Assembly (NCBI RefSeq): GCF_024500045.1
Contig: NZ_JTEO01000002.1
Coordinates: 248,001 to 312,000 of the forward strand
DNA from: Methanolobus chelungpuianus
GTDB taxonomy: Archaea; Halobacteriota; Methanosarcinia; Methanosarcinales; Methanosarcinaceae
Length of the DNA stretch: 64,000 nucleotides
Direction: 5' to 3'
How positions within the stretch are numbered: the stretch's first letter is position 1; each line of letters starts with the position of its first letter. The notes beneath the pieces were generated by a model. That model saw only the letters and a program-made list of their open reading frames with translations. It was not told where the DNA came from and did not search any database. Made by a program: the position numbers and the translations under genes. Positions 1 through 64,000 of the stretch are shown here, in pieces.

Positions 1-2
1 TC

Positions 3-1109
3 GATATAATCGGCCGTGTAATCAGCATTGAGAAAAAGAACGTCACAGTGCAGGAAGACAAGAGGAGTGTTTTTACAGGCTCCTTTGGTGACGGAACTGG
101 CATTTGTTCCTTTACCTGCTGGGATGACATGTCCCTTAAGGCAGGAGATGCTATCAGGATAAAGAATGCATACACCAGGATGTGGAATAACAGGCCTGAG
201 CTTTACTTCGGGAAACGCTCGGTGATAGAGAAGCTTCCTGATGATCAGTTACAGGACATCGCGGAAATGTCCCATGCAAAACCCAAGAAGCTACAGGACA
301 TCGCGCCCGCGGATGTGATGGCCAGTTCCGAGGTTGTCATAGTTGAGATGTATCACAGGGACATTTCGCTCAAGGGCAAGATGCTGACGATCACCGAAGG
401 GGTCATCGCGGACGAGACCGCAAAGCTACCTTTCACTTCATGGACTCCGCTCAGGGGGGCCGACATAGGGAGCTTTATACATTTTGAGGGTGCAAGTATC
501 AGGATATTCAGGGGACTACCTTCCATCAACTTCAGTGACAATACCACCATAAGCCTGATAGCACAGCCTGAAAAGCTGCCGTTCACGCTGCATTCTGTAA
601 GCAGTGCAGCGGACCCTGTACCTATACTGAACGTACTTGATAAGAGCGGCATCTTCGACGTGACCGTTGCAGGTAATATCATCTCGGTCAGGCCCGGTTC
701 AGGCATCATTGAGCGCTGTCCGGTGTGTAACAGGGTGACGCAGAAAGCAAGCTGCAGGGCTCATGGGCCTGTGGAATGCGTGTCTGATATGCGTATAAAG
801 TTCATCCTCGATGACGGGACTGGCTCCCTTCACGTGATGCTCAATTGCGAGCTTTCAGAGGCTGTTTACGGAAAGACAATGTACGAAGCGGAAAAGATGG
901 CCCGTGAATCCATCTCGAAGGAAGTTGTGTTCGATGATATGAAACGCGTGCTGACCGGGAAGTATATCGCTATCAGGGGCAATTCCTCGAAGAACGAGTT
1001 CGGTGTCACACTTGTGGCAAAGTCTGCCTGGTGTCCCGATGCCGACCTGAAGGGGCGCATGGATATCCTGCTTAAAAGGATCGAAGGACAGGTGAGCAAT
1101 AATGGCTGA
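3..1109 (+). CDS. Replication protein A-like ssDNA-binding protein (OB folds plus zinc finger), 5' partial
   Basis: Binds single-stranded DNA in replication and repair. The frame is open from base 3, and the residues before the first GTG (base 48) already form an OB-fold strand, so the gene starts outside the window. At least three OB-like segments are visible: residues about 1-80, 95-185 and 215-345 of the visible part. The last one carries a zinc finger, CPVC-x8-CRAH (C-x2-C-x8-C-x2-H), at bases 718-765, typical of euryarchaeal RPA41/MacRPA2-3 proteins. The gene overlaps the next by 8 bp, so the two are probably translated as a pair. It is paralogous to the gene at 6568-7497, which has the same finger spacing. 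The family call is firm; which RPA paralogue it is cannot be told from sequence alone. Confidence 0.9.
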   Translation, partial: DIIGRVISIEKKNVTVQEDKRSVFTGSFGDGTGICSFTCWDDMSLKAGDAIRIKNAYTRMWNNRPELYFGKRSVIEKLPDDQLQDIAEMSHAKPKKLQDIAPADVMASSEVVIVEMYHRDISLKGKMLTITEGVIADETAKLPFTSWTPLRGADIGSFIHFEGASIRIFRGLPSINFSDNTTISLIAQPEKLPFTLHSVSSAADPVPILNVLDKSGIFDVTVAGNIISVRPGSGIIERCPVCNRVTQKASCRAHGPVECVSDMRIKFILDDGTGSLHVMLNCELSEAVYGKTMYEAEKMARESISKEVVFDDMKRVLTGKYIAIRGNSSKNEFGVTLVAKSAWCPDADLKGRMDILLKRIEGQVSNNG

Positions 1110-1986
1110 GAGGGAAATGGCCTACAGGATATTTGCCTGCGAGTTCAATGATTCCAGGTTCCAGGTCAGTTCCGCTTCGGATGCTCCCGGTCAGGCGGAT
1201 CTGCACGCCCCTAATTTCCTCGTGACAACAGCGGGTGCAAAGGTGAACCGTCTTTTCATAGCCGGAGTCATAACCGAGGTAGAGGATATCGGGAGCCAGA
1301 AAGGAGGCGAAAAGGAACTGTGGAGGGCAAGGGTATCGGACCCCACAGGTACCTTCACAATATATTCGGGCAATTACCAGCCTGAGGCATCGGTGTTCCT
1401 TTCCACTGTGGAGGTCCCGTCCTTTGTGACCATCGTTGGCAAGGTCCGCTCCTATGAGCCGGGGGATGGCTCGGTTTTCGTCTCCCTGCGTCCGGAGGAG
1501 ATAAACCATGCAGATGAGAGCATACGTAACCGGTGGATGGTTGATACTGCGGAGCTGACCCTTGACCGGCTGGACATATTTGACGAGGCTCTGTCATCAG
1601 GGCTTAGCGGGACGGACCTGTTAGATCATCTCTCACTGAAGAACGTGCCTTCAAACATCGCAGAAGGAATATGCATAGCCCTTGATCACTATCATACGGA
1701 CAGGGATTATATCCGCGGTCTGAAGATACAGGTAAGGGACGCCCTGCTATCTATCGGGAGCAGCCTGTCTGCGTCACCAGGTGGTGGCCTGGCTGACATT
1801 GAACAGTCCGTAATGGTCATGCTTCATGAAATGAACCAGGGCAAAGGCGTGGAATATGCCGTGCTGGTCCGGGAGGCAGGAGAAAAGGGTATTCCTGCTG
1901 AACTGGTTGAGAAGGCCGTGCGCTCTCTCCTTTCCGACGGGAGTCTATACGAACCCAGGGTAGGTTTCTTCAGGGCTATCGACTGA
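1102..1986 (+). CDS. RPA-associated protein (Rpap, COG3390 type) with C-terminal winged helix
   Basis: Partner of the preceding Rpa. In haloarchaea, rpa-rpap pairs are co-transcribed and their proteins interact (known from the family). Residues about 1-165 form the conserved Rpap OB-fold part, with VNRLFIAGVI and WRARVSDPTGTF segments that match the second Rpap at 7498-8070. This copy is about 100 residues longer (294 versus 190). The last 60 residues (bases 1800-1980) look like a winged helix: a Gly-Lys-Gly-Val loop, an acidic helix pair, then GSLYEPRVGFF, resembling the wHTH at the end of RPA32 or MCM. That resemblance is inference. The ATG lies inside the end of the rpa gene (8-bp overlap). 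Confidence 0.88.
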   Translation: MAEREMAYRIFACEFNDSRFQVSSASDAPGQADLHAPNFLVTTAGAKVNRLFIAGVITEVEDIGSQKGGEKELWRARVSDPTGTFTIYSGNYQPEASVFLSTVEVPSFVTIVGKVRSYEPGDGSVFVSLRPEEINHADESIRNRWMVDTAELTLDRLDIFDEALSSGLSGTDLLDHLSLKNVPSNIAEGICIALDHYHTDRDYIRGLKIQVRDALLSIGSSLSASPGGGLADIEQSVMVMLHEMNQGKGVEYAVLVREAGEKGIPAELVEKAVRSLLSDGSLYEPRVGFFRAID

Positions 1987-2116
1987 GCCCTGCAGGATAT
2001 CTCTTACCTGCAGTTAATGTAAGCATGATACGCGCCATGCTTAAATATAGATAAAATTAATTGTGACAACACAGGATTATAAATTCACTATTGAACGGAT
2101 AAATGCGAGGTTAATC

Positions 2117-2704
2117 ATGCAGCGTGATGAGATCATAGAGCAGGTCAGCTGTTGTATCAAAAACATGAAAGGTGTAGGTGATATCCTTATCCTCACAGAT
2201 CAGGACCGTGAGATAATCAGGGAACTGGAAAAGAAGGCCGATCAGATGACCCTGATGGGTCTTGGGATAGGCGACAACAAAGGTGTCAAACAGGTCCTTG
2301 AGAACGATGTCATATTTGCCTTCACAACTAACATGGACTTCAAATGGCCGGCCGGGCCAAATGTGATCCTCATGCATCACGGATGTGTGGTCGGTGAGGA
2401 TGTAGACGACCAGCAGAAGCTGGAAGAGTTCAAATGCTGTAAGACCAACCTTGTGATAGGCAATATTGTCATCTACGATACGGGAGTCCTTAAAAGAATG
2501 GATGGTAAAAAGGATCCTCTTGTTGTTGTAATGCCACCAAAGCCATGTCCTGAGGTTGATGAGGTCCCCATGGTGTGCAATGCGACACTGGCCTCACCTT
2601 CCCCGCCAAGTGACGAGTACATGAAGGAGAGGATGGGTCTCCAGAACATCCACGGCACGGGCACTTTCATGCTCGGATTCGACTTTGAATGCGCCTGCGA
2701 GTAA
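2117..2704 (+). CDS. Uncharacterised Cys-containing protein
   Basis: I do not recognise this family. The ATG at 2117 is chosen over the GTG at 2063 because GAGGTTAATC sits directly before it; the GTG has no ribosome binding site. The product is 195 residues, soluble, with no signal peptide. It has an unusual number of cysteines: SCC near residue 13, a single Cys after MHHG, KCC in the middle, PCPEVD and VCN further on, and CAC at the extreme C-terminus. A buried-looking hydrophobic strand (DILILTD) near residue 25 and a later PNVILMHHGC suggest an alpha/beta fold. The Cys pattern hints at metal or thiol chemistry, but nothing shows what it binds. It stands alone downstream of rpap, with a 130-bp gap and an A+T-rich promoter-like stretch (2040-2060). 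Confidence 0.75.
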   Translation: MQRDEIIEQVSCCIKNMKGVGDILILTDQDREIIRELEKKADQMTLMGLGIGDNKGVKQVLENDVIFAFTTNMDFKWPAGPNVILMHHGCVVGEDVDDQQKLEEFKCCKTNLVIGNIVIYDTGVLKRMDGKKDPLVVVMPPKPCPEVDEVPMVCNATLASPSPPSDEYMKERMGLQNIHGTGTFMLGFDFECACE

Positions 2705-2966
2705 ATATGTGATCTCTGTTCCGGGCCAGCAAAGCCTGGATATTCTTTTTATGGCTGCCTGCTGGCGTATCAGGACCGGTATTCATCTCCTTGAAGGCTT
2801 ATTTTGATACAGCGAACTCTCGAATGAGAATACTCCCGATGAGAATGTTTGCAATATCTCTGGCCGGCATTGCTTAAGAAGGATTCAGGAACAGAGGGCA
2901 GATTGAAAATATGATTAAGGCAGAAGTGAAAACGCGATTAAATAAAGAGGCTTCAAGCAGCCCCTT

Positions 2967-3890
2967 TTACTTTCCCTGATATATCTTCATGGCCTCTTCC
3001 ACGGATGCATCCTCTACGGTTATGGCGTAGATAGCATTGCACGTCCTGATGGCTTCATCAAGTGGTTTCTGGTGGATGTTCCTGCCGGTTGCATTGCCCT
3101 GGGCGCCGCTGACGTGTATCTGCTTGTATAGCTTTTTCAGGAAGGGTTCGCACTCATCGCTGGAGCCGCCTGCACACACGACCTTTGTCCTTCCGGCAGC
3201 CATTACTGCTTCCTTGAAGATCTCCTCGGACTTCTGCCCTTCTTTCTTCGGATAGTTGACCTTCACAAAATCAGCATTGAGAGTTGCGCCGACACCTGTG
3301 GCACCTGCTATAAGGTGTGGGTCCTTCTCATCAGCAACTGCCGCGCCCCTTGGGTATATCCAGAGTACGGTAATAAGGCCATACCTGTGTGACTCGTAAA
3401 TCAGCTGGGCTGCCTGGTTGAGCATATCGGCCTCGAACTCGCTGCCAAGGTAGATGGTGTATCCCACACCAAGTATCTTAAGCCCGCTGTTATCACGGAA
3501 CTCGGCCACCTGCTCTGCATCGTACCACAGGTTGCTGAAGGGATCCATTTGCTCTGTTTCCACTAGATTGGACTTGGAGTTCACCTTGACCAGATAAGGC
3601 ACATCCGGATAATCCATACCGTATCTTGCAATGAGGCCAAGCTGGGTGGCGAAAACACCGATCTTGCTCCGGGCTGCTATCCTGAAGAGGTGTTCCGGGT
3701 CGTTGTCATCCTCGGGGATGCCCTCTCCGAAGAAATCGTCGTTAAGGTGCTCTACTTTCTGGTCACCTGCAAAAAGCATCAGCCTTCCGCTTCCCCTGGT
3801 TATTTCCATATAGTTCTTTAAGTATGTTGCACGTGCTGACAGCGGCACATCTAAAGGTATCTTTACGTCTTCTTCCCTAATTGAGACCAT
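2967..3890 (-). CDS. Class I fructose-bisphosphate aldolase, archaeal DhnA/DeoC type
   Basis: Cleaves or forms fructose 1,6-bisphosphate through a Schiff base. The 307-residue protein has the archaeal type IA features: FAGDQKVEH near residue 41, a (beta/alpha)8 pattern, the Schiff-base lysine in ADFVKVNYP (Lys210), and a phosphate-binding VVCAGGSS strand followed by an ISGAQG-like HVSGAQGNATGRN loop. The ATG is preceded by GAGTGATATAA. Family members also include aldol enzymes of aromatic amino acid synthesis (ADH synthase), but the KVNYP and GAQG contexts fit the fructose-bisphosphate branch better. It acts with the fructose-bisphosphatase at 18.2 kb, the ADP-dependent kinase at 54.2 kb and PGK at 36.1 kb. 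It is transcribed divergently from the permease, with a palindrome next to its TATA-like element (3984-4006). Confidence 0.88.
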   Translation of the reverse strand: MVSIREEDVKIPLDVPLSARATYLKNYMEITRGSGRLMLFAGDQKVEHLNDDFFGEGIPEDDNDPEHLFRIAARSKIGVFATQLGLIARYGMDYPDVPYLVKVNSKSNLVETEQMDPFSNLWYDAEQVAEFRDNSGLKILGVGYTIYLGSEFEADMLNQAAQLIYESHRYGLITVLWIYPRGAAVADEKDPHLIAGATGVGATLNADFVKVNYPKKEGQKSEEIFKEAVMAAGRTKVVCAGGSSDECEPFLKKLYKQIHVSGAQGNATGRNIHQKPLDEAIRTCNAIYAITVEDASVEEAMKIYQGK

Positions 3891-3983
3891 TTATATCACT
3901 CAAGCTTGAAAATTCTGTTCATATACACTTTTTCTTGCGTAAGTACCTTTAATCATGTTTTTCTATTTTAAATATTGCGTGAG

Positions 3984-4006
3984 GACCTGAAACGGATTGT
4001 CAGGTC
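3984..4006. promoter_or_regulatory. Inverted repeat next to aldolase promoter
   Basis: GACCTGA and TCAGGTC form a perfect 7-bp inverted repeat with a 9-bp spacer. On the minus strand it lies a few bases upstream of an A+T-rich TATA-like element (about 3963-3979), which is 75-90 bases before the aldolase ATG. This position would suit an operator for the aldolase or for the divergent permease. No T-tract follows it on either strand, so it is not a terminator. Regulatory role is inference. Confidence 0.4.
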
Positions 4007-4190
4007 AGTGTGAATTCTGCCAGGAGGGACCAATATAGAAGTGGTAAAAATAGTGACTTTTTTATAGTTATCTGACTTCTTACTTGATGCTCATCTATCA
4101 TACTCTTCGGGCTTACATGTCAAAGAAGCCCTATCCAATCCCTATGCTTTCTTAAGAATGGCACATTCCTTCCACTACATGAGGTAATCA

Positions 4191-6434
4191 ATGGCTACGA
4201 TCAGAACCACAGAAAGACTTGGACGCAGCCTGGGCTTCTTTCAGACCTTTGCCATAGGGACAGGCACAATGATAGGAGCAGGTATATTCATATTGCCCGG
4301 GATAGCAATATCTGCAGCCGGCCCTGCAGCAATACTCTCTTTCCTTTTTGGAGGCGTCATCTCCATGGCAACAGCTATCAGCATGGCCGAGCTGGCCACA
4401 GGGATGCCCAAGGCAGGAGGAAGTTACTATTTCATCAGCAGGGCAATGGGAGCGGCTTTTGGTGCGGTCGTTGGCCTGGGAGCGTGGCTCGGACTTGTTT
4501 TCAAGGGTTCTTTCGCACTGATAGGACTGGGAGATTACCTATACGTGATGACTCCGGTGCCAGTATTATTGACGGCAGTGGCTGCGGGTTTTATCTTCCT
4601 GGTCATTAATTACAGGGGAGCAAAAGGAAGTGCATCTTTCCAGAACCTTATTGTCATATTCCTTATCTTGATAATGGTATGGTTCATAGTAAGAGGATTT
4701 TCCATAGCCGAAACTTCTAAGTTCACGCCTTTTGTGCCCTTCGGATATACTTCCATATTTGCAACTACAGGACTCATATTCATCTCGTACTTAGGCATAA
4801 CTGAACTTGCATCGGTGTCGGAGGAAGTAAAAAATCCTTCACGGAATCTCCCTCTTGCTCTTATTGCTTCAGTAGGGGTGGTGACTCTGCTCTATTTGGG
4901 CGTGATGATCGTGATAAGCGGTGTTCTGACCTTTGAAGAGTCTTTGAACACTTACACTCCCCTTGTGGATGTTGCAGAAATGATTGCAGGTGACTACGGT
5001 AAAGTGCTGATCGTCATTGCCGGTCTGCTTGCCACTGTTTCCACTGCCAATGCTGCCATACTGTCCTCATCAAGATTTCCTTTTGCTATGAGCAGGGATG
5101 ATCTTATACCCCGGTGGTTTGTGTCCATCCATCAGAGATATGACACTCCCCATAATGCTATTCTGGCTACCGGGATCGTAATGATCTTGCTTCTATTGCT
5201 GTTCAACGTGGAGCAGCTTGCACGGCTGGGAGGCACTTTCAATCTTCTTATGTTCGTATTGATCAATTCTTCTGTAATCATCCTGCGCAATAGGCCCCTG
5301 GATGAATACAAGCCCGCTTTTCGTGATCCTTTCTTCCCTTATACCCAGATAATAGGTATCATTTTCAGCCTTGCATTGTTACCGACAATGGGAGCTCTGC
5401 CCCTGTTCTTCTCAATAATTGTCATACTCGCAGGGATGCTCTGGTACAAGTACTACGGAAAAGCAAAAGCCTTTCCGAAGTACGATATTTTCGATGTGCT
5501 GGAGAATAACACCCAGCCAGTACCACTGGAGTCCGATTCCAATATCAAGATACTTGTCCCGCTGGCAAATCCGAGGCATGAGATGGATCTGCTATACCTT
5601 GCAGACAATCTTGGGGATGAGGTCATCGGTCTCAGCGTCATCAAGGTTCCGCAGCAGACCAGCCTGACTGCCGCAAGGGAGGCGTTCCATGAAAAGCGGC
5701 TTGCAATAGACGGTGTTCTCAAAGAGAGGTTCGAACAGTTCCCTACCATTGTAGGGCATGAAAGGGAATATATAATAGCTTTTGATCACAGCATCACGAA
5801 CTCGATCATGGAGCAGGCTGAGATAGAGAAGGTCGATTTCATGATCATAGGCTGGCATGAAACGAACCGCTTCCATCCGTCCATGGGAACTATCGCGAAC
5901 AAAGTGCTCTCCTTTGCAAAGAACAATATGGTCGTACTGAACGGTTATCTGCCTCCGAAGATAGGGCGCATAGTGATCGCCTATAACGGTAAGGAAAATT
6001 CCCAATACGGACTGCATCTTGCTAGGAGGCTGTCAAAGAGCACCGGTGCACCGCTGCATGTTCTCAGGGTTATGAAGACGCATCTCAGGGAAGAGCTTAA
6101 AGGTTCCATCATGCAGGACATGGAGGAGCTTGCAAGGGACGATTCCCTGGTCACTATAGTACCTCATGTAAAAGAACACTTTTCGGCTGAGAATGCTATC
6201 CTGGACTTCCTTTGCGACGATGACCTCCTGATAATCGGCGACTCTAGCGGCAGGTTCAAGTTCTCTCTGATAGGAAATCTGCCCTATGTGCTTGCCAAGC
6301 GATATAAGGGGCCTGTCATGATAGTCCGGAAGCACAAGCCGCTCTCTTCAGAGGGCGTGAACAATATTCTCCTCAAGAGGGTGAAGAGGCTTAAGTTCTA
6401 TACAGACAGACTGCAGGAAAAGTTAATGCCCTGA
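4191..6434 (+). CDS. APC-superfamily amino acid permease with two C-terminal UspA domains
   Basis: Membrane transporter of the amino acid-polyamine-organocation superfamily. Residues about 10-430 hold twelve hydrophobic segments. TM1 is broken by GTGTMIGAGIF, the unwound substrate-binding motif of the family, and TM2-3 carry the MAELATGMPKAGGSYYF signature. Two universal-stress-protein domains follow at residues about 450-590 and 592-717. The second ends with an ATP-binding-like GDSSGRFKFSLIGNLP segment (G-x-G/S type). Permease-Usp fusions of this length (about 750) are common in methanogens and bacteria; the Usp part is thought to sense nucleotide or energy state. Substrate is not readable from sequence. 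The gene stands alone, divergent from the aldolase. Confidence 0.88.
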   Translation: MATIRTTERLGRSLGFFQTFAIGTGTMIGAGIFILPGIAISAAGPAAILSFLFGGVISMATAISMAELATGMPKAGGSYYFISRAMGAAFGAVVGLGAWLGLVFKGSFALIGLGDYLYVMTPVPVLLTAVAAGFIFLVINYRGAKGSASFQNLIVIFLILIMVWFIVRGFSIAETSKFTPFVPFGYTSIFATTGLIFISYLGITELASVSEEVKNPSRNLPLALIASVGVVTLLYLGVMIVISGVLTFEESLNTYTPLVDVAEMIAGDYGKVLIVIAGLLATVSTANAAILSSSRFPFAMSRDDLIPRWFVSIHQRYDTPHNAILATGIVMILLLLLFNVEQLARLGGTFNLLMFVLINSSVIILRNRPLDEYKPAFRDPFFPYTQIIGIIFSLALLPTMGALPLFFSIIVILAGMLWYKYYGKAKAFPKYDIFDVLENNTQPVPLESDSNIKILVPLANPRHEMDLLYLADNLGDEVIGLSVIKVPQQTSLTAAREAFHEKRLAIDGVLKERFEQFPTIVGHEREYIIAFDHSITNSIMEQAEIEKVDFMIIGWHETNRFHPSMGTIANKVLSFAKNNMVVLNGYLPPKIGRIVIAYNGKENSQYGLHLARRLSKSTGAPLHVLRVMKTHLREELKGSIMQDMEELARDDSLVTIVPHVKEHFSAENAILDFLCDDDLLIIGDSSGRFKFSLIGNLPYVLAKRYKGPVMIVRKHKPLSSEGVNNILLKRVKRLKFYTDRLQEKLMP

Positions 6435-6567
6435 TGGGCTATGGGCTTGCGATATTTAAGCCTTCTAATACTTTCACCATGCTTGGTGTGAGGTTATATA
6501 CTACTAATGCCTACATTACATTTGCCTCTCCAAAATGACGCACAAACAAGAGGCCCGAGGTTTGAAA

Positions 6568-7497
6568 ATGAAAGAGATTTCGCAAGAGATTTACAGGAAG
6601 TTCCAGGAACTTGGAGTAGAGATTTCCCCCGAGGATATTGAAGACCGGCTTGACAAGATGGTCAGCAAGTTCAAGGTTCCTAAAGAGGAAGCAAGAAGAA
6701 GCGTTGTCAACTATTTCTTAAAAGAGCACAACATTCCCAGAAACCAGTTCTATACCGGCCAGTCAGAATCACCCATGATGAAGGTATCCGAGCTGAACAC
6801 TGATGGAAAGTGGGTCAACATAAAGGGTAAGGTTGTACAGCTCTGGGAAAACACCCATGAGTCCATATCACAGGTAGGACTTATCGCCGATGAGACCGGC
6901 ACCATCAAATTCACAAAATGGGGAAGTGCCGAGTTCGCTGAACTTACGGAAGGTCAAAGCTATCTTTTCAGGAACGTGGTTGTGAACGAATGGAACGGCA
7001 AGTTCCAGATCAACATGAACAAAAGCAGTTCCGCCGAGCAGATCGAGGAGAACATAACCGTAGGCACATCCACTCACGCGTTCACCGGTGCACTTGTCGA
7101 TATCCAGTCTGGATCCGGCCTGATAAAGCGTTGCCCTCAGTGCAACAGGGCTCTGACCAAGGGTGCCTGCATGGAACATGGTAAGGTCGACGGGGTTTAC
7201 GATCTCAGGATCAAGGCTGTCCTGGATGATGGCATTACTGCTCAGGATGCTATCATTAAGAGGGATCTTGCGGAAGAACTGACCGGCCTCACACTTGAGA
7301 GCGCCATCGCCCTTGCAGCGGATGCCCTTGACCAAGGAGTAGTGCTTGAGGAGATGAGGAAGATGCTGGTAGGAAAATATTACACCGCCACAGGCTCAAA
7401 GGTTGAAAGATACCTCCTGGTGGATTCAATGGTCCCGAAATCAACGGTGGATCCTCAGGAACTGGATGAGCTCATAGCTGCTGCGGAGGTGGCTTAA
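6568..7497 (+). CDS. Replication protein A-like ssDNA-binding protein, second copy
   Basis: Single-stranded-DNA-binding protein of the same family as the gene at 3-1109. ATG 6568 is preferred over the in-frame ATG 6535 because CGAGGT lies 6 bases before it, giving 309 residues. The N-terminal 65 residues are helical and charged. OB1 spans residues about 75-165 and starts with WVNIKGKVVQLWE. OB2 with the zinc finger spans about 170-300; the finger is CPQC-x8-CMEH, the same C-x2-C-x8-C-x2-H spacing as in the first copy. This two-OB-plus-finger layout fits MacRPA2/RPA3. The stop TAA is immediately followed by the ATG of the second rpap, so the pair is an operon, closed by the terminator at 8110-8136. 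Confidence 0.9.
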   Translation: MKEISQEIYRKFQELGVEISPEDIEDRLDKMVSKFKVPKEEARRSVVNYFLKEHNIPRNQFYTGQSESPMMKVSELNTDGKWVNIKGKVVQLWENTHESISQVGLIADETGTIKFTKWGSAEFAELTEGQSYLFRNVVVNEWNGKFQINMNKSSSAEQIEENITVGTSTHAFTGALVDIQSGSGLIKRCPQCNRALTKGACMEHGKVDGVYDLRIKAVLDDGITAQDAIIKRDLAEELTGLTLESAIALAADALDQGVVLEEMRKMLVGKYYTATGSKVERYLLVDSMVPKSTVDPQELDELIAAAEVA

Positions 7498-8070
7498 ATG
7501 GCAGGCTACTCAAGGGAAGTTGCAAGAAGGGTCTTTGCCCAGGAATTCAGGGAATCTACCCTTACGTTCAAGGACGGGGACGACCAGTATGCTCCACAGT
7601 ACCTCATGACTCCCACAGGAGCAAGGGTAAACAGGATATTCATCGTCGGTACCCTCATTGAAAAGGAAGACATAGGGACAGACTCCGAATACTGGCGTGG
7701 CAGGGTGATAGACCCTACAGGCTCCTTCATGATATATGCAGGACAGTATCAGCCGGAAGCTGCCCAGGTACTCGCGGAATGCGAGACTCCTGCCTTCGTT
7801 GCCATCGTGGGCAAGCCAAGCACCTATACAACAGGCGAAGGAGATGTGCTCACATCAGTACGTCCGGAATCCATACACATTGTGGACGGCCAGACAAGGG
7901 ACATCTGGGTGATGGACACTGCAAAGAAGACGCTCACACGCCTCAAAGAGCTTGAAGGTGGCTCAGATTCGCAGGATGTGGAAAAGGCAAAGGAGTACTA
8001 TGCCCCGGATGTGAAGCACTACTATTCAATGGTTTCACAGGCCCTGCAATCTTTGAAAGAAAGCTACTAG
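7498..8070 (+). CDS. RPA-associated protein (Rpap), short form
   Basis: Second COG3390-type RPA partner, 190 residues. It begins on the base after the stop of its rpa. The core (residues about 5-150) aligns by eye with the Rpap at 1102: a short N-terminal REVARRVFAQEF helix, then ARVNRIFIVGTLIEKEDIG, WRGRVIDPTGSF, YQPEAAQVL and FVAIVGKPS, and a closing WVMDTAKKTL. It lacks the C-terminal winged helix of the longer copy and ends in a short charged helical tail. The intrinsic-terminator hairpin lies 40 bases downstream. Confidence 0.88.
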   Translation: MAGYSREVARRVFAQEFRESTLTFKDGDDQYAPQYLMTPTGARVNRIFIVGTLIEKEDIGTDSEYWRGRVIDPTGSFMIYAGQYQPEAAQVLAECETPAFVAIVGKPSTYTTGEGDVLTSVRPESIHIVDGQTRDIWVMDTAKKTLTRLKELEGGSDSQDVEKAKEYYAPDVKHYYSMVSQALQSLKESY

Positions 8071-8109
8071 GCCGGCACAGGCAGAACAATTACCTGACGA
8101 GATATTATT

Positions 8110-8136
8110 GATGCAGGAGAACCTGCATCCTTTTTT
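8110..8136 (+). terminator. Intrinsic-type terminator of the second rpa-rpap operon
   Basis: GATGCAGG and CCTGCATC form a perfect 8-bp stem with a 4-base AGAA loop, followed after one base by six T residues. It lies 40 bases beyond the rpap stop codon. Confidence 0.75.
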
Positions 8137-8210
8137 ACTGTCACTTTCCCTTCTCCAGAACCAAAAGAATCATAAGTGCATGACACATTTATTACCATGC
8201 AGGTGGTTCA

Positions 8211-8444
8211 ATGAAAACATATCTGTTGCTGTGGTATAGTAGTGAAGGCGCCAGGCCGTCAGAAGTTAACAGGAGCCTGATGTCCCTTGGATTCAAGCCA
8301 ATTCAGGGAGCTTATGACTACGTATACGACTGGGGCAATAATGTGGAACTGGATGAGATCCTCCGCTTCGGGGACAAGATTCATATGACTCTCAAAGGCA
8401 CAGGGGTCATGTTCAAAACCGAGACCGTCAACGGTAAGGAATGA
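8211..8444 (+). CDS. Small uncharacterised protein (77 aa)
   Basis: Unrecognised soluble protein. ATG 8211 is preceded by GCAGGTGG at good spacing, which supports real translation. The N-terminal strand MKTYLLLWYSS is followed by a helix (SEVNRSLMSLGF), a Tyr/Trp-rich turn (YDYVYDWGNN) and a C-terminal strand pair. The layout strand-helix-strand-helix-strand looks like a compact ferredoxin-like fold, which is inference. No Cys, no signal peptide. It stands between two convergent units and may be monocistronic. Confidence 0.7.
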   Translation: MKTYLLLWYSSEGARPSEVNRSLMSLGFKPIQGAYDYVYDWGNNVELDEILRFGDKIHMTLKGTGVMFKTETVNGKE

Positions 8445-8501
8445 TCAGGCCTTCCGGGCTTTACACTAATGCACTAGCAGAGGTAATACTAACAAAGGCC
8501 C

Positions 8502-9035
8502 TTATTTCCTGTCCTGGTCAAGTTTCCTGGAAAAATCAATATAGCTGCATGACTGTCCTGTTATCTCGATAATATTTGCACTGACCGAGCCATTCTCTAT
8601 TATCAGTTCGACTGCACACGGCTCGGACATTCTCGGTTTTGTGGGCGACCCGGGACATATCAGAAGCACATCTGTTCTCTCTATTATCGGCCTGTGCAGG
8701 TGCCCGAACACCAGCACGTTTACACCCATCTCGAGTGCAAGGTACCTCATAGGGGTGGTATCAACTATGGAAAGCGCTCCTTCGTGAATGACCCCTATCT
8801 TAATCCCTTCCGCTTCAAAGACCAGTCTCTCAGGCAGGATCTGCTGCAGCTCCTTCTCATCTGTATTCCCGTGGACTGCCCTGAGCTTTCCTGTAGCTTC
8901 AAGGGCTCTGTAAAAAGAGGTGGAACTGAAATCTCCCGCATGTATTATAATGTCGTAGTCCCCGATAAGGCCTGCAAGATATGGCGGGATACTGTCAGTT
9001 TCAAGATGTGTGTCAGATATAAGTAGGAGCTTCAT
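8502..9035 (-). CDS. YfcE/MJ0936-type metallophosphoesterase
   Basis: Small calcineurin-like phosphodiesterase, 177 residues, the usual length of the family. All metal-binding blocks are visible: D8-x-H10 (SDTH), GD at residue 35, GNTD with Asn57, His84 in VIHEG (usually THG) and GHLH at residues 111-114. MJ0936-type enzymes hydrolyse phosphodiesters in vitro with Mn or Ni; natural substrates are unknown. The ATG overlaps the stop of the upstream regulator by 4 bp (ATGA), so it is the last gene of a three-gene minus-strand operon with two DNA-binding proteins. Confidence 0.88.
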   Translation of the reverse strand: MKLLLISDTHLETDSIPPYLAGLIGDYDIIIHAGDFSSTSFYRALEATGKLRAVHGNTDEKELQQILPERLVFEAEGIKIGVIHEGALSIVDTTPMRYLALEMGVNVLVFGHLHRPIIERTDVLLICPGSPTKPRMSEPCAVELIIENGSVSANIIEITGQSCSYIDFSRKLDQDRK

Positions 9036-9820
9036 TGGATACTCAGGTCCACAAGTTCATATTCCAGGTTTTCGCTCTCGAGCCTGCTCAGGATGGGAGG
9101 TACTTCCTCGTCAATTGCAAGCACCAGGGATGAAAGTCCATGATAGGCAGCCTCGATGACAGATTCCCTTGCGCCGAACATGACATCAGGTTTCAGGCCT
9201 ATTCTTTTCAGTGCAACAAGGGATTCCACTCCGACAGTTGCAATATAGGACTTGGATCTGGCAAGGGCTCTCAGGCGTTCGATGTCAACGTTCTTTGATC
9301 CTCCTCTTTCGACCCTTGGTATCCTGCAGACAGTGATAGCCGCATTCTCGAGGTCGATAAGTCCCAGCAGGTCAGTAACCCCTACATCCTCTCCTTCCTG
9401 TGCATCGGAGATGGTCGTACCGGAAGCGTTTGTGGTTTCCTTTGTGCCGACATACAGAAGTCCCTTGCTCATCTTCAGGTAGACCTTGGTGCCTTTCTCA
9501 AGGTCCTCTTCCGCTATGGCAGTCCAGGTCGAGACGTGGCTGATTATATCGCTCATGACGTAGCGTGCGTAGCGCTTCATATCATTTGCGTTCTCAAGCA
9601 CCCACTCGACACCCTGCTTGGTGATGCGGTAACGTACCCTCCCTTCAGAGTAGATATGGCCCTCAGCAACGAGCTCCTTTATGTATTCCGATACTGCCTG
9701 AGGTGTCACGCCTATCTTTTCAGCTATCTCTTTCTGCCTAACATTAGGCTGGTGGGCAGCCACTTCTATAAGGATCTGGAACTTAGTGATGCCACTCTTG
9801 CTGTGAAGGAGTTCTATCAT
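9032..9820 (-). CDS. Winged-helix transcriptional regulator, COG1497 type
   Basis: 262-residue predicted DNA-binding regulator. Residues about 1-70 form a MarR-like winged helix, with the recognition region QKEIAEKIGVTPQAVSEYI followed by a GHIYSEG wing. The rest is a conserved archaeal domain: a strand-rich middle (KVYLKMSKGLLYVGTK), then an alpha/beta C-terminal part beginning DVGVTDLLGLIDLENA that could bind a ligand. The ligand is unknown. Overlaps of 4 bp on both sides place it in the middle of an operon with a second regulator upstream and the phosphoesterase downstream. Confidence 0.82.
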   Translation of the reverse strand: MIELLHSKSGITKFQILIEVAAHQPNVRQKEIAEKIGVTPQAVSEYIKELVAEGHIYSEGRVRYRITKQGVEWVLENANDMKRYARYVMSDIISHVSTWTAIAEEDLEKGTKVYLKMSKGLLYVGTKETTNASGTTISDAQEGEDVGVTDLLGLIDLENAAITVCRIPRVERGGSKNVDIERLRALARSKSYIATVGVESLVALKRIGLKPDVMFGARESVIEAAYHGLSSLVLAIDEEVPPILSRLESENLEYELVDLSIQ

Positions 9821-10329
9821 TCCTTTTCCTCATCTGTCATCTTCAGTCTTTGTCCCATGACAGTCAGGTTCTCGGAACGCCTGGCTACCGCGCGTATGTA
9901 CAGCGGGCTCTTGTTCAGGGCTCTTGTAAGACTGCTCATGGAATTGTTTCCCTGCTCTACTAATCTCTCAAGTTCTTCTATGGAATCCTTCACTTCTTCA
10001 TAGGGCATAAAGGTCAGCATAATGATATCGCTCATGTCCTCAAAGGAACACTGGAAGTTGGTCTGGACTTTCGAATAGGATGTCCGGTACTCTTTCTCGG
10101 GTGTTTTTCCGGGCTCTGGCATGTGCCACTGGCTTTCAATAAGCCCGCTTTTCTTGAGTACATTGATACTATGTGTGACATCGGTTCCCAGCATTTCTTC
10201 GAGATCATCCTTTGTCATCCATAGGTTAAGAAGCGCATCAAATACCTTTTTATGTCTCTTTGATCCAAAAACCTGAAGCAGAGGTACGAGTTCAGAAGGG
10301 TCGTTAATAATTCTTGTTCGTTTACTCAT
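9817..10329 (-). CDS. ArsR-like winged-helix regulator
   Basis: 170-residue predicted transcription factor, first gene of the three-gene minus-strand operon. The N-terminal 75 residues hold a winged helix (KRHKKVFDALL, then DLEEMLGTDVTHSINVLKKSGL, and a wing with EKEYRTSYS). The remainder is helical, with an acidic helix (EEVKDSIEELERLVEQG) that may dimerise. The ATG is preceded by GAGGTAACTAA. Its stop overlaps the next regulator by 4 bp. Target and signal are unknown. Confidence 0.78.
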   Translation of the reverse strand: MSKRTRIINDPSELVPLLQVFGSKRHKKVFDALLNLWMTKDDLEEMLGTDVTHSINVLKKSGLIESQWHMPEPGKTPEKEYRTSYSKVQTNFQCSFEDMSDIIMLTFMPYEEVKDSIEELERLVEQGNNSMSSLTRALNKSPLYIRAVARRSENLTVMGQRLKMTDEEKE

Positions 10330-10459
10330 TTAGTTACCTCATATGGGGACCAGATCCACACCGAACCTCTCCGTTGTTCATGTGGGTGCTACCTTGCTCA
10401 AATATTGCTTGATTAAGTACCTGTTATATTGGCTTTTGAGGAATAAATGTGTTTTGTTT

Positions 10460-11494
10460 TTAGCTAGTTTTAAAACACAGTTCTATCCCGTCCCTGTTCC
10501 ACTCAAAACAAGGGGCCTTACGCTTGTGGTCCTTAGTTTTCTCGTTAAGTGCATGCGCTACAATAGGAAGTGCAATGGTAGCGTCTACGAAAACCTGGAC
10601 CTTTTTTGCCTCTCTTGAGATCTTTCCCCAGGAAACCGCCTCGTCAAAGGTGCATCCTGAGAGTCCTCCCCAATGGGGCGCATCGGTCGTGTACTGTATC
10701 GCATACTCATGTCCGGCCACGTCATGTCCCATTATCGATGCAACGACCTCTGTCTGCTGTATGAAGTTCTTCGGCACGCCGCCTCCGACATAGACAACTC
10801 CCGTCTTTTCAGATGCCTCGACCATCTGTGTGATCTCGTCCACATCCTTTATCTGATCTATATTGATGTTGTACCCGTTCCTTCTTGCAATGGTGAGCCC
10901 GATGCCAATAGAGCTGTCAGACAGGGCCGGGATGAAAATGGGAACGTTATGCTTGTATGCGCTGACTATGATGGAGTTCCTGTTACCTTTCTCAGATATC
11001 TCCTTACCCAGCAGCCGGATGAACTCACGGGAGGAATATGTCTTGCCGTCATGCTTCCTGGTGAAATTGGCTACGAAATGATCGGTATTCCTGAACTCTT
11101 CCTCATATGCGAATACATCATAGATCCTGTCGATGCCATGTCCCAGGAGCTCGCAGTCGTCTGCTATATGCGAGCCCACGTAGTGCCTGAGCCCGAGGGC
11201 CTCATGGCAATCATGGAAGATGTTAGCGCCTGTGCTCACCAGGCAGTCTATGAGGCGGTTCTCTATAAGGTAGGTGATGATATTACGCATCCCTGCAGGC
11301 ACCATGGCTCCGCTCAGCCCCATGAAGATCGTGACCCCCTCTTCCTTGAACATGTTCTCCCAGGCCTTGACGGATTCGGCAAGCTTACGCCCCTGGAATC
11401 CTGTATATTGCATCGCATCTGTCAGTTCACTCAGAGACCGCTCGGTGACTTCAACAGGCATGGTTGGTGTGTTGGTAAAAGTATGTATCCGCAT
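10460..11494 (-). CDS. dys: Deoxyhypusine synthase
   Basis: Transfers the aminobutyl group of spermidine to a lysine of archaeal initiation factor aIF5A, the first step of hypusine formation. The 344-residue protein has the NAD-binding segments (FMGLSGAMVPAG, a TGANIFHD block), the HWGG-x-SG loop and the EAVSWGKI motif, whose Lys291 corresponds to the catalytic lysine of human DHS (Lys329). A strong AGGAGGT precedes the ATG. No deoxyhypusine hydroxylase is seen nearby. It stands alone on the minus strand. Confidence 0.95.
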   Translation of the reverse strand: MRIHTFTNTPTMPVEVTERSLSELTDAMQYTGFQGRKLAESVKAWENMFKEEGVTIFMGLSGAMVPAGMRNIITYLIENRLIDCLVSTGANIFHDCHEALGLRHYVGSHIADDCELLGHGIDRIYDVFAYEEEFRNTDHFVANFTRKHDGKTYSSREFIRLLGKEISEKGNRNSIIVSAYKHNVPIFIPALSDSSIGIGLTIARRNGYNINIDQIKDVDEITQMVEASEKTGVVYVGGGVPKNFIQQTEVVASIMGHDVAGHEYAIQYTTDAPHWGGLSGCTFDEAVSWGKISREAKKVQVFVDATIALPIVAHALNEKTKDHKRKAPCFEWNRDGIELCFKTS

Positions 11495-11763
11495 TCGAAC
11501 CTCCTAGTTTATTGGTGAGTACAGCCTCATCAGCTGCTGTGATAAATTTAAGGATAATCAGTCCCGGACCGGCAAGTTGCTCTCCGGAGAGGCTTAAAGT
11601 CCTCTTCATACGCCCGGTGCTATTCCGATCAGTTTTTCCTATATCTCAATAAGGTTCACTTTTAATATAAGTAATTGGTTTTATACCTGCCTCTTGCCAA
11701 AATGATTAAGAACTTAAACCGCAAATTATATTCAGATTTGTTATCAATAATGGTGCGAAAAAC

Positions 11764-12378
11764 ATGCCCGAAAATCTCTACTCCCATCTAAATGAAATTC
11801 TGGAAGGCAAACAGCTTTCCATAAGTGCCATAACCCGTGAGTTAAAAGAAGTCGGGATAAGTGAGCATCGGCTTGTGATGACAGGCTATCTGCGCGCACT
11901 CAGGGACCTTAAGAAACTGAATGAAGTTGACATCCCTCCTTCAAAGGTCTACATAAAGATCGACTCAAAGGAAAACACGCTGCCGGACATATATTCTCTC
12001 CTGGGCAAGGAGGCAAGGCACCTTGAACAGGAATTCGCTTTACCTGTTGCGGTGTATGTTATCACGAATGTGCTTGACAGGCCTGTCTTCAAGGAAGAAC
12101 TGCAGAAGGTGGGCTTCAGCTCCAAGAATATAAACGACTGCCTTTCCAGGCCCGGCCATGCCATAAAGGAATCCCGCAATGAGAACCTGAAGGAATACAC
12201 CGCAAGCATTACGAGGATAACGATCCCGGTCTCGGATTCGGCCTATGAGGCCGACCAGCTCAGCCCTGAACTTCTCAGGCACGCCAATCATCTGCTGCTG
12301 AAGATGCTAAAACTATCCGTGGACATAAGCGGCCTGACCCCCAGAACAAAGAAGACCACGATCAATGACTTTGGATAA
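11764..12378 (+). CDS. Uncharacterised archaeal protein with HTH-like N-terminus
   Basis: Unrecognised 204-residue protein. The first 60 residues resemble a winged helix-turn-helix (SISAITRELKEVGISEHR, then GYLRALRDLKKLNEVDIPPS). The rest repeats a helical pattern with a second HTH-like stretch (KEELQKVGFSSKNINDCLSR) and a C-terminal helical hairpin rich in Leu (LLRHANHLLLKML). It may be a nucleic acid-binding protein; no catalytic motif is visible. It precedes the amidohydrolase by 24 bp and is probably co-transcribed with it. Confidence 0.65.
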   Translation: MPENLYSHLNEILEGKQLSISAITRELKEVGISEHRLVMTGYLRALRDLKKLNEVDIPPSKVYIKIDSKENTLPDIYSLLGKEARHLEQEFALPVAVYVITNVLDRPVFKEELQKVGFSSKNINDCLSRPGHAIKESRNENLKEYTASITRITIPVSDSAYEADQLSPELLRHANHLLLKMLKLSVDISGLTPRTKKTTINDFG

Positions 12379-12402
12379 TGCTTTCCACTCTGGGAAATCA
12401 TA

Positions 12403-13206
12403 ATGACGCAAATAAGGGTTGCCTGCATCCAGATGGATGTCCGCCTGTGCCATAAAGGGAAAAACCTGGAAAAAGCCCTGCAGATGGCAGAGCAGGCCGT
12501 ACTGGAAGGGGCCGAACTGGTGGTGTTGCCGGAAGTTTTCTCAACCGGTTTTTGTTATGGCAGTATGGAAACTTCTGCTGAAACGGTCACAGGCCCGACT
12601 ATAAGCGCACTCCTTGCCTTTTCCGGAAAACACGATTGTGTCATGGTGACTTCTATCATTGAAAGGGTACTGCCTGCTAGTGAGGACCTGCGAGGGACCG
12701 GCTATTACAACCTGGGACTCTGTATCGAATCCGGCGAGATATGCGGCACTTATCGTAAGACGCATCCTTTCAGCAGGGAGCGGCAATACTTCTCTCCAGG
12801 TGACAGCATCTCTCCCATCAGGCTCAGGAAACGTGATCTGATCATCGGCCTTGAGATATGTTATGAGCTCAGGTTCCCCGAGGTCGCACGAAGGCTCTGC
12901 CTTGCTGGCTCCGATATACTGATAACTGTTGCAGAGTTCCCCAACCCCAGGCAGCACGTGTGGAGAACACTTGCAGTGGCCCGGTCCGTGGAGAACCAGA
13001 TCCCTCATATTGCCTGCAACCGCACAGGCGTAAGCGGAGATGCGTCCTTCTTCGGCGGTTCTCTTATAGTGGACGCTTCAGGTGCGATAACGCAGGAAGC
13101 AGGTGAAGAGGAATGTGTTCTGGTACATGATATTGACACTGCCGGGACTGTAAAGGTAAGGGAATCCATAACAGTGTTCAAGGACCGCAGAGAGGACCTT
13201 TACTGA
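12403..13206 (+). CDS. Carbon-nitrogen hydrolase (nitrilase superfamily) amidohydrolase
   Basis: Hydrolyses an amide or related C-N bond by a Glu-Lys-Cys triad. All three are visible: Glu44 in VVLPEVFSTG, Lys in GTYRKTHPF and Cys in IGLEICYELRFPE. At 267 residues it has the normal length of omega-amidase/NIT2-like and carbamoyl-putrescine-type members. The GLEICYELRFPE block fits the NIT1/NIT2 or omega-amidase branch better than a true nitrilase. Cytoplasmic, no signal peptide. It follows the HTH-like gene by 24 bp and is convergent with the histidine kinase. Confidence 0.85.
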   Translation: MTQIRVACIQMDVRLCHKGKNLEKALQMAEQAVLEGAELVVLPEVFSTGFCYGSMETSAETVTGPTISALLAFSGKHDCVMVTSIIERVLPASEDLRGTGYYNLGLCIESGEICGTYRKTHPFSRERQYFSPGDSISPIRLRKRDLIIGLEICYELRFPEVARRLCLAGSDILITVAEFPNPRQHVWRTLAVARSVENQIPHIACNRTGVSGDASFFGGSLIVDASGAITQEAGEEECVLVHDIDTAGTVKVRESITVFKDRREDLY

Positions 13207-13225
13207 GGACCATGGGTGCCAGACC

Positions 13226-14332
13226 TTACTTGTGGAGCATGATCCAGAATACAACGCCTTTTCCGGAAGGGTTATCCTCCACACCTATCTGCCCGTCATG
13301 AAGCTCCATGATCCTTTTGGCAATAGCAAGTCCCAGCCCTGTTCCCTTTATGTTAGTTTTTCCCGCACGCCTGAAGCGATCAAATATGTATGCTTTGTCT
13401 TCATCCGGGATCCCAATACCGTTATCTGTAACTGACACCTTCCACTGGCTCTCGTTCGAAGCGCGTATTTCCACTTCGATCCTGCTTCCGCTGGGAGAAT
13501 ATTTGATGCTGTTGGAAATGAGGTTGGAAAATACCTCCTCTATTATCCTGTTGGCCTGTGCATGGCAATTACCTTCGGGCCTGAAGACGATGCACATTCC
13601 CTTCTCATCAGCCCTTGGCTGTAGTCCCTGCACAACATCTTCCAGGATCGCTCCGATATCCAGCTCCTCGAACTCCAGCTCCTCGACGCTTTCCAGTTTG
13701 GCTAGGTTTGCAGCGCTCTCGATGATCTGGATGAGCTTGATGTTGTTCCGTTCTATGACCTTGAGTGTTTCGGTTTTTTTTACGTCCCTTTCGCACTCGA
13801 TCAAGTACTCCACATAACCCTTGATCACGGTTGCAGGGTTGATGAGGTCATGCCTGAGGATATCGGTGAACAGGTCCTTTAACTCGTTTGAGCTCTTGAG
13901 CCTTGCCGAATAACTCTTAAGTTTATCTTCCGCGATCATCCTTTCTCTGATCTCTATCTCAAGCTGCCTGTTTTTTGAATTGAGTTCCCGGGTCTTTTCC
14001 TCGATCTTATCCCTTAATATGAAACTCAGTATTATCAATATCAGAAGAAGTCCGCCACCGATACCCACGGATAGTTTCAGCCACACAGGGCTCTCCCAGG
14101 TGTACACTCCCGCTGCCTGGCCGTTCCCTGATGATATGGACTGTACTGCTTCTGATATTCCTTGATTGCCGGTCTCCGTCCCAATATACGTCTCAGTTCG
14201 GTCTTCGGCAAAGACCGGCTGCGTTGCCATTAAAAAAAGCAGCATTAAAAGAACAAGCTCAAAGATGGCGTTCCTGCATAGTTCCTTATAGGACACTGTT
14301 TCTCTGGCTTCTCTCCGGCAGCTTTTATCCAT
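13226..14332 (-). CDS. Membrane sensor histidine kinase
   Basis: 368 residues. A signal peptide or first membrane segment (residues about 21-42) is followed by a short external loop (43-85), a second membrane segment (87-107), a coiled coil (110-150) and the kinase core. The phosphoacceptor is His161 in DILRHDLINP, the H-box form common in methanogen kinases. The ATPase domain has an N-box (NLISNSIKY), a G1 box (DNGIGIP) and a G2 box (GTGLGLAI). The external loop is too small for a classic ligand-binding domain. No receiver-domain gene is adjacent. An A+T-rich promoter region precedes the gene (14340-14375). Confidence 0.88.
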   Translation of the reverse strand: MDKSCRREARETVSYKELCRNAIFELVLLMLLFLMATQPVFAEDRTETYIGTETGNQGISEAVQSISSGNGQAAGVYTWESPVWLKLSVGIGGGLLLILIILSFILRDKIEEKTRELNSKNRQLEIEIRERMIAEDKLKSYSARLKSSNELKDLFTDILRHDLINPATVIKGYVEYLIECERDVKKTETLKVIERNNIKLIQIIESAANLAKLESVEELEFEELDIGAILEDVVQGLQPRADEKGMCIVFRPEGNCHAQANRIIEEVFSNLISNSIKYSPSGSRIEVEIRASNESQWKVSVTDNGIGIPDEDKAYIFDRFRRAGKTNIKGTGLGLAIAKRIMELHDGQIGVEDNPSGKGVVFWIMLHK

Positions 14333-14401
14333 TGTTGATATATAAACATGTTTAATATATATTTATTATCTTTTTTAAATAAGGTAAGAGCATGCCGGAA
14401 G

Positions 14402-14441
14402 AAGTGAGAAAAAGAAAAGAATACATGGTCCTAAGACCATG
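14402..14441 (-). terminator. Terminator of leuS
   Basis: CATGGTC and GACCATG form a perfect 7-bp stem with a 4-base loop (14424-14441). Read on the minus strand it is followed by a T-rich run. It lies 30 bases beyond the leuS stop. Confidence 0.6.
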
Positions 14442-14471
14442 CCTGGATAGTTCCTTCTTAAGTCTGAGAAC

Positions 14472-17363
14472 TTACTGTTCCAGATATATTGCAGGTCTCA
14501 GGGGTGCCGAAAACTTTGACTTGCCTTCGGGATCGAACTCAGGTGCGTCTGCAGAATAGACTTCCACAGGACATCCCAGCTCGTGCATCAGGCAGTCGCG
14601 GTTCTCCTGCAGTATGTTCTTCTCGTCAAGGTCGAACTCATGCATCATCTCGAACCGTTCAGTTTTCATACCGGTCATGTCAGGGACGAGCTTCTGCACA
14701 TACTTTGGTATCTCTTTGCCGTAGGCACGGTTCTCCGGGTCCGCCATAAGGGTCTTGATGAGCTTGCCCGGATTTAGGTCGCCTTCCCTTAGCATGTCGA
14801 TGGCGGCCTTGAAAGCCTTGGTCTTCCATTGCGGGGAAGTGTAGAGCACCACTTTCTTGGGAGTTATCCTGGTGACCTTGATGATCTCCTCTACGTCGGA
14901 CAGGGTATTACATACCAGCTCCTCGGCAAGTTCTGCATCATGGTCAACCAAGCGCGGACAGAATATCGGGTACGGTGCAAGTGACACGAAATCATTTTCC
15001 ATGTGTCCCATTGCAGACCATATCTCCTCGCAGATGTGGGGGGTGAACGGGGCCATCAGCCTGACCCATACATCGAGCACGTCGTACAGCACTGAGCTTC
15101 CGCCACGTCTCTGGTACCACTTCACATCATTATAGAGCAGGAAGAATGCGCTCTGGAGTGCACCTCTTGTACGTATCGACGTCATATCGTTGTTGGTATC
15201 CCTGACAAACTGCTGCAGCCTGCTGAGCATCCAGCGGTCGATGAGCTTCAGTTCTCCCTCGGCCCCGGGTCTTGCGCCTGATTCTATTATCTCCATTGCA
15301 AGCTTGTAGAACCTGTCCACCTGTTTCCTTGCGCTTTCAACTCCCGCGTTCCTCCAGTCAGCATCCTGTGTCTGCTCCGCACTGGATAGGATATACATGC
15401 GGGTGATATCTGCGCCATAATCAGTGACCGCTTCCTTCATTGTAAGTATCGGTCCCTTGGACTTGCTCATCTTCTGTCCTTCAAGTGAAACGAAACCGTT
15501 CACAGCAAGGGCGCAGGGCCATTTGTCCTCTCCGAATATGGCCACGTGGTGGAAGAGGAAGAACAGCAGGTGGTTTGGCACAAGGTCCTTTCCGGATGAG
15601 CGCAGGTCAACAGGATACCAGTAATCCAGGTCAGCCTTCATGCGGGCTATCAACTGCTCGCTGAGTCCTGTATCGGCGGCTGTCTCCTGGACAGTGCCCT
15701 TGCCAAGGAGCACGTAGTCAAAGAGCTTCGGCGTGAGCTGCTCGGGCTTTATTCCCTGGGCGAAGAACTTGTTGGTGATATAATAGGACATGTAGATGGT
15801 GGAATCGCCCAGTGACTCGATGAGCCATTCCTTATCGAAAGGTAGTTTTGTTCCGAGTCCTTTCTTCCTGGCGCAGGCCTTATCCTTGAGCCAGTCGACC
15901 TTATTATTGAACTCGACCCTGATCTCCTCGGGGATGATCTCCATCTTCTCTATGCATCTGTAAACCTTGTCCTTCCATTCGGGACTGGAATAATTAAGGA
16001 ACCACTGTCCTTTGACCATGTTGACAACACATGGGGTACCGCAGCGGCATACTACAGGCTCGCTGAACTCGTAGAACAGTTCGCCGATGCCCTGGTCCAG
16101 CAGGTCCCTTGTGAGCACGTCCTTGATCCTGGATACTGCAATTCCTGCATACTTGCCGGTATTCTCCTTCAGTACGCCTCCATGGAACTCACGGCGGTAC
16201 ACGAGCTTGGTGGCCTCTTCGGCTTTTGGATCCTTCTGGTCCTTAACTCCCAGCTGTTTGACCGCATCGACTGCGGGATATTCCCCGAAGTCCTTGACAT
16301 CTATGAGGGATATGAGCTCAATGTCCCTGATATTTTCCTTGATGCCGTATGCTGTCAGGTCCCTGTCGTAAAGGTCCTTGAGGGCAAGGTAGTCATAAGG
16401 TGCATGCGCCGGCACGCTCATCACAATGCCGCTGCCGTTGCCGCCTTTTACGAAGGATGCAGGAAGTGTGATGACCTCTTTACCGGTGAGGGGGTTCTTT
16501 GCCTTGATGCCGATCAGGGAGTCCGAGGGCACATTCTCCACAAGCTCGACATCCCTGTCCGTGTAGGTGAGCTTGTTATAGGCCTCCTTGCTGACAACCC
16601 AGAACTCTTCTTTGCCGTTCTTGCTCACCCTGAGCTTGACATGCTCGATGTCAGGGTTGACCCAGAGGTTGGTGACACCGAATATCGTTTCGGGCCTGAG
16701 GGTGGCACAGGGCAGTATCAGGCCATTGTGCTCGAACTTGACAAGGGTGAAGTCCACGATGGTGGCTTCCTCGCCATGGAGAATGTCATGATCTTCCACC
16801 GGATTCTTGTCATGAGGACACCATTTTACCGGGTGCGCTCCCTTGACGATAAGCCCTTTGTCATGGAGCAGGTTGAACTGCCATTCTATGAACTTCTTGT
16901 AAGTGGGATCCGTGGTTGTGAACTTGCGCCTCCAGTCGATGGAATACCCAATGGAGCGCATGGCCTTCTCAGCCTCGACCTTGAAGTAGTCCACGATCTT
17001 CTCAGGAGTGTCAAGGGTATGCAGGATGTCTTCCGGGATGCCGTGCAGCCTGGAGTACACGTCCATGGTCTGCGGGTCCCTGTTAGCTATGAGTTCCGCG
17101 AGTCCCACGATAGGCGTACCCGTAACGTGGAAACCCATGGGGTAGAGCACATTGTAGCCAAGCATCCTCTTGTGCCTTGCAAGCACATCTCCTATAGTGA
17201 AGGTCCTTGTATGCCCTGCGTGTAAGTTGCCGTTCAGGTAAGGGTAAGGGATAGTTATGAAGTACTTATCCCTCTCATCCGGTTCCGGTTCGAAAATCCG
17301 GCTCTCACTCCAGCGGCTCTGCCATTTTAATTCTGTTCCCTGCGGATCATAATCCTGTTCCAT
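14472..17363 (-). CDS. leuS: Leucyl-tRNA synthetase, archaeal type
   Basis: Charges tRNA-Leu with leucine. The class I signatures are present: HAGH (residues 48-51, the HIGH motif) and KMSKS in GQKMSKSKGP. Between them lie the CP1 editing domain and a Cys pair region (CRCGTPCVVNMVKGQWF) typical of archaeal/eukaryotic LeuRS. The length of 963 residues is normal for archaea. ATG 17363 is chosen over the upstream GTG 17372 because that GTG is part of the ribosome binding site GAAGGTG. A 14-bp palindrome (17398-17411) lies 35 bases upstream. Transcribed alone and divergent from cgi121. Confidence 0.96.
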   Translation of the reverse strand: MEQDYDPQGTELKWQSRWSESRIFEPEPDERDKYFITIPYPYLNGNLHAGHTRTFTIGDVLARHKRMLGYNVLYPMGFHVTGTPIVGLAELIANRDPQTMDVYSRLHGIPEDILHTLDTPEKIVDYFKVEAEKAMRSIGYSIDWRRKFTTTDPTYKKFIEWQFNLLHDKGLIVKGAHPVKWCPHDKNPVEDHDILHGEEATIVDFTLVKFEHNGLILPCATLRPETIFGVTNLWVNPDIEHVKLRVSKNGKEEFWVVSKEAYNKLTYTDRDVELVENVPSDSLIGIKAKNPLTGKEVITLPASFVKGGNGSGIVMSVPAHAPYDYLALKDLYDRDLTAYGIKENIRDIELISLIDVKDFGEYPAVDAVKQLGVKDQKDPKAEEATKLVYRREFHGGVLKENTGKYAGIAVSRIKDVLTRDLLDQGIGELFYEFSEPVVCRCGTPCVVNMVKGQWFLNYSSPEWKDKVYRCIEKMEIIPEEIRVEFNNKVDWLKDKACARKKGLGTKLPFDKEWLIESLGDSTIYMSYYITNKFFAQGIKPEQLTPKLFDYVLLGKGTVQETAADTGLSEQLIARMKADLDYWYPVDLRSSGKDLVPNHLLFFLFHHVAIFGEDKWPCALAVNGFVSLEGQKMSKSKGPILTMKEAVTDYGADITRMYILSSAEQTQDADWRNAGVESARKQVDRFYKLAMEIIESGARPGAEGELKLIDRWMLSRLQQFVRDTNNDMTSIRTRGALQSAFFLLYNDVKWYQRRGGSSVLYDVLDVWVRLMAPFTPHICEEIWSAMGHMENDFVSLAPYPIFCPRLVDHDAELAEELVCNTLSDVEEIIKVTRITPKKVVLYTSPQWKTKAFKAAIDMLREGDLNPGKLIKTLMADPENRAYGKEIPKYVQKLVPDMTGMKTERFEMMHEFDLDEKNILQENRDCLMHELGCPVEVYSADAPEFDPEGKSKFSAPLRPAIYLEQ

Positions 17364-17397
17364 TGTTCGCACCTTCTCACGCCGGACATAAATCCTT

Positions 17398-17411
17398 AAT
17401 GAAGCTTCATT
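17398..17411. promoter_or_regulatory. 14-bp perfect palindrome upstream of leuS
   Basis: AATGAAGCTTCATT is a perfect 14-bp palindrome, 35 bases upstream of the leuS ATG in the leuS-cgi121 divergent region. It could be an operator or an mRNA hairpin with no loop; role not shown. Confidence 0.3.
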
Positions 17412-17591
17412 CTAGTTATCAACTGCAGATATTAACTTTATGTATAAAAGGCAACCTTTTCTTGTCTTTTTCGTCTGCATATGTAGGTTTATATTCGTAA
17501 TAATTACCAACCTAAATAAAATACACGCAAATCCCTCTTATTTTGTGCATTTTACCGATACGCTTATTCAAAGGGAATCCAATTTCAGCCT

Positions 17592-18101
17592 ATGTCATTC
17601 CAGATACTTGCAGGCAGCACACACATCAGCAAGGTACCTGAGTTCCTGGACCGGGTATCCTCTGTCGCATCGGCTAACGGCACGGTGATCCAGGCCATGG
17701 ATGCAGGAAAGATGGCAGGGGAAAGGCATGTGCGTTTTGCTGTGCAGAAGGCCATGCGTGCGTTCGAGGGAAACTACAACTCTGCCAAGGACCTGGGTAT
17801 CGAGATAATGCGATATGCTTCAGGGAAGAGGCAGATAGAGGAAGCGTTCTCCATGGGTGTGCATGAAGGGGACATGGATATTGTCTTCGTCATTATCGGC
17901 GGGGAAGAAGAGGTGGACAGATCTGCTGAGTTCCTGAAGGGTGTCATCAAAGAAAAAGATGTCATGGCCTATTCCTCTTTGAAGAGAGGCCTCGTGATCT
18001 CGCAATTCGATATTACTGAAAGAGAGATAGAAGCCGCCGGTGAGGAATTGATACCAGATCTGGTGATAGAGCGTGTCGCTCTTGTTGATGTGCTAAAGTA
18101 G
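17592..18101 (+). CDS. cgi121: KEOPS complex subunit Cgi121
   Basis: Subunit of KEOPS, which transfers the threonylcarbamoyl group to A37 of ANN-decoding tRNAs (t6A). Cgi121 binds Bud32 and recruits the tRNA 3' end. The 169-residue length is typical. The diagnostic MRYASGKRQIEEAFSMGV segment (residues about 77-94) matches the family's R-Y-x-S-G-x-R-Q-I signature, followed by the VIIGGEEE strand and a C-terminal helix. The glpX-like gene starts 107 bp downstream, and the enzyme that further modifies t6A lies just beyond. Confidence 0.88.
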   Translation: MSFQILAGSTHISKVPEFLDRVSSVASANGTVIQAMDAGKMAGERHVRFAVQKAMRAFEGNYNSAKDLGIEIMRYASGKRQIEEAFSMGVHEGDMDIVFVIIGGEEEVDRSAEFLKGVIKEKDVMAYSSLKRGLVISQFDITEREIEAAGEELIPDLVIERVALVDVLK

Positions 18102-18208
18102 TTTAACTTTTAAACAGGGAACACTAATATACTTATCACGAACACTGTTGCTCATATCGCTTGTTTATCAGAGTTATCATAACAAAACCGAAGAATGAAG
18201 ATGATCCT

Positions 18209-19324
18209 ATGAAAGACGATTGCATGGAAACTATAACTCATCCCAGAATAGCTGAAGAGATGATAAACGGAGCAGGCCCCATTGAGAGTAGCCTGCTTCC
18301 CAGGCTGCTGCACGTTACCGAGGCTGCGGCCATTGCGGCTTCTTACCAGATAGGTCGCGGGGAGAAGAACTTCTGTGACCAGGTGTCAGTGGAGGCAATG
18401 AGAAGGATGCTGAACTGTCTTGACATGAGAGGCATCATCAAGATCGGTGAAGGGGAAAGGGATGAGGCTCCCATGCTCTTTATCGGCGAGAAGGTCGGCA
18501 AATGGGAGGGGGGTGTCGAGGTTGACATCGCTGTGGACCCCCTGGAAGGTACCAATCTTGCAGCCAACGGTATCCCCGGTGCCATCTCGGTCATGGCTAT
18601 GGCTGAGAGAGGCGGCCTTTTCCACGGCCCTGACATATACATGGATAAGATAGTCGTAGGCCCCCAGGTCGTGAAGTATGAAAGAGAGCATCCGGGTGAG
18701 AGGATAGACCTTGATGCGCCTGTGCTGCATAACCTGCGGATCGTTGCAGAGGCCCTTGACAGGAACATTGAGGAGCTTGTCGTTGTCATCCTTGAGAGGT
18801 CAAGGCACGAGCAGAAGATAAAGGAAATAAGGGAAGCCGGGGCGCGTGTGAACCTTGTGAGCGATGGCGACCTGATGCCGGGAGTGGCAACTGCCATAAG
18901 AGGCTCCGGTGTCCACATGGTACTGGGCGCAGGCGGTTCAGGGGAAGCCGTGCTCACGGCAGCCGCCATAAAGTGCCTTGGAGGTAAGATCCTGGCACGC
19001 CTGGTGCTTCCGTCAGTCGCCAACGGGAAGTCCGCCGAGGCTATAGCAAAGGAAAAGGCCGAGAAGATGCCAAGGCTGGAGAAGATGGGTATCACTGAGG
19101 AGAACATCAATAATATACTCGATACCGAGAGACTTGCTCCCGGAAAGGATATCATCTTCGCGGCAACTGGAGTGACATCCGGCTCTGTCCTTAACGGCGT
19201 CAGCCTCTTCGGTGAAGGTGATGCCCGTGTGAACAGCCTCACTATAGGAAGCTCCGGCGTGGTCAAGTTCACTGACACCATCTACATACACGACAAAGAA
19301 GCCAATGTGTTGCGCTTCCGGTAA
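18209..19324 (+). CDS. glpX: Fructose-1,6-bisphosphatase class II (GlpX family)
   Basis: Gluconeogenic phosphatase removing the C1 phosphate of fructose 1,6-bisphosphate. Signatures: GEGERDEAPMLFIGE (metal binding), the VDPLEGTNLAA motif and the late GGSGEAVLTAAA block. ATG 18209 is taken as start (371 residues); the TTG at 18161 would add 16 residues with no homology character. Most methanogens use the bifunctional aldolase/phosphatase (FBPA/ase), so a GlpX-type enzyme together with a class I aldolase at 3 kb is worth noting. It is 6 bp upstream of the methylthiotransferase gene and probably co-transcribed. Confidence 0.9.
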   Translation: MKDDCMETITHPRIAEEMINGAGPIESSLLPRLLHVTEAAAIAASYQIGRGEKNFCDQVSVEAMRRMLNCLDMRGIIKIGEGERDEAPMLFIGEKVGKWEGGVEVDIAVDPLEGTNLAANGIPGAISVMAMAERGGLFHGPDIYMDKIVVGPQVVKYEREHPGERIDLDAPVLHNLRIVAEALDRNIEELVVVILERSRHEQKIKEIREAGARVNLVSDGDLMPGVATAIRGSGVHMVLGAGGSGEAVLTAAAIKCLGGKILARLVLPSVANGKSAEAIAKEKAEKMPRLEKMGITEENINNILDTERLAPGKDIIFAATGVTSGSVLNGVSLFGEGDARVNSLTIGSSGVVKFTDTIYIHDKEANVLRFR

Positions 19325-19330
19325 TCCTGA

Positions 19331-20629
19331 ATGAAGGTCCACGTTGCTACATTCGGCTGTTCCGCCAGCCAGGCGTCCGCCGAAATAATGAGGGCTGCCG
19401 TCAGGGACAAAGGCTACATCCTTGTCCCTGAGGGTGATGCCGATGTGCTTGTTATCAATACCTGTACTGTCAAGTACGCCACCGAGCAGAAGATTCTCCA
19501 TATCATCAGGGAGGCAGGTGATGCAGGCAAGGAGGTTATAGTTACAGGCTGCATGCCCGAGGTACAGCTTGAGGATATCCTGCAAAGCAATCCACAGGCG
19601 CACATCCTTGGGGTGAACTCGGTATCGAGACTGGGGGACATGCTTGACTCGCTCTGCTCCAGGGAGGAAGCTGAGGCAGGAAGGCGCATGGAGGTATTTC
19701 TGGGGCAACCGGAAGGCTTCCAGGGCGTGCCACGCATACGCTATAATCCTAACATCCACATCTGCCAGCTGTCACAGGGCTGCAACTACTCCTGTTCTTA
19801 TTGTATTGTAAGTGTGGCCCGGGGCAAGCTGAGTTCCTTCGGGCCGGAGGAGATAATTGCAGATATCAGCAGCGCGATCTCCGAAGGCTGTCGGGAGATA
19901 TGGCTCACATCCCAGGACAATGCCCAGTACGGGACTGACATGCCCGGCAACAATACGCTTTTGCCGGAGCTGATGCGCATGATATGCGGGATACCGGGAC
20001 AATTCAGGATAAGAGTCGGGATGATGAACCCTTTCTCGGTGCTTCCAATACTTTACGATCTCATAGATGCCTTTGACAATGAAAAGGTGTACAAGCTGTT
20101 GCACCTGCCCGTTCAGTCCGCATCGGACAGCGTGCTGCGGAGAATGAACCGCCAGCACAGCATAGAGGAAGCAAACCATGTCATCAGGCAGTTCAGGGAG
20201 AGGTTTGCCGGCCTGACACTGTTCACTGACATGATAGTGGGTTTTCCGGGAGAGACCGACGAGGATTTCAGAAAAATCCTCAGGTGGGTGGAAGAGTTCA
20301 GGCCTGATAAGGTCAATATCTCCAGGTACACGCCCCGCCCGCATACAAAAGCCTGGGACTTCCCTAGTACTGACTCGCGCATACTGGTAAAGAGGTCCAG
20401 CGAACTGCACAGGGTATGCAGGAGCACCAAGCTTGCCTCAAAGAACAATATGATCGGATGGGAAGGCAATGTATTCCTGTCCAAGGAAGCCAAGAAACAG
20501 GGCATCATGGCTCGGACAGATTCATACCTGCCGGTTGTCATCCCGCAGTGCGACCTTGAACCGGGTTCTACCTGCAGGGTGCAGATATATGATACCACTC
20601 CGGGCTACTTCCTGGGAAGGCTGCTTTGA
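19331..20629 (+). CDS. tRNA t6A37 methylthiotransferase (CDKAL1/MtaB-like radical SAM enzyme)
   Basis: Converts t6A37 to ms2t6A37 in tRNA using two [4Fe-4S] clusters. UPF0004 domain cysteines are Cys10 (TFGCSAS), Cys45 (NTCTVK) and Cys74 (TGCMPE). The radical SAM cluster motif is C-x3-C-x2-C at Cys151, 155 and 158 (CNYSCSYC). A TRAM-like domain closes the protein (residues about 370-432). The length of 432 residues fits the archaeal e-MtaB group. In Cys10's motif the usual Asn is replaced by Ser (GCSASQAS). Six bp after the fructose-bisphosphatase and close to the KEOPS gene cgi121, which makes its t6A substrate possible. Confidence 0.9.
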   Translation: MKVHVATFGCSASQASAEIMRAAVRDKGYILVPEGDADVLVINTCTVKYATEQKILHIIREAGDAGKEVIVTGCMPEVQLEDILQSNPQAHILGVNSVSRLGDMLDSLCSREEAEAGRRMEVFLGQPEGFQGVPRIRYNPNIHICQLSQGCNYSCSYCIVSVARGKLSSFGPEEIIADISSAISEGCREIWLTSQDNAQYGTDMPGNNTLLPELMRMICGIPGQFRIRVGMMNPFSVLPILYDLIDAFDNEKVYKLLHLPVQSASDSVLRRMNRQHSIEEANHVIRQFRERFAGLTLFTDMIVGFPGETDEDFRKILRWVEEFRPDKVNISRYTPRPHTKAWDFPSTDSRILVKRSSELHRVCRSTKLASKNNMIGWEGNVFLSKEAKKQGIMARTDSYLPVVIPQCDLEPGSTCRVQIYDTTPGYFLGRLL

Positions 20630-20650
20630 TTTGCATGATACTGACTGTGG

Positions 20651-22393
20651 TCAGCGGCTTTCCACTTCCTCGCTCTGGTGGACCTTATCAAGTACCTTTT
20701 TGTCGTAGAGGTTGACAATATCACTTCTGGTAATGATGCCCAGGAGCTTCCTGCTGTCTTTCCTGGAGACCACGGGAAGCCTTCCTATATCCTTTGCCGC
20801 AAGTCTTTTGAGAACCGTATTAAGGGTCTCATCCGGATATGCAACCTCCACATCTTTCGTGGATATCTCGCAGATGGTCCTGTCAAGGTCGTCCTGTTTT
20901 ACTTTGTCCCTGAGATCCTTGAGAGTCACTATGCCGCAGAGGTCCCCGGTTGGATCAAGGACAGGGAACCCTGCATGGCGGCTTGATTGCATGAGGGATA
21001 TCAGTGCCTTTACGCTCTTGTTCTCAGAAACGGTCTGTACTTCCCGTTTCATGGCATCCCTGACAAGCAGCGATTCCATGATGTCCACTTCCCTGCCTTT
21101 CCTTATATTGAAACCGCGTTTGCGCAAACCCTCCGTGAATATGGACTCGGGATTCCGGGAGCTTGACACAAGGTTGCTGACCACGCAGGCGAGCATGATC
21201 GGCAGGATGAGGTTGTAATCCCTTGTAAGTTCAAAGAGGATCAGTATGGCGGCAAGCGGCGCATGGCTTGTTCCTGCAAGGACGGCTCCCATCCCTGCCA
21301 GTGCGTAAGCACCTGATTCCGCAGTGATTGCGGGGAAGGCACCATGTATAATGCTTCCGTAGGCTCCTCCGAGCATGGCACCTGTGAACAGCGCAGGGAC
21401 AATGGAGCCGCCGGACCCCCCGGACCCCATCGTAAAAGAGAATGCCAGGATCTTCAGGACCACCAGTGCAAGCATGAGATCAAGAGCAAGTTCGTTTGAC
21501 AGGGCATCCATAATAACATCGTATCCTACCCCGAATACCTGCGGGTAGAAGTAGCCGATGATCCCTACAAAAAGTCCCCCAATTGCAGGTTTGAACAAGG
21601 GGTTCACTTTCAATGCATCAAAGTACTCGTGCGATGAATGCAGGAAACGCATCAATATGACTGCAAATATTCCTGCCAGTATCCCAAGGCCCAGGTAGAA
21701 TGCGGATTCATAGAAGGGGCTGACCAGATGATAACTGGAGACCCCTATGACCCTTACCCCGAAGATGGTGTTGGAGACCAGCGTTGCAAAGACCGCTGAT
21801 ATGACTATGGGGATGAAGGTCTTTGCCTCCAGCTCTCCCAGTATGACCTCAACTGCAAAGACAACTCCTGCCAGAGGAGCATTGAATGAAGCTGCAATTC
21901 CCCCGGCAGCTCCGCATCCTAGTAGGATACTGACCCTGTTGCCGTGTATTCCGAAGAGCCGGGCAAGGGATGAGCCTATACCTGACCCGGCAAGTACTAC
22001 GGAAGCCTCCTTGCCGGCAGATCCTCCTGAACCGATCGTTATAACAGATGCCGCAACTTCAAGGAAGGCATTTCGGGGAGATATCTTTCCTCCGCTCAAT
22101 GTAATGGCTTCGATCACTTCTTCGATATCATAGCGTCGCGTCCTTATCAACAGATTAGCGAACACACCTACGATGAGGCCTCCAAGGGCAGGCAGGAGAA
22201 TGACATAATAACGAGGGTATCTATAGACACTTCCGAAGAAAAGACTCTCGCTGCTACTCAGGGCATAGTCGTAAAGGACGATAGCAAGGCCGGTGAGGGT
22301 ACCTACGAGGACGGCAAGGGAATTGGATATCACCGACTCATTTTGGAGCCACTGGTTGATATTTCGTTTTGTCGCCTTTATTATTGCATCCAA
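20651..22393 (-). CDS. ClC-family chloride channel/transporter with CBS pair
   Basis: 580 residues. Residues about 20-430 form the ClC membrane domain: the GSGGSAGKEAS segment holds the gating glutamate (GKE), and GSGGSGGSIVPALF is the later selectivity-filter loop. Residues about 450-570 form two CBS domains. At the position of the internal proton glutamate (EcClC Glu203) the segment FAVEVILG has Val, as in ClC channels rather than coupled exchangers; this alignment was made by eye. CBS domains probably bind an adenine nucleotide. Convergent with the methylthiotransferase, with 21 bp between stops. Confidence 0.92.
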   Translation of the reverse strand: MDAIIKATKRNINQWLQNESVISNSLAVLVGTLTGLAIVLYDYALSSSESLFFGSVYRYPRYYVILLPALGGLIVGVFANLLIRTRRYDIEEVIEAITLSGGKISPRNAFLEVAASVITIGSGGSAGKEASVVLAGSGIGSSLARLFGIHGNRVSILLGCGAAGGIAASFNAPLAGVVFAVEVILGELEAKTFIPIVISAVFATLVSNTIFGVRVIGVSSYHLVSPFYESAFYLGLGILAGIFAVILMRFLHSSHEYFDALKVNPLFKPAIGGLFVGIIGYFYPQVFGVGYDVIMDALSNELALDLMLALVVLKILAFSFTMGSGGSGGSIVPALFTGAMLGGAYGSIIHGAFPAITAESGAYALAGMGAVLAGTSHAPLAAILILFELTRDYNLILPIMLACVVSNLVSSSRNPESIFTEGLRKRGFNIRKGREVDIMESLLVRDAMKREVQTVSENKSVKALISLMQSSRHAGFPVLDPTGDLCGIVTLKDLRDKVKQDDLDRTICEISTKDVEVAYPDETLNTVLKRLAAKDIGRLPVVSRKDSRKLLGIITRSDIVNLYDKKVLDKVHQSEEVESR

Positions 22394-22691
22394 TTTTGCT
22401 CATCTCTATGGGGCCTCTGGAAAAGATACCATTCCATAGCGGTCAGGGTTAAGATAAACTTTTTGCAGGGCTGATCTTGTATTTATTATACTGTATTAAT
22501 TAATATGAATTTATAAATACTTCTATATTGAATAATTATATAATATAGGACTGTATATTGATATCTAGTGGAGAATGCGGGGGCATTAGTGAGTTCACTG
22601 TGTATCCGCATACAATTAACAGTCATAATAAGTGGAGTCTACTCCAGACATTGTCAACCTGGGGTAAAAAATTGTCATAAGGGTGGTATGA
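22394..22691. promoter_or_regulatory. A+T-rich upstream region of surface-protein cluster
   Basis: 298 bp without a gene. It is very A+T-rich between 22480 and 22565, with several TATA-like runs (for instance TTAATTAATATGAATTTATAAA near 22495). A 14-bp palindrome, TGGAGT-CT-ACTCCA, lies at 22633-22646, 46 bases before the first surface-protein start. GGGTGGT at 22681 is the ribosome binding site. Confidence 0.4.
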
Positions 22692-24932
22692 ATGCATCCC
22701 TTCATAAAAAACGTTAGAACTAGTAGTATACGGGTTATTGTCACAATTAGCTTATACATCGCGCTTGTACTATGTGCGATCAGCTTCATCGGTGTCGGTA
22801 TGGCATCTTCGTCCGGGGAAATCACCTCTGTTGATTTCAATTCGAATGTCACCAGTGGAAATGCTCCTTTGACAGTAGCGTTCACAGGTGTCTCTGAAAG
22901 CGCAATAGAATGGGACTGGGATTTTGGTGACGGAAGTACCAATTCGACTGCCCAGAACCCATTTCACACTTATAACTCTGCCGGAATCTACACTGTAACT
23001 CTTACAGCTGTAAATGAAAATGGCACCAGCACTGAAAGTAAAACCAATCTCATCACAGTATTAAAAGTGCCTACATACTCTGTATCTTCAGCAGTTGATG
23101 GCGGTACGGCAAACATTGGAGTTGACAGATCGACTGCAAAAGAAGGCCAAACAGTTAATGTGACCATCAGTGATATCCAGGCAGGTAAGCAGTTTGCCTA
23201 TATCAAAGTTACAGGTGAGAATAACCAGGTCAATGCAACCGAGGTAATTCCTGGAGTCAGCTACACATTCAACATGCCTGCAGAAAACGTAACTGTAACT
23301 GTGGCTCTTAAGGATACCCCGGTGACAACTTATGGAATCCAAACAGAGGTCATAGGCGGGAATGCAACTGTAACGACTGATCCCGCAACTGCAGCAGAAA
23401 AAGGGACCAATGTCATTGTAACTATCAGCAACATTGAACCTGGCAAGCAGTTCAACTCTATCACAGTAAGATCTGGGCCTGGCAAGTCAATTGAAACTAG
23501 TGTGCAACCTCCTGAAGAGGTCTATACTTTCACAATGCCTGAAAAGGCAGTAACAGTAACTGTTGTGTTGGAGGATTCACCCGTATCTATAATTACTGTG
23601 ACTGGCGTCGAAGCAGTTAATCTTCCCACTAAAGAAAACTATATTGAAGGTGAAACTCTTAACCTCTCTGGTCTGCTGGTAAGGCTTATCAGGTCAGATG
23701 GCAGCACAGTAGACGTGGCACATTCCGAGTTTGCAGCCAATGGCCTGACTACAATTCCGTCAAACGGTGATACCCTTAGCACTGCAAATACAACAATCAC
23801 TATCGCCCATGCAGATAGAGCAACTGCAACTCTGACCATAAAGGTTAACGCAGCGCCGGTGCCAGTGACCCAAATTGTCGTGACCGGAAGTGGGAACTCT
23901 ACTACTGTGGAGAAGGGCAAGACACTGCAAATGAGTGCGGCGGTCCTGCCTGAAAGTGCAAATAATAAGAACGTTGTCTGGTCTGTAGTGAAAGGCAGCG
24001 GGACGGCTTCTGTCAGCTCGACGACAGGTCTGCTAACAGGGACAGGAGCAGGTACTGTGACAGTCGTGGCCACCGCCGCAGATGGTTCAGGTGTGCAAGG
24101 CGCTCTCAATATAACAATCACTGAAGCGCAGTCCGCAACAACAGCATCGTCGGGTGGCGGTGGAGGAGGCGGGTCCCAGAATACCGGAGAAAAGAACGAG
24201 AACATTGAGCTGAAGGACTATTCCATAAAGTATGTCCTGAAAGATACAGAAACACTTTTCGAGTTCGCCAAAGAAGGTAACAGCGTCATATCCCTTGGTT
24301 ACACTGCCAGCCTTAATGGAGGTCAGACCAAGACCGTCATAGAGATGCTTAAGGGCACTTCCACTCTGGTCAACAAGGCCGCTCCAGGAACTGTTTACAA
24401 GAACGTGAACATCTGGGTGGGGGACGGAAAGGCGCCTGCCATGCTGTCCGATGCAAGGATTATGTTCAGAGTGGAAAAATCATGGCTGTCGGAGAACAGG
24501 ATAGATCCTGCAAATATAAGGATGTGCAGATATAATAGTGGCTCGTGGGCTCAACTGCCAACCAGCATGACTGGCGAGGATGATACCTACGTGTACTATC
24601 TTGCAAGAACACCGGGCTTCTCTGCATTTGCCATCTCCAGCATAAGTGAGGCTCAGCAGGCAGCTTCAACAGGCATCCAGCAGGGCTCTTCTTCTCTTCA
24701 GGAGGAGGGGAGCACACACATGTCAACCGCAGACAGCAAGGCACCTGGAGCTCCCAATACCGTTTCCCAGGAGGCGCAGTCTGCCGGGTCCTTCATGCTC
24801 CTGCTGATCATTGCAGTCACCACGGCCGTTGGAATACTGAGCTACAGGCACAGGGATTATCTCTCACAGGTTCGCATGCAGCTGGGTAATCCCGACGGAA
24901 AGCGCTACAGGCGTTTAAAGAAGTATAATTGA
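22692..24932 (+). CDS. Surface protein A: PKD, B-repeat and Big-type domains, PGF-pre-PGF domain, C-terminal anchor
   Basis: 746 residues, predicted to be exported and anchored on the outside of the cell. Order: signal segment (residues about 13-38); PKD domain (43-125, with WDWDFGDGS); two tandem repeats of about 80 residues ending in YTFNMPAENVTVTV and YTFTMPEKAVTVTV; a Big-type domain (about 300-385); a Big_2-like domain (about 390-480); a Gly-rich linker; the PGF-pre-PGF domain (about 502-650, ending TPGFSAFAI); a Ser/Gln stalk; one membrane segment (700-720); and a basic tail with NPDGKRYRR. Three paralogues follow. The C-terminus does not look like PGF-CTERM, the archaeosortase signal. 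An adhesive or cell-wall role is inferred from domain type only. Confidence 0.88.
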   Translation: MHPFIKNVRTSSIRVIVTISLYIALVLCAISFIGVGMASSSGEITSVDFNSNVTSGNAPLTVAFTGVSESAIEWDWDFGDGSTNSTAQNPFHTYNSAGIYTVTLTAVNENGTSTESKTNLITVLKVPTYSVSSAVDGGTANIGVDRSTAKEGQTVNVTISDIQAGKQFAYIKVTGENNQVNATEVIPGVSYTFNMPAENVTVTVALKDTPVTTYGIQTEVIGGNATVTTDPATAAEKGTNVIVTISNIEPGKQFNSITVRSGPGKSIETSVQPPEEVYTFTMPEKAVTVTVVLEDSPVSIITVTGVEAVNLPTKENYIEGETLNLSGLLVRLIRSDGSTVDVAHSEFAANGLTTIPSNGDTLSTANTTITIAHADRATATLTIKVNAAPVPVTQIVVTGSGNSTTVEKGKTLQMSAAVLPESANNKNVVWSVVKGSGTASVSSTTGLLTGTGAGTVTVVATAADGSGVQGALNITITEAQSATTASSGGGGGGGSQNTGEKNENIELKDYSIKYVLKDTETLFEFAKEGNSVISLGYTASLNGGQTKTVIEMLKGTSTLVNKAAPGTVYKNVNIWVGDGKAPAMLSDARIMFRVEKSWLSENRIDPANIRMCRYNSGSWAQLPTSMTGEDDTYVYYLARTPGFSAFAISSISEAQQAASTGIQQGSSSLQEEGSTHMSTADSKAPGAPNTVSQEAQSAGSFMLLLIIAVTTAVGILSYRHRDYLSQVRMQLGNPDGKRYRRLKKYN

Positions 24933-24953
24933 AAATACTCCTTAAAGCACATG

Positions 24954-24987
24954 GCCGGGAGTATGAGTCCCGGCACATTCCTTTTTT
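24954..24987 (+). terminator. Terminator after surface protein A
   Basis: GCCGGGA and TCCCGGC form a perfect 7-bp stem with a 7-base loop, followed by a T-rich run ending in six T. It lies 22 bases after the stop, so gene A is probably transcribed separately from gene B. Confidence 0.65.
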
Positions 24988-25100
24988 ATTGAAGTCAGCC
25001 ATTTATACTTAAGCTGGCTATACATCTATCCTATATATTTTATATTTCTTAGAATATGAATGCTAATCTTTATAACTTTGCATGCAGAGATACAGCTTCT

Positions 25101-26903
25101 ATGGTGGGTTATTCCATGACTTTCACTGTTTCAAGTGACCAAAAAATATCACTTTCCTGCTATCACAGGTTTAAAAAACATGCATTCTGTGTGCTTGCAT
25201 TCTGCTTGCTGTTTATGGGATCCGTGGTTGCAGGCGCCAGTTCTCTGGAGATAGACTCGATTCCAGATCAAAACGTCTCTATAGGTGACTATGTCGAACT
25301 TACTGTCTCTGCCACAGGGTCTGACCCCTCTCTCATAGAGTACGACATTGTGAACAAGCCATCTGATGCCAGCTTTGACCCGGAGACCGGTGAGTTCAGC
25401 TGGGTCCCGGAAAGCAGCGGTGAATATGGCATGCAGTTTTCTGCCACGGACGGTAATTCAACAGCTACAGAGGATGTCACTATAGTTGTTACTGCCGCTC
25501 CTAACAATGCGCCGGTAATAAAGGTACCGGGCTCTGAGACAGTAGAGGTCGGTCAGTACCTGAGTTTCACTATAGAAGCACGTGACAAGGACAAAGATGA
25601 GCTTACATTCTCTATGTCAAGCCCTCCCTCCTCAGGTGCAATCATTGATCCGGCTTCCGGTAAGTTCGAGTGGACTCCGGCTGCAGGTGAGGCGGGTACA
25701 TACGATGTAGAGTTTGCGGTTTCGGACGGGTCTGAGAGCGATACCGGAAGCGTGACCATCACAGTCACTGAAGCCAGTTCCGGGGAGGATGAACCCGGGA
25801 GCAATGCCACACTGGTTATGGCAGCAATAAGCCCTAAGACCGTTGCCGTGAACGACACCCTGCAGTTCACCGTGAGCGCATCTGGAGGAAACGGCGCGCT
25901 GCTATTCTCGGCATCATCGCTTCCTTCCGGAGCAGAGTTCGATACTACGACTCAGGTATTCAAGTGGACGCCTTCAGCTTCTCAGGTAGCGCAATATTCA
26001 TTCTTATTCACAGTTACGGATGGTGTCAACAGTGACACTGGAACGGCCTCAGTTAAAGTCATTGCAGCCGACAACCCCTCGACAGATTCTTCAGGTTCTT
26101 CAGGTGATTCCGGCGGCTCCGGTGGCTCCGGCGGAAGTTCGTCCGGCAGCAGTGGGAGTGGTGGAGGAAGTTTCCAGGCCAGTAAAGAGAAGTATGAGAA
26201 TATAGAGTTTAAAGACTTCTCTATTAAATACGTACTCAGGGATGTAGAGAATGTATTCAATTTCAGCATGGAAAACAACAGCATCAAGTCTGTTGTCATT
26301 GTAACCCTGCTGAACGAGGGAGAGACCAAGACTATAATCGAGATGCTTAAGGGCACTTCCACCATGGCGAAAAAGGCGCCTCCTGGTATTGTTTACAGGA
26401 ATGTGAACATTTGGGTGGGAGACGAGAAGTTCTCCTCCAGCAAATTAAAGACGGCAATGGTGGAGTTCAAGGTTGAGAAGTCGTGGCTTTCGGAAAAGTC
26501 CATAGACCCTGCCTCTGTTAAGCTACTCAGGTACTCAGGCTCATGGAACTATCTGCCGACCAGCATAACCGGTGAGGATGAGACCTATGTTCATTATGCT
26601 GCATATACGTCAGGATTCTCGGTGTTTGCCATATCCAGTGTGAATGAAAGTGATTTTGCCCCGACAGGAGAGCAGAATGTTTCACAGGATAATGAGAACA
26701 TCTCTCACTCAGTTGGTGACGAGGAGGGTTCCGCTGCAGTCCCTGTGACGCAGAACGGTAGGTCCTCCAAGTATATCCTGTTCGCGCTGGTGGGCATGGC
26801 AGGCCTTGGTGCCATAGGTTACAGGTACAGGGAACAAGCCAACGAAATACTATCCAAGTTGGGCAACTCCGACGGTAAGCGCTACAGGCGCATCAGGAAA
26901 TAG
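25101..26903 (+). CDS. Surface protein B: three Ig-like repeats, Gly/Ser linker, PGF-pre-PGF domain, C-terminal anchor
   Basis: About 600 residues. Start is uncertain: ATG 25101 begins Met-Val-Gly-Tyr, parallel to paralogue C; ATG 25116 has GGTGGG before it; ATG 25056 has neither. A signal segment (AFCVLAFCLLFMGSVVAGA) is followed by three He_PIG/cadherin-like repeats of about 90 residues, each closing on an FxWxP strand (FSWVP, FEWTP, FKWTP). Then come a Gly/Ser/Asp linker, the PGF-pre-PGF domain (bases 26190-26640), a stalk, a membrane segment and a tail with NSDGKRYRR. Ig-like repeats of this kind usually bind Ca or partner proteins; here that is inference. Confidence 0.87.
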   Translation: MVGYSMTFTVSSDQKISLSCYHRFKKHAFCVLAFCLLFMGSVVAGASSLEIDSIPDQNVSIGDYVELTVSATGSDPSLIEYDIVNKPSDASFDPETGEFSWVPESSGEYGMQFSATDGNSTATEDVTIVVTAAPNNAPVIKVPGSETVEVGQYLSFTIEARDKDKDELTFSMSSPPSSGAIIDPASGKFEWTPAAGEAGTYDVEFAVSDGSESDTGSVTITVTEASSGEDEPGSNATLVMAAISPKTVAVNDTLQFTVSASGGNGALLFSASSLPSGAEFDTTTQVFKWTPSASQVAQYSFLFTVTDGVNSDTGTASVKVIAADNPSTDSSGSSGDSGGSGGSGGSSSGSSGSGGGSFQASKEKYENIEFKDFSIKYVLRDVENVFNFSMENNSIKSVVIVTLLNEGETKTIIEMLKGTSTMAKKAPPGIVYRNVNIWVGDEKFSSSKLKTAMVEFKVEKSWLSEKSIDPASVKLLRYSGSWNYLPTSITGEDETYVHYAAYTSGFSVFAISSVNESDFAPTGEQNVSQDNENISHSVGDEEGSAAVPVTQNGRSSKYILFALVGMAGLGAIGYRYREQANEILSKLGNSDGKRYRRIRK

Positions 26904-26950
26904 ATATAGGTTTTGCTGCTGGCGGGGGTCAGCCTGTCAGCCCGATATCT

Positions 26951-26985
26951 GGCAGACCGCAGAAGTTCTGCCGGAATCTCTTTTT
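26951..26985 (+). terminator. Terminator after surface protein B
   Basis: GGCAGA and TCTGCC pair as a 6-bp stem with a 10-base loop, followed by a run ending in five T. It is 47 bases after the stop of B. Confidence 0.45.
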
Positions 26986-27065
26986 AGGAGGTATCTTGCT
27001 TATATTATAATTAAAAACATATACATAATAATATTTATCTGAGTATAGTTCGAGATAAGCCATCT

Positions 27066-29894
27066 ATGGTGGGTCACCCGGCTGCTAACTCTATACACAA
27101 ACTCTTGCATGATGACGAAAGAAGATTGAGAAGCCACATTCTTTTTTACCTGTTCATATCGCTGCTGATATTATCTGTCAATATAGCAGTTGCCAGTCCT
27201 CCTGCATTCCAGGTTGAAAATAAGAACATCAATGAAGGCCAGCTTCTCACTTTTGTGGTATCTGCCACTGACCCTGATGGCGACAGAATAGTTTACGCCA
27301 TTACAGGACTACCCCAGGGAGCATCCTTTACCGACGGGAACGGGGAGAATGCAGGTAAGAAGATATTCTCATGGACTCCGGGATATGATGGTGCAGGTAC
27401 TTATCCTGTAAGTTTTTCTGCCACTGACGGAACATCCACTGTATATTCTAACATCACAATAACAGTTGTAAATGTTAACAGGGAGCCCATTCTTGCGGTC
27501 ATAGGCCCCAAATCTGTCAGTGAGAACAGCCAGCTGACCTTCTCACTTTCGGCAACCGACCCTGACAGCAATACTACTTTTAAGTTCTCCTTATCGAACA
27601 ATCCCAAAAGTGCAACAATTGATTCTGCATCAGGTGTTTTTCAGTGGACACCCACATATGATGAGGCCGGAACTTACCAGGTGGAGTTCATCGTTTCTGA
27701 TGGGAAGGATCAGGACTCCGAATATGTCACTATCACAGTTAATAATGCAAACCGTCCTCCGGTATTCTCACCTATTGCTGATACAAGTATTAACGAGAAC
27801 GAGCCTCTTGAGATTATTCTCACAGCCTCCGACCCTGATAAGGATGTGCTGGTGTTCACCAAGAATGTTCCATTCGGTACAATATCCGGGAATAAGTTCT
27901 CCTGGAAGCCCACGTATGATAATGCCGGTGAACACTCCATCCAGTTTACAGTAAGAGATGGCGATGCAGAGGTAACCCAGACAGCAAAAGTGACTGTAAA
28001 CAATGTCAACAGGGCACCGATACTGTACTCAATTCCGGATGTGTCCTCCAAGGTGAATGAGCAGATCACCATACAGTTGGTTGGATACGATGCGGATGGC
28101 GATGCCCTTACCTATCATAACGTAAGTGCATTGCCTGCAGGGGCTCAGTTCAATGCAGCAACGGGGACGTTCAAGTGGACTCCTGCGACTATAGACTACA
28201 AGAACATAGCATTTAGTGTCGATGACGGTTCGCTCTCATCTAAATCAAGAGGAGTCATACTTGTAGTGGGAGATGCGGTTTCCACTCCCGATATGGCATC
28301 AATTACCAACCCGAAGATAAATGAGAACGAACAATTATCTTTTACAATCTCAGCCTCTGACAAGGATGGTGACCAACTGGCTTATTCCCTTGTCTCTTAT
28401 CCTGTAGGTGCAAGTCTTGAGAGCACAAAAGGTCTATTCACATGGACCCCTTCCTATAATGAAGCAGGCAGGCACATAACCGAATTCAAGGTCTCGGAGA
28501 CAGACACTATCTATCATTTCTCTGATTATAAAATAGCAATCATTGAAGTTGTTAACGTCAACAGAGCGCCTGAAATAACTTCTGTTCCTGCGGGCATTGT
28601 CAATGAGGCTCAGCTTCTGCAAATCCCTCTTGCTGCGACAGATCCCGATGGTGACTCCCTTACGTTCAAGACCAACAAATCATATGGCACCATTAGAGGA
28701 AACATGTTCATGTGGACTCCTGGTTACTCTGACGCTGGAATTCACTATATTGAATTCACTGCCTCAGACGGCTCCCTCAGTGCGAGCACAATTGCAGTAG
28801 TGATGGTGCATAATGCCAACATGCCACCAAAATTCAGCTCTATCGGGGCAAAGGAAGTAACTATTGGCAGCACACTCGAATTCACAGTGAGCGCCTCTGA
28901 CGGGGATGGTGATCCTCTGGTATATTCTGCATCAGGGATGCCTTCAGGAGCAAGTTTTGACGATACTTCCAGAGTATTCAAGTGGACGCCGGCTGTTTCA
29001 CAGAAAGGTACCTATTCTGTAAGCTTCAAGGTAAGCGATGGAACACTCAATGATTATCAAACGATTGCAGTTACGGCAAAAGAACCCTCATCTACCAGTT
29101 CCTCGGGCGGCGGTGGCGGTGGTGGAGGAGGCGGTGGCGGAAGCCCTTCGGGCAGCGGTGAGAAATATGAGAACGTTGAGTTCAAGGATTACTCCATCAG
29201 GTACGTGATGAAGGACACTGAGACAGTGTACAACTTTACAAAAGAGAACAGCATTATAACACAGGTAAGCCTGGCATCAAGACTGAACCAGGGTCAGACC
29301 AAAGTCGTGGTAGAGACACTCAAGGACAGATCCTCTCTGGTCAATAAAGTAGCTCCTGGTCTGGTTTACAGGAACCTGAACATCTGGGCAGGGGATGAGA
29401 AACTCTCGCCTGCCAGCCTGTCAGATGCGCATGTTGTTTTCAGGGTGGAGAAAGGCTGGATTGAGACCAGCAGGGTAGACCCGTTCTCGATAAGACTTCT
29501 CCAGCATGCCAGCGGTTCATGGGAGCAGCTGCCCACCACCAGGACCGGTGAAGACGAGATTTACGTCTATTATATTGCAAAGACATCTGCTTTTTCAATG
29601 TTCGCCATCTCAAGCATGGATGAAAAAGCACTGATTGAAGGTTCCGGTAAAGGAGGGCCGGGTGCACTGCAGCCTGAAGGCGAGGAGAACGGCACAATGT
29701 CTGTGGCTGATCCGGACAAGGCCGGGCCGTCTATGGCTGAACAGGAACGGAGATCTTCCTGGCTTCTGTTGCTTACCATCATAGGACTGATGGCTCTGGG
29801 AGTAATAGGCTACAGGTACAAGGATCCTCTGAGTAAAGCCATCACACAATTTGGCAATCCTGACGGGAAGCGTTACAGACGCTTTAGACGCTAG
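27066..29894 (+). CDS. Surface protein C: seven Ig-like repeats, poly-Gly linker, PGF-pre-PGF domain, C-terminal anchor
   Basis: 942 residues, the largest of the four. A signal segment (residues about 25-43) precedes seven consecutive He_PIG/cadherin-like repeats of 85-95 residues, each with a DPDGD-like turn and a closing FxWxP strand (for instance FSWTP, FQWTP, FSWKP). Most junctions read V-N-N-x-N-R-x-P. A linker of about 13 consecutive Gly follows, then the PGF-pre-PGF domain (bases 29160-29620, ending in SAFSMFAI, so the PGF triplet itself is changed), a stalk, a membrane segment and a tail with NPDGKRYRR. The DxDGD turns suggest Ca-dependent stiffening of the rod (inference). An A+T-rich promoter-like stretch precedes it (27000-27045). 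Confidence 0.88.
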   Translation: MVGHPAANSIHKLLHDDERRLRSHILFYLFISLLILSVNIAVASPPAFQVENKNINEGQLLTFVVSATDPDGDRIVYAITGLPQGASFTDGNGENAGKKIFSWTPGYDGAGTYPVSFSATDGTSTVYSNITITVVNVNREPILAVIGPKSVSENSQLTFSLSATDPDSNTTFKFSLSNNPKSATIDSASGVFQWTPTYDEAGTYQVEFIVSDGKDQDSEYVTITVNNANRPPVFSPIADTSINENEPLEIILTASDPDKDVLVFTKNVPFGTISGNKFSWKPTYDNAGEHSIQFTVRDGDAEVTQTAKVTVNNVNRAPILYSIPDVSSKVNEQITIQLVGYDADGDALTYHNVSALPAGAQFNAATGTFKWTPATIDYKNIAFSVDDGSLSSKSRGVILVVGDAVSTPDMASITNPKINENEQLSFTISASDKDGDQLAYSLVSYPVGASLESTKGLFTWTPSYNEAGRHITEFKVSETDTIYHFSDYKIAIIEVVNVNRAPEITSVPAGIVNEAQLLQIPLAATDPDGDSLTFKTNKSYGTIRGNMFMWTPGYSDAGIHYIEFTASDGSLSASTIAVVMVHNANMPPKFSSIGAKEVTIGSTLEFTVSASDGDGDPLVYSASGMPSGASFDDTSRVFKWTPAVSQKGTYSVSFKVSDGTLNDYQTIAVTAKEPSSTSSSGGGGGGGGGGGGSPSGSGEKYENVEFKDYSIRYVMKDTETVYNFTKENSIITQVSLASRLNQGQTKVVVETLKDRSSLVNKVAPGLVYRNLNIWAGDEKLSPASLSDAHVVFRVEKGWIETSRVDPFSIRLLQHASGSWEQLPTTRTGEDEIYVYYIAKTSAFSMFAISSMDEKALIEGSGKGGPGALQPEGEENGTMSVADPDKAGPSMAEQERRSSWLLLLTIIGLMALGVIGYRYKDPLSKAITQFGNPDGKRYRRFRR

Positions 29895-29923
29895 CTATTC
29901 CTGCTGATCAGGATACATGGTCA

Positions 29924-29960
29924 GGGAGAGATAGCATTCTCTCCTCCTATCTCTCTTTTC
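29924..29960 (+). terminator. Terminator after surface protein C
   Basis: GAGAGATAG and CTATCTCTC form a perfect 9-bp stem with a 12-base loop, followed by TTTTC. It is 30 bases after the stop of C. Confidence 0.55.
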
Positions 29961-30055
29961 AAGCAATGGTACTAGTTTTACTTAGCAGAGTTTCTATGCT
30001 CTTTATTGCTCCTCAGGGGAACTATGTTTGTAACGAGGGGTTGTGGGGTCTAGCT

Positions 30056-31849
30056 ATGCTTTTAAACGGAAAGAGCACCAGACGGTCCGTTTGCCGGAAA
30101 TCAGGAAGGGACCTGTTGTATATTTTATGCATCCTTCTTGTCGTGGTATCTGCGGGTATGGCAAACGCAGACTCTGATGATGAGAATGATACGGTTTCAA
30201 CCGATGACAGTGAAGATGACAAGGATACCGATAGCAGCGAGGATGCCGCTGAAACAGAAGATACAACGAGTGCTGGTGATCCTTCGGCAGCTGAACCTGG
30301 TGACAATGAGGATGAAACAGGTGAAGACGATCCTGTAAGTAAAGAGGGCAATCCCAATGACACCGGATCAGGAGATACCCAGGCCGGAGATGAAGGCGAA
30401 GCAGACCCTGCTGAGTCCGATGATCCGGAAGACAGCACACAAGGCTCCGACGGATCAGCTTCAGATAAGGATACAATAATATCTGCCAATACATCAGCCA
30501 GCAACACCAGTGAATCCCAGGACAGCGATGAGAAAAAGGACGAGGATAGTAACGGGGGTAAGAAAGAGAAGGATAACGGCAAATCCAGCGAAGGGTCAGC
30601 AGCCGCAGCTCCCGCTGAGCCTGCTCTGAATAACAATGAGATAAGTGAGGATAAACAGGATACTAAGAAATCCTCCGATGATACAGACAAGGACAACGAC
30701 AGCAAGGCAGACAGTGATAATAAAAAAGATACTGATGCCAAGGCCGATTCTTCAGGTTCCGTTCCAGATACCAGCTCTAAGGATGATGATGCTTCTAAGG
30801 ATGAAAATGGTAAAGAAAAATCACCCAAGGATGACACTGCTAAAGATAGTTCCTCTAAGGATAATCCTTCTAAGGGTGCTTCAGTAACCAGGGATTCCGG
30901 CTCTGTAAGCAGTTCAACAGGAAGCTCAACTGGTACTGCCAGTACTACTGTTAGCAGCACGGCCAATAACAAATCCAAGTACACTGCGGATACTAAGGAA
31001 AGCTCAGGCGGCAACCTCACAACAGATCATACAAGCAATGTGAGCAGTCAGGTGAATGCTTCAGTTAACATCTCTTCGAACCTTTCCATTATACGCTCTG
31101 AAGATGCGGAATTCCTCAGAGAGTTCCGTGACTCGACGGAGTCCGGGGATAATATTGAATTCAGGGACTACTCTTTTGCTTCTATTGTAAGGGGTCAGGA
31201 GGCACTGTTCAGATTTGGATATGAGGAAAATGTTGTTACTTCTGTCAGTTTCATGCCGGCGGTCAGCGGGGGACATGTCCGGACCGTTGTGGAGATCCTG
31301 AAGGGCACCTCGACACTTATCAGGGAGCACGCGCCTGGAATGGTGTACAGGAACTTCAATATATGGGTAGGAGACGCTGAGTTCTCTCCGCAGAAGATCA
31401 CAGATGCAAGGGTCAGCTTTAAGGTGGAGAAGGAGTGGCTCACATCAAACGATATCGACTCCGGGACCATGGTCCTTTATACATATATCAATGGCTGGAA
31501 CTCCCTGTCTACGGAAATAACAGGAGAGGATGAGGAGTATGTGTACTATACGGCACAGACTCCGGGATTCTCATTATTTGCCATCGCAAGTACAGAAGAC
31601 TCATATATGCTCACTGGCGACCAGGCTGGTAAACTACCGGCTGCGCGAGAGGACAGTGGCATTGGGAGCAGTGCAGCAGCCTCCGGGAAGAGTGAGGTCC
31701 CACATTACAATACTTACAGGAGCGCTGCAATCCTGCTGGTCAGCCTGCTTGTTGCAGGGGCTGTGGGTATGGCAGGTCTGAAGTATATGGCTCGCCCTGC
31801 TGGAAATGGTAGTATGGATGATGGTGACAATAGTGATGTTAAAAACTGA
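30056..31849 (+). CDS. Surface protein D: long acidic Ser/Asp/Lys-rich region, PGF-pre-PGF domain, C-terminal membrane segment
   Basis: About 597 residues from ATG 30056, which gives a clean signal peptide (basic start, LLYILCILLVVV, cleavage near ANA-DS). An in-frame ATG at 29966 would add 30 residues of unlikely sequence. Residues about 38-340 are low-complexity, almost only Asp, Ser, Lys, Glu, Thr, Gly and Ala, with repeated KDDxxKD/SSKD motifs, so the region should be disordered and strongly negative. A PGF-pre-PGF domain follows (bases 31140-31600, TPGFSLFAI), then a stalk and one membrane segment. The tail is short and acidic (DDGDNSDVKN), unlike the basic tail of A, B and C. It could act as a charged spacer or Ca/Mg-binding coat; unproven. 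Confidence 0.85.
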   Translation: MLLNGKSTRRSVCRKSGRDLLYILCILLVVVSAGMANADSDDENDTVSTDDSEDDKDTDSSEDAAETEDTTSAGDPSAAEPGDNEDETGEDDPVSKEGNPNDTGSGDTQAGDEGEADPAESDDPEDSTQGSDGSASDKDTIISANTSASNTSESQDSDEKKDEDSNGGKKEKDNGKSSEGSAAAAPAEPALNNNEISEDKQDTKKSSDDTDKDNDSKADSDNKKDTDAKADSSGSVPDTSSKDDDASKDENGKEKSPKDDTAKDSSSKDNPSKGASVTRDSGSVSSSTGSSTGTASTTVSSTANNKSKYTADTKESSGGNLTTDHTSNVSSQVNASVNISSNLSIIRSEDAEFLREFRDSTESGDNIEFRDYSFASIVRGQEALFRFGYEENVVTSVSFMPAVSGGHVRTVVEILKGTSTLIREHAPGMVYRNFNIWVGDAEFSPQKITDARVSFKVEKEWLTSNDIDSGTMVLYTYINGWNSLSTEITGEDEEYVYYTAQTPGFSLFAIASTEDSYMLTGDQAGKLPAAREDSGIGSSAAASGKSEVPHYNTYRSAAILLVSLLVAGAVGMAGLKYMARPAGNGSMDDGDNSDVKN

Positions 31850-31960
31850 GCATGGGTTTGTAGATATAATCCGGTGCATCCAGTTCATTATCCCGTCTCT
31901 CCCCATATTTTTATGTATTATCGGGTTTTAGTATAAGCAAGGGAAGAGCCAGGGAACAAT

Positions 31961-34060
31961 ATGCTTGACAGAATGTTTGATCCAAATGCCGTAGCCGTTA
32001 TAGGGGCTTCGAGGAACAAAGGCAAGGTGGGAAGGGCAGTACTTGAGAATCTCATGGCTGCCAGTGACGACATAGATATAATTCCCATCAACCCCAAGGA
32101 CGAGGAAATACTGGGGCTTCGCGCCTATCCCTCTATCCTGGATGTCCCCCGGGAGAAGAATGTCGAACTTGCAGTTATAGTGATACCGGCAAAGCTGGTT
32201 CCCGGAGCCATCGAGCAGTGTGCTCTTGCAGGTGTGAAGAACGTTGTCGTTATCTCGGCAGGCTTCAAGGAGGCAGGCATAGAGGGTGCCCACCTGGAAC
32301 GTGAATGCGTCGCTTTGTGCGAAAAGTACGGCATCGATATGGTAGGGCCCAACTGTCTGGGTATTATTGATACGGCATCAGGTCTTAATGCATCCTTTGC
32401 CGCAAACATGGCATTAAGGGGCAACATTGCCATGATGTCACAATCCGGGGCCATATGTACCGTGACCCTGGACTGGGCCGAGAAGACAAGTGTCGGTTTC
32501 TCCAAGTTCGTGAGCCTTGGAAATAAGGCTGACCTTGATGAGAACGATTTCCTCGGTTTCTTTAACAGGGATAAAGATACGTCTGTCATCGCCGCATACC
32601 TTGAAGGGATAAAGAACGGGCCGGATTTCATAAAGGTTGCAAGGCAGGTAACCCGCTCCAAGCCTGTAATAGTTGTGAAATCGGGAAGGACCTCGGTAGG
32701 TTCCAGGGCAGTATCATCCCACACAGGTACCCTTGCGGGTGCTGATGCTGCATATGATGCAGCTTTCAGGCAGAGCGGTGTGCTGCGTGCAGACTCCCTG
32801 GCAGAGATGCTTGACAAATCCAGGGCCTTTTCGGCTTATCCCCTGCCAGCCGGCAGGAACATTGCTATTGTGACCAATGCCGGCGGTCTGGGGATACTGG
32901 CTGCTGATGCATGTTCCAATGCAGGGCTGACCATCACATCCCTTGAGGAATCCACTATCGCAAAGCTCAGGGAAGCGCTGCCACCGGCTGCAGGATTGTA
33001 CAATCCCGTGGATGTGCTCGGGGATGCAAGTGCCGATATGTATGCCTATGCGCTCAGGACCGTGCTTGCAGACAGGAATGTGAACGGAGTGATAGTTCTT
33101 GTGTCCCCGCAAGCAATGACCGCTGTGGGAGAGATCGCGGAGAAGATAGTTGATACCGTAAAGAGCTCCGATAAGCCCGTGCTCTGCAATCTGGCAGGCG
33201 GTACACGGGTCCAGGAAGGTGAGGATATCCTGCACCGAAATGGGATCCCGAATTATCCGTTCCCTGAGAGAGCGGTCACAAGCATGTATGCATTGTGTGA
33301 GTACTATTCCATCAGGAACCGGAGTTACGTGCCACCCGATGAGATGAAGGTGGACAGAATACATGCAGCTGAAGCCATAAGAGAGGCACGCGAGAAAAAG
33401 ACACGGACCCTTGGCCTTGAGTCTATGGGCATATTGTCCTCATACGGAATTCATGTGGTAGATTCCAGGATCGCGAAAACCCTCCCTGAAGCAGTGAGGA
33501 TATCCGAAGAGATAGGTTACCCCGTGGTCATGAAGATCGTATCGCCTGACATCTCTCACAAGACCGATGTGGGAGGCATCCGTCTCAACCTGCAGCACGC
33601 CGATGACGTGGAGCGCGCTTATAACACCATGATGTCTGACGTGCGCCACTATATGCACAATGCACAGATAGCAGGCGTCCAGATACAGAAAATGCTCAGC
33701 GGGGGGAAGGAAGTGATCATCGGGATGAACCGGGACCCTCAGTTCGGACCTTTGCTGATGTTCGGGCTTGGAGGCACCTACGTGGAGTTCCTCAAGGATG
33801 TTTCCTTTGCAGTAGCGCCCATAAGCATCGAAGATGCAAAGCACATGATAACATCCATCAAGACATATCCGCTCATTGCAGGCGTCAGGGGTGAACAGCC
33901 TTCAGACATTGCGTCTATAATCGACACGCTCATGAAAGTATCTCAGCTGAGCATGGATTTTCCTGAGATAATGGAATTCGAGATTAACCCTCTCATGGTA
34001 ATGCCGGAGGGCAAGGGCTGTGTTGCAATGGATGTGCGTTTTACCATAGATACAAAATGA
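31961..34060 (+). CDS. Acetate-CoA ligase (ADP-forming), fused alpha and beta subunits
   Basis: Interconverts acyl-CoA, ADP and phosphate with acid, CoA and ATP. The 699 residues include the CoA-binding Rossmann domain (AVIGASRNKGKVG), ligase-CoA domains with the phosphohistidine loop VSSHTGTLAGADAA (His near residue 254), and a C-terminal ATP-grasp beta part (from about 470) with YPVVMKIVSPDISHKTDVGG. Fused forms occur in many euryarchaea. Substrate may be acetate or other acyl groups from amino acid breakdown. The next gene, a BioD-like/DRTGG protein, is 56 bp away on the same strand. Confidence 0.92.
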   Translation: MLDRMFDPNAVAVIGASRNKGKVGRAVLENLMAASDDIDIIPINPKDEEILGLRAYPSILDVPREKNVELAVIVIPAKLVPGAIEQCALAGVKNVVVISAGFKEAGIEGAHLERECVALCEKYGIDMVGPNCLGIIDTASGLNASFAANMALRGNIAMMSQSGAICTVTLDWAEKTSVGFSKFVSLGNKADLDENDFLGFFNRDKDTSVIAAYLEGIKNGPDFIKVARQVTRSKPVIVVKSGRTSVGSRAVSSHTGTLAGADAAYDAAFRQSGVLRADSLAEMLDKSRAFSAYPLPAGRNIAIVTNAGGLGILAADACSNAGLTITSLEESTIAKLREALPPAAGLYNPVDVLGDASADMYAYALRTVLADRNVNGVIVLVSPQAMTAVGEIAEKIVDTVKSSDKPVLCNLAGGTRVQEGEDILHRNGIPNYPFPERAVTSMYALCEYYSIRNRSYVPPDEMKVDRIHAAEAIREAREKKTRTLGLESMGILSSYGIHVVDSRIAKTLPEAVRISEEIGYPVVMKIVSPDISHKTDVGGIRLNLQHADDVERAYNTMMSDVRHYMHNAQIAGVQIQKMLSGGKEVIIGMNRDPQFGPLLMFGLGGTYVEFLKDVSFAVAPISIEDAKHMITSIKTYPLIAGVRGEQPSDIASIIDTLMKVSQLSMDFPEIMEFEINPLMVMPEGKGCVAMDVRFTIDTK

Positions 34061-34116
34061 CAATATGAGCATTCATACACATAACAGGTAACAAAGGACA
34101 GGTCGGGAGCAAAAGC

Positions 34117-35190
34117 ATGGCATCGATATTGGTAAGTTCATCTGAGGAATATTCAGGTAAGAGTTCCATCTGCATGGGACTGGGTAAGATCTTCCAGAAC
34201 AAAGGCTATGTTATCGGATACATGAAGCCGGTCGGAAATCTTCTGATCAATGTGTACGGGTCCCTTGTGGATGAGGATTCGGAAAGCATCAAAAAGCTGC
34301 TCGGACTGCAGGATCCCAGTGAGTCCATCACGCCGGTATATCTTACTGACAGCCTCATCAACGACACCTTGACCGGGATCAGGAAGAATCTTGACAGCAG
34401 GCTGCGTGAGGCATATGCAAGGATATCAGAAGGTAAGGACATTGTGATTATCGAAGGTACCGGAGGTATCGGAGGCGGTGCGATGTATGACCTCTCTGAT
34501 CCTGAGATCGCCTCAAAGCTTGGTACGCGGATGCTGCTCGTAACCCGTTTTGATTCTATATATGCAATTGACCGCATATTGTGCGACCTGCGGATAATAC
34601 GTGACCCGGATATGCTAGCGGGAGTTATCCTCAATGAGGTGCCGCCTGCCATGCTCGACAGGGTGAAGGAACTTGTAGTGCCCTTCCTGGAAAGAAGGGG
34701 TATCAGTATCTTTGGTGTTATACCGCAGGATGAGACCCTCCGCTCCATCCCAATTTCTGACATTGTGGATGGTCTCAATGGTGATATCCTTGTGGGGTCT
34801 GACAAGCTTGCAGAGCTTGTGGATAACTACCTTGTGGGTGCAATGGAGGCAGGCTCCGCTATAAAGTATTTCCGCAGGACACCTGACAGCGCGGTGATAA
34901 CCGGAGGCGACAGGGCGGACATACAGATGGCGGCCATCGAAGCCAGGGTCAAATGTATCATCCTGACAGGAAATATGCAGCCAAGCGGCGCCGTCCTTGC
35001 AAGCGCAGAAGCTGTAGGTATTCCCGTTGTACTTGTGAGGGGGGATACCATGAGCACGATCGAAAGGATGGAGCACCTGATCGGTCACGCTCACGTGAAA
35101 CAGCAGGTCAAGCTTGACAGGATACTCACCCTGCTGGAAAACAATGTCAATGTGGAAGCTATAGCTGAGAGTATGGGCATCAAGATCTGA
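34117..35190 (+). CDS. BioD-like P-loop protein with DRTGG domain (COG0857 type)
   Basis: 357 residues. The N-terminal 210 residues form a dethiobiotin-synthetase-like NTPase fold: a P-loop variant SSSEEYSGKSS at residues 6-16, a switch-like IEGTGGIGGG and an NEV segment. Residues about 215-330 form a DRTGG domain (ITGGDRADIQMAA), as found in the N-terminal half of long phosphotransacetylases and in CBS-DRTGG regulators. The acetyltransferase domain of phosphotransacetylase itself is absent. The gene directly follows the ADP-forming acetate-CoA ligase, which suggests a regulatory role in acyl-CoA metabolism (inference). Confidence 0.82.
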   Translation: MASILVSSSEEYSGKSSICMGLGKIFQNKGYVIGYMKPVGNLLINVYGSLVDEDSESIKKLLGLQDPSESITPVYLTDSLINDTLTGIRKNLDSRLREAYARISEGKDIVIIEGTGGIGGGAMYDLSDPEIASKLGTRMLLVTRFDSIYAIDRILCDLRIIRDPDMLAGVILNEVPPAMLDRVKELVVPFLERRGISIFGVIPQDETLRSIPISDIVDGLNGDILVGSDKLAELVDNYLVGAMEAGSAIKYFRRTPDSAVITGGDRADIQMAAIEARVKCIILTGNMQPSGAVLASAEAVGIPVVLVRGDTMSTIERMEHLIGHAHVKQQVKLDRILTLLENNVNVEAIAESMGIKI

Positions 35191-35196
35191 AATAAG

Positions 35197-35225
35197 AGGT
35201 TTCATTCTTCTTATCTGTGAAACCT
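35197..35225. terminator. Hairpin between convergent genes
   Basis: AGGTTTCA and TGAAACCT form a perfect 8-bp stem with a 13-base loop in the 54-bp gap between two convergent genes. Only weak T-rich flanks are present, so termination on either strand is plausible but unproven. Confidence 0.4.
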
Positions 35226-35244
35226 GAATCAAAAGGCTGATAGG

Positions 35245-35808
35245 CTACTTCATCATCCCAAGGACATCACACAGCTTGTTGACAGTATCAACTGCCGTTT
35301 TCATCCCTTCTTCATCTTCAGATGCGGGTTTTTGAAGTATTCCGCCAAAGTGGCCCCCATCCCCTACAACTATCATGCCGTGGATATGCATCCACTCGTG
35401 GATGGACTGTATGGTCTTTTCCTGCCCTCCGTTCCTGGAACCTCCGACAGCCATGGCAGCACCGACCTTATTACTGAGCTGGAAACCCTGTCTCCTGAGA
35501 AGCACGCTCCTGTCAAAGAGTGCTTTCAGCTGGGATGTCATCGTTCCGAAGTAAACAGGGGAAGATACGATTATCCCATCTGCAGAGACCAACTTATCGT
35601 AAACTGCCTGCATGTCATCGCTTATGGGGCACTGCCCTCTTTCTTTAGCACATGCGTTACAGGCCGTACATGGAGCTATTGAAGACGAGGAGATGAGCAC
35701 AGCATCGGTCTCAAAGCCTCTTTCCTCGGCAATACCCAACACTTTTTTGATGAGCGTGTCATTATTTCCGTCTTTCTTAGGACTTCCTGAAATTGCCAGT
35801 ATCCTCAT
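35245..35808 (-). CDS. Iron-sulfur flavoprotein of the Isf family
   Basis: 187-residue flavodoxin-like NAD(P)H-FMN reductase fold with the FMN phosphate loop SGSPKKDGNNDTL (residues 8-20) and a compact Fe-S motif, Cys47-x2-Cys50-x2-Cys53-x6-Cys60. This C-x2-C-x2-C-x4-7-C spacing is that of Methanosarcina Isf, which moves electrons between ferredoxin and FMN and can reduce O2 or peroxide. SSPVYFGTMTSQLKALFDR is the usual flavin-binding middle loop. Cytoplasmic. It is transcribed alone, divergent from pgk. Confidence 0.9.
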   Translation of the reverse strand: MRILAISGSPKKDGNNDTLIKKVLGIAEERGFETDAVLISSSSIAPCTACNACAKERGQCPISDDMQAVYDKLVSADGIIVSSPVYFGTMTSQLKALFDRSVLLRRQGFQLSNKVGAAMAVGGSRNGGQEKTIQSIHEWMHIHGMIVVGDGGHFGGILQKPASEDEEGMKTAVDTVNKLCDVLGMMK

Positions 35809-35956
35809 ACTATCACCAGGCTGGATTAAATGTCAAGGGATATTAGTTTTTGGATTTACCTATTCACACATCATCTTTAAATGCCGGACCTGCTGTCTTC
35901 TAAATAGAAAAGGATATAACCGGCTTTGTTCATTTACAGCAAAATGTGGTAGTTAA

Positions 35957-35968
35957 CTAATTTATATC
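35957..35968 (+). promoter_or_regulatory. TATA-like box for pgk
   Basis: AATTTATATCAC lies about 85-96 bases upstream of the proposed TTG start of pgk, in the 244-bp gap divergent from the iron-sulfur flavoprotein gene. Identified by sequence alone. Confidence 0.35.
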
Positions 35969-36052
35969 ACATAAAAGCATAATGTATATAGGCTCCGTAC
36001 ATAGGATATATTGCCGGAGAGGACAGAGGCTACTAATTGTGGTGATGGAACT

Positions 36053-37285
36053 TTGACTGCTAGAGATTATCTTACTATCGATGATTTTGATATGGAAGGA
36101 AAAACAGTCCTGGTGAGAGTGGACCTGAATGTGCCCATGGACCCCGAGGATAACATCCTTGACGACATGAGGATAAAGAGCCATATACCTACCCTGAGGG
36201 ACCTGGAAGATGCAAGGGTTGTTTTGCTCGCACACCAGAGCAGGGCCGGGAAGAGCGATTTCACCACGATGAGACCACATGCCGAGCGCATGTCACGTTA
36301 CCTTGGAAAAGAGGTTGAATATGTGGATGATATCTTCGGCTCGCATGCAAGATCAAGAATCACTTCCATGAAGAAAGGTGATGTGATATTACTTGAGAAC
36401 GTCAGGTTCTATGCCGAGGAAAGCCTGGAACGCTCCTCAAAGGCGCACTCCCAGACCCATATGGTCAAAAAGCTTTCTCCGGTGATTGATATTTTCCTCA
36501 ACGATGCTTTTGCGGTATCCCACAGGTCACAGCTTTCTATCATGGGTTTTACCGAAGTTCTCCCTACCGGTGCCGGAAGGGTCATGGAGAAAGAGATAAG
36601 CTCTCTTGACCGGGGTATCAAGGGAGGTGAATGCCCGTGCGTTTTTGTGCTCGGAGGAGCCAAGGTGGACGACTCCCTCAATGTCACTGATAATGTGCTG
36701 AGCAACGGCAGCGTTGACCGCGTGCTTCTCACAGGCGTGGTTGCCAATGTCATGCTCGCAGCCTCAGGTGTCAACATAGGCAAGGCAAACATGGATTTCA
36801 TAGAATCCCAGGGATACCTTGATCAGATCGAGCGCGGCAGGAAACTCCTTGACAAGTTCGATGGCAAGATAGGCCTGCCCATAGATGTTGCGCTTAATGA
36901 TGACGGTAAGAGGATAGAGGTCCAGGTGGAAGAGCTCCCCTCGGACCAGCTTCCCATCAATGATATCGGGCTTGAGACAATAGTGGCCTACTCCAAGGAA
37001 ATACGGAATGCAAAGACGGTTGTGCTCAATGGCCCGGCCGGTCTTTCCGAACTTGACCCGTTCGCACTGGGCACCCATGAGATAATCAAGGCAGCCGTGC
37101 ATTCGGAATATTCCATTGCAGGCGGAGGCCACATCTCCGCTGAGATAAGGAACCTTGGGTACGAGGACCGCTTCTCTCACCTGAGCACAGGCGGCGGTGC
37201 ATGTATCGATTATCTGGCGGGCATGGTCCTGCCGGGCATCGAGGCCTTAAGAACTGCTGCAGCACGTTACAGAAATAACCCATGA
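36053..37285 (+). CDS. pgk: Phosphoglycerate kinase
   Basis: Transfers phosphate between 1,3-bisphosphoglycerate and ADP. All landmarks are visible: VLVRVDLNVP near the N-terminus, ALLAHQSR-like VVLLAHQSR, LLENVRFY, FLNDAFAVSHR, and the nucleotide-binding region with GGAKVDDS and VLNGPAG, ending with the GGGHISAE and STGGGA loops. No ATG exists at the expected start. TTG 36053 is proposed because TGTGGTGATGG precedes it at normal spacing and Leu/Met-Thr-Ala-Arg-Asp-Tyr-Leu-Thr matches the usual archaeal N-terminus. TTG 36011 would add 14 residues. The product is 410 residues. AMMECR1 follows 77 bp downstream. Confidence 0.95.
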   Translation: MTARDYLTIDDFDMEGKTVLVRVDLNVPMDPEDNILDDMRIKSHIPTLRDLEDARVVLLAHQSRAGKSDFTTMRPHAERMSRYLGKEVEYVDDIFGSHARSRITSMKKGDVILLENVRFYAEESLERSSKAHSQTHMVKKLSPVIDIFLNDAFAVSHRSQLSIMGFTEVLPTGAGRVMEKEISSLDRGIKGGECPCVFVLGGAKVDDSLNVTDNVLSNGSVDRVLLTGVVANVMLAASGVNIGKANMDFIESQGYLDQIERGRKLLDKFDGKIGLPIDVALNDDGKRIEVQVEELPSDQLPINDIGLETIVAYSKEIRNAKTVVLNGPAGLSELDPFALGTHEIIKAAVHSEYSIAGGGHISAEIRNLGYEDRFSHLSTGGGACIDYLAGMVLPGIEALRTAAARYRNNP

Positions 37286-37362
37286 ACTGCTAATTACAGA
37301 ATGTAACAGCAAATGCATACGCCTGAAGAGGGCAAAAATGCAAGCACATGGGAGTGATCGTA

Positions 37363-38007
37363 ATGGAAGAAAGGGAAGAAAGAGCAGCATTGCTCACACA
37401 GGAAGAGGGCAGGACGGCTGTAAGGCTGGCCAGGGACACCATAGAAACCTATCTGCGGACCGGTGAGATGATCGACGGTTCGGAGATGCAGCTTCCTGAT
37501 ATATTCAATGAGCCAAGGGGAGTATTCGTGACCCTCACAAAGAAAGGGCAGCTGAGGGGGTGCATAGGGCATCCTTATGCTGACTCAGCCCTGAAGCACG
37601 CAATAACGGACTCGGCGATCTCGGCAGGTTTCAGGGACCCCAGGTTCCCGCAGGTGCGCATCGACGAGATGACAAACGTGACTGTGGAGGTGACAGTCCT
37701 AACCCAGCCAAGGCGCATGAATGTTCCCCCGAAGGATCTTCCATCATCCATAGAGATAGGCAGGCACGGTCTGATCATCAAAAGCGGTTATCGGCAGGGT
37801 CTGCTTCTTCCTCAGGTTGCCCCTGAGAACGAGATGGATGAGGTCGAGTTCCTGAGCCACACCTGTCTCAAGGCGGGCCTGCCTCCTGATGCATGGGCGG
37901 CGGGTGCTGAGGTATATTGCTTTGAAGGCCAGATCTTCACTGAAAGGGAGCCTAACGGGGAAATATTCGAGAAGGACATCCGTGAGAAGGCCTGCTTACG
38001 GGAGTAG
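37363..38007 (+). CDS. AMMECR1-domain protein
   Basis: 214 residues from ATG 37363, which is preceded by GGGAGTGATCGTA. The in-frame ATG 37348 overlaps that ribosome binding site. The signature LRGCIGHPY is at residues about 62-70, with FRDPRFPQV and the late [10 protein letters not shown] segment typical of the family. AMMECR1 proteins are conserved from archaea to humans and of unknown biochemical function; a role near RNA or in radical SAM-linked chemistry has been proposed. It follows pgk and may be co-transcribed. Its stop is 10 bp from the convergent transporter's end. Confidence 0.9.
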
Positions 38008-38017
38008 CAGGACCCTG

Positions 38018-38947
38018 TCACTCTTCTTTTTTAGTAAATGATGTTCCCTTGCCGGCCCAGTACGAGGCGAGAAAAGATCCCGAGACATTATGCCATATGC
38101 TGAAAAGTGCTCCGGGGAGGGCAGCTGCAGCTGAGAAATGCTTTATGGCAAGGGCAACGCTCAGGCCGGAATTCTGCATCCCTACCTCGAAGGCTATCGT
38201 TCTGGCCTCTATCTCGCTCAGGCCCAGAATCCGGGAAAATCCATAACCGCCTGCAAGCCCAAGCAGGTTATGCATTACCACAACGATGATCACCAGTATG
38301 CCTGCGGACACGACGGTATCCCTGTTCAGGGCCATGATGACCGCTATTATGAATATGATAATGAGTACTGAAAGTGCGGGGAAAGCATACCTGACCCTGT
38401 CGATATGCTCATGCAAGAGCGTATTGAAGGTTATTCCAAGGGTGACCGGCAGTACCACTATCTGCAGGATGCTGACGACCATGCCGTACATATCCACAGG
38501 AATGGTCTGGCCTATATAGAGCCATGTGAGCAGCGGAGTCATTACAAAGGCTATCAGCGTGGATACTGATGTAAGCATGATGGAAAGCGCCACGTCGCCC
38601 CTTGCAAGATAACAGATGACATTGGAAGCCGTACCCCCCGGGCAGCATCCCAGGAGCACGACCCCTGCAGTAAGCTCCGGAGAGAGGTCCAGTGCCACGG
38701 AGATAATGAAACCGATGAGTGGCATCAGTGTGTACTGCATGACAGTTCCCAGCAGGATCACTCCGGGCCTTCTGAGCACCAGCAGGAAATCCTTGATAGA
38801 CAGTGTCATTCCCATGGCGAACATGACCATGCCCAGAAGCAGGGGGATAGCGTTACTCCAGGGAAGGAACACCTCTGGGTAAAGGAGTGCAACAGCAGAG
38901 AGCATTAATGCCCATAAAGGAAACAGGGAGGTGAACCTTTGTAGCAT
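38018..38947 (-). CDS. Bile acid:sodium symporter (BASS) family transporter
   Basis: 309-residue integral membrane protein with about ten hydrophobic segments in the two inverted five-helix repeats of the family. The crossover motifs are present: GCCPGGTASNVICYLARGD in the first repeat and FEVGMQNSGLSVALA in the second. BASS proteins couple Na+ to uptake of organic anions (bile acids in animals, pyruvate or other keto acids in plants and prokaryotes). The natural substrate here is unknown. It stands alone on the minus strand. Confidence 0.9.
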   Translation of the reverse strand: MLQRFTSLFPLWALMLSAVALLYPEVFLPWSNAIPLLLGMVMFAMGMTLSIKDFLLVLRRPGVILLGTVMQYTLMPLIGFIISVALDLSPELTAGVVLLGCCPGGTASNVICYLARGDVALSIMLTSVSTLIAFVMTPLLTWLYIGQTIPVDMYGMVVSILQIVVLPVTLGITFNTLLHEHIDRVRYAFPALSVLIIIFIIAVIMALNRDTVVSAGILVIIVVVMHNLLGLAGGYGFSRILGLSEIEARTIAFEVGMQNSGLSVALAIKHFSAAAALPGALFSIWHNVSGSFLASYWAGKGTSFTKKEE

Positions 38948-39099
38948 GGCTCCGATCCTAAATTCTTTTAATGTACTACGCTGGCAACTTTTAATAACAT
39001 ATCCTCGGTACCTAAAGTGACCGGTTGAGTATAATGTAGAAAGCGAATGCAGAATATGAGTTTAGGAAACTAATATAAAAAAATGCAAAAAAAGAATGT

Positions 39100-39129
39100 A
39101 GGAAAAGAAATGAAGGCCGGAAGGCGGCC
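39100..39129 (-). terminator. Terminator of the deoxyribosyltransferase-like gene
   Basis: GGCCG and CGGCC pair around a 5-base loop (39115-39129), 10 bases beyond the stop. On the minus strand a long T-rich stretch follows. Confidence 0.45.
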
Positions 39130-39138
39130 AGACTGAAC

Positions 39139-39570
39139 TTACCTGTAAACCTCAAGCACTTTAATTATCTCTTCCACATCCCTGGCCAGCACTTCGATCG
39201 ACATCTCCATCATGAGGTTGACAATGCCCTCTTCTCCGAAGGTTCGGAAATCGGTCTTAAGCCCCAGGACTTTCTTGCCTTTTGCATAAGCGTATCCCAT
39301 TTCCCATGCCGTCCCCGAGTCAACGTCACTTCCACCGTCAAGCACGGCAAGGACGATGTCTGACTGGTCTATTCCTTTGACATCATTCTCAAAAATGCAC
39401 ATCTGCTTCTCATGCATGCGGTTTTCAAGGTTATCCTCCCCGTCCACCTGTGGCAGAAAAACCTCAAATCCCATTTCTACGAGCCTGTCCCTGAGACTTA
39501 AATTAAAATCCCTCTCGGCCTTTGAAAAAAGGGGACCTGCAAGGTATATCTGTTTTTTATTTTCCATCAT
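39139..39570 (-). CDS. Nucleoside 2-deoxyribosyltransferase family protein
   Basis: About 143 residues. The family pattern is clear: an initial IYLAGPLF strand-loop, a central QSDIVLAVLDGGSD strand and the catalytic GTAWEMGYA motif whose Glu is the nucleophile. Enzymes of this family swap bases between deoxynucleosides or hydrolyse deoxynucleoside monophosphates (DNPH1/RCL branch). Two adjacent Met codons (39570, 39567) are likely starts; an in-frame ATG at 39597 adds nine residues. No adjacent nucleotide-salvage gene. Confidence 0.85.
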   Translation of the reverse strand: MMENKKQIYLAGPLFSKAERDFNLSLRDRLVEMGFEVFLPQVDGEDNLENRMHEKQMCIFENDVKGIDQSDIVLAVLDGGSDVDSGTAWEMGYAYAKGKKVLGLKTDFRTFGEEGIVNLMMEMSIEVLARDVEEIIKVLEVYR

Positions 39571-39659
39571 CTCATCCGTCCATTTCAGAGAGAACATAGA
39601 TTATCGGGATGGTTAATAATATTGATCCAAGCGGGGTGAAAATGAATAGCCTGATCTTC

Positions 39660-40283
39660 TCATTTATCATCAAGAGCGATGTTTTCCATCGTATCAAGGA
39701 AATTTTCGACAATTGATTCGAGTTTTAGCATGTGCCTATAGTAGCGGGTGACTATCTCCAACTCGCTTTTGGCCTTGTCGGATTTTTCAAGCTCATATTT
39801 TCCGATGATGTTAGGCAGTATCTTCTTGGATGGAAGAATTATGTTATCGTATTTAATTCTCAGTGCCTGTGTACCAATGGCTGTGAGGTTTTTGTCAAGG
39901 AAAAAGAAAGCTTTCTTTGAACCGGTTTTTTGAAATCTTCTTACGATATGGAACTGCGAAAGATTCTTCATGGCTGTACTAACAGCAGATAAGCTATATC
40001 CGGTTTCGATGCATATCTCTTCAAATGACATTTCTTCAGGTTCTATGAAAAGTACACCGATAATCCTTGAAGATATTTCATCGAACCCTTCTGATTTTAA
40101 GTTCTGTGTTATGACTTGTATAAATTCTTCTTTCGGGCTTACCGGGTCTGAGGATATCATGGATACACTTTTTGCATCTTTTCTAGGTGAGAGCAGTGGG
40201 CATCGGTGTCTCTGATTGTTCCCTCTTTCATCGCCCGGATGCAGAGGTGCAATATTTGCTATTTCCTTTATTTTTTTATCCAT
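39660..40283 (-). CDS. GbsR/MarR-type winged-helix regulator
   Basis: 207 residues. The N-terminal 45 residues are poorly ordered. The winged helix spans about 55-130, with EEICIETGYSLSAVSTAMKN as HTH and RRFQKTGSKKAFFFLDKN as the wing, followed by long helices likely to dimerise. This matches GbsR-like regulators, which in bacteria control choline/glycine betaine genes; here the target is unknown. Start ATG 40283 has GAGG seven bases upstream; ATG 40160 would remove the N-terminal extension but has no ribosome binding site. A TATA-like box is at 40316-40328. Confidence 0.8.
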   Translation of the reverse strand: MDKKIKEIANIAPLHPGDERGNNQRHRCPLLSPRKDAKSVSMISSDPVSPKEEFIQVITQNLKSEGFDEISSRIIGVLFIEPEEMSFEEICIETGYSLSAVSTAMKNLSQFHIVRRFQKTGSKKAFFFLDKNLTAIGTQALRIKYDNIILPSKKILPNIIGKYELEKSDKAKSELEIVTRYYRHMLKLESIVENFLDTMENIALDDK

Positions 40284-40315
40284 GGAACTGCCTCAAAGCA
40301 AAATTACCGGAATGC

Positions 40316-40328
40316 TGTATATATAGTA
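40316..40328 (-). promoter_or_regulatory. TATA-like box for the GbsR-type regulator
   Basis: An alternating TATATATA run (40318-40325) lies 35-45 bases upstream of the ATG on the minus strand, the expected place for an archaeal core promoter with a short leader. The rest of the 40284-40568 gap holds no gene that I can see. Confidence 0.45.
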
Positions 40329-40568
40329 TTTTAGTCATGGACTTCGCGCCTATAAGCTTTTCTATAAAAAAGGATGTGAATTTTGTCAATTTCCGCATTC
40401 GCAGAAAGTTAATCCAAATCGGAATATAAATAGTCAGAATAGTAATTGGGAGGCTGGTAGAAAAAGAAATATTTCCCTTTTCCGACCCTTTCCCCTCCCG
40501 GGCGAGGAGGCAGCACCCTCGCTATCTTCTTTCCTAAGTAGTCTTCCTTGTCATTCATCCGTTATTTT

Positions 40569-40832
40569 CTATGTGTAGTTCAGTCCAGATCCCAGTCTGA
40601 TGAGTGCAGCAACGAGTATTGCTTCATCAATTTCCTCATCCGAAATTCCGGCATTCCTTGCATATTTTTTCTGGGTGGAAAAACATGTATCACAGCCGAC
40701 GGCAACAGCACTTGCCACTGCAAGCAGTTTCTTTGTTCTCCTGTCAATCGCTCCGTCTTCCATAATGGCTTTTTTCATGGACGAAAAGCCGATCTTTCTG
40801 TCGATATTATCGGCTTTTTGTTGTTTGTTCAT
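40569..40832 (-). CDS. Carboxymuconolactone decarboxylase/AhpD-like small protein
   Basis: 87 residues. A short helical protein with the redox-type motif GCDTCFSTQKKYARNAG (C-x2-C) and a following AGISDEEIDEAILVAAL helix, as in AhpD-like CMD proteins, which often act as alkylhydroperoxidases or redox partners. The AhpD histidine after the Cys pair is not evident. The gene overlaps the upstream ArsR-type regulator by 4 bp (ATGA), so the two form an operon controlled by the palindrome at 41201-41222. Confidence 0.85.
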   Translation of the reverse strand: MNKQQKADNIDRKIGFSSMKKAIMEDGAIDRRTKKLLAVASAVAVGCDTCFSTQKKYARNAGISDEEIDEAILVAALIRLGSGLNYT

Positions 40833-41170
40833 AATTTCATTTCCTCTACGTTCTCAAGAAAACCTTCGCCTCTTAGGGATATCTGATACATTACCCGTTC
40901 ACTGACCTCAACTTTGTCCACATAAAGTGCGTTTTCCAGCATTTCAACGTGGAATTTTGCCATTGAATTGTTAAGGCCCAGTTTATCTCCTATATCTTCC
41001 AAGCTAAGAGAACCCCTATACAACAGTTTGAGTATCTTCCTTCGCACCGGATTTTGCATTGTCCGAAGTCCAATAGCATGGTCTTCAGTGGGATTGGTCT
41101 TCATTCTTCCATCTTTCTCCATCTTGCTCAGCCATTCATGTTTTCTCTTTGCAAGGTCCTCATCAATCAT
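40829..41170 (-). CDS. ArsR-type winged-helix regulator, probable autorepressor
   Basis: 113 residues from ATG 41170, chosen because GGGTGATAAT immediately precedes it. An upstream in-frame GTG at 41230 would run through the palindrome and lacks a ribosome binding site. The winged helix spans residues about 38-100 (RRKILKLLYRGSLSLEDIGDKLGLNNSMAKFHVEML in the genome; recognition helix around NNSMAKFHV), with a wing before VMYQISLRGEG. No metal-binding Cys cluster is present. It is co-transcribed with the CMD protein through a 4-bp overlap. The perfect palindrome 30 bases upstream is a natural self-operator. Confidence 0.82.
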   Translation of the reverse strand: MIDEDLAKRKHEWLSKMEKDGRMKTNPTEDHAIGLRTMQNPVRRKILKLLYRGSLSLEDIGDKLGLNNSMAKFHVEMLENALYVDKVEVSERVMYQISLRGEGFLENVEEMKL

Positions 41171-41200
41171 ATTATCACCCAGTATGTTTGAAAATATGTC

Positions 41201-41222
41201 ATTTTCAGTATTTACTGAAAAT
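41201..41222. promoter_or_regulatory. 22-bp operator-like inverted repeat
   Basis: ATTTTCAGTA-TT-TACTGAAAAT: perfect 10-bp arms with a 2-bp spacer. A TATA-like TTTAAATAT lies at about 41236-41246 on the minus strand, so the repeat covers the expected start of transcription of the regulator-CMD operon. This is the classic position for a repressor site. Confidence 0.65.
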
Positions 41223-41369
41223 AGTACCACTTAAGAATATTTAAATTTATGGTCAAGAATGAAACACTGGGTCTTTTTCTATGAATGCCTGTGAAGCACT
41301 TAAATACATATAAGAGGCAAATAATGTTGGTGTAGTAAGGATCTGCGGGGTTATAGCATCGTTGCGACA

Positions 41370-44300
41370 GTGAGTTCGGATATAGACTTTGTACGTGATA
41401 TGCTTCAGGGAAGCTATTTCTCTCTTCTGTACGATACCACGGAGGAATTCACGAGCATAGTAGCGGTATTCCTCGAGGCGGGCCTGCAGAACAATGAACG
41501 CTGTGTGTGGGCAGTCTCGGGCCCTATCGATGCTGACCGCGCAAGGGAGTCTCTCAGTCAGAGGGGCGTGGATGTCGTAAGATATCTTAAGAGCGGACAG
41601 CTGATAATCACTTCCTGTACGGAATGCTACTTTTCGGGAAAGGGTCCCTTCCTGGGAAGTATTCCCGATATGTGGCATTCATTCTATAGCGAGTCTATGA
41701 ATGCAGGCTATGAAGGTCTGCGTATCGTGGACAAGTTCACAATAGCCGGGGAAGAGGCATGGCACGCCTTTACAGGTTATCTCAAAGAAGGCATGGATGC
41801 AATACGCGGTAAACGTATCGTGGCCCTGTTCGCCTTTCTCAAGGATGCAAGGACGGGACAGGAAATACTGGATATAATAGGCATGCACGATGGCACAGTG
41901 ATCAGGAGAGGTGACAAATGGACACTGCTCCAGAGTTCCTCCTACTGCAGGCCCTTCCTTAAAGAGAACCGTTTCCCGGATGATATGCTTGAAAATATCT
42001 GGACTGGAGTGTGGGCTGTTGACAGGAACGATAATATAGTATATTTTAACAAAGGCATGGAATCAATATCCGGCCTTTCAAGGGCCGATGTGCTGGGAAA
42101 GAAGCTGGTAAAGTTCATACCGAGGCAGCTGAACAATGAAGAACTCGGTTTTGTTGACCTTTTCCAGATAGCAAAAGAAAACCTGCAGTCAAAAAGCTAT
42201 GACGTTTTTCCCTTCATCAAACCTGACGGTCAGTTCATCTACCACAGTGGCGTCCTGCTTCCATTGGTCGACGAGTACGGTAAGTATAAGGGAATGATGG
42301 GTACTATTGGTAAGGTTTTTGAGCAGAACATCACTCACAGCTTACTTCGGGACAGGCTTCGCTCCCTGGAAAAGCTGGAAGACATCTACAGGAAAAGCCC
42401 GGTGGTCGCTGTCCTCTGGAGGGCGGAAGAGGGCTGGCCTGTGGAATTTGTTTCCGAGAACATAAGTCAGTTCGGATACACCCCAGAATTTCTGACTTCC
42501 GGGCACCTGAGATATGAGGATATTGTGCATCCGGACGACCGTGATATGGTACGAAAGGATGTCTCACAGCTTGAGTTCGAAGGGAGGACATATTTTTCAA
42601 AGGAATATCGCCTGCTGACTAGGTCAGGAGAGGCACGCTGGGTGACTGAAAGATCATACCTGATAAGGGATGAGAAAGGAGCTCCCTCTTATTACCAGGG
42701 CATAATAATTGACATCAATGACCGGAAAAAAGCCGAGGAAGCTGCCCTGGAAGCTGAGAAGAAATATCACCTGATATTTGAGAACTCACCCCTGGGAATA
42801 TTCCATTTTGATGAGAACGGTATCATTACCCATTGCAACGAGAAGTACCTGGAGATCATAGGACTTCAGAAAAAGGAGGACATTATCGGTTTTAACATGG
42901 TAACGACCGTAAAGGACGGAAACATGAAAAAAGCGGTTGATGCCGTGCTTTCAAGGAAAACCGGGCACTTTGAGGGAGAGTACCATACGGCAGTCAGCGG
43001 CATAACGGTAGCCATAAAAGGTCACTTCAGCCCGAATATCTCAGACGATGGCAAGTTCCTGGGTGGCATCGGCATATTTGAGGATATTTCGGGACGTAAG
43101 AAGGCTGAAGAGGCATTCCGCCTGGATGAGTCCAGGCTTGAAACACTGCTGAAGCTCAATCAGATAACAAATAAATCCCTCAAGGAAATAGCGGATTTTG
43201 TACAGGAGGAGGCCGTAAGGCTCACTCAGAGCAAAATGGGATATCTGGCCTTCCTCAACGAGGAGGGAAGTGTACTTACAATCTACTCATGGTCAAGGAA
43301 TGTAATGATAGACTGCAATGTGGATGAAAAGAAATTTGATTACCTGCTCGAATCCACCGGCCTCTGGGGTGAGTCTGTCCGCCAGAAACGGCCTCTCATT
43401 ATAAATGACTATACGGCGTCCAATCCCCTAAAAAAGGGTTATCCTCACGGCCACATCAAAATGAAGCGCTATATGAGTGTCCCGATTCTTGATGGTGATA
43501 AAGTCGTTGGGGTTGCGGGTGTTGGCAATAAGAGCAGCGATTACGACCAGGCTGATGTCAGGCAGTTGACCCTGCTCATGGAAGGCATGTGGCAGATAAT
43601 CGAGCAGAAGAAAGTTGGTGATACGCTGCGCAGATATGCAGGTGAGCTTGCCCAGGTCAACAGGCAACTGTACAAGGCAAACCTTGAGCTATCTGCGGCT
43701 AATGAAGAACTGAAATCATTGGACAGGATGAAGGACGAATTCCTGTCCAATGTGAGCCATGAGTTCAAAACACCTCTTACTTCCATCCAGGGTTACAGCC
43801 AGCTCATATCCGACGGAACCCTCGGTGCGGTGAACGGGCAGCAGAAAAAGGCAGTGGATACCGTGATACGTAATTCCGAGAGGCTCAGGAAACTGGTGGA
43901 TTCCCTATTATATATCAGCAGAGCGCAGGCGGGAAGTCTCACATACTCCTTTTCCGATGTATCAATAGTCTCGGTTATAGAAAACTCCATACAGGATCTT
44001 GCCCTGCAGGCTGAAAAGAAGGACATCACCATTAAAAAGGATGTAGCTGAAGACCTGCCTGTCATCTGGGCAGACAGGGACAAGCTTGTCGATGTAATGG
44101 TGAACCTTCTTGACAACGCGATCAAGTTCACTCCCCAGAGAGGAAGTGTGGAGATAAGCGCTTTGGTTGAAGAGGACCAACTTCACATCCGTGTAAGTGA
44201 TTCGGGTATCGGTATTCCGGAAGACAAGTTGCCCAATCTCTTCGGGCGCTTCTACCAGGTGGATTCCTCCATCAGGAGAAGGTACGGCGGAACAGGCCTC

Positions 44301-44414
44301 GGCCTGTATATCTGTAAGATGATAGTGGAAGACCATAAGGGAAAGATCTGGGCTGAGAGCGAAGAGGGGAAGGGAAGCACTTTCCATGTGCTTCTGCCTT
44401 TGAAAAAAGCATGA
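41370..44414 (+). CDS. Multi-domain sensor histidine kinase (MEDS, three PAS, GAF)
   Basis: 1014 residues, no membrane segment, so cytoplasmic. Order: MEDS domain (residues about 5-185, as in DcmR-type sensors of methanogens and methylotrophs); PAS1 (206-320); PAS2 with PAC (340-455); PAS3 (462-580); GAF (600-750); coiled coil; HisKA with His near 797 (NVSHEFKTPL); HATPase (895-1012) with NLLDNAIKF, DSGIGIP and GTGLGLYI. The start is a GTG; an ATG is not available in frame before the MEDS domain. No response regulator gene is adjacent. MEDS domains are proposed to sense small organic compounds. The divergent A+T-rich gap with the ArsR-type regulator holds promoter-like runs near 41300. Confidence 0.92.
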   Translation: MSSDIDFVRDMLQGSYFSLLYDTTEEFTSIVAVFLEAGLQNNERCVWAVSGPIDADRARESLSQRGVDVVRYLKSGQLIITSCTECYFSGKGPFLGSIPDMWHSFYSESMNAGYEGLRIVDKFTIAGEEAWHAFTGYLKEGMDAIRGKRIVALFAFLKDARTGQEILDIIGMHDGTVIRRGDKWTLLQSSSYCRPFLKENRFPDDMLENIWTGVWAVDRNDNIVYFNKGMESISGLSRADVLGKKLVKFIPRQLNNEELGFVDLFQIAKENLQSKSYDVFPFIKPDGQFIYHSGVLLPLVDEYGKYKGMMGTIGKVFEQNITHSLLRDRLRSLEKLEDIYRKSPVVAVLWRAEEGWPVEFVSENISQFGYTPEFLTSGHLRYEDIVHPDDRDMVRKDVSQLEFEGRTYFSKEYRLLTRSGEARWVTERSYLIRDEKGAPSYYQGIIIDINDRKKAEEAALEAEKKYHLIFENSPLGIFHFDENGIITHCNEKYLEIIGLQKKEDIIGFNMVTTVKDGNMKKAVDAVLSRKTGHFEGEYHTAVSGITVAIKGHFSPNISDDGKFLGGIGIFEDISGRKKAEEAFRLDESRLETLLKLNQITNKSLKEIADFVQEEAVRLTQSKMGYLAFLNEEGSVLTIYSWSRNVMIDCNVDEKKFDYLLESTGLWGESVRQKRPLIINDYTASNPLKKGYPHGHIKMKRYMSVPILDGDKVVGVAGVGNKSSDYDQADVRQLTLLMEGMWQIIEQKKVGDTLRRYAGELAQVNRQLYKANLELSAANEELKSLDRMKDEFLSNVSHEFKTPLTSIQGYSQLISDGTLGAVNGQQKKAVDTVIRNSERLRKLVDSLLYISRAQAGSLTYSFSDVSIVSVIENSIQDLALQAEKKDITIKKDVAEDLPVIWADRDKLVDVMVNLLDNAIKFTPQRGSVEISALVEEDQLHIRVSDSGIGIPEDKLPNLFGRFYQVDSSIRRRYGGTGLGLYICKMIVEDHKGKIWAESEEGKGSTFHVLLPLKKA

Positions 44415-44490
44415 TCACCAAGGTCCCGCTAACCAAAATCCATATACATCTTCCTGCAATTCTTGTTTTATACAAGGAGAGGTGACAGAA

Positions 44491-45528
44491 ATGAAAGTGA
44501 TAATCATCGGTGGCTTCCTAGGAAGCGGGAAGACAACAGCCCTGCGGAATCTTGGTAAGCATCTCGTGGAGAAAGGTCACAAGATAGCGATAATCGTCAA
44601 CGAGATAGGTGAAGTGGGTGTTGACGGCGAGACAATATCAGGTGGCGGGCTGGTGACAAAGGAACTCACCAGCGGCTGTATCTGCTGCTCCCTGCGCATC
44701 AGCATGGAATATACCCTGCAGACCCTTGTAGAAGAGTACAATCCTGATACCGTTATAATAGAGCCCACGGGCATAGCCTTCCCCATGCAGATAAAGGAGC
44801 ACATAGAGCTGATGGATGTTGGGGATGTTTCCTTTGCTCCCGTAGTATCCCTGGTGGATGCCAGCAGGATCAACATGGAGATAAGCCAGGTCCCGACCTT
44901 CATAGCCAACCAGATCAAGGAGTCAGAGATTGTCTGCATCAACAAGATCGATCTGGTGGATATGGAGACCGTGGCCTCGGTCACCAGGACCGTAATGCAG
45001 CTTAACCCGGATGCTCTGGTCATAGAGATGTCCGCTAGGAGAATGGACGATAAGTTCCACATGTTCATGGACCTGCTTACGGGTGAGAGCCAGGCTGAAC
45101 ATATGGGTGCCGACCTGAATTCCATAGAGCTGTCAGGTGTCGGGAGCTATTCGGGAGAATATATCCTGCATGCTGATAACCTGCATGCAGACAGGGTCAC
45201 TACCATGCTGGTACATCTGCTGTCCTCGATAAAGTCCGAGCTTCAGAAGATCAACCCGGAGTTCATCGGCCATGTGAAGATGACCCTGAAGTTCAGGGAG
45301 GGTCTCATCAAGGCAAACCTCACATCGTCACATGGTGAGCCCTTCGTGGAAATACTGGATGAGGCAGGGGATGGCGAGCAGCATCTCAGGTTCCTCTCAG
45401 CGGTGACACTTGTGCCCAAGGACAAGCTCATCGTGATAGTCGAGAACTCTATACGTGCTGTCCTTGAGAAGGAGGGCATCGGCTTTGAGAAGAGAATGCA
45501 GCAGGGCCAAACACCCATAAGCCTGTAA
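44491..45528 (+). CDS. CobW/G3E-family GTPase
   Basis: 345 residues. ATG 44491 is preceded by GGAGAGGTGA, which contains the upstream in-frame GTG (44482). The Walker A loop is GGFLGSGKTT (residues 5-14). The metal-binding CxCC-like motif of the family is SGCICCSL, followed by the IIEPTGIAFP switch and NKIDLVD base-recognition motif. The last third is the CobW C-terminal domain. G3E GTPases deliver metals (Zn, Ni, Co) or aid cobalamin-enzyme assembly; methanogen genomes use several. No metal-enzyme gene is adjacent, so its client is open. Confidence 0.88.
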   Translation: MKVIIIGGFLGSGKTTALRNLGKHLVEKGHKIAIIVNEIGEVGVDGETISGGGLVTKELTSGCICCSLRISMEYTLQTLVEEYNPDTVIIEPTGIAFPMQIKEHIELMDVGDVSFAPVVSLVDASRINMEISQVPTFIANQIKESEIVCINKIDLVDMETVASVTRTVMQLNPDALVIEMSARRMDDKFHMFMDLLTGESQAEHMGADLNSIELSGVGSYSGEYILHADNLHADRVTTMLVHLLSSIKSELQKINPEFIGHVKMTLKFREGLIKANLTSSHGEPFVEILDEAGDGEQHLRFLSAVTLVPKDKLIVIVENSIRAVLEKEGIGFEKRMQQGQTPISL

Positions 45529-45702
45529 CCGGCAAGGATTTCCGGGCTCAGATAAAAAGAATGCATAATCAGGGCTCTGTATAAAGCCATTTTCTGCTAA
45601 AACCGCATGTCCTTTTTAAAAGGATAAGCCCCAAAAGTGTTACTTGATATTGGCAAAGGAAGGTGATAGGCCCGGTACTAAACAAGATCAAGGAGGATCG
45701 TT

Positions 45703-46254
45703 ATGAGGAGCGAAAAGGAGAAAATGTTAGCAGGCGAATTATACTGTCCTGAAGATGAAGAATTGGTAAAGGAAAGAAATTCTGTAAGAAACCTGATCTT
45801 TGAGCTCAATCACACAAGACCAGCTGAGAAAGAGCTGAGAGAAGAAATATTAAAACAATTGATTGTTGCGAAAGGTTCTTTTCACATCGAAGTGCCCTTT
45901 AATTGTGATTATGGGTACAATATCGAAGTTGGTGAGAACTTCTATGCAAACTATGGCTGCATAATCCTTGATGTAAATAAAGTTAGCATTGGAAAGAACG
46001 TACTTTTAGCTCCGAATGTACAGATATATACTGCCAGTCACCCTGTCGACCCAGAAGAAAGGCTTACTGGTAAAGAATTTGCTAAACCAATTAGTATTGG
46101 GGATAACACCTGGATCGGTGGAGGAACAATAATATGCCCGGGTGTAAGGATTGGCAATAATGTGACTATCGGTGCAGGAAGCGTAGTTACTAAGGATATA
46201 CCTGATAATTCAGTTGCAGTTGGAAATCCGTGCAGAGTAAAAAGAATGATCTAA
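45703..46254 (+). CDS. Sugar O-acetyltransferase (maltose/galactoside acetyltransferase type)
   Basis: 183-residue left-handed beta-helix acetyltransferase. The Mac domain (SEKEKMLAGELYCPED) opens the protein. Hexapeptide repeats follow, with the catalytic His in TASHPVDPEER and the CoA-binding IGDNTWIGGGTIICPGV segment. The length is standard for the Maa/LacA group. The gene is clearly more A+T-rich than its neighbours, and the family is mainly bacterial, so horizontal acquisition is likely. AGGAGG precedes the ATG at good spacing. A 15-bp palindromic TCCTTTTTAAAAGGA (45610-45624) overlaps a possible TATA element. Confidence 0.92.
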   Translation: MRSEKEKMLAGELYCPEDEELVKERNSVRNLIFELNHTRPAEKELREEILKQLIVAKGSFHIEVPFNCDYGYNIEVGENFYANYGCIILDVNKVSIGKNVLLAPNVQIYTASHPVDPEERLTGKEFAKPISIGDNTWIGGGTIICPGVRIGNNVTIGAGSVVTKDIPDNSVAVGNPCRVKRMI

Positions 46255-46428
46255 AATCGTATTATAAAGGCTTTGATTTGAGTATGTGATCACTTTTTTC
46301 CAAAAAGAATTGAGTGGCAAATATAATACATTCTTGAAATGCATTTCTGACCATTGCTATCCTTATTTAGTCCGGATAACGATGATTTCTGCAGAGCCCA
46401 TAAATAGTAATATCTCCTTCCCTTCTCC

Positions 46429-46977
46429 ATGAAAGTCAACGCCGAGATCGAAATCCTGGATTCGCTTGCAAAGGCCATCCTTGTAGCTGCAAGGACCGCA
46501 CCAAAGGGCAAAGGTATCGATGATATTGTGACCTGCCTCCTAGACCATGATGACCAGGAAGAGCTTGCAAACAGGATGGAAGAGCTGAGCGACATCAAGG
46601 GCCTGAAGTTCCTGCTGCGTGATGCCAAGAACATCAGGGATTCCGATGCCGTTGTTCTCATCGGGCTAAAATCTTCAGGTGCAGCAGGTCTTGATTGCGG
46701 AGCATGCGGCTTCGAGACATGTAAAGGCATGCTTGAGGCCAAAAAGGTCAAAAAGGAATTTACCGGCCCTCACTGCATGATCAAGTACCTGGACCTTGGG
46801 ATCGCAGTGGGCTGCGCGGCATCTAAGGCAAAGGACCTTTGCATTGATAACAGGATCATGTACAGTGCAGGTGCAGCGGCATGTTATTTTGAGATGATGG
46901 ATGCGGATGTGGCTATGGCGCTGCCGCTGAGCGTGAAGGGGAAGAACGTTTTCTTTGATAGGACGTCTATGAAGTAG
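46429..46977 (+). CDS. DUF2148 ferredoxin-like domain protein
   Basis: 182 residues. The conserved Cys cluster CGACGFETCKGM (C-x2-C-x4-C) lies at residues about 86-97, with a further HCMIKYLDLGIAVGCAASKAKDLC region. This is the DUF2148 pattern, an uncharacterised family with probable Fe-S binding found in methanogens and anaerobic bacteria. No signal peptide. The stop codon is within an imperfect tandem duplication (46964-47017) that makes two small hairpins. Confidence 0.85.
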   Translation: MKVNAEIEILDSLAKAILVAARTAPKGKGIDDIVTCLLDHDDQEELANRMEELSDIKGLKFLLRDAKNIRDSDAVVLIGLKSSGAAGLDCGACGFETCKGMLEAKKVKKEFTGPHCMIKYLDLGIAVGCAASKAKDLCIDNRIMYSAGAAACYFEMMDADVAMALPLSVKGKNVFFDRTSMK

Positions 46978-47017
46978 ACATCCGACGGACCATCTACGAG
47001 GTAGATAGCCGATGGAC
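46964..47017 (+). repeat. Imperfect 27-bp tandem duplication at a gene end
   Basis: Bases 46964-46990 and 46991-47017 match at 21 of 27 positions. The first copy contains the stop codon of the DUF2148 gene. Each copy can fold: GTCTA/TAGAC in copy 1 and ATCTAC/GTAGAT in copy 2. No T-tract follows. Confidence 0.6.
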
Positions 47018-47148
47018 TGTTGACGAAATAGAAATACTCACATGGAGAGAATCGAAGTCATTGCTACTGATTCAAGTAGATTTACCCGTAATCATTGTAT
47101 TACTATCCATTCGGAATCATTACGTTGAGAAAGTACTGCGGTGAGTAT

Positions 47149-47508
47149 TCACACTGATATCTCACCGATAAAAATTTGATTATCACTGATTTCTATCTCC
47201 GGTGTATTCCATAGCTGATAACCAATCTTATAGGAAGTGGAGCTATTATTATCAAGTGTTGCCACTACAACATAATCATCTAACGTTCCCTTAAATAGTG
47301 CTTTGAAAATCATTGAAAAGGGTTTTTCTTTTGATATGCTTTCATCTGGTTCGACAGTGTATTGTTCCCTGAGCAAAGATCTATCGTTCGAATCAAAAAT
47401 TTGAATCGTCACTTCATGGGATACAACATCCCGGTTCCAGATTGTAAAGAACGAAGTTGGTGAGCCAACAAGAACGAAAGGGAAGACTATATAGAGCAAT
47501 ACCAGCAC
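47149..47508 (-). CDS. Uncharacterised exported or membrane-anchored protein
   Basis: Unrecognised. From GTG 47508 the product is 119 residues. The same frame stays open for 13 more codons up to ATC 47547, which follows a strong GAGGGTGAT ribosome binding site and begins Ile-Lys-Thr-Phe-Tyr-Arg, giving a complete N-terminal anchor (KTFYRIVTGILTVLVLL). A hydrophobic stretch is followed by a beta-rich external part (SFFTIWNRDVVSHEVTIQI) with an Asn/Ser-rich middle. It looks like a small Ig-like extracytoplasmic domain. The true start may therefore be the non-canonical ATC or a mutated ATG. Confidence 0.7.
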   Translation of the reverse strand: MLVLLYIVFPFVLVGSPTSFFTIWNRDVVSHEVTIQIFDSNDRSLLREQYTVEPDESISKEKPFSMIFKALFKGTLDDYVVVATLDNNSSTSYKIGYQLWNTPEIEISDNQIFIGEISV

Positions 47509-47547
47509 TGTTAGAATGCCTGTGACTATTCTGTAAAAGGTTTTGAT

Positions 47548-47866
47548 AGTATCACCCTCAACTTATGTTGAATCAATGCGTGGAAAATGTAAATGATGCA
47601 CAAAAATTTTGGGATTCACTTAAGGAAACAGGTTACATATATAAATATTTTCTCCTTAGCGTATAACTAGGACTATTATATCTGGATTAGAAATGATGAT
47701 GGCTTTGTGAGTAGTTCATCGACTGATTCAGTTCAAGAAAAGGGCCATAAAGTTTTTATACGCTATTAATATTTTTTTTCTATTGCTGCGTGAAGAAATG
47801 TAGCCGAAATCCAGACAGTATGGTGATATCGTCCTGGGTTTTGGATTGCTCTGGAGATTAGAAAGC
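47548..47866. other. Non-coding gap upstream of the subtilase
   Basis: About 320 bp between divergent genes without a convincing coding frame. It holds A+T-rich promoter-like runs, notably CATATATAAATATTTT near 47636-47651. No hairpin with T-tract seen. Confidence 0.4.
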
Positions 47867-48964
47867 ATGACTATTAAAACAATACTTCTCGCAGTAATGA
47901 TAGTAGTATCATTTTCATTAGCTGTGGATGCAAAACCAGTTATCGTAGGATACAATGGAAACTTTGACTCTGCGATTCTCGAAAAACATAACATTTCGAA
48001 TTATACTCTTCACAAAGAAATCAATGTTTTTTCCGCAGATATATCGGAGTCGACTATAGATGAATTGGCTTGTGAAAAGAAAATTCGCTATATTGAGGAT
48101 GATGTCCTTGTCAGCGTTGAAAAGAATAATGTTCAATCTTCCCAAGTTATTGACTGGGGCGTTTCTGTAGTAAATGCACCAAGTGCCTGGACCAATTCCA
48201 CAGGGTATGGGATCAGGGTTGCAGTATTGGATACCGGGATCAGTAAGAAGCACCCCGACCTGAGAGTTGCTGGAGGTGTCAATTTAGTAGGCGATACCTA
48301 CAACAACAAATGGGATGATGATAATGGCCATGGTACACATGTTGCCGGCATAATCGGTGCCTGTAATAATTCAGTAGGGGTTGTTGGTGTGGCATATGAT
48401 TCTGAATTGTATGCTGTCAAGGTCCTGGGCAGCAATGGCAATGGACGGATATCCGACGTGATAGAAGGCATTGAGTGGGCCGTTGCTAATGATATGGACA
48501 TCATATCCATGAGTATTGGTACGACTTCCTATTCACAGGCACTTGAAGAGGCTTGTGACTATGCATACAGTTCTGATGCTCTTTTAGTCTCTGCGGCTGG
48601 CAATAGCGGAGATGGTGATCTGGCCTCGGATAATGTTGAATATCCTGCAAAATTTGATTCCGCCATTGCAGTTTCCGCTATAGATCACACTGGCGTTGCG
48701 CCGTTGTGGAGCTCTGAAGGGAATGAAGTGGAACTGGCTGCTCCAGGGGTTGATATCTATTCTACGTACCTTAGTGGAGGCTATGCTACCGAATCCGGGA
48801 CTTCGATGGCAACACCTTTTGTAAGCGGAATTGCTGCCCTGGTCAAAAGTGAGAACCCCTCTTTGAGTTCACAGGAATTAAGAAATCTGCTTTGTTCGAG
48901 TGCAGTTGATCTGGGAAATTCGGGAAAGGATTCAGTGTACGGGTATGGATTGGCAACAGTTTAG
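47867..48964 (+). CDS. Secreted subtilisin-like serine protease (S8)
   Basis: 365 residues from ATG 47867; a TTG at 47846 is the only alternative. Signal peptide (residues 1-22), I9-like inhibitor prodomain (about 23-85) and a catalytic domain with the Asp-His-Ser triad: Asp122 (AVLDTGI), His158 (NGHGTHVAG) and Ser313 (SGTSMATP). The oxyanion Asn is Asn246 (AAGNSG). The frame stops soon after GYGLATV, just where subtilase catalytic domains end, so there is no C-terminal extension or anchor and the enzyme is probably released. It is followed at once by a decayed regulator gene. Confidence 0.92.
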   Translation: MTIKTILLAVMIVVSFSLAVDAKPVIVGYNGNFDSAILEKHNISNYTLHKEINVFSADISESTIDELACEKKIRYIEDDVLVSVEKNNVQSSQVIDWGVSVVNAPSAWTNSTGYGIRVAVLDTGISKKHPDLRVAGGVNLVGDTYNNKWDDDNGHGTHVAGIIGACNNSVGVVGVAYDSELYAVKVLGSNGNGRISDVIEGIEWAVANDMDIISMSIGTTSYSQALEEACDYAYSSDALLVSAAGNSGDGDLASDNVEYPAKFDSAIAVSAIDHTGVAPLWSSEGNEVELAAPGVDIYSTYLSGGYATESGTSMATPFVSGIAALVKSENPSLSSQELRNLLCSSAVDLGNSGKDSVYGYGLATV

Positions 48965-49640
48965 AGGAGCCTATCGTTTTTGAGAAGACATCCACATCAC
49001 TTAATACTACCAAGCCCGCATTACTTCCTCAGATCTGGATACTGGAAGAAAAACACCTGATCATTTATTGTAAAGGTGTTTGTGAGCTAACGCCTATCGG
49101 AGAACGGATAACCGAAAATGTGGTGTCTCTGGTAAGGATGATTGAGGTTCTTGATGCCGATATCTCCTATTTTGGACACCTAATTTTGATTTCATACCTG
49201 CTGACCTTTGAAAGCGCATCGCTGAACTTGGGAGATGCCGAGTATCAAAACCAGATGCATAGGAAATGTTGTCGATTGATAAGGAGTATGTTGATTCATG
49301 TTTGAGGTCAAAGGTTATTCATTTGTATGCCAGTTCTCCACCCAAATGTCGAGAAAATGTTCTCTTCTTTGGTGCGTCGGGACATCATGGTCAAGATGGT
49401 TGCGCATGAGGAATTGTTTTATAAAGTAAAGACGGAGCACTCTGCACTTTCAGAGAAATGATGAGCAGTCAACATCTCCATTTCTATGTCTGCCACAGAG
49501 AGCGAGGCCCGCGGTCCATTGGCCTGAATGATCATCGCTGCATTGTGCATCCATTTAAGAATGAAGGTACTTCCTATGGCAGGTGTATTTCAATCTCAGG
49601 CTCAAGTGCATTGAGATGCAGAGTCCCCATTTTCGCCTGC
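48965..49640 (+). pseudogene. Decayed Msr-type HTH regulator (DUF1724/COG4742)
   Basis: Translated pieces in three frames match, in order, the methanogen regulators that control methyltransferase genes in Methanosarcina (Msr family). Frame of 48961: LNTTKPALLPQIWILEEKHL then ELTPIGERI, up to ISYFG near 49178. After a one-base loss the next frame continues FDFIPADL-stop-KRIAELG and then a second stop. Later pieces include RRDIMVKMVAHEELFYKVK, HLHFYVCH and SISGSSALRC (to 49640). At least two frameshifts and three stops are seen, and the first 20-30 residues of the HTH are missing. The remnant overlaps the end of the minus-strand gene at 49602. Confidence 0.75.
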
Positions 49641-50126
49641 TGATGCATTTTCACTTGCAATAAAGCGTTCTGCCATGATCCTGTCTACCTCCTGTAGTAC
49701 CAGATTATCTGTGACCACAAAACCATTCGGATACCTGTTCCAGATATCCTGTAAATCAGCTTTTAATTTTGCCTTCTTCCCGGCTTCAAGATCAGATTCA
49801 TCGATTGCAGTCATATAGGCAGTCTGACTCTCTTTATCTGTTGCAGCAAATGCAATATAACTATAAGGCGATGCTTTCAAAGCATCCGGCAAAGAAGCCT
49901 GCAATTCTAAGTAATCATCAACTTCTTGCATGCCTTCCTCGCCCAGCTCCGTTCCCAGAGTCTCCATCTGCAACTGAGCAGTGTCTTTACTTATGTTATC
50001 TTGCAGTTCCTCGGCAGAAGATACAATGCATGACACAATAAATAATACCACGAAAATAACCATGTATAATTTTATTCTTCTGCCTTTAAGGCTCATTATT
50101 TCGTTTGTCGGTTTTAAGGAAACCAC
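49602..50126 (-). CDS. Uncharacterised exported protein
   Basis: Unrecognised, 174 residues. GTG 50126 is preceded by GCAGGTGAAATA; an ATG at 50096 is an alternative. A membrane/signal segment (LYMVIFVVLFIVSCIVSSAEE) could be cleaved as a lipoprotein at the Cys or after SSA. The remainder is helical and acidic, with a DDYLELQASLPDALKASP and a KAKLKADLQDIWNRYPNGF region. Its last 13 residues (ASAGENGDSASQCT end) are encoded across the end of the pseudogene remnant, so the C-terminus may be recent. No catalytic motif. Confidence 0.65.
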   Translation of the reverse strand: MVSLKPTNEIMSLKGRRIKLYMVIFVVLFIVSCIVSSAEELQDNISKDTAQLQMETLGTELGEEGMQEVDDYLELQASLPDALKASPYSYIAFAATDKESQTAYMTAIDESDLEAGKKAKLKADLQDIWNRYPNGFVVTDNLVLQEVDRIMAERFIASENASAGENGDSASQCT

Positions 50127-50195
50127 TATTTCACCTGCAAGTGGATATTAACTTATTTTTATCCTTCCCAATGTCAACAGAATCTGAAACAGCAT

Positions 50196-50312
50196 TCAAG
50201 ATGCAAAAACAAGCGTCTGCTGACTTGTTTCCTCCTCCTTACTTGACAGCAGGCTGACAGAAACGATTACCAGAAGTAAAACTCCAATTCCTATTTTGTG
50301 GAAGGTTTTCAT
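50196..50312 (-). CDS. Small membrane or exported peptide (38 aa)
   Basis: A 38-codon frame with GAGGCGACCAA before its ATG (50312). The product starts MKTFHKIGIGVLLLVIVSV, a full signal or anchor segment, followed by a short polar tail (SSKEEETSQQTLVFAS). It may be a real small peptide or the surviving N-terminus of a truncated exported protein. It lies 69 bp upstream of the gene at 49602-50126 on the same strand and could share its transcript. Confidence 0.45.
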   Translation of the reverse strand: MKTFHKIGIGVLLLVIVSVSLLSSKEEETSQQTLVFAS

Positions 50313-50742
50313 TTGGTCGCCTCGTTCATTCTTGGACTAAAGTTAGAAAAGAATATAATCCTTTCTGTAATTTCATGCGACTGTTAAGTACACGCCATTT
50401 ATATGTGTGTTTTCTTCATTCTGAGAAGGGCATGTTGTGCTATTTCAAAAGAAAAGGTAAAAAAGCTTGATGATTGCAATTATTTACATTTACTTATTTA
50501 TATATTTAATTAGATTGCAAAAGATATAACTGCAATTACTACATATCTATACTAAGAAGTGTTCAAAAGAACACGTAACTGCCTGTAAAAACGTTCGCAA
50601 TTGAACCAGGATAAGAGAGAACAGTTATTGGAATGCAGAAATGGCATTGAGATGCTTGTTGGTCCTGTTCAGTTGATATTATTTATGCTAGTTTTCGCAG
50701 AGTCTTGCAGTTAAAATTATGTGTTTCAAACGGAGGAAGTGG
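50313..50742. other. Long non-coding gap with palindrome
   Basis: 430 bp with no convincing gene and high A+T. GTGTTC-AAAA-GAACAC (50559-50574) is a perfect inverted repeat about 170 bases upstream of the next plus-strand gene. TATA-like runs lie around 50495-50515. The next gene's ribosome binding site GGAGGAAGTGG is at its end. Confidence 0.4.
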
Positions 50743-51204
50743 ATGAAAAGGATATTAGTTGCATTAATGTTGATGCTTGCGCTTTTTGTTCCGGTGGCAA
50801 GTGCCGACATAGTCAGTGATCTTGGAAACAAGGTTGATGAATATAACCAGAATGCCGGATATGTGCCTTCTTACCTGAAAGCCCTCCTGGGAGAGGAGGT
50901 TATCCAGCTGGTTATAGTTACTGACGAAGGGGATGAGAGGTACATAAAAGTAGTGACCGAAGATTCCTATATTACTGCATTTGAAGAAGTTGACAAGGAC
51001 ACGGAGTTTAATGCAACCATGGTTGTAGGTGTAAACGAAGCTACAGCAAGAACTATTATTAATTCACAGGACCCACTGGATGAGTTTATTGCAGCAAAGG
51101 ACAATGGAGAGATTGTGATTGAGCCGGTCGGCCTTGTAAACACTGTCAAGTATACTGTTGCAAACGTGGTAATGGAAGTTTCGCAACTGTTCGGTTTTAT
51201 ATGA
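50743..51204 (+). CDS. Exported protein, possibly SCP2-like
   Basis: 153 residues from ATG 50743, fixed by CGGAGGAAGTGG directly upstream. A clean signal peptide (KRILVALMLMLALFVPVASA, cleaved before DIVSD) precedes a compact alpha/beta domain. The order of strands, the VVGVNEATARTIINSQDPLDEFIAAKDNGEIVIEP segment in the genome (helix, then a strand with Gly-Glu-Ile) and the size resemble SCP2/sterol-carrier-like lipid-binding domains, but this is a weak visual match. No catalytic residues evident. A terminator follows at 51232. Confidence 0.65.
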   Translation: MKRILVALMLMLALFVPVASADIVSDLGNKVDEYNQNAGYVPSYLKALLGEEVIQLVIVTDEGDERYIKVVTEDSYITAFEEVDKDTEFNATMVVGVNEATARTIINSQDPLDEFIAAKDNGEIVIEPVGLVNTVKYTVANVVMEVSQLFGFI

Positions 51205-51231
51205 GTCATAACGTTAGCTAAGTGGTACCGG

Positions 51232-51265
51232 GGATGGCTCACTCGACCATCCTAACCCTGTTTTT
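51232..51265 (+). terminator. Terminator after the exported protein
   Basis: GGATGG and CCATCC pair with a 9-base loop (51232-51252), followed after eight bases by five T. It lies 28 bases after the stop. Confidence 0.5.
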
Positions 51266-51330
51266 ACAACAACTGGAAGCACACGTTTAGCTGCAGGCTG
51301 GCAATGCTGAAATAGAATTAAGCAATAGAT

Positions 51331-51801
51331 ATGTCCATGAAAGTTAGAGATGTGATGAATCCGGATGTCGTAGTATGCAGCCCTGAGGATACCATTGGGG
51401 ATGTTGCACGCCTGCTCAAGCAGAACAACATAAGCGGGCTTCCTGTCGTGGATGATGGCAAGGTCGTTGGCATTGTGTCTGAGGGTGACCTGCTCAGGCT
51501 GCTCGAGATCCCGGACCGCAGCGGACTCTGGCTTCCCAGCCCCTTCGAGGTGTTTGAGGTTCCTATCCGGGAGCTGATCAACTGGGAGGAGACAAAGCGC
51601 ATGCTCGACGACGTGGGTTCAAAACCCGTGGAGGAAATAATGAACAAGAAAGTGTACACTGTCTCCCCGGAAGATTCCATAGAGAAGGCATCCACTATCA
51701 TCACAAAGCACAAGATAAACAGGCTTCCTGTCGTCGAAGGCGGCCTGCTGGTAGGTATTGTTACCCGCGGTGACATTATCCGCGGACTTGGCAAGTTATA
51801 A
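51331..51801 (+). CDS. CBS-domain pair protein
   Basis: 156 residues made of two CBS domains (residues about 5-60 and 98-155) with a loop of about 35 residues between them. The repeats read KVRDVMNPDVVVCSPEDTI and PVEEIMNKKVYTVSPEDSI, each ending in a GLPVVD/RLPVVE-GxxVGIV strand. Free CBS pairs bind AMP, ATP or SAM and regulate partner enzymes. The argJ gene starts 12 bp downstream, so a link to arginine synthesis is possible but not shown. Confidence 0.9.
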   Translation: MSMKVRDVMNPDVVVCSPEDTIGDVARLLKQNNISGLPVVDDGKVVGIVSEGDLLRLLEIPDRSGLWLPSPFEVFEVPIRELINWEETKRMLDDVGSKPVEEIMNKKVYTVSPEDSIEKASTIITKHKINRLPVVEGGLLVGIVTRGDIIRGLGKL

Positions 51802-51813
51802 GAAGGGAATCAT

Positions 51814-52998
51814 ATGAAATTCATTGAGGGCGGTATTTGTGCGGTAAAGGGCGTGCGTGCCGGCGGCATCAAACCCGGAAAGATGGGAATTGCGGTCATA
51901 CAGGCAGAAGGAAGTGCTGCAGGAGTATTTACAAGGAATAAGGTCATTGCAGCTCCTCTCATGCTCACAAGGGAGCGCCTGGCAAAGACCGGCAGGCTTT
52001 CAGGCGTTATCGTGAATAGTGGCAATGCCAATGCTTTTACTGGCGAGCAGGGAATGGCCGATGCAAGGACCATGGCTTCTCTGCTGGCAAGGAAGCTGGG
52101 AGTTGACGAGGAGCTTATAGGCGTATCATCAACCGGTGTTGTGGGACGCAAGCTCGATACCGACTGGATCAGCTCCCATCTCCAGGAGGCAATGGACTCC
52201 ATGGGCAAGGATGCGGCAGCCAGCATGAGGGCGGCTCGTGCTATCATGACCACCGACACAATCCCTAAGGAGATTGCCATTGAGATGGAATCCGGTATAC
52301 GTATAGGAGGCATTGCCAAGGGTTCGGGAATGATCGAACCCAACATGGGTACAATGCTTGCCTTCATCTACACCGATGCACAGATCCCGTCAAAGGAGCT
52401 GCAGTCATGCCTCACTACTGCTGTGGACAAGAGCTTCAACATGGTTGTTGTGGATGGAGACACCAGCTGCAACGATATGGCGCTGCTGACAGCTACCGGA
52501 AGCTCTGGCATCAGTCCCGGGATCGCGGACTTCCAGTCAGGCCTTGATCTTGTGCTGACCGAGCTTGCCAAGATGATAGCCGTCGATGGCGAAGGCGCCA
52601 CCAAGCTGATCGAATCAAAGGTCACAGGCGCCGCCACGATAGAGGATGCCCGCCTGGTTGCCAAATCCATAGTCCGCTCCCCTCTGGTGAAGTCCGCCAT
52701 CTTCGGCAAGGACCCCAACTGGGGCCGTATTGTAGTTGCAGCCGGCTATTCCGGTGCCAACATGGACCAGACGAAGATCTCCCTGTCGTTCTCAGCCGGC
52801 AGCGAGGTCGTCGAGCTTGTAAGGAGCGGCAAGGTCCTCCGCAACGACGAGGAGACCCTGTCCAGGCTCAAGTCCATCATGGGCAACGACGAAGTCTGCA
52901 TTATTACCGACCTTGGCATGGGGCACGAGAGCGCAACGGCCTGGGGCTGCGACCTGACCTACGATTACGTAAGGATCAACGCGGATTATACGACCTGA
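51814..52998 (+). CDS. argJ: Glutamate N-acetyltransferase (ArgJ, ornithine acetyltransferase)
   Basis: Recycles the acetyl group from N-acetylornithine to glutamate in arginine synthesis. It is made as one chain that cuts itself before a Thr that becomes the nucleophile. Here the site is GSGMIEPNMGTMLAF with Thr180; most homologues have Ala-Thr, this one Gly-Thr. Other blocks are NSGNANAFTGEQG near residue 68 and the late GKDPNWGRI. The length of 394 residues is normal. Linked by 12 bp to the CBS gene and by 15 bp to argC, so the three probably form an operon. Confidence 0.95.
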   Translation: MKFIEGGICAVKGVRAGGIKPGKMGIAVIQAEGSAAGVFTRNKVIAAPLMLTRERLAKTGRLSGVIVNSGNANAFTGEQGMADARTMASLLARKLGVDEELIGVSSTGVVGRKLDTDWISSHLQEAMDSMGKDAAASMRAARAIMTTDTIPKEIAIEMESGIRIGGIAKGSGMIEPNMGTMLAFIYTDAQIPSKELQSCLTTAVDKSFNMVVVDGDTSCNDMALLTATGSSGISPGIADFQSGLDLVLTELAKMIAVDGEGATKLIESKVTGAATIEDARLVAKSIVRSPLVKSAIFGKDPNWGRIVVAAGYSGANMDQTKISLSFSAGSEVVELVRSGKVLRNDEETLSRLKSIMGNDEVCIITDLGMGHESATAWGCDLTYDYVRINADYTT

Positions 52999-53013
52999 TC
53001 TGTTGAGGAAACG

Positions 53014-53955
53014 ATGTACAAGATATATGTGGACGGCCAGCACGGGACTACAGGCCTGCTGGTGAACGAGCGTCTGGCGGATCATCCGGAAGTGGAGATC
53101 CTGGAGATCCCCTATGAAAAGCGCCACGACAAAGAACTGAGGAAGAAGCTGCTCAACGAGGCAGACCTGGTGTTCCTCTGCCTGCCGGACGAAGCCGTAG
53201 CAGAGGCAGTGGGTCTGATCACAAACCCTAATACGAAGATCATCGATGCATCCACGGCCAACCGCGTGAACGAGGCATGGGCTTACGGCCTGCCCGAGCT
53301 TTCTATCGCACACCGTGTCAGGGTGGCCGGAGCGAGCCGAGTCTCCAATCCCGGCTGCCATGCAACGGCGTCTATAGTTGCCCTATATCCGCTGGTGCAG
53401 GAAGGTATCATTTCCAGGGAAACCGCAGTCCCCTTGTTCTCCATCACCGGATACACCGGTGGCGGGAAGAAGATGATCGAGACCTATGAGACCACGACAG
53501 AGCGGGCCTACAAGGCACCACGGCAGTATGCCCTTGGCCTGAATCACAAGCATGTGCCCGAGATCATGGCCCACTCAGGCCTGAACGTCAAACCCATATT
53601 CATGCCTGTGGTCTCCAACTATCCGAGGGGACTGGCAGTCACACTGCCCCTGTCCGTGAAGGATCTGGAAAAACCCCTGACTAAGCAGGGCCTGCATGAG
53701 CTCTATCAGAAGTATTATGGGGATTCCATATTCATCCGCATTCATGTGGTTGATGAGACAAAGGATCTGGTGGAGAATGCCTTTGACGTGCAGGGAAGCA
53801 ATGACACCAATTACCTGGACCTCTACATTTACGGCAACGAGGAACAGATACAGGTGCTATCCCGCCTGGACAATCTCTGGAAAGGCGCCTCGGGTGCGGC
53901 TATCCAGAACATGAACATCATGCTCAGCATGGATGAGACGACCGGCCTTTTGTGA
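53014..53955 (+). CDS. argC: N-acetyl-gamma-glutamyl-phosphate reductase, type 2
   Basis: Reduces N-acetylglutamyl phosphate to the semialdehyde in arginine synthesis. 313 residues. The N-terminal YVDGQHGTTGLLV loop, the STANRVNEAWAYGLPEL block and the catalytic Cys115 in VSNPGCHAT fit the shorter type 2 ArgC, best known from proteobacteria and cyanobacteria, rather than the about 345-residue type 1 of many archaea. TGAGGAAACG precedes the ATG. It is 15 bp after argJ and ends inside a terminator hairpin. Confidence 0.93.
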   Translation: MYKIYVDGQHGTTGLLVNERLADHPEVEILEIPYEKRHDKELRKKLLNEADLVFLCLPDEAVAEAVGLITNPNTKIIDASTANRVNEAWAYGLPELSIAHRVRVAGASRVSNPGCHATASIVALYPLVQEGIISRETAVPLFSITGYTGGGKKMIETYETTTERAYKAPRQYALGLNHKHVPEIMAHSGLNVKPIFMPVVSNYPRGLAVTLPLSVKDLEKPLTKQGLHELYQKYYGDSIFIRIHVVDETKDLVENAFDVQGSNDTNYLDLYIYGNEEQIQVLSRLDNLWKGASGAAIQNMNIMLSMDETTGLL

Positions 53956-53968
53956 GGCCGGTCATTTT
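53940..53968 (+). terminator. Terminator overlapping the argC stop
   Basis: GACCGGCC and GGCCGGTC form a perfect 8-bp stem (53940-53963) with the argC stop codon TGA in the 8-base loop, followed by ATTTTAC. Confidence 0.7.
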
Positions 53969-54175
53969 ACTGCCAGGGACTGCGATCTTGAGTATGGTTA
54001 TGTGAGTAAGGCCAGCGGATTGATTATATAAATTGTTCCTAGGTCTTTTAGGGAGCAATCCATGTTTCATTCTCTTTTTTCAGTCCTTTACGTTGCAGAG
54101 TTAAACAGGATAGGTTCCCCATCCAATCCTTATATATGAATTCCTTACATAACTTCTATTCATTGGGTGAGATGC

Positions 54176-55666
54176 ATGGAGATACAGGATTGGGAAAAGC
54201 ATTACGAAGCTGCCTATTTAGATATAACCCGTTCTTTAAAGGATGTCCGCGGGGTGTTTGTGGCCTATAACAGCAATATAGATGCCATCAAGCATGTCAG
54301 GGAAGAAGAAGTGAGCAAGCTCGTTGACCTTCTCGGGTGCAGCGCCATCCAGGAGCAGGTCGTGCAGTATCCCCGTGAGATAAAGGATCCTGTGGAGCTT
54401 ATGGCCAGGCTGGTGATATCCATGCGTGACGGGAAGGCTGCGGAAGTGCCGACATATGATACCGATATTCATGAGTGGCTGACGGACAATCTCGGGTTCG
54501 ACCGGGCTCGCATGGGCGGGCAGGCGGGTATTATGTCCAACCTGCTGGCAAATCTGGGTGTGCAGAATGTCATCACCTATGTGCCCTGGCTGTCAAAGGA
54601 GCAGGCGGAGTACTTTGTCGAATCTCCCAATCTTGTGCATCCGGCAGTGGAGAACGGTCAGCTTGTCCTGAAGCACCCGAAGGAAATATACGATAAGAAC
54701 CTGAAGCCAAAGGTGAACTGGATACTGGAATTCTCCAGGGGCACCAGGGTTTGCTGCTCAGGGGAATGCTTCACAGTTCCCAGAGATAACCGCCTGATAA
54801 TATCATCCCGGCCCCAATGGCTGCACATCGATATGAGCAAAGAGCTCTATGAGAGCCTTCCTTACATAAGGAAGAAAATAGACGGGGCCCTGCTTGCAGG
54901 CTATCAGATGATCAGGGAGGAGTATGAGGACGGAACTACCTACCACGATTATGTGGAGAAGTCTGTCAATGTCATCTGCAGGCTGAAGGAATGTAATCCC
55001 AGGATGCAGATCCATGTCGAGTTCACATCCATACAGAACAAGGTCATCCGCAAGGCGATCCTTACAGAGATAGTCAAAGAGCATGCCACATCCCTTGGCC
55101 TCGATACCGTGGAAGTTGCCAATGCGCTCAACGTGCTCGGCTACGAAGAACTGGCATTTGCTGTCATGAGCAAGGACGAAAGAAGCGTGATAGCCCTATA
55201 CGAAGGAGCTGTCAGGCTGCTCAGGGATTTGCAGCTGCAGGTGGTCAATATCCATTCCCTGGGTCACTATATCAGTCTTGTTTCCCCGGACCATCCCGTG
55301 GATGTGGACGGCCACCGCGATGCGCTGCTGTTCGCTTCGGTACTGGCAGCCACCCAGGCCTCTGTGGGGCATATCAACAGCATCGGCGACACAAAAGAAG
55401 GTCTGAAGGTGCCTGTCTACACAAAGGGTCATGAGGATCTTGCCAGCCTGGCTGAGTATCTTGTACGCAAGGGAGTGTGCTCCCTGGAAGAGTTCGAGGA
55501 CGGATGCGTCAATGCAATGGGGCACAGCCTGGTGATCGTACCTACAAAGGTCGTAGACAAGCCCGCAGGTACCGTGGGAATAGGGGACGCAATTTCCGCG
55601 GGTGCCTTTGTGGCCTTGCTCACCAAGATAAAAGACAAAGGCGAAAAATGCGCGGAGCAGGCATGA
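54176..55666 (+). CDS. pfkC: ADP-dependent phosphofructokinase/glucokinase family kinase
   Basis: Uses ADP, not ATP, as phosphoryl donor in the modified archaeal glycolysis; some family members phosphorylate fructose 6-phosphate, some glucose, some both. 496 residues from ATG 54176, which GGGTGA precedes. Ribokinase-like fold marks: YNSNIDAI near the N-terminus, GGQAGIMSN, the NXXE-like HVEFTSI region and the catalytic GTVGIGDAISAG, where Asp is the general base. A TATA-like CTTATATATGAA lies at 54128-54139. Its stop overlaps a second kinase of the same family (ATGA). Methanosarcinales enzymes characterised so far are mainly phosphofructokinases. Confidence 0.9.
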   Translation: MEIQDWEKHYEAAYLDITRSLKDVRGVFVAYNSNIDAIKHVREEEVSKLVDLLGCSAIQEQVVQYPREIKDPVELMARLVISMRDGKAAEVPTYDTDIHEWLTDNLGFDRARMGGQAGIMSNLLANLGVQNVITYVPWLSKEQAEYFVESPNLVHPAVENGQLVLKHPKEIYDKNLKPKVNWILEFSRGTRVCCSGECFTVPRDNRLIISSRPQWLHIDMSKELYESLPYIRKKIDGALLAGYQMIREEYEDGTTYHDYVEKSVNVICRLKECNPRMQIHVEFTSIQNKVIRKAILTEIVKEHATSLGLDTVEVANALNVLGYEELAFAVMSKDERSVIALYEGAVRLLRDLQLQVVNIHSLGHYISLVSPDHPVDVDGHRDALLFASVLAATQASVGHINSIGDTKEGLKVPVYTKGHEDLASLAEYLVRKGVCSLEEFEDGCVNAMGHSLVIVPTKVVDKPAGTVGIGDAISAGAFVALLTKIKDKGEKCAEQA

Positions 55667-57015
55667 ACATCCTCTGTGCATACAATGCGAACATAGATGC
55701 CATCTATAAAGTGGAGGGTCCGCAGATAAGCCTGGTTGCCAGTGACTATGAGGAAGAGATAGCTGCAGGACTGAAGTGCCTCCCAGGCTCCATATCCTCG
55801 ATACCTGACTTCTTTGCCGGACTCTTCTCCTGCATGCAGCATGGTACAGGGGCCGAATGGATGATTCTGGACAAGGGAGTCTACCAGTGGCTCAGGTCGA
55901 ACTTCCTCGATGGCTCTTTCCTGCGCATGGGTGGCAATATGGGTATTATGGCGAATGTACTCTCGGAACTGGGAGCATCCAGAGTCATACCTAACGTTCC
56001 CAATCCTTCTCCGCTACAGATGTCTTTCTTCTCTGACAGGGCTATCTTCATCCCGTATGAGGGAAATATGAAAAAGAGCTCGCATTTATCTGAAGGTGAT
56101 TCATCGGTGTCTGCCCCCGAACTGATACATTTCGTGTTCGATTTCAGGAAAGGGGATACCTTCATCCTTGGCGGGAAGGAGATAAGAGTGCCGAGGGAGA
56201 ACAGGTTCATTGCCACCTACGACCTCCTCAACTTTGAACTGTATGCAGATGAGCACTTCAGCCGTTATGCCCGGGATAATATCAGGGATATGGAAGGGGC
56301 TTTGATAGCGGGTTACCACCTGCTCCGCGAGGTCTATCCGGACGGCAGCGGGTATGCGGATAAGCTTCGCAGGTCCCTGGACCAGTTAAGCTCATGGAAG
56401 GCAGACAACAGCAAACTGCAGATCCATGCGGAGCTGGGCCATTTCGCTTCTGTGAACATAGCTTCGGACGTATTTTCAGGCCTTGCTCCCATTGCTGACA
56501 GTATCGGCCTGAACGAGGATGAGCTTACCACACTTGCAGATATATATAAGGTCAGCAGTTCCGGAATACTTGATATGGACGCAATGTCCGTCATCAGGAC
56601 CGCTGCATCCCTGTGCGATCTGTTCAACATCGGGAGGATACTGGTGCATACAAGGGAGTTCGTTATCTCGGTATCCAGGACGCCGGTCCCTTCATCACTG
56701 AAAACCTTCGAGGCTCTGCAATTCGGTATCAGGTGCGCTGCAGCATTTGCATGTACGGGGAAGCTCGCAGACAGGAATACGCTGGTGGCAGTCTCCTCCG
56801 AGATAGAGGAGAGCGGTCATGGCAGGATGCAGATAGCAGGACTGGAAAAGGAGATCCCTCTGGTGTACAGGGAGAACGGTGTTATTGCCGAGTATCGTAA
56901 CTACTCGGTATGTGCTGTTCCAACCAGGCTATGCAGCCAGCCGGTATCCACAGTGGGACTGGGTGACACCGTATCTTCCGCCATATTCTTAAGGGAACTT
57001 GAACTTGGGTCCTGA
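55663..57015 (+). CDS. Second ADP-dependent sugar kinase-like protein
   Basis: 450 residues, paralogue of the preceding kinase. ATG 55663 overlaps the upstream stop by 4 bp; the same frame stays open far upstream within pfkC, but those codons are not homologous. Family marks are kept: AYNANIDAIYKV, GGNMGIMAN, IHAELGHFAS and VGLGDTVSSAIF with the catalytic Asp of G-x-G-D. It is shorter and clearly diverged, so its substrate may differ. The next gene, a DNA glycosylase, begins one base after its stop from ATG 57017, so all three genes are probably one operon. Confidence 0.86.
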   Translation: MNILCAYNANIDAIYKVEGPQISLVASDYEEEIAAGLKCLPGSISSIPDFFAGLFSCMQHGTGAEWMILDKGVYQWLRSNFLDGSFLRMGGNMGIMANVLSELGASRVIPNVPNPSPLQMSFFSDRAIFIPYEGNMKKSSHLSEGDSSVSAPELIHFVFDFRKGDTFILGGKEIRVPRENRFIATYDLLNFELYADEHFSRYARDNIRDMEGALIAGYHLLREVYPDGSGYADKLRRSLDQLSSWKADNSKLQIHAELGHFASVNIASDVFSGLAPIADSIGLNEDELTTLADIYKVSSSGILDMDAMSVIRTAASLCDLFNIGRILVHTREFVISVSRTPVPSSLKTFEALQFGIRCAAAFACTGKLADRNTLVAVSSEIEESGHGRMQIAGLEKEIPLVYRENGVIAEYRNYSVCAVPTRLCSQPVSTVGLGDTVSSAIFLRELELGS

Positions 57016-57016
57016 T

Positions 57017-57856
57017 ATGTACGAGCTCTTCTGCGAGGATTTCAATCTTGATTACACTCTGGACTGCGGTCAGGTGTTCAGATGGGACAAGCCCGGTGAC
57101 TGGTGGGTGGGTGTTGTGAAAGGCAGCGTCGTGCGGTTGCAGCAGGACAAAGTGACAGGTAAAGTGCTTGTCGACTCCTCCCTGCCAAAAGAGTTCCTTG
57201 AACACTACTTCAGGTTCGATGACGACCTCGATGATATCTTGCGCCGGGTCAACAGGGACGTTTTCATGGACGAAGCTATAAGTAAGTACAGGGGGCTCCG
57301 GCTTATACGACAGGATCCCTGGGAGTGCCTGATATCCTACATGCTCGCCACGGCCTGGAGCATTCCCAATATTAAGAGAGGCATATCCCTGTTATCAGCC
57401 CGCTACGGAAAGAAGATCGGGGATGGCTATTACAGCTTCCCGGAGCCGGAAACCCTTGCCGGCCTGTGTGATGGCGAGCTGAGGGACTGCAAGCTGGGAT
57501 TCAGGTCCGGTCGCATTGTCAAGGCTGCAAGGCATGTGATGGGTGGCAATCTTGTACTGGACGAGCTCTTCAGCGCCGACTACAGGGAAGCAAGACAGAG
57601 GCTGATGTTCCTGGAGGGCATAGGTGAGAAAGTTGCGGACTGCATCCTGCTCTTTGCATTCGGGAAAATGGAAGCCTTCCCAGTGGACACCCATGTGGAA
57701 AAGGTCGTAAGGTACTATTATGGCAGCCATGAGTTCTTCAACGGCAGCGTCACAAAAAGCAAGATTGGTGACTGGGGGCGTATGTACTTCGGGGAGTACT
57801 GCGGCTACGCTCAGCAGTATTTCTTCTACCAGAAAAGGCTTGAAGGCCTTGTATGA
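57017..57856 (+). CDS. Ogg1-like 8-oxoguanine DNA glycosylase/lyase
   Basis: Removes oxidised guanine from DNA. 279 residues from ATG 57017; a TTG at 56999 would overlap the kinase. The N-terminal domain opens LDYTLDCGQVFRW, as in Ogg1/AlkA proteins. The HhH-GPD motif is LEGIGEKVADCILLFAFGK with Lys205 and Asp224 (PVDTHV), spaced 19 residues apart exactly as Lys249 and Asp268 in human OGG1. No Fe-S cluster Cys at the end, which also fits Ogg1. It is the last gene of the sugar-kinase operon, convergent with cca. Confidence 0.9.
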   Translation: MYELFCEDFNLDYTLDCGQVFRWDKPGDWWVGVVKGSVVRLQQDKVTGKVLVDSSLPKEFLEHYFRFDDDLDDILRRVNRDVFMDEAISKYRGLRLIRQDPWECLISYMLATAWSIPNIKRGISLLSARYGKKIGDGYYSFPEPETLAGLCDGELRDCKLGFRSGRIVKAARHVMGGNLVLDELFSADYREARQRLMFLEGIGEKVADCILLFAFGKMEAFPVDTHVEKVVRYYYGSHEFFNGSVTKSKIGDWGRMYFGEYCGYAQQYFFYQKRLEGLV

Positions 57857-57912
57857 TCGTGGCCGAGGGAAAGCAAACAGGAAGGGGATGAGTACAATAG
57901 GGAATGGCAGGT

Positions 57913-59283
57913 TCAGTTCCCTTTCCATTTATTCAGGGACCGCCTGAAATCCTCCTCTTCTATAAGGCAGATCTCCTCATTCTCCAGTATCCTGAACCCC
58001 TGCCTTACGGATTCGGTAAGCTGTTTTCCCATAGAGCAGGCAGCCAGCTTTTCCTGGAGAAGGTCTTTTGCTGCCGTGAACTTCCTTTTTATATCTGCCA
58101 CATAGTATCCGTCCTCTATGTAAAAGGCAAAAGTGTCTGCAGAGCCTTTGTACTTTGAAATGAAATTCTGTGCATGCTTACGCTCCCATACAGGAGGGCC
58201 CCTGTGCTTTTTCACATCAGGCAGCTTCGCACAAAGCAGTTCCACTACGATGGCGGCTTGTTCTCCTGCCCACCTGCTACTGTTCAATATACTGAAGCCA
58301 TGCTGTTCAAGCAATGCTCTTACGCTCGATTCCATCTTGTCCAGCTGAGGATAGAGCACATCCTCAACAATGTCCGGCTTGCCGAACACTATTGCCACAA
58401 AGGAGCTTTCCCTCTCACTGATCATGCCAAGTACTTGCTGGTCTGTAAGCGGTATCTCCGGTTCGGGGAAGAAGAAGCTAAGGGAAGGTTCCTCCAGATA
58501 TGAACAGCACGCGTCGATAAACCTGCAAAACCTGTCCAGGGAAAGTGCAGCAGCCACATTCCGCTTGGGGTCGGTGGGGTCAACGACTACAAGAGATTCG
58601 CTGTGTGTCACTGTCCCATGCCCGTGAAGGTCGATGACCACTCCAGGTTTCCAGTTGCATGCGCCGGATATGACTCCTTCGAAGGATTCATAGCTGATGA
58701 TCAGCAGTTCTGTAAGATAGCCGGAAAAACCCTGGGTGCGCAGTTCCGAACCATATACTCCGGTCCCTTTCATGAACTGCTTCAGCTTGAGAACCTCGTC
58801 TTCCATCCCTCTGATATGCGTTTTGACAAACTCGCTGTGAAAAGGCGTCCTGTCAACAGCAGATTTCATATCGGAGGCGCAGCCGACTGCAAAACAGGGT
58901 ACCATGTCAACATCGAACCCTCTGTAGTGCATATTAAGATAAGGATGTTCGGCATAGCGCTCTTCATACCTGTCTGCACCCTTTGCGATATCCCTTGCTA
59001 TCAGGAGGCCATACTTTTCCAGTTCGTCTCTGGTCTTCTGCACAGGGAACGGGATAAATATGTCAAGGTCGTGCGTCCCGGATGTCCATGTATCCCTGGC
59101 AGCGGAACCTACCAGTTTTGCACGGATGCCACTGACACCAAGTCCGGCAGCGGTAGAATCCACTTTACTGAGCAGGTCCTGTACTACTGCCAGAAGCCTT
59201 TTTTTCTCTTCCGGGGATGGTTTCACCCTGCGGAGGACTTCATTTTCCACTTCGATTCTTCTATCCATCACTGAGGTAGTCAT
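57913..59283 (-). CDS. cca: CCA-adding tRNA nucleotidyltransferase, archaeal class I
   Basis: Adds or repairs the CCA end of tRNAs without a template. 456 residues, the usual archaeal length. The nucleotidyltransferase motif is KLVGSAARDTWTSGTHDLDI, with catalytic Asp72 and Asp74 in D-x-D. The third carboxylate lies in the FDVDMVPCF strand. Central and C-terminal archaeal CCA domains follow (VVDPTDPKRNVAAALS and later). It is transcribed alone, divergent from the MMPL exporter. Confidence 0.94.
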   Translation of the reverse strand: MTTSVMDRRIEVENEVLRRVKPSPEEKKRLLAVVQDLLSKVDSTAAGLGVSGIRAKLVGSAARDTWTSGTHDLDIFIPFPVQKTRDELEKYGLLIARDIAKGADRYEERYAEHPYLNMHYRGFDVDMVPCFAVGCASDMKSAVDRTPFHSEFVKTHIRGMEDEVLKLKQFMKGTGVYGSELRTQGFSGYLTELLIISYESFEGVISGACNWKPGVVIDLHGHGTVTHSESLVVVDPTDPKRNVAAALSLDRFCRFIDACCSYLEEPSLSFFFPEPEIPLTDQQVLGMISERESSFVAIVFGKPDIVEDVLYPQLDKMESSVRALLEQHGFSILNSSRWAGEQAAIVVELLCAKLPDVKKHRGPPVWERKHAQNFISKYKGSADTFAFYIEDGYYVADIKRKFTAAKDLLQEKLAACSMGKQLTESVRQGFRILENEEICLIEEEDFRRSLNKWKGN

Positions 59284-59377
59284 CCTTTTCTGATATCAAG
59301 TTTTGCATAATGCTGTACTTCAGCATCAATGGCTTTCACTTCTGTATCACACGTGCTCTGGCTTGCATACTTTGGTT

Positions 59378-59399
59378 TGTTGTTATTGAAATAACAACA
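59378..59399. promoter_or_regulatory. 22-bp operator-like inverted repeat upstream of the exporter
   Basis: TGTTGTTATT-GA-AATAACAACA: perfect 10-bp arms with a 2-bp spacer, in the 212-bp divergent region between cca and the MMPL exporter. A TATA-like TATTTATAG follows at about 59421-59429. The site would overlap or adjoin the upstream promoter element of the exporter operon. TetR/MarR-type repressors of exporters use sites of this shape, but no such regulator gene is adjacent. Confidence 0.6.
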
Positions 59400-59495
59400 G
59401 AAAACCGCATTTTGACAAAGTATTTATAGAATCAATCCTATCTATCCCCAAATCATAGATGTTCAAACCTGACTAAAAATCGAGGGGGCTTATGT

Positions 59496-61862
59496 ATCAA
59501 AAATCTATTTGAGAAGCTTGGTCAGTTCATTGAAGATAATACTATCCCTATAATTCTCATCGCTTTTCTGTGCATCATCATATCATTCCAGGGTGCCCAG
59601 TTCATAGAAATGAAGTCGGGTACGGATACCTTCGTTGAGAAGACCTCAACTCTATATCAGGATTTTGATCATCTCTATCTCAACCTTTTCAGTACCGGAT
59701 CCATAGTAATACTGGTGGAGGGGGATGATGTAGCAGACCCGGCCGCCTTGCAGGCAATGGACCGGATACATCAGATCACCCGGAATATTCCGGGCGTGCT
59801 GGAGGTTACATCCCCCTCCCAGGTGATAAAGGATGCCAATTACCGCAACACAGGCAGCCGTACGCTCCCGGATGATTCTGACACCCTCGATTCTATAATT
59901 GCCTCCGATATGCCTTCGTATATAATGCCTGACAGGACGCATGCTGTCATATCTGTTGTGTTCAGTGGTACAACTTCTGAAAGCATGCAGGAGGAAATCC
60001 TCAGGGAGACACAGGATGCTATCGGTTTTGCCGAGTTTCCTCCCGGCTACAAGGTAATAGTTACGGGCGATGTGGCCTTCGGCAATGCAATGAACGAGGA
60101 AATGAATACAAGCATGGGCACTCTGCTTGTTATTTCAGTGGTATTGATGGTTCTTGTATTATATCTTGTCTTCAGGCATGTTCGCTGGAGACTTCTGCCT
60201 CTTCCGGTGGTCCTGCTTGGCATTATATTCACATTCGGTGCAATGGGATACCTGGACATACCGATGACCATGGTATCTATGGCAGCCTTCCCTGTACTTA
60301 TAGGCCTTGGTATTGATTATGCTATCCAGTTCCATAACCGCATCGAAGAGGAGTTCGAGCGCAATCATTCGGCAGCCACTGCAGTGATAGAGACCGTTAA
60401 GCATACAGGTCCTGCGGTACTGATAGCGCTCATCATTACAGCGCTTGGTTTTGCCTCGCTGTTCACATCCTCCGTCCCCATGGTGCAGGACTTTGGGAAA
60501 CTGCTCCTGATAGGCGTAATAATGTGCTTCCTTGCCTCTCTCTTTGTGGGCGTTACGGTCCTCTATGGCTTCCATGAGTTTTCTCAGCATCCTGTTCTCA
60601 GTAAGCTTCCTTTCAGAAGGAAAATACCGGATGTGAACAAGAAAGCAAAGCATGAGGAGACAGTCCATGAACCCGACCTTACAGACAGGCTTCTGGAAAA
60701 GGCAGCCGTGCTCTCCATGCGCCATCCTCTCCTAGTGATAGGGGTTGCAGGTTTCCTTTGCCTCGGAGGGCTATATTTTGATGCACAGGTTCCTATACAG
60801 ACCGATGTACAGACATTCGTTCCGCAGGATATGCCTGCGCTTATTGACCTGGTGCACATGGGTGAGATCCTTGGAGGGAGTGAGGAGCTCAATGTCATCA
60901 TAAAAACAGACGACAATGCAAACCCGCAGCTGCTTGAGTGGATAGATCGCTTCTCTTCCCACGAGGTTGAGAACAGAGGTCACATCTACAGTTCTTCCAG
61001 TATCGTTGATGTTGTCAAGTCCATGAACGGCGGTACAATACCAGATGATTCCCGGGAGATCAGGGCATTGTATGCACAGGTCCCGGAAGTCCAGAGAGAG
61101 AGGCTGCTCCATGGCAACAACATGCTGATCCTTAACCTGGGAATCGGCAATGCCATGGGAGAGCTCGGGCTTGAAGGCATTAAGGACCTTACACGTGTGG
61201 TACAGGAGGATATAGGATGGATGCCGCCACCGCCGGGCACCAGTGTAACAATCACAGGTGGATCGGTTGTATTCTTCACGGTCATCTCGGCACTCACATC
61301 CGGGCGTATGCTCATGACCCTGCTTGGACTCGTACTGGTCTTTGCCGGCTTGCTTGTGATCTACCGTGATTACCTGAAGGCTCTGACGCCGGTAGTCACA
61401 ATGTTCATGGTGATCGGTTGGTCAGGCGGCCTGATGTATTACCTGGGCGTGGAGTACACTCCCATGACAGCCACACTGGGAGCTCTTATCCTTGGTGTCG
61501 GCTCGGAGTATGCGGTGCTTATGATGGAAAGGTACTTCGAGGAAAGGGACAAGGGTGCGGCTCCCGAAGAGGCAATGAGGGAAGCCAGTGTCAAGATCGG
61601 AAAGGCGATCGTGACTTCCGGTCTTACGACAGTCTTCGGTTTCTCAGCCCTGATAGCCTCACCTTTCAGTATGACAAGCAATTTCGGCTTCATAACCGTC
61701 ATGGATGTCATTCTGGCATTGCTCGCTTCTTTCATTGTGTTCCCGGCTGTTATCGTGTTGCTCGATAAGCATCGTGAGAGCCGCAGAGCCCGAAAGAGTG
61801 AGCGTACACTGCAAATTGCAGGTTCTGATGTAAAAACAGCCCATAAGGAGGCAGCGTTGTGA
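59496..61862 (+). CDS. MMPL/RND exporter of the HAE3 type
   Basis: About 788 residues in two similar halves, each with one membrane helix, a large external porter domain and five to six further helices (AFPVLIGLGIDYAIQFHNRIEE in half one; GVGSEYAVLMMERYFEE in half two carry the conserved Asp/Glu). From the first in-frame ATG (59610) the product would lose its first helix. The same frame upstream encodes that helix (FIEDNTIPIILIAFLCIIIS) and the family's usual FEKLGQFIE start, back to ATC 59496. The only ATG near the GAGGGGG ribosome binding site, at 59492, is out of frame by one base. Substrate unknown. Overlaps the next gene by 4 bp. Confidence 0.88.
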   Translation: MKNLFEKLGQFIEDNTIPIILIAFLCIIISFQGAQFIEMKSGTDTFVEKTSTLYQDFDHLYLNLFSTGSIVILVEGDDVADPAALQAMDRIHQITRNIPGVLEVTSPSQVIKDANYRNTGSRTLPDDSDTLDSIIASDMPSYIMPDRTHAVISVVFSGTTSESMQEEILRETQDAIGFAEFPPGYKVIVTGDVAFGNAMNEEMNTSMGTLLVISVVLMVLVLYLVFRHVRWRLLPLPVVLLGIIFTFGAMGYLDIPMTMVSMAAFPVLIGLGIDYAIQFHNRIEEEFERNHSAATAVIETVKHTGPAVLIALIITALGFASLFTSSVPMVQDFGKLLLIGVIMCFLASLFVGVTVLYGFHEFSQHPVLSKLPFRRKIPDVNKKAKHEETVHEPDLTDRLLEKAAVLSMRHPLLVIGVAGFLCLGGLYFDAQVPIQTDVQTFVPQDMPALIDLVHMGEILGGSEELNVIIKTDDNANPQLLEWIDRFSSHEVENRGHIYSSSSIVDVVKSMNGGTIPDDSREIRALYAQVPEVQRERLLHGNNMLILNLGIGNAMGELGLEGIKDLTRVVQEDIGWMPPPPGTSVTITGGSVVFFTVISALTSGRMLMTLLGLVLVFAGLLVIYRDYLKALTPVVTMFMVIGWSGGLMYYLGVEYTPMTATLGALILGVGSEYAVLMMERYFEERDKGAAPEEAMREASVKIGKAIVTSGLTTVFGFSALIASPFSMTSNFGFITVMDVILALLASFIVFPAVIVLLDKHRESRRARKSERTLQIAGSDVKTAHKEAAL

Positions 61863-62959
61863 TGGATATAAATGAAAGAATGCTTCTGAGGAGGTTTAGC
61901 CTGATTGCTGCAGGGATCTGTATCCTTATGGCTGCGATGATGCCTGTGGCAATTGCATCTGTATCAAAGGAATTCATACCTCCGTCTTATCAAACCACTA
62001 CGAACTACTACCGGAGCTATGGTGAACCGGATATATCCGTTTCCGTATTGGGTGACACCGAACTCGAAAGAGGGGAAACGGCCAACCTGGAATTGGTCCT
62101 CTCTAACAGGGGAATATTCTATGGTGTCAAAAGCATCACCAGTGTAGGTGCGTCTACTTCGGCCCACGCTCTTTCTTTGCAGGAGCTGGAGTATGAAAAG
62201 CTCAGGACGACCGCATATGGGGTAAAGACGAGCCTGGTTTCCGGTACGGAATATATCAAGGTAGATCCCACTACCAGCAGCCAGACGCTGAAAGACCCCC
62301 TGTATCCCGGCTCATTGCCAAAGGATCCGCTCGTCTACACCATTACTGTTTCCAATAACGCACCTGCCGGAGTCTATGTGCTGGAAATGCCTGTTACCTA
62401 CGAGTATCAGAGTGATGTAAGGATGACCCGGGGAGAGGCAGTGGCCCTGGGCCTGCCGGACCTGGACCATGTCAAATACTATTCTCCTGTAAACACGACA
62501 CTTTCGGTTCCTGTTATCGTAAAGCCTGCCGCCAAATTCGAAGTGACGAATGTTTCAGGTGAACTCATAGCCGGCAGGCAGAGCTTTGTCAACATCACCT
62601 ATACCAACATGGGCGAGCTTCCTGCAGCAGATGCGGTTGCCAGGCTGATAGTAATGAAGCCGCTCGCTACCGACAGCTCGGTAAGGCCCATGGGTACGCT
62701 TATGCCGGGTGAGAGCAGGACCGTATCTTTCAGCATATCTTCAGAGAGGGAGGCGCTTGATAAGATGTATGCCCTTGATACGGAAGTGAAATACCGCGAT
62801 GTGAACGAAGACCTTGCCTACTCCGGGAATATGAAAGCCAATGTGGATATGCAGTCTTCGGAGAGACAATTTAACATTACCGCTCTGGCTCTGGCAGGTA
62901 TAGTGGTAATGTGTATCGTACTGATCATAAAGACCGTGAAAAAGAATCGCAAAGGATAG
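61859..62959 (+). CDS. COG1361-type exported protein, exporter accessory
   Basis: 366 residues from GTG 61859, with GGAGG upstream; the adjacent ATG 61862 is an alternative. Signal segment (about 13-36), then two or three Ig-like domains (one around ETANLELVLSNRG, one around RQSFVNITYTNMG with a SNNAPAGVYVLEMP signature), and one C-terminal membrane helix (residues about 340-360) with a basic end (KTVKKNRKG). These S-layer-related proteins often sit next to MMPL exporters in methanogens and may form the outer part of the export complex. Start overlaps the exporter stop by 4 bp. Confidence 0.85.
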   Translation: MMDINERMLLRRFSLIAAGICILMAAMMPVAIASVSKEFIPPSYQTTTNYYRSYGEPDISVSVLGDTELERGETANLELVLSNRGIFYGVKSITSVGASTSAHALSLQELEYEKLRTTAYGVKTSLVSGTEYIKVDPTTSSQTLKDPLYPGSLPKDPLVYTITVSNNAPAGVYVLEMPVTYEYQSDVRMTRGEAVALGLPDLDHVKYYSPVNTTLSVPVIVKPAAKFEVTNVSGELIAGRQSFVNITYTNMGELPAADAVARLIVMKPLATDSSVRPMGTLMPGESRTVSFSISSEREALDKMYALDTEVKYRDVNEDLAYSGNMKANVDMQSSERQFNITALALAGIVVMCIVLIIKTVKKNRKG

Positions 62960-62986
62960 CATCAATTAGGACAGAGGAGTAAGATC

Positions 62987-64000
62987 ATGCCTAGAATAGG
63001 AAGCCTGAAGAAAGCAACTTCAATCTTTATATTAATGATTATAATTATGCAGGCCGTAGTGCCTGCAGGTGCGCAGATGGCCGTTATGGACATCAAGCTG
63101 CCTGATTTCTTCAATTTCGACGAGAACTACTATACGGTATATGGCGGTCCGGATGTGAGCGCCACATTCGTAGGAAGCAATGAGTTCTCGCGGGGAGATA
63201 AGGTAAGTATCAATCTCAACCTGATCAACAAGGGCGTTATTACAGGTTTCAAGTCTGAGACAAGATATGACTCCGTATCAACCCTCGATCAGAAGATCCA
63301 GCAGGCAGAGATGGGTTATGAATCACAGAGAACCACGGCTATCGGCATAGTCGCGGTGCTCAATTCAAGCACTCCCTATATCAAGGTCAAGTCCGGTCCT
63401 CAGGAAGCAGGGACGCTGCCCAGCGGCCAGCAGGTCGAAGATCCAATAAAGTTCAATATCGAGATATCAAAGAACGCACCTGCAGGCACTTATCCTCTCA
63501 GGCTCGACCTCTTCTATGGTTATCAGGAGAATGTGCAGATCAGCGGGGATGATGAAACCGATCTCGGAATAACCAATATGGAGGTCGGATTGTGGTATGC
63601 AGTGGGACATCAGAACCAGACAGTGAACGTTATCGTAAAGGATGAGGCAAAGTTTGAAGTGGTGGATGTAGAGGGCGATCTTTATGCAAACCAGGAGAAC
63701 CTTCTCTACGTAATTTTCAGGAACAGTGGTGAGGAGCCTGTGAAAGATGCTATCGTAAGGATAAGCGCAGATACTCCCTTCAGTACAACGGATGACCAGG
63801 CATTCCTGGGTTCTCTTGCACCCGGGGAGACTGCACGGGCGCTCTTCAGGTTGAAGGTGGACGAGTCGGCCGTACCGAAAGATTATGCCATCAACAGCGA
63901 GATCAGATATGAAGACAGTGACGGGCACAGCCGGATCTCCGATACTCTCAAGATAAGGACACAGACACTGCCCGCAAGATCTGCCTTTGACGGGCTTGCA
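62987..64000 (+). CDS. Second COG1361-type exported protein, 3' partial
   Basis: ATG 62987 with GAGGAGTAAGATC before it; the frame is open to the window end (338 codons). It is a paralogue of the preceding protein: signal segment (about 9-30, ending PAGAQM), a YYTVYGGPDVSATFVG start like YYRSYGEPDISVSVLG in the other, the Ig-like part with NLNLINKG, and the SKNAPAGTYPLRLD signature. 27 bp after its neighbour, in one operon with the MMPL exporter. The C-terminal anchor expected from the paralogue lies beyond the window. Confidence 0.85.
   Translation, partial: MPRIGSLKKATSIFILMIIIMQAVVPAGAQMAVMDIKLPDFFNFDENYYTVYGGPDVSATFVGSNEFSRGDKVSINLNLINKGVITGFKSETRYDSVSTLDQKIQQAEMGYESQRTTAIGIVAVLNSSTPYIKVKSGPQEAGTLPSGQQVEDPIKFNIEISKNAPAGTYPLRLDLFYGYQENVQISGDDETDLGITNMEVGLWYAVGHQNQTVNVIVKDEAKFEVVDVEGDLYANQENLLYVIFRNSGEEPVKDAIVRISADTPFSTTDDQAFLGSLAPGETARALFRLKVDESAVPKDYAINSEIRYEDSDGHSRISDTLKIRTQTLPARSAFDGLA

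Follow-up and report, generated by a model that had tools for sequence, protein, structure and literature searches.

The four consecutive genes considered here, in a 64,000-nucleotide stretch of Methanolobus chelungpuianus DNA (the window), are best explained, with a probability of roughly 0.75 for the explanation as a whole, as an array of single-pass surface proteins arranged in ordered slots, which form a subfamily confined to Methanolobus at this locus. In this explanation slot 1 is an exchange cassette, slot 2 is a conserved stalk, genes B and D turn over, and the C-terminal anchors recombine independently. It is carried by the architecture of the array, sharp junctions in the DNA, discordant trees, and a leader and a tail private to the locus. 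The four ORFs, A to D, lie on the + strand at 22692-31849 and are predicted from sequence to encode tandem secreted proteins, all ending in a PGF-pre-PGF domain followed by a transmembrane (TM) helix. A is referred to as slot 1, C as slot 2, and D as the last slot. In Methanolobus relatives with contiguous assemblies the array is flanked by the same ClC and acyl-CoA synthetase genes, and these fixed flanks make module swapping testable. The features are as follows.

20651..22393, - strand: syntenic marker on the left, a CBS-domain ClC-type chloride channel (identified from sequence; genus-wide orthologue)
22394..22691, + strand: upstream region of A (sequence, TATA scan, DNA alignment to relatives)
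22692..22811, + strand: A, constant leader/signal peptide MHPFxKN... (leader profile)
22812..24170, + strand: A, variable passenger with PKD, two B-repeats, Big_3/4-like, Big_2 and Gly-rich linker (Pfam, DNA junctions; B-repeats and Big_3/Big_4-like domain read from sequence and from Pfam matches in A orthologues)
24171..24932, + strand: A, constant anchor with PGF-pre-PGF domain, disordered linker, TM helix and GNPDGKRYRR tail (TIGR04213, AF2 model with mean pLDDT 85.5, tail profile A2)
24954..24990, + strand: terminator-like stem-loop and T-run after A (terminator scan, folding)
25056..26903, + strand: B, three Ig-like (He_PIG/Big_9) repeats and anchor with GNSDGKRYRR tail (ORF, Pfam, TIGR04213); probable true start at 25101 or 25116, not the first ATG
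27066..29894, + strand: C, seven Ig-like repeats (conserved stalk) and anchor with GNPDGKRYRR tail (ORF, Pfam, TIGR04213)
29966..31849, + strand: D, acidic Ser/Asp-rich disordered N-terminal half, PGF-pre-PGF domain and TM helix, without the GKRYRR tail (ORF, TIGR04213); probable true start at 30056, not the first ATG
31961..34060, + strand: syntenic marker on the right, an ADP-forming acyl-CoA synthetase (identified from sequence; genus-wide orthologue)

A sequence-only reading of this DNA had described four tandem genes with a common PGF-pre-PGF domain and four unrelated N-terminal halves, and both descriptions were borne out. TIGR04213 (PGF_pre_PGF) matched at 155-169 bits (168.9, 158.7, 155.3 and 159.2 for A, B, C and D, cut-off 28), the cut-off was exceeded by 24 of 24 anchors, and the blocks KGTSTL, NIWVGD/NIWAGD, VEKSWL and TGED-x-YV were all present. 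By Pfam and sequence, the N-terminal halves are PKD/B-repeat/Big in A, three Ig-like repeats in B, seven in C, and in D an acidic disordered, low-complexity chain (26% D+E) matching no Pfam family. In a tree of PGF-pre-PGF modules, all those of this locus across the genus formed one clade (100/98). Every unlinked module analyzed fell outside it, the six others encoded in the window's genome among them, so the likeness within the locus is more than chance.

The conserved 5′ side of the slot-1 cassette consists of the upstream block and the signal peptide, alignable as DNA to relatives from -449 into the coding sequence. It contains a TATA-like TTTATAAATA at 22510, followed by a long leader, and a GGTGG-like ribosome site immediately 5′ of the start. 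Within the genus, the signal-peptide profile matched slot 1 only (E≤1.5e-16; the next-best match had 1.5e-3).

Comparison between species (one genome for each) showed that slot A keeps its leader and anchor while the middle is replaced. For example, slot 1 of G005 and of G140 (M. vulcani B1d) share 88.8% DNA identity up to coding nucleotide 120, where the signal peptide ends. Similarity resumes at the Gly-rich linker, 806 nt ahead of the stop codon, with 88.7% identity from there to beyond the stop; between the two junctions, over about 1.3 and 3.8 kb respectively, DNA alignment found nothing alignable. G005 and G009 gave a like pattern of conserved ends and an unalignable middle. Slot-A pairs whose anchors are 86-90% identical, G005-G140 among them, can carry passengers without similarity, and the G005 passenger had no counterpart in 30 relatives. 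Passengers are also resized: the slot-1 genes of G133 and G136 are 92% identical apart from a single in-frame insertion of roughly 1,050 nt, and tandem passenger units were found in G005 (3 x 339 nt at 100%), G137 (17.9 x 270 nt at 99%) and G004 (2.9 x 261 nt at 96%). In the subclade to which the window belongs, most change in slot A was not wholesale replacement: related domains were gained, lost or duplicated.

Slot C behaved otherwise, its N-terminal half being covered by at least 80% in all 171 genus pairs; it is orthologous and fixed in position genus-wide, with no swapping of this half. The proposal of module swapping on one anchor therefore stands for slot A and fails for slot C, which has the orthologous N-terminal halves at fixed positions that the sequence-only reading had named as evidence against itself. 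As part of the main explanation, B and the last slot are gained, lost or replaced among relatives. B was found in G010, G133 and G136 and was missing in the sister genome G015, a draft MAG with gaps within repeats, as are G011 and G016. Elsewhere in the genus, giant Ig-like stalks take the place of the acidic half of D, the last slot being only partly seen in G137, G138, G139 and G140, whose sequences stop short of the far end of the array. G018 showed a last-slot protein alone, on a short contig.

The anchors have a history of their own. Anchor trees conflict with the upstream and flank trees; slot-1 anchors rejected the clade given by the upstream DNA (p-AU 3e-57) and slot-2 anchors rejected one clade (p-AU 7.7e-6), both AU-tested groups having been chosen after the trees were seen. 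Slot 2 of G140 bears a slot-1-type anchor, 85% identical in DNA across roughly 890 nt. Within the main explanation, we take the anchors to recombine independently of passengers, between species and, in G140, between slots. The anchors of A-D in the window's genome share about 65-70% DNA identity or are not alignable, and these four genes show no trace of having swapped parts recently.

In the mechanism that we propose, the promoter, signal peptide and C-terminal anchor on either side of the slot-1 passenger stay constant, and the passenger is swapped whole or resized by in-frame gain or duplication of entire Ig-like or B-repeat domains. The donor would be incoming DNA from other strains, and the agent ordinary homologous recombination within the conserved flanks. 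The passenger is presumably the outermost part, facing ligand or virus, and selection would therefore favor its replacement.

The exchange could have another selective cause, if passengers were traded between species by the same mechanism as a long-term adaptation to attachment partners (microbes, sediment surfaces) and not under immune- or virus-like diversifying pressure. This lineage-specific tailoring of adhesins is a serious, if not the favored, possibility: passenger types loosely follow subclades, with PKD/B-repeat/Big domains in the window's subclade and He_PIG repeats in much of the rest, whereas G005, G004 and G011 depart from that pattern relative to their near relatives. Ordinary vertical divergence, in which fast-evolving exposed Ig-like domains simply lost detectable similarity without module exchange, seems very unlikely. 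Exposed domains of surface proteins do often evolve fast, and slot-A passengers in the window's subclade keep common domain types; however, in G005/G140 and G005/G009 identity of 80-89% drops to no alignment at both junctions, the middles differ in domain families and lengths, and slot 2 of the same genomes keeps its N-terminal half. The discordant anchor trees also argue against it.

Least credible is switching within the cell by phase variation or a shufflon, in which genes or silent cassettes trade N-terminal halves and one display is expressed at once, although several paralogues on one anchor, with separate promoter- and terminator-like signals, speak for it. The only inverted repeat was an AT-rich palindrome upstream of A, direct repeats of at least 24 nt were only the diverged anchors and tails (66-78%), and no recombinase gene was found among the ten neighboring genes scanned. 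The slot-1 leader occurs once in the genome, and A (query P0001) matched its own genome outside A only C-terminally, from residue 357 on. Because no invertible element, silent cassette or neighboring recombinase was found, choice among the four genes, which the sequence-only reading had suggested, is unsupported and a shufflon or phase-variation cassette was rejected; the four proteins are probably made concurrently. Of the terminators suggested after A, B and C, that after A is a clear stem-loop (24954-24974) with a T-run, and the ones following B and C, which the terminator scan did not call, are plausible from their predicted folding. Such separate promoter- and terminator-like signals would fit separate transcripts and are uninformative on choice. 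A polymorphic toxin system was also rejected, since the variable part lies between constant ends and Pfam scans gave no toxin family.

The sequence-only reading had noted a common membrane end for all four proteins; it is fully common to A, B and C alone. The tail N-x-D-G-K-x-Y-R-R is conserved in A, B and C (G-N-x-D-G-K-R-Y-R-R in the window) and absent from D. Of the 27 genomes of the genus, 23 carry it, and none of the other genomes among the 238 searched in the class does; the tail may bind a common intracellular partner. G014 has two locus proteins, both without the tail. PGF-pre-PGF/PGF-CTERM proteins handled by archaeosortase A similarly have a TIGR04213 domain ahead of a C-terminal TM helix, and archaeosortase A was present in every genome searched (TIGR04125 277.6 bits in the window's own). 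They differ from the present proteins, which have no PGF in the 40 residues preceding the TM helix of A-D and, in A-C, a longer conserved basic cytosolic tail. The PGF of TPGFS sits about 55 residues upstream of the helix, inside the PGF-pre-PGF domain, and the PGF-CTERM model gave no match to 24 anchors up to E=10. Anchoring as an archaeosortase A substrate was ruled out because no PGF adjoins the TM helix, and A-D are probably anchored by a plain TM helix.

The nearest solved folds to two separate PGF-pre-PGF models were the GAIN/ZU5/FIIND domains of eukaryotes, with VIA Z of 9.3 and 9.2 for ankyrin ZU5 and 8.5-8.8 for CD97 GAIN, where unmatched models commonly reach a best Z of 7-8. In the models, an invariant F-S-x-F-A-I occupies the cleavage-site position ahead of the last strand. 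No sequence-level match to GAIN/ZU5/FIIND was found, and membership by the GPS motif was rejected, PF01825 giving no hit, up to E=10, at any of the PGF-pre-PGF positions listed for 20 genomes. The canonical GAIN autoproteolysis triad is H-X-S/T (PMC13062082); here its position reads G-F-S in the majority of 41 sequences (G 36, F 41, S 40), with Gly in place of histidine at -2 in those 36. PGF-pre-PGF also differs from GAIN domains in having no conserved cysteines and a single TM helix. A speculative and rather unlikely idea, drawn from the models, relates PGF-pre-PGF, as an archaeal form free of disulfides, to the eukaryotic GAIN/ZU5 juxtamembrane domain, with F-S-x-F-A-I in place of the GPS cleavage site and Stachel strand. 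The array would then comprise receptors whose exchangeable ectodomains sit on a GAIN-like base, from which signal or force would pass to the conserved cytosolic N-x-D-G-K-x-Y-R-R tail. Should the resemblance hold, it would also matter for how a receptor domain regarded as eukaryotic arose.

Bacterial flagellin (fliC) alleles likewise have constant ends and a middle exchanged by homologous recombination in the flanks; they share with slot 1 the constant termini around a replaced center, and differ in protein and domain of life. A literature search on fliC-like replacement, on GAIN domains in prokaryotes and on surface proteins of Methanolobus turned up nothing directly relevant. That archaeal surfaces diversify by module exchange was proposed earlier, from mosaic sequences. 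The present locus shows how an archaeon can alter what is predicted to be its outer face without rebuilding the gene. Near relatives supply the junctions (signal-peptide end and linker), an in-array control, gene C, and the conserved cytosolic tail, which makes the donor, the rate and the selective agent (viruses, partners or surfaces) directly testable in cultured Methanolobus.

VARTIG modules of Thermococcales, in which a large arCOG07710 protein carries a hypervariable C-terminal Ig domain (PMC8416519), are likewise archaeal Ig-domain surface proteins diversified at a fixed locus by inter-species recombination, whose sites could not be placed (PMC8416519). VARTIG varies the C-terminal Ig domain, whereas the Methanolobus locus keeps its C-terminus and varies the part before it; it also belongs to another order and has other domains. 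With a constant C-terminus and a Methanolobus host, it is not a VARTIG. Mosaic Ig-domain loci of Methanosarcinales were remarked on in 2021 by Makarova et al. (PMC8416519) as clustered large Ig-like surface proteins with mosaic domains and a C-terminal domain conserved or homogenized by recombination. Theirs was no more than a remark, with some examples; the present analysis followed a single syntenic locus across a genus and adds slot-specific behavior, junctions placed to the nucleotide level, tests on trees, and a leader and tail private to the locus. The locus is thus a sharply resolved case among the mosaic archaeal Ig-protein loci already noted then.

The four tandem + strand surface-protein genes are real consecutive ORFs, as ORF analysis of the window confirmed:

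A, 22692-24932, + strand: PKD, two divergent B-repeats, Big_3/Big_4-like and Big_2 domains, then the anchor
B, 25056-26903, + strand: three He_PIG/Big_9 Ig-like repeats, then the anchor
C, 27066-29894, + strand: seven He_PIG/Big_9 Ig-like repeats, then the anchor
D, 29966-31849, + strand: an acidic, Ser/Asp-rich chain with no family in the N-terminal half, then PGF-pre-PGF

PKD and Big_2 were called by Pfam in A itself, and the B-repeat and Big_3/Big_4-like types in its orthologues. Comparison with relatives suggests that B starts at 25101 or 25116 and D at 30056. All four proteins carry the PGF-pre-PGF domain (TIGR04213, PGF_pre_PGF; scores of 155-169 bits, where the cut-off is 28), as do six other genes of this genome (4 of 10 in the array). 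The sequence-only reading had also given them a common membrane end, and A, B and C separate terminators; a TM helix followed by a basic tail was found in A, B and C, but D lacks that tail, and a stem-loop with a T-run is clear 3′ of A, with comparable signals plausible from folding 3′ of B and of C. The contig that carries the array is 694,551 bases long, and the draft genome totals 2.6 Mb. The window also encodes a histidine kinase of MEDS-PAS-GAF type that has a methanogen/methylotroph sensory domain (41370-44414), and a subtilase (Peptidase S8; 47846-48964) some 16 kb past the downstream end of the array.

Relatives recovered were Methanolobus species and MAGs, each genome bearing a G number, with G000 for the window's own genome; they include M. 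psychrotolerans YSF-03 (G008), M. bombayensis DSM 7082 (G009), M. halotolerans SY-01 (G012), M. profundi Mob M (G016), M. vulcani PL 12/M (G139) and M. vulcani B1d (G140). Wherever contigs extend far enough, the same two genes flank the array, one for a ClC channel and one for an ADP-forming acyl-CoA synthetase. A tree built from 78 PGF domains placed every module of this locus in a single clade (100/98) and left the six remaining modules of the window's own genome outside it. The tail profile matched the array locus only, in 23 of 27 genus genomes and in no other of the 238 genomes searched in the class; in 27 slot-1 (A) and slot-2 (C) tails the N, D, G, K, Y, R and R columns are invariant and one further R nearly so. 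Matches to the slot-1 leader profile were confined to slot 1.

The proposed swapping of passengers on a constant anchor holds for slot 1, where leader and anchor are conserved and the passenger is not, but fails for slot 2, whose N-terminal half gave a match covering 80% or more of the shorter protein in each of the 171 pairs. Slot-1 DNA of G005 and G140 is 88.8% identical from -447 to CDS nt 120 and 88.7% identical from 806 nt upstream of the stop codon to 118 nt downstream of it, with no similarity between the intervening middles (~1.3 and ~3.8 kb); G005 and G009 behaved the same way. Protein pairs without a passenger match were G005 with G140 (anchor 90%), G009 (87%) and G137 (86%), and likewise G004 with its neighbours. 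The G005 passenger was absent from the 30 relatives searched. Other slot-1 changes are gains or duplications of domains: outside one in-frame insertion of ~1,050 nt, G133 and G136 share 92% identity, and the complement of PKD, B-repeat and Big_3 domains is not the same in G000 as in G135. Several passengers carry near-identical tandem units, such as 3 x 339 nt at 100% in G005 and, in a single gene of G137 (L100, CDS 664-5506), an Ig-like unit of 270 nt repeated 17.9 times at 99% identity. Those of G001, G002, G006, G009, G012, G138 and G139 have a candidate N-terminal cohesin-like domain ahead of the Ig-like repeats, read by eye and with no Pfam match.

B is present in G000, G010, G133 and G136 and absent from G015, which is sister to G000 in the tree of the ClC and synthetase genes, and was therefore probably lost in G015. 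The last slot holds an acidic chain of D type among members of the window's subclade and a giant Ig-like protein (~1,700-3,160 residues) in most other relatives. In the G135 MAG (L099 / L106), the C leader runs out of frame into the D anchor, and the C passenger, C anchor, D N-terminal half and B are all missing, which is either a deletion in the array or a misassembly. The D-type gene of G007 (L046, about 4021) has one in-frame TAG within the PGF domain (NVWIGSG*YSPYKL). Since TAG may encode pyrrolysine in Methanolobus, the codon could mark read-through or decay.

Sequence comparisons indicate that anchors recombine as well as passengers. The slot-1 anchors of G001, G005, G006, G009, G138, G139 and G140 are of two types, yet these genomes form one group by upstream DNA (100/99), and forcing the anchors into one clade was rejected (p-AU 3e-57); the flank-gene tree likewise unites G001, G005, G006 and G009 (100/100). 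A single clade of slot-2 anchors was also rejected (p-AU 7.7e-6), although their N-terminal halves are orthologous. The slot-2 anchor of G140 is of slot-1 type, with 85% DNA identity to its own slot 1 over ~890 nt and 87% protein identity, compared with 44-56% in the other genomes compared.

No inverted-repeat element was found at the array, no second copy of the slot-1 leader or passenger in the genome, and no recombinase gene among ten neighbouring genes scanned, so the suggested choice between the genes is unsupported. The likeliest agent would be homologous recombination between the conserved flanks and incoming DNA, joined by unequal exchange or slippage where tandem units are concerned.

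Archaeosortase A is present, and the PGF-CTERM model matched 0 of 24 anchors. The sole PGF in array anchors lies within TPGFS, inside the domain and ~55 residues before the helix; the array proteins are probably plain TM-anchored. PGF-pre-PGF homologues also occur on contigs with WOR-3, Clostridia and Flavobacteriales labels (L126, L148 and L179), possibly misbinned archaeal contigs or transfers.

AF2 models of an array anchor (mean pLDDT 85.5) and of the domain alone of an unlinked member (92.3) both predict a beta-sandwich. Among solved structures, nearly all of the best matches to these models are ZU5, GAIN and FIIND domains. The two models scored 9.3/9.2 (VIA Z) against ankyrin and 8.5/8.8 against CD97; since unmatched models already reach 7-8, this likeness is no more than suggestive. 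Alignments to cleaved GAIN structures stop, for both models, at the phenylalanine of an invariant F-S (GPR56 residue 382, GPR97 residue 249), and that to GPR110 (residue 566) within one residue of it; F-S-x-F-A-I is nearly invariant in PGF-pre-PGF domains. The GPR56 end coincides with its cleavage point, the N-terminal GAIN part being residues 177-382 and cleavage being blocked by T383A (PMC7948743). Unlike GAIN/GPS, PGF-pre-PGF domains have neither the histidine at -2 nor the cysteines of the GPS, and they gave no match to the GPS in sequence; self-cleavage is therefore not predicted.

Ig domains are known to recombine between Thermococcales species (VARTIG), and mosaic proteins whose C-termini are conserved or homogenised have been noted in Methanosarcinales (Makarova et al. 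2021, PMC8416519). The array belongs to the same general kind as those loci; new here are the slot-specific pattern, the nucleotide-level junctions, a conserved control gene within the array, and the private leader and tail.
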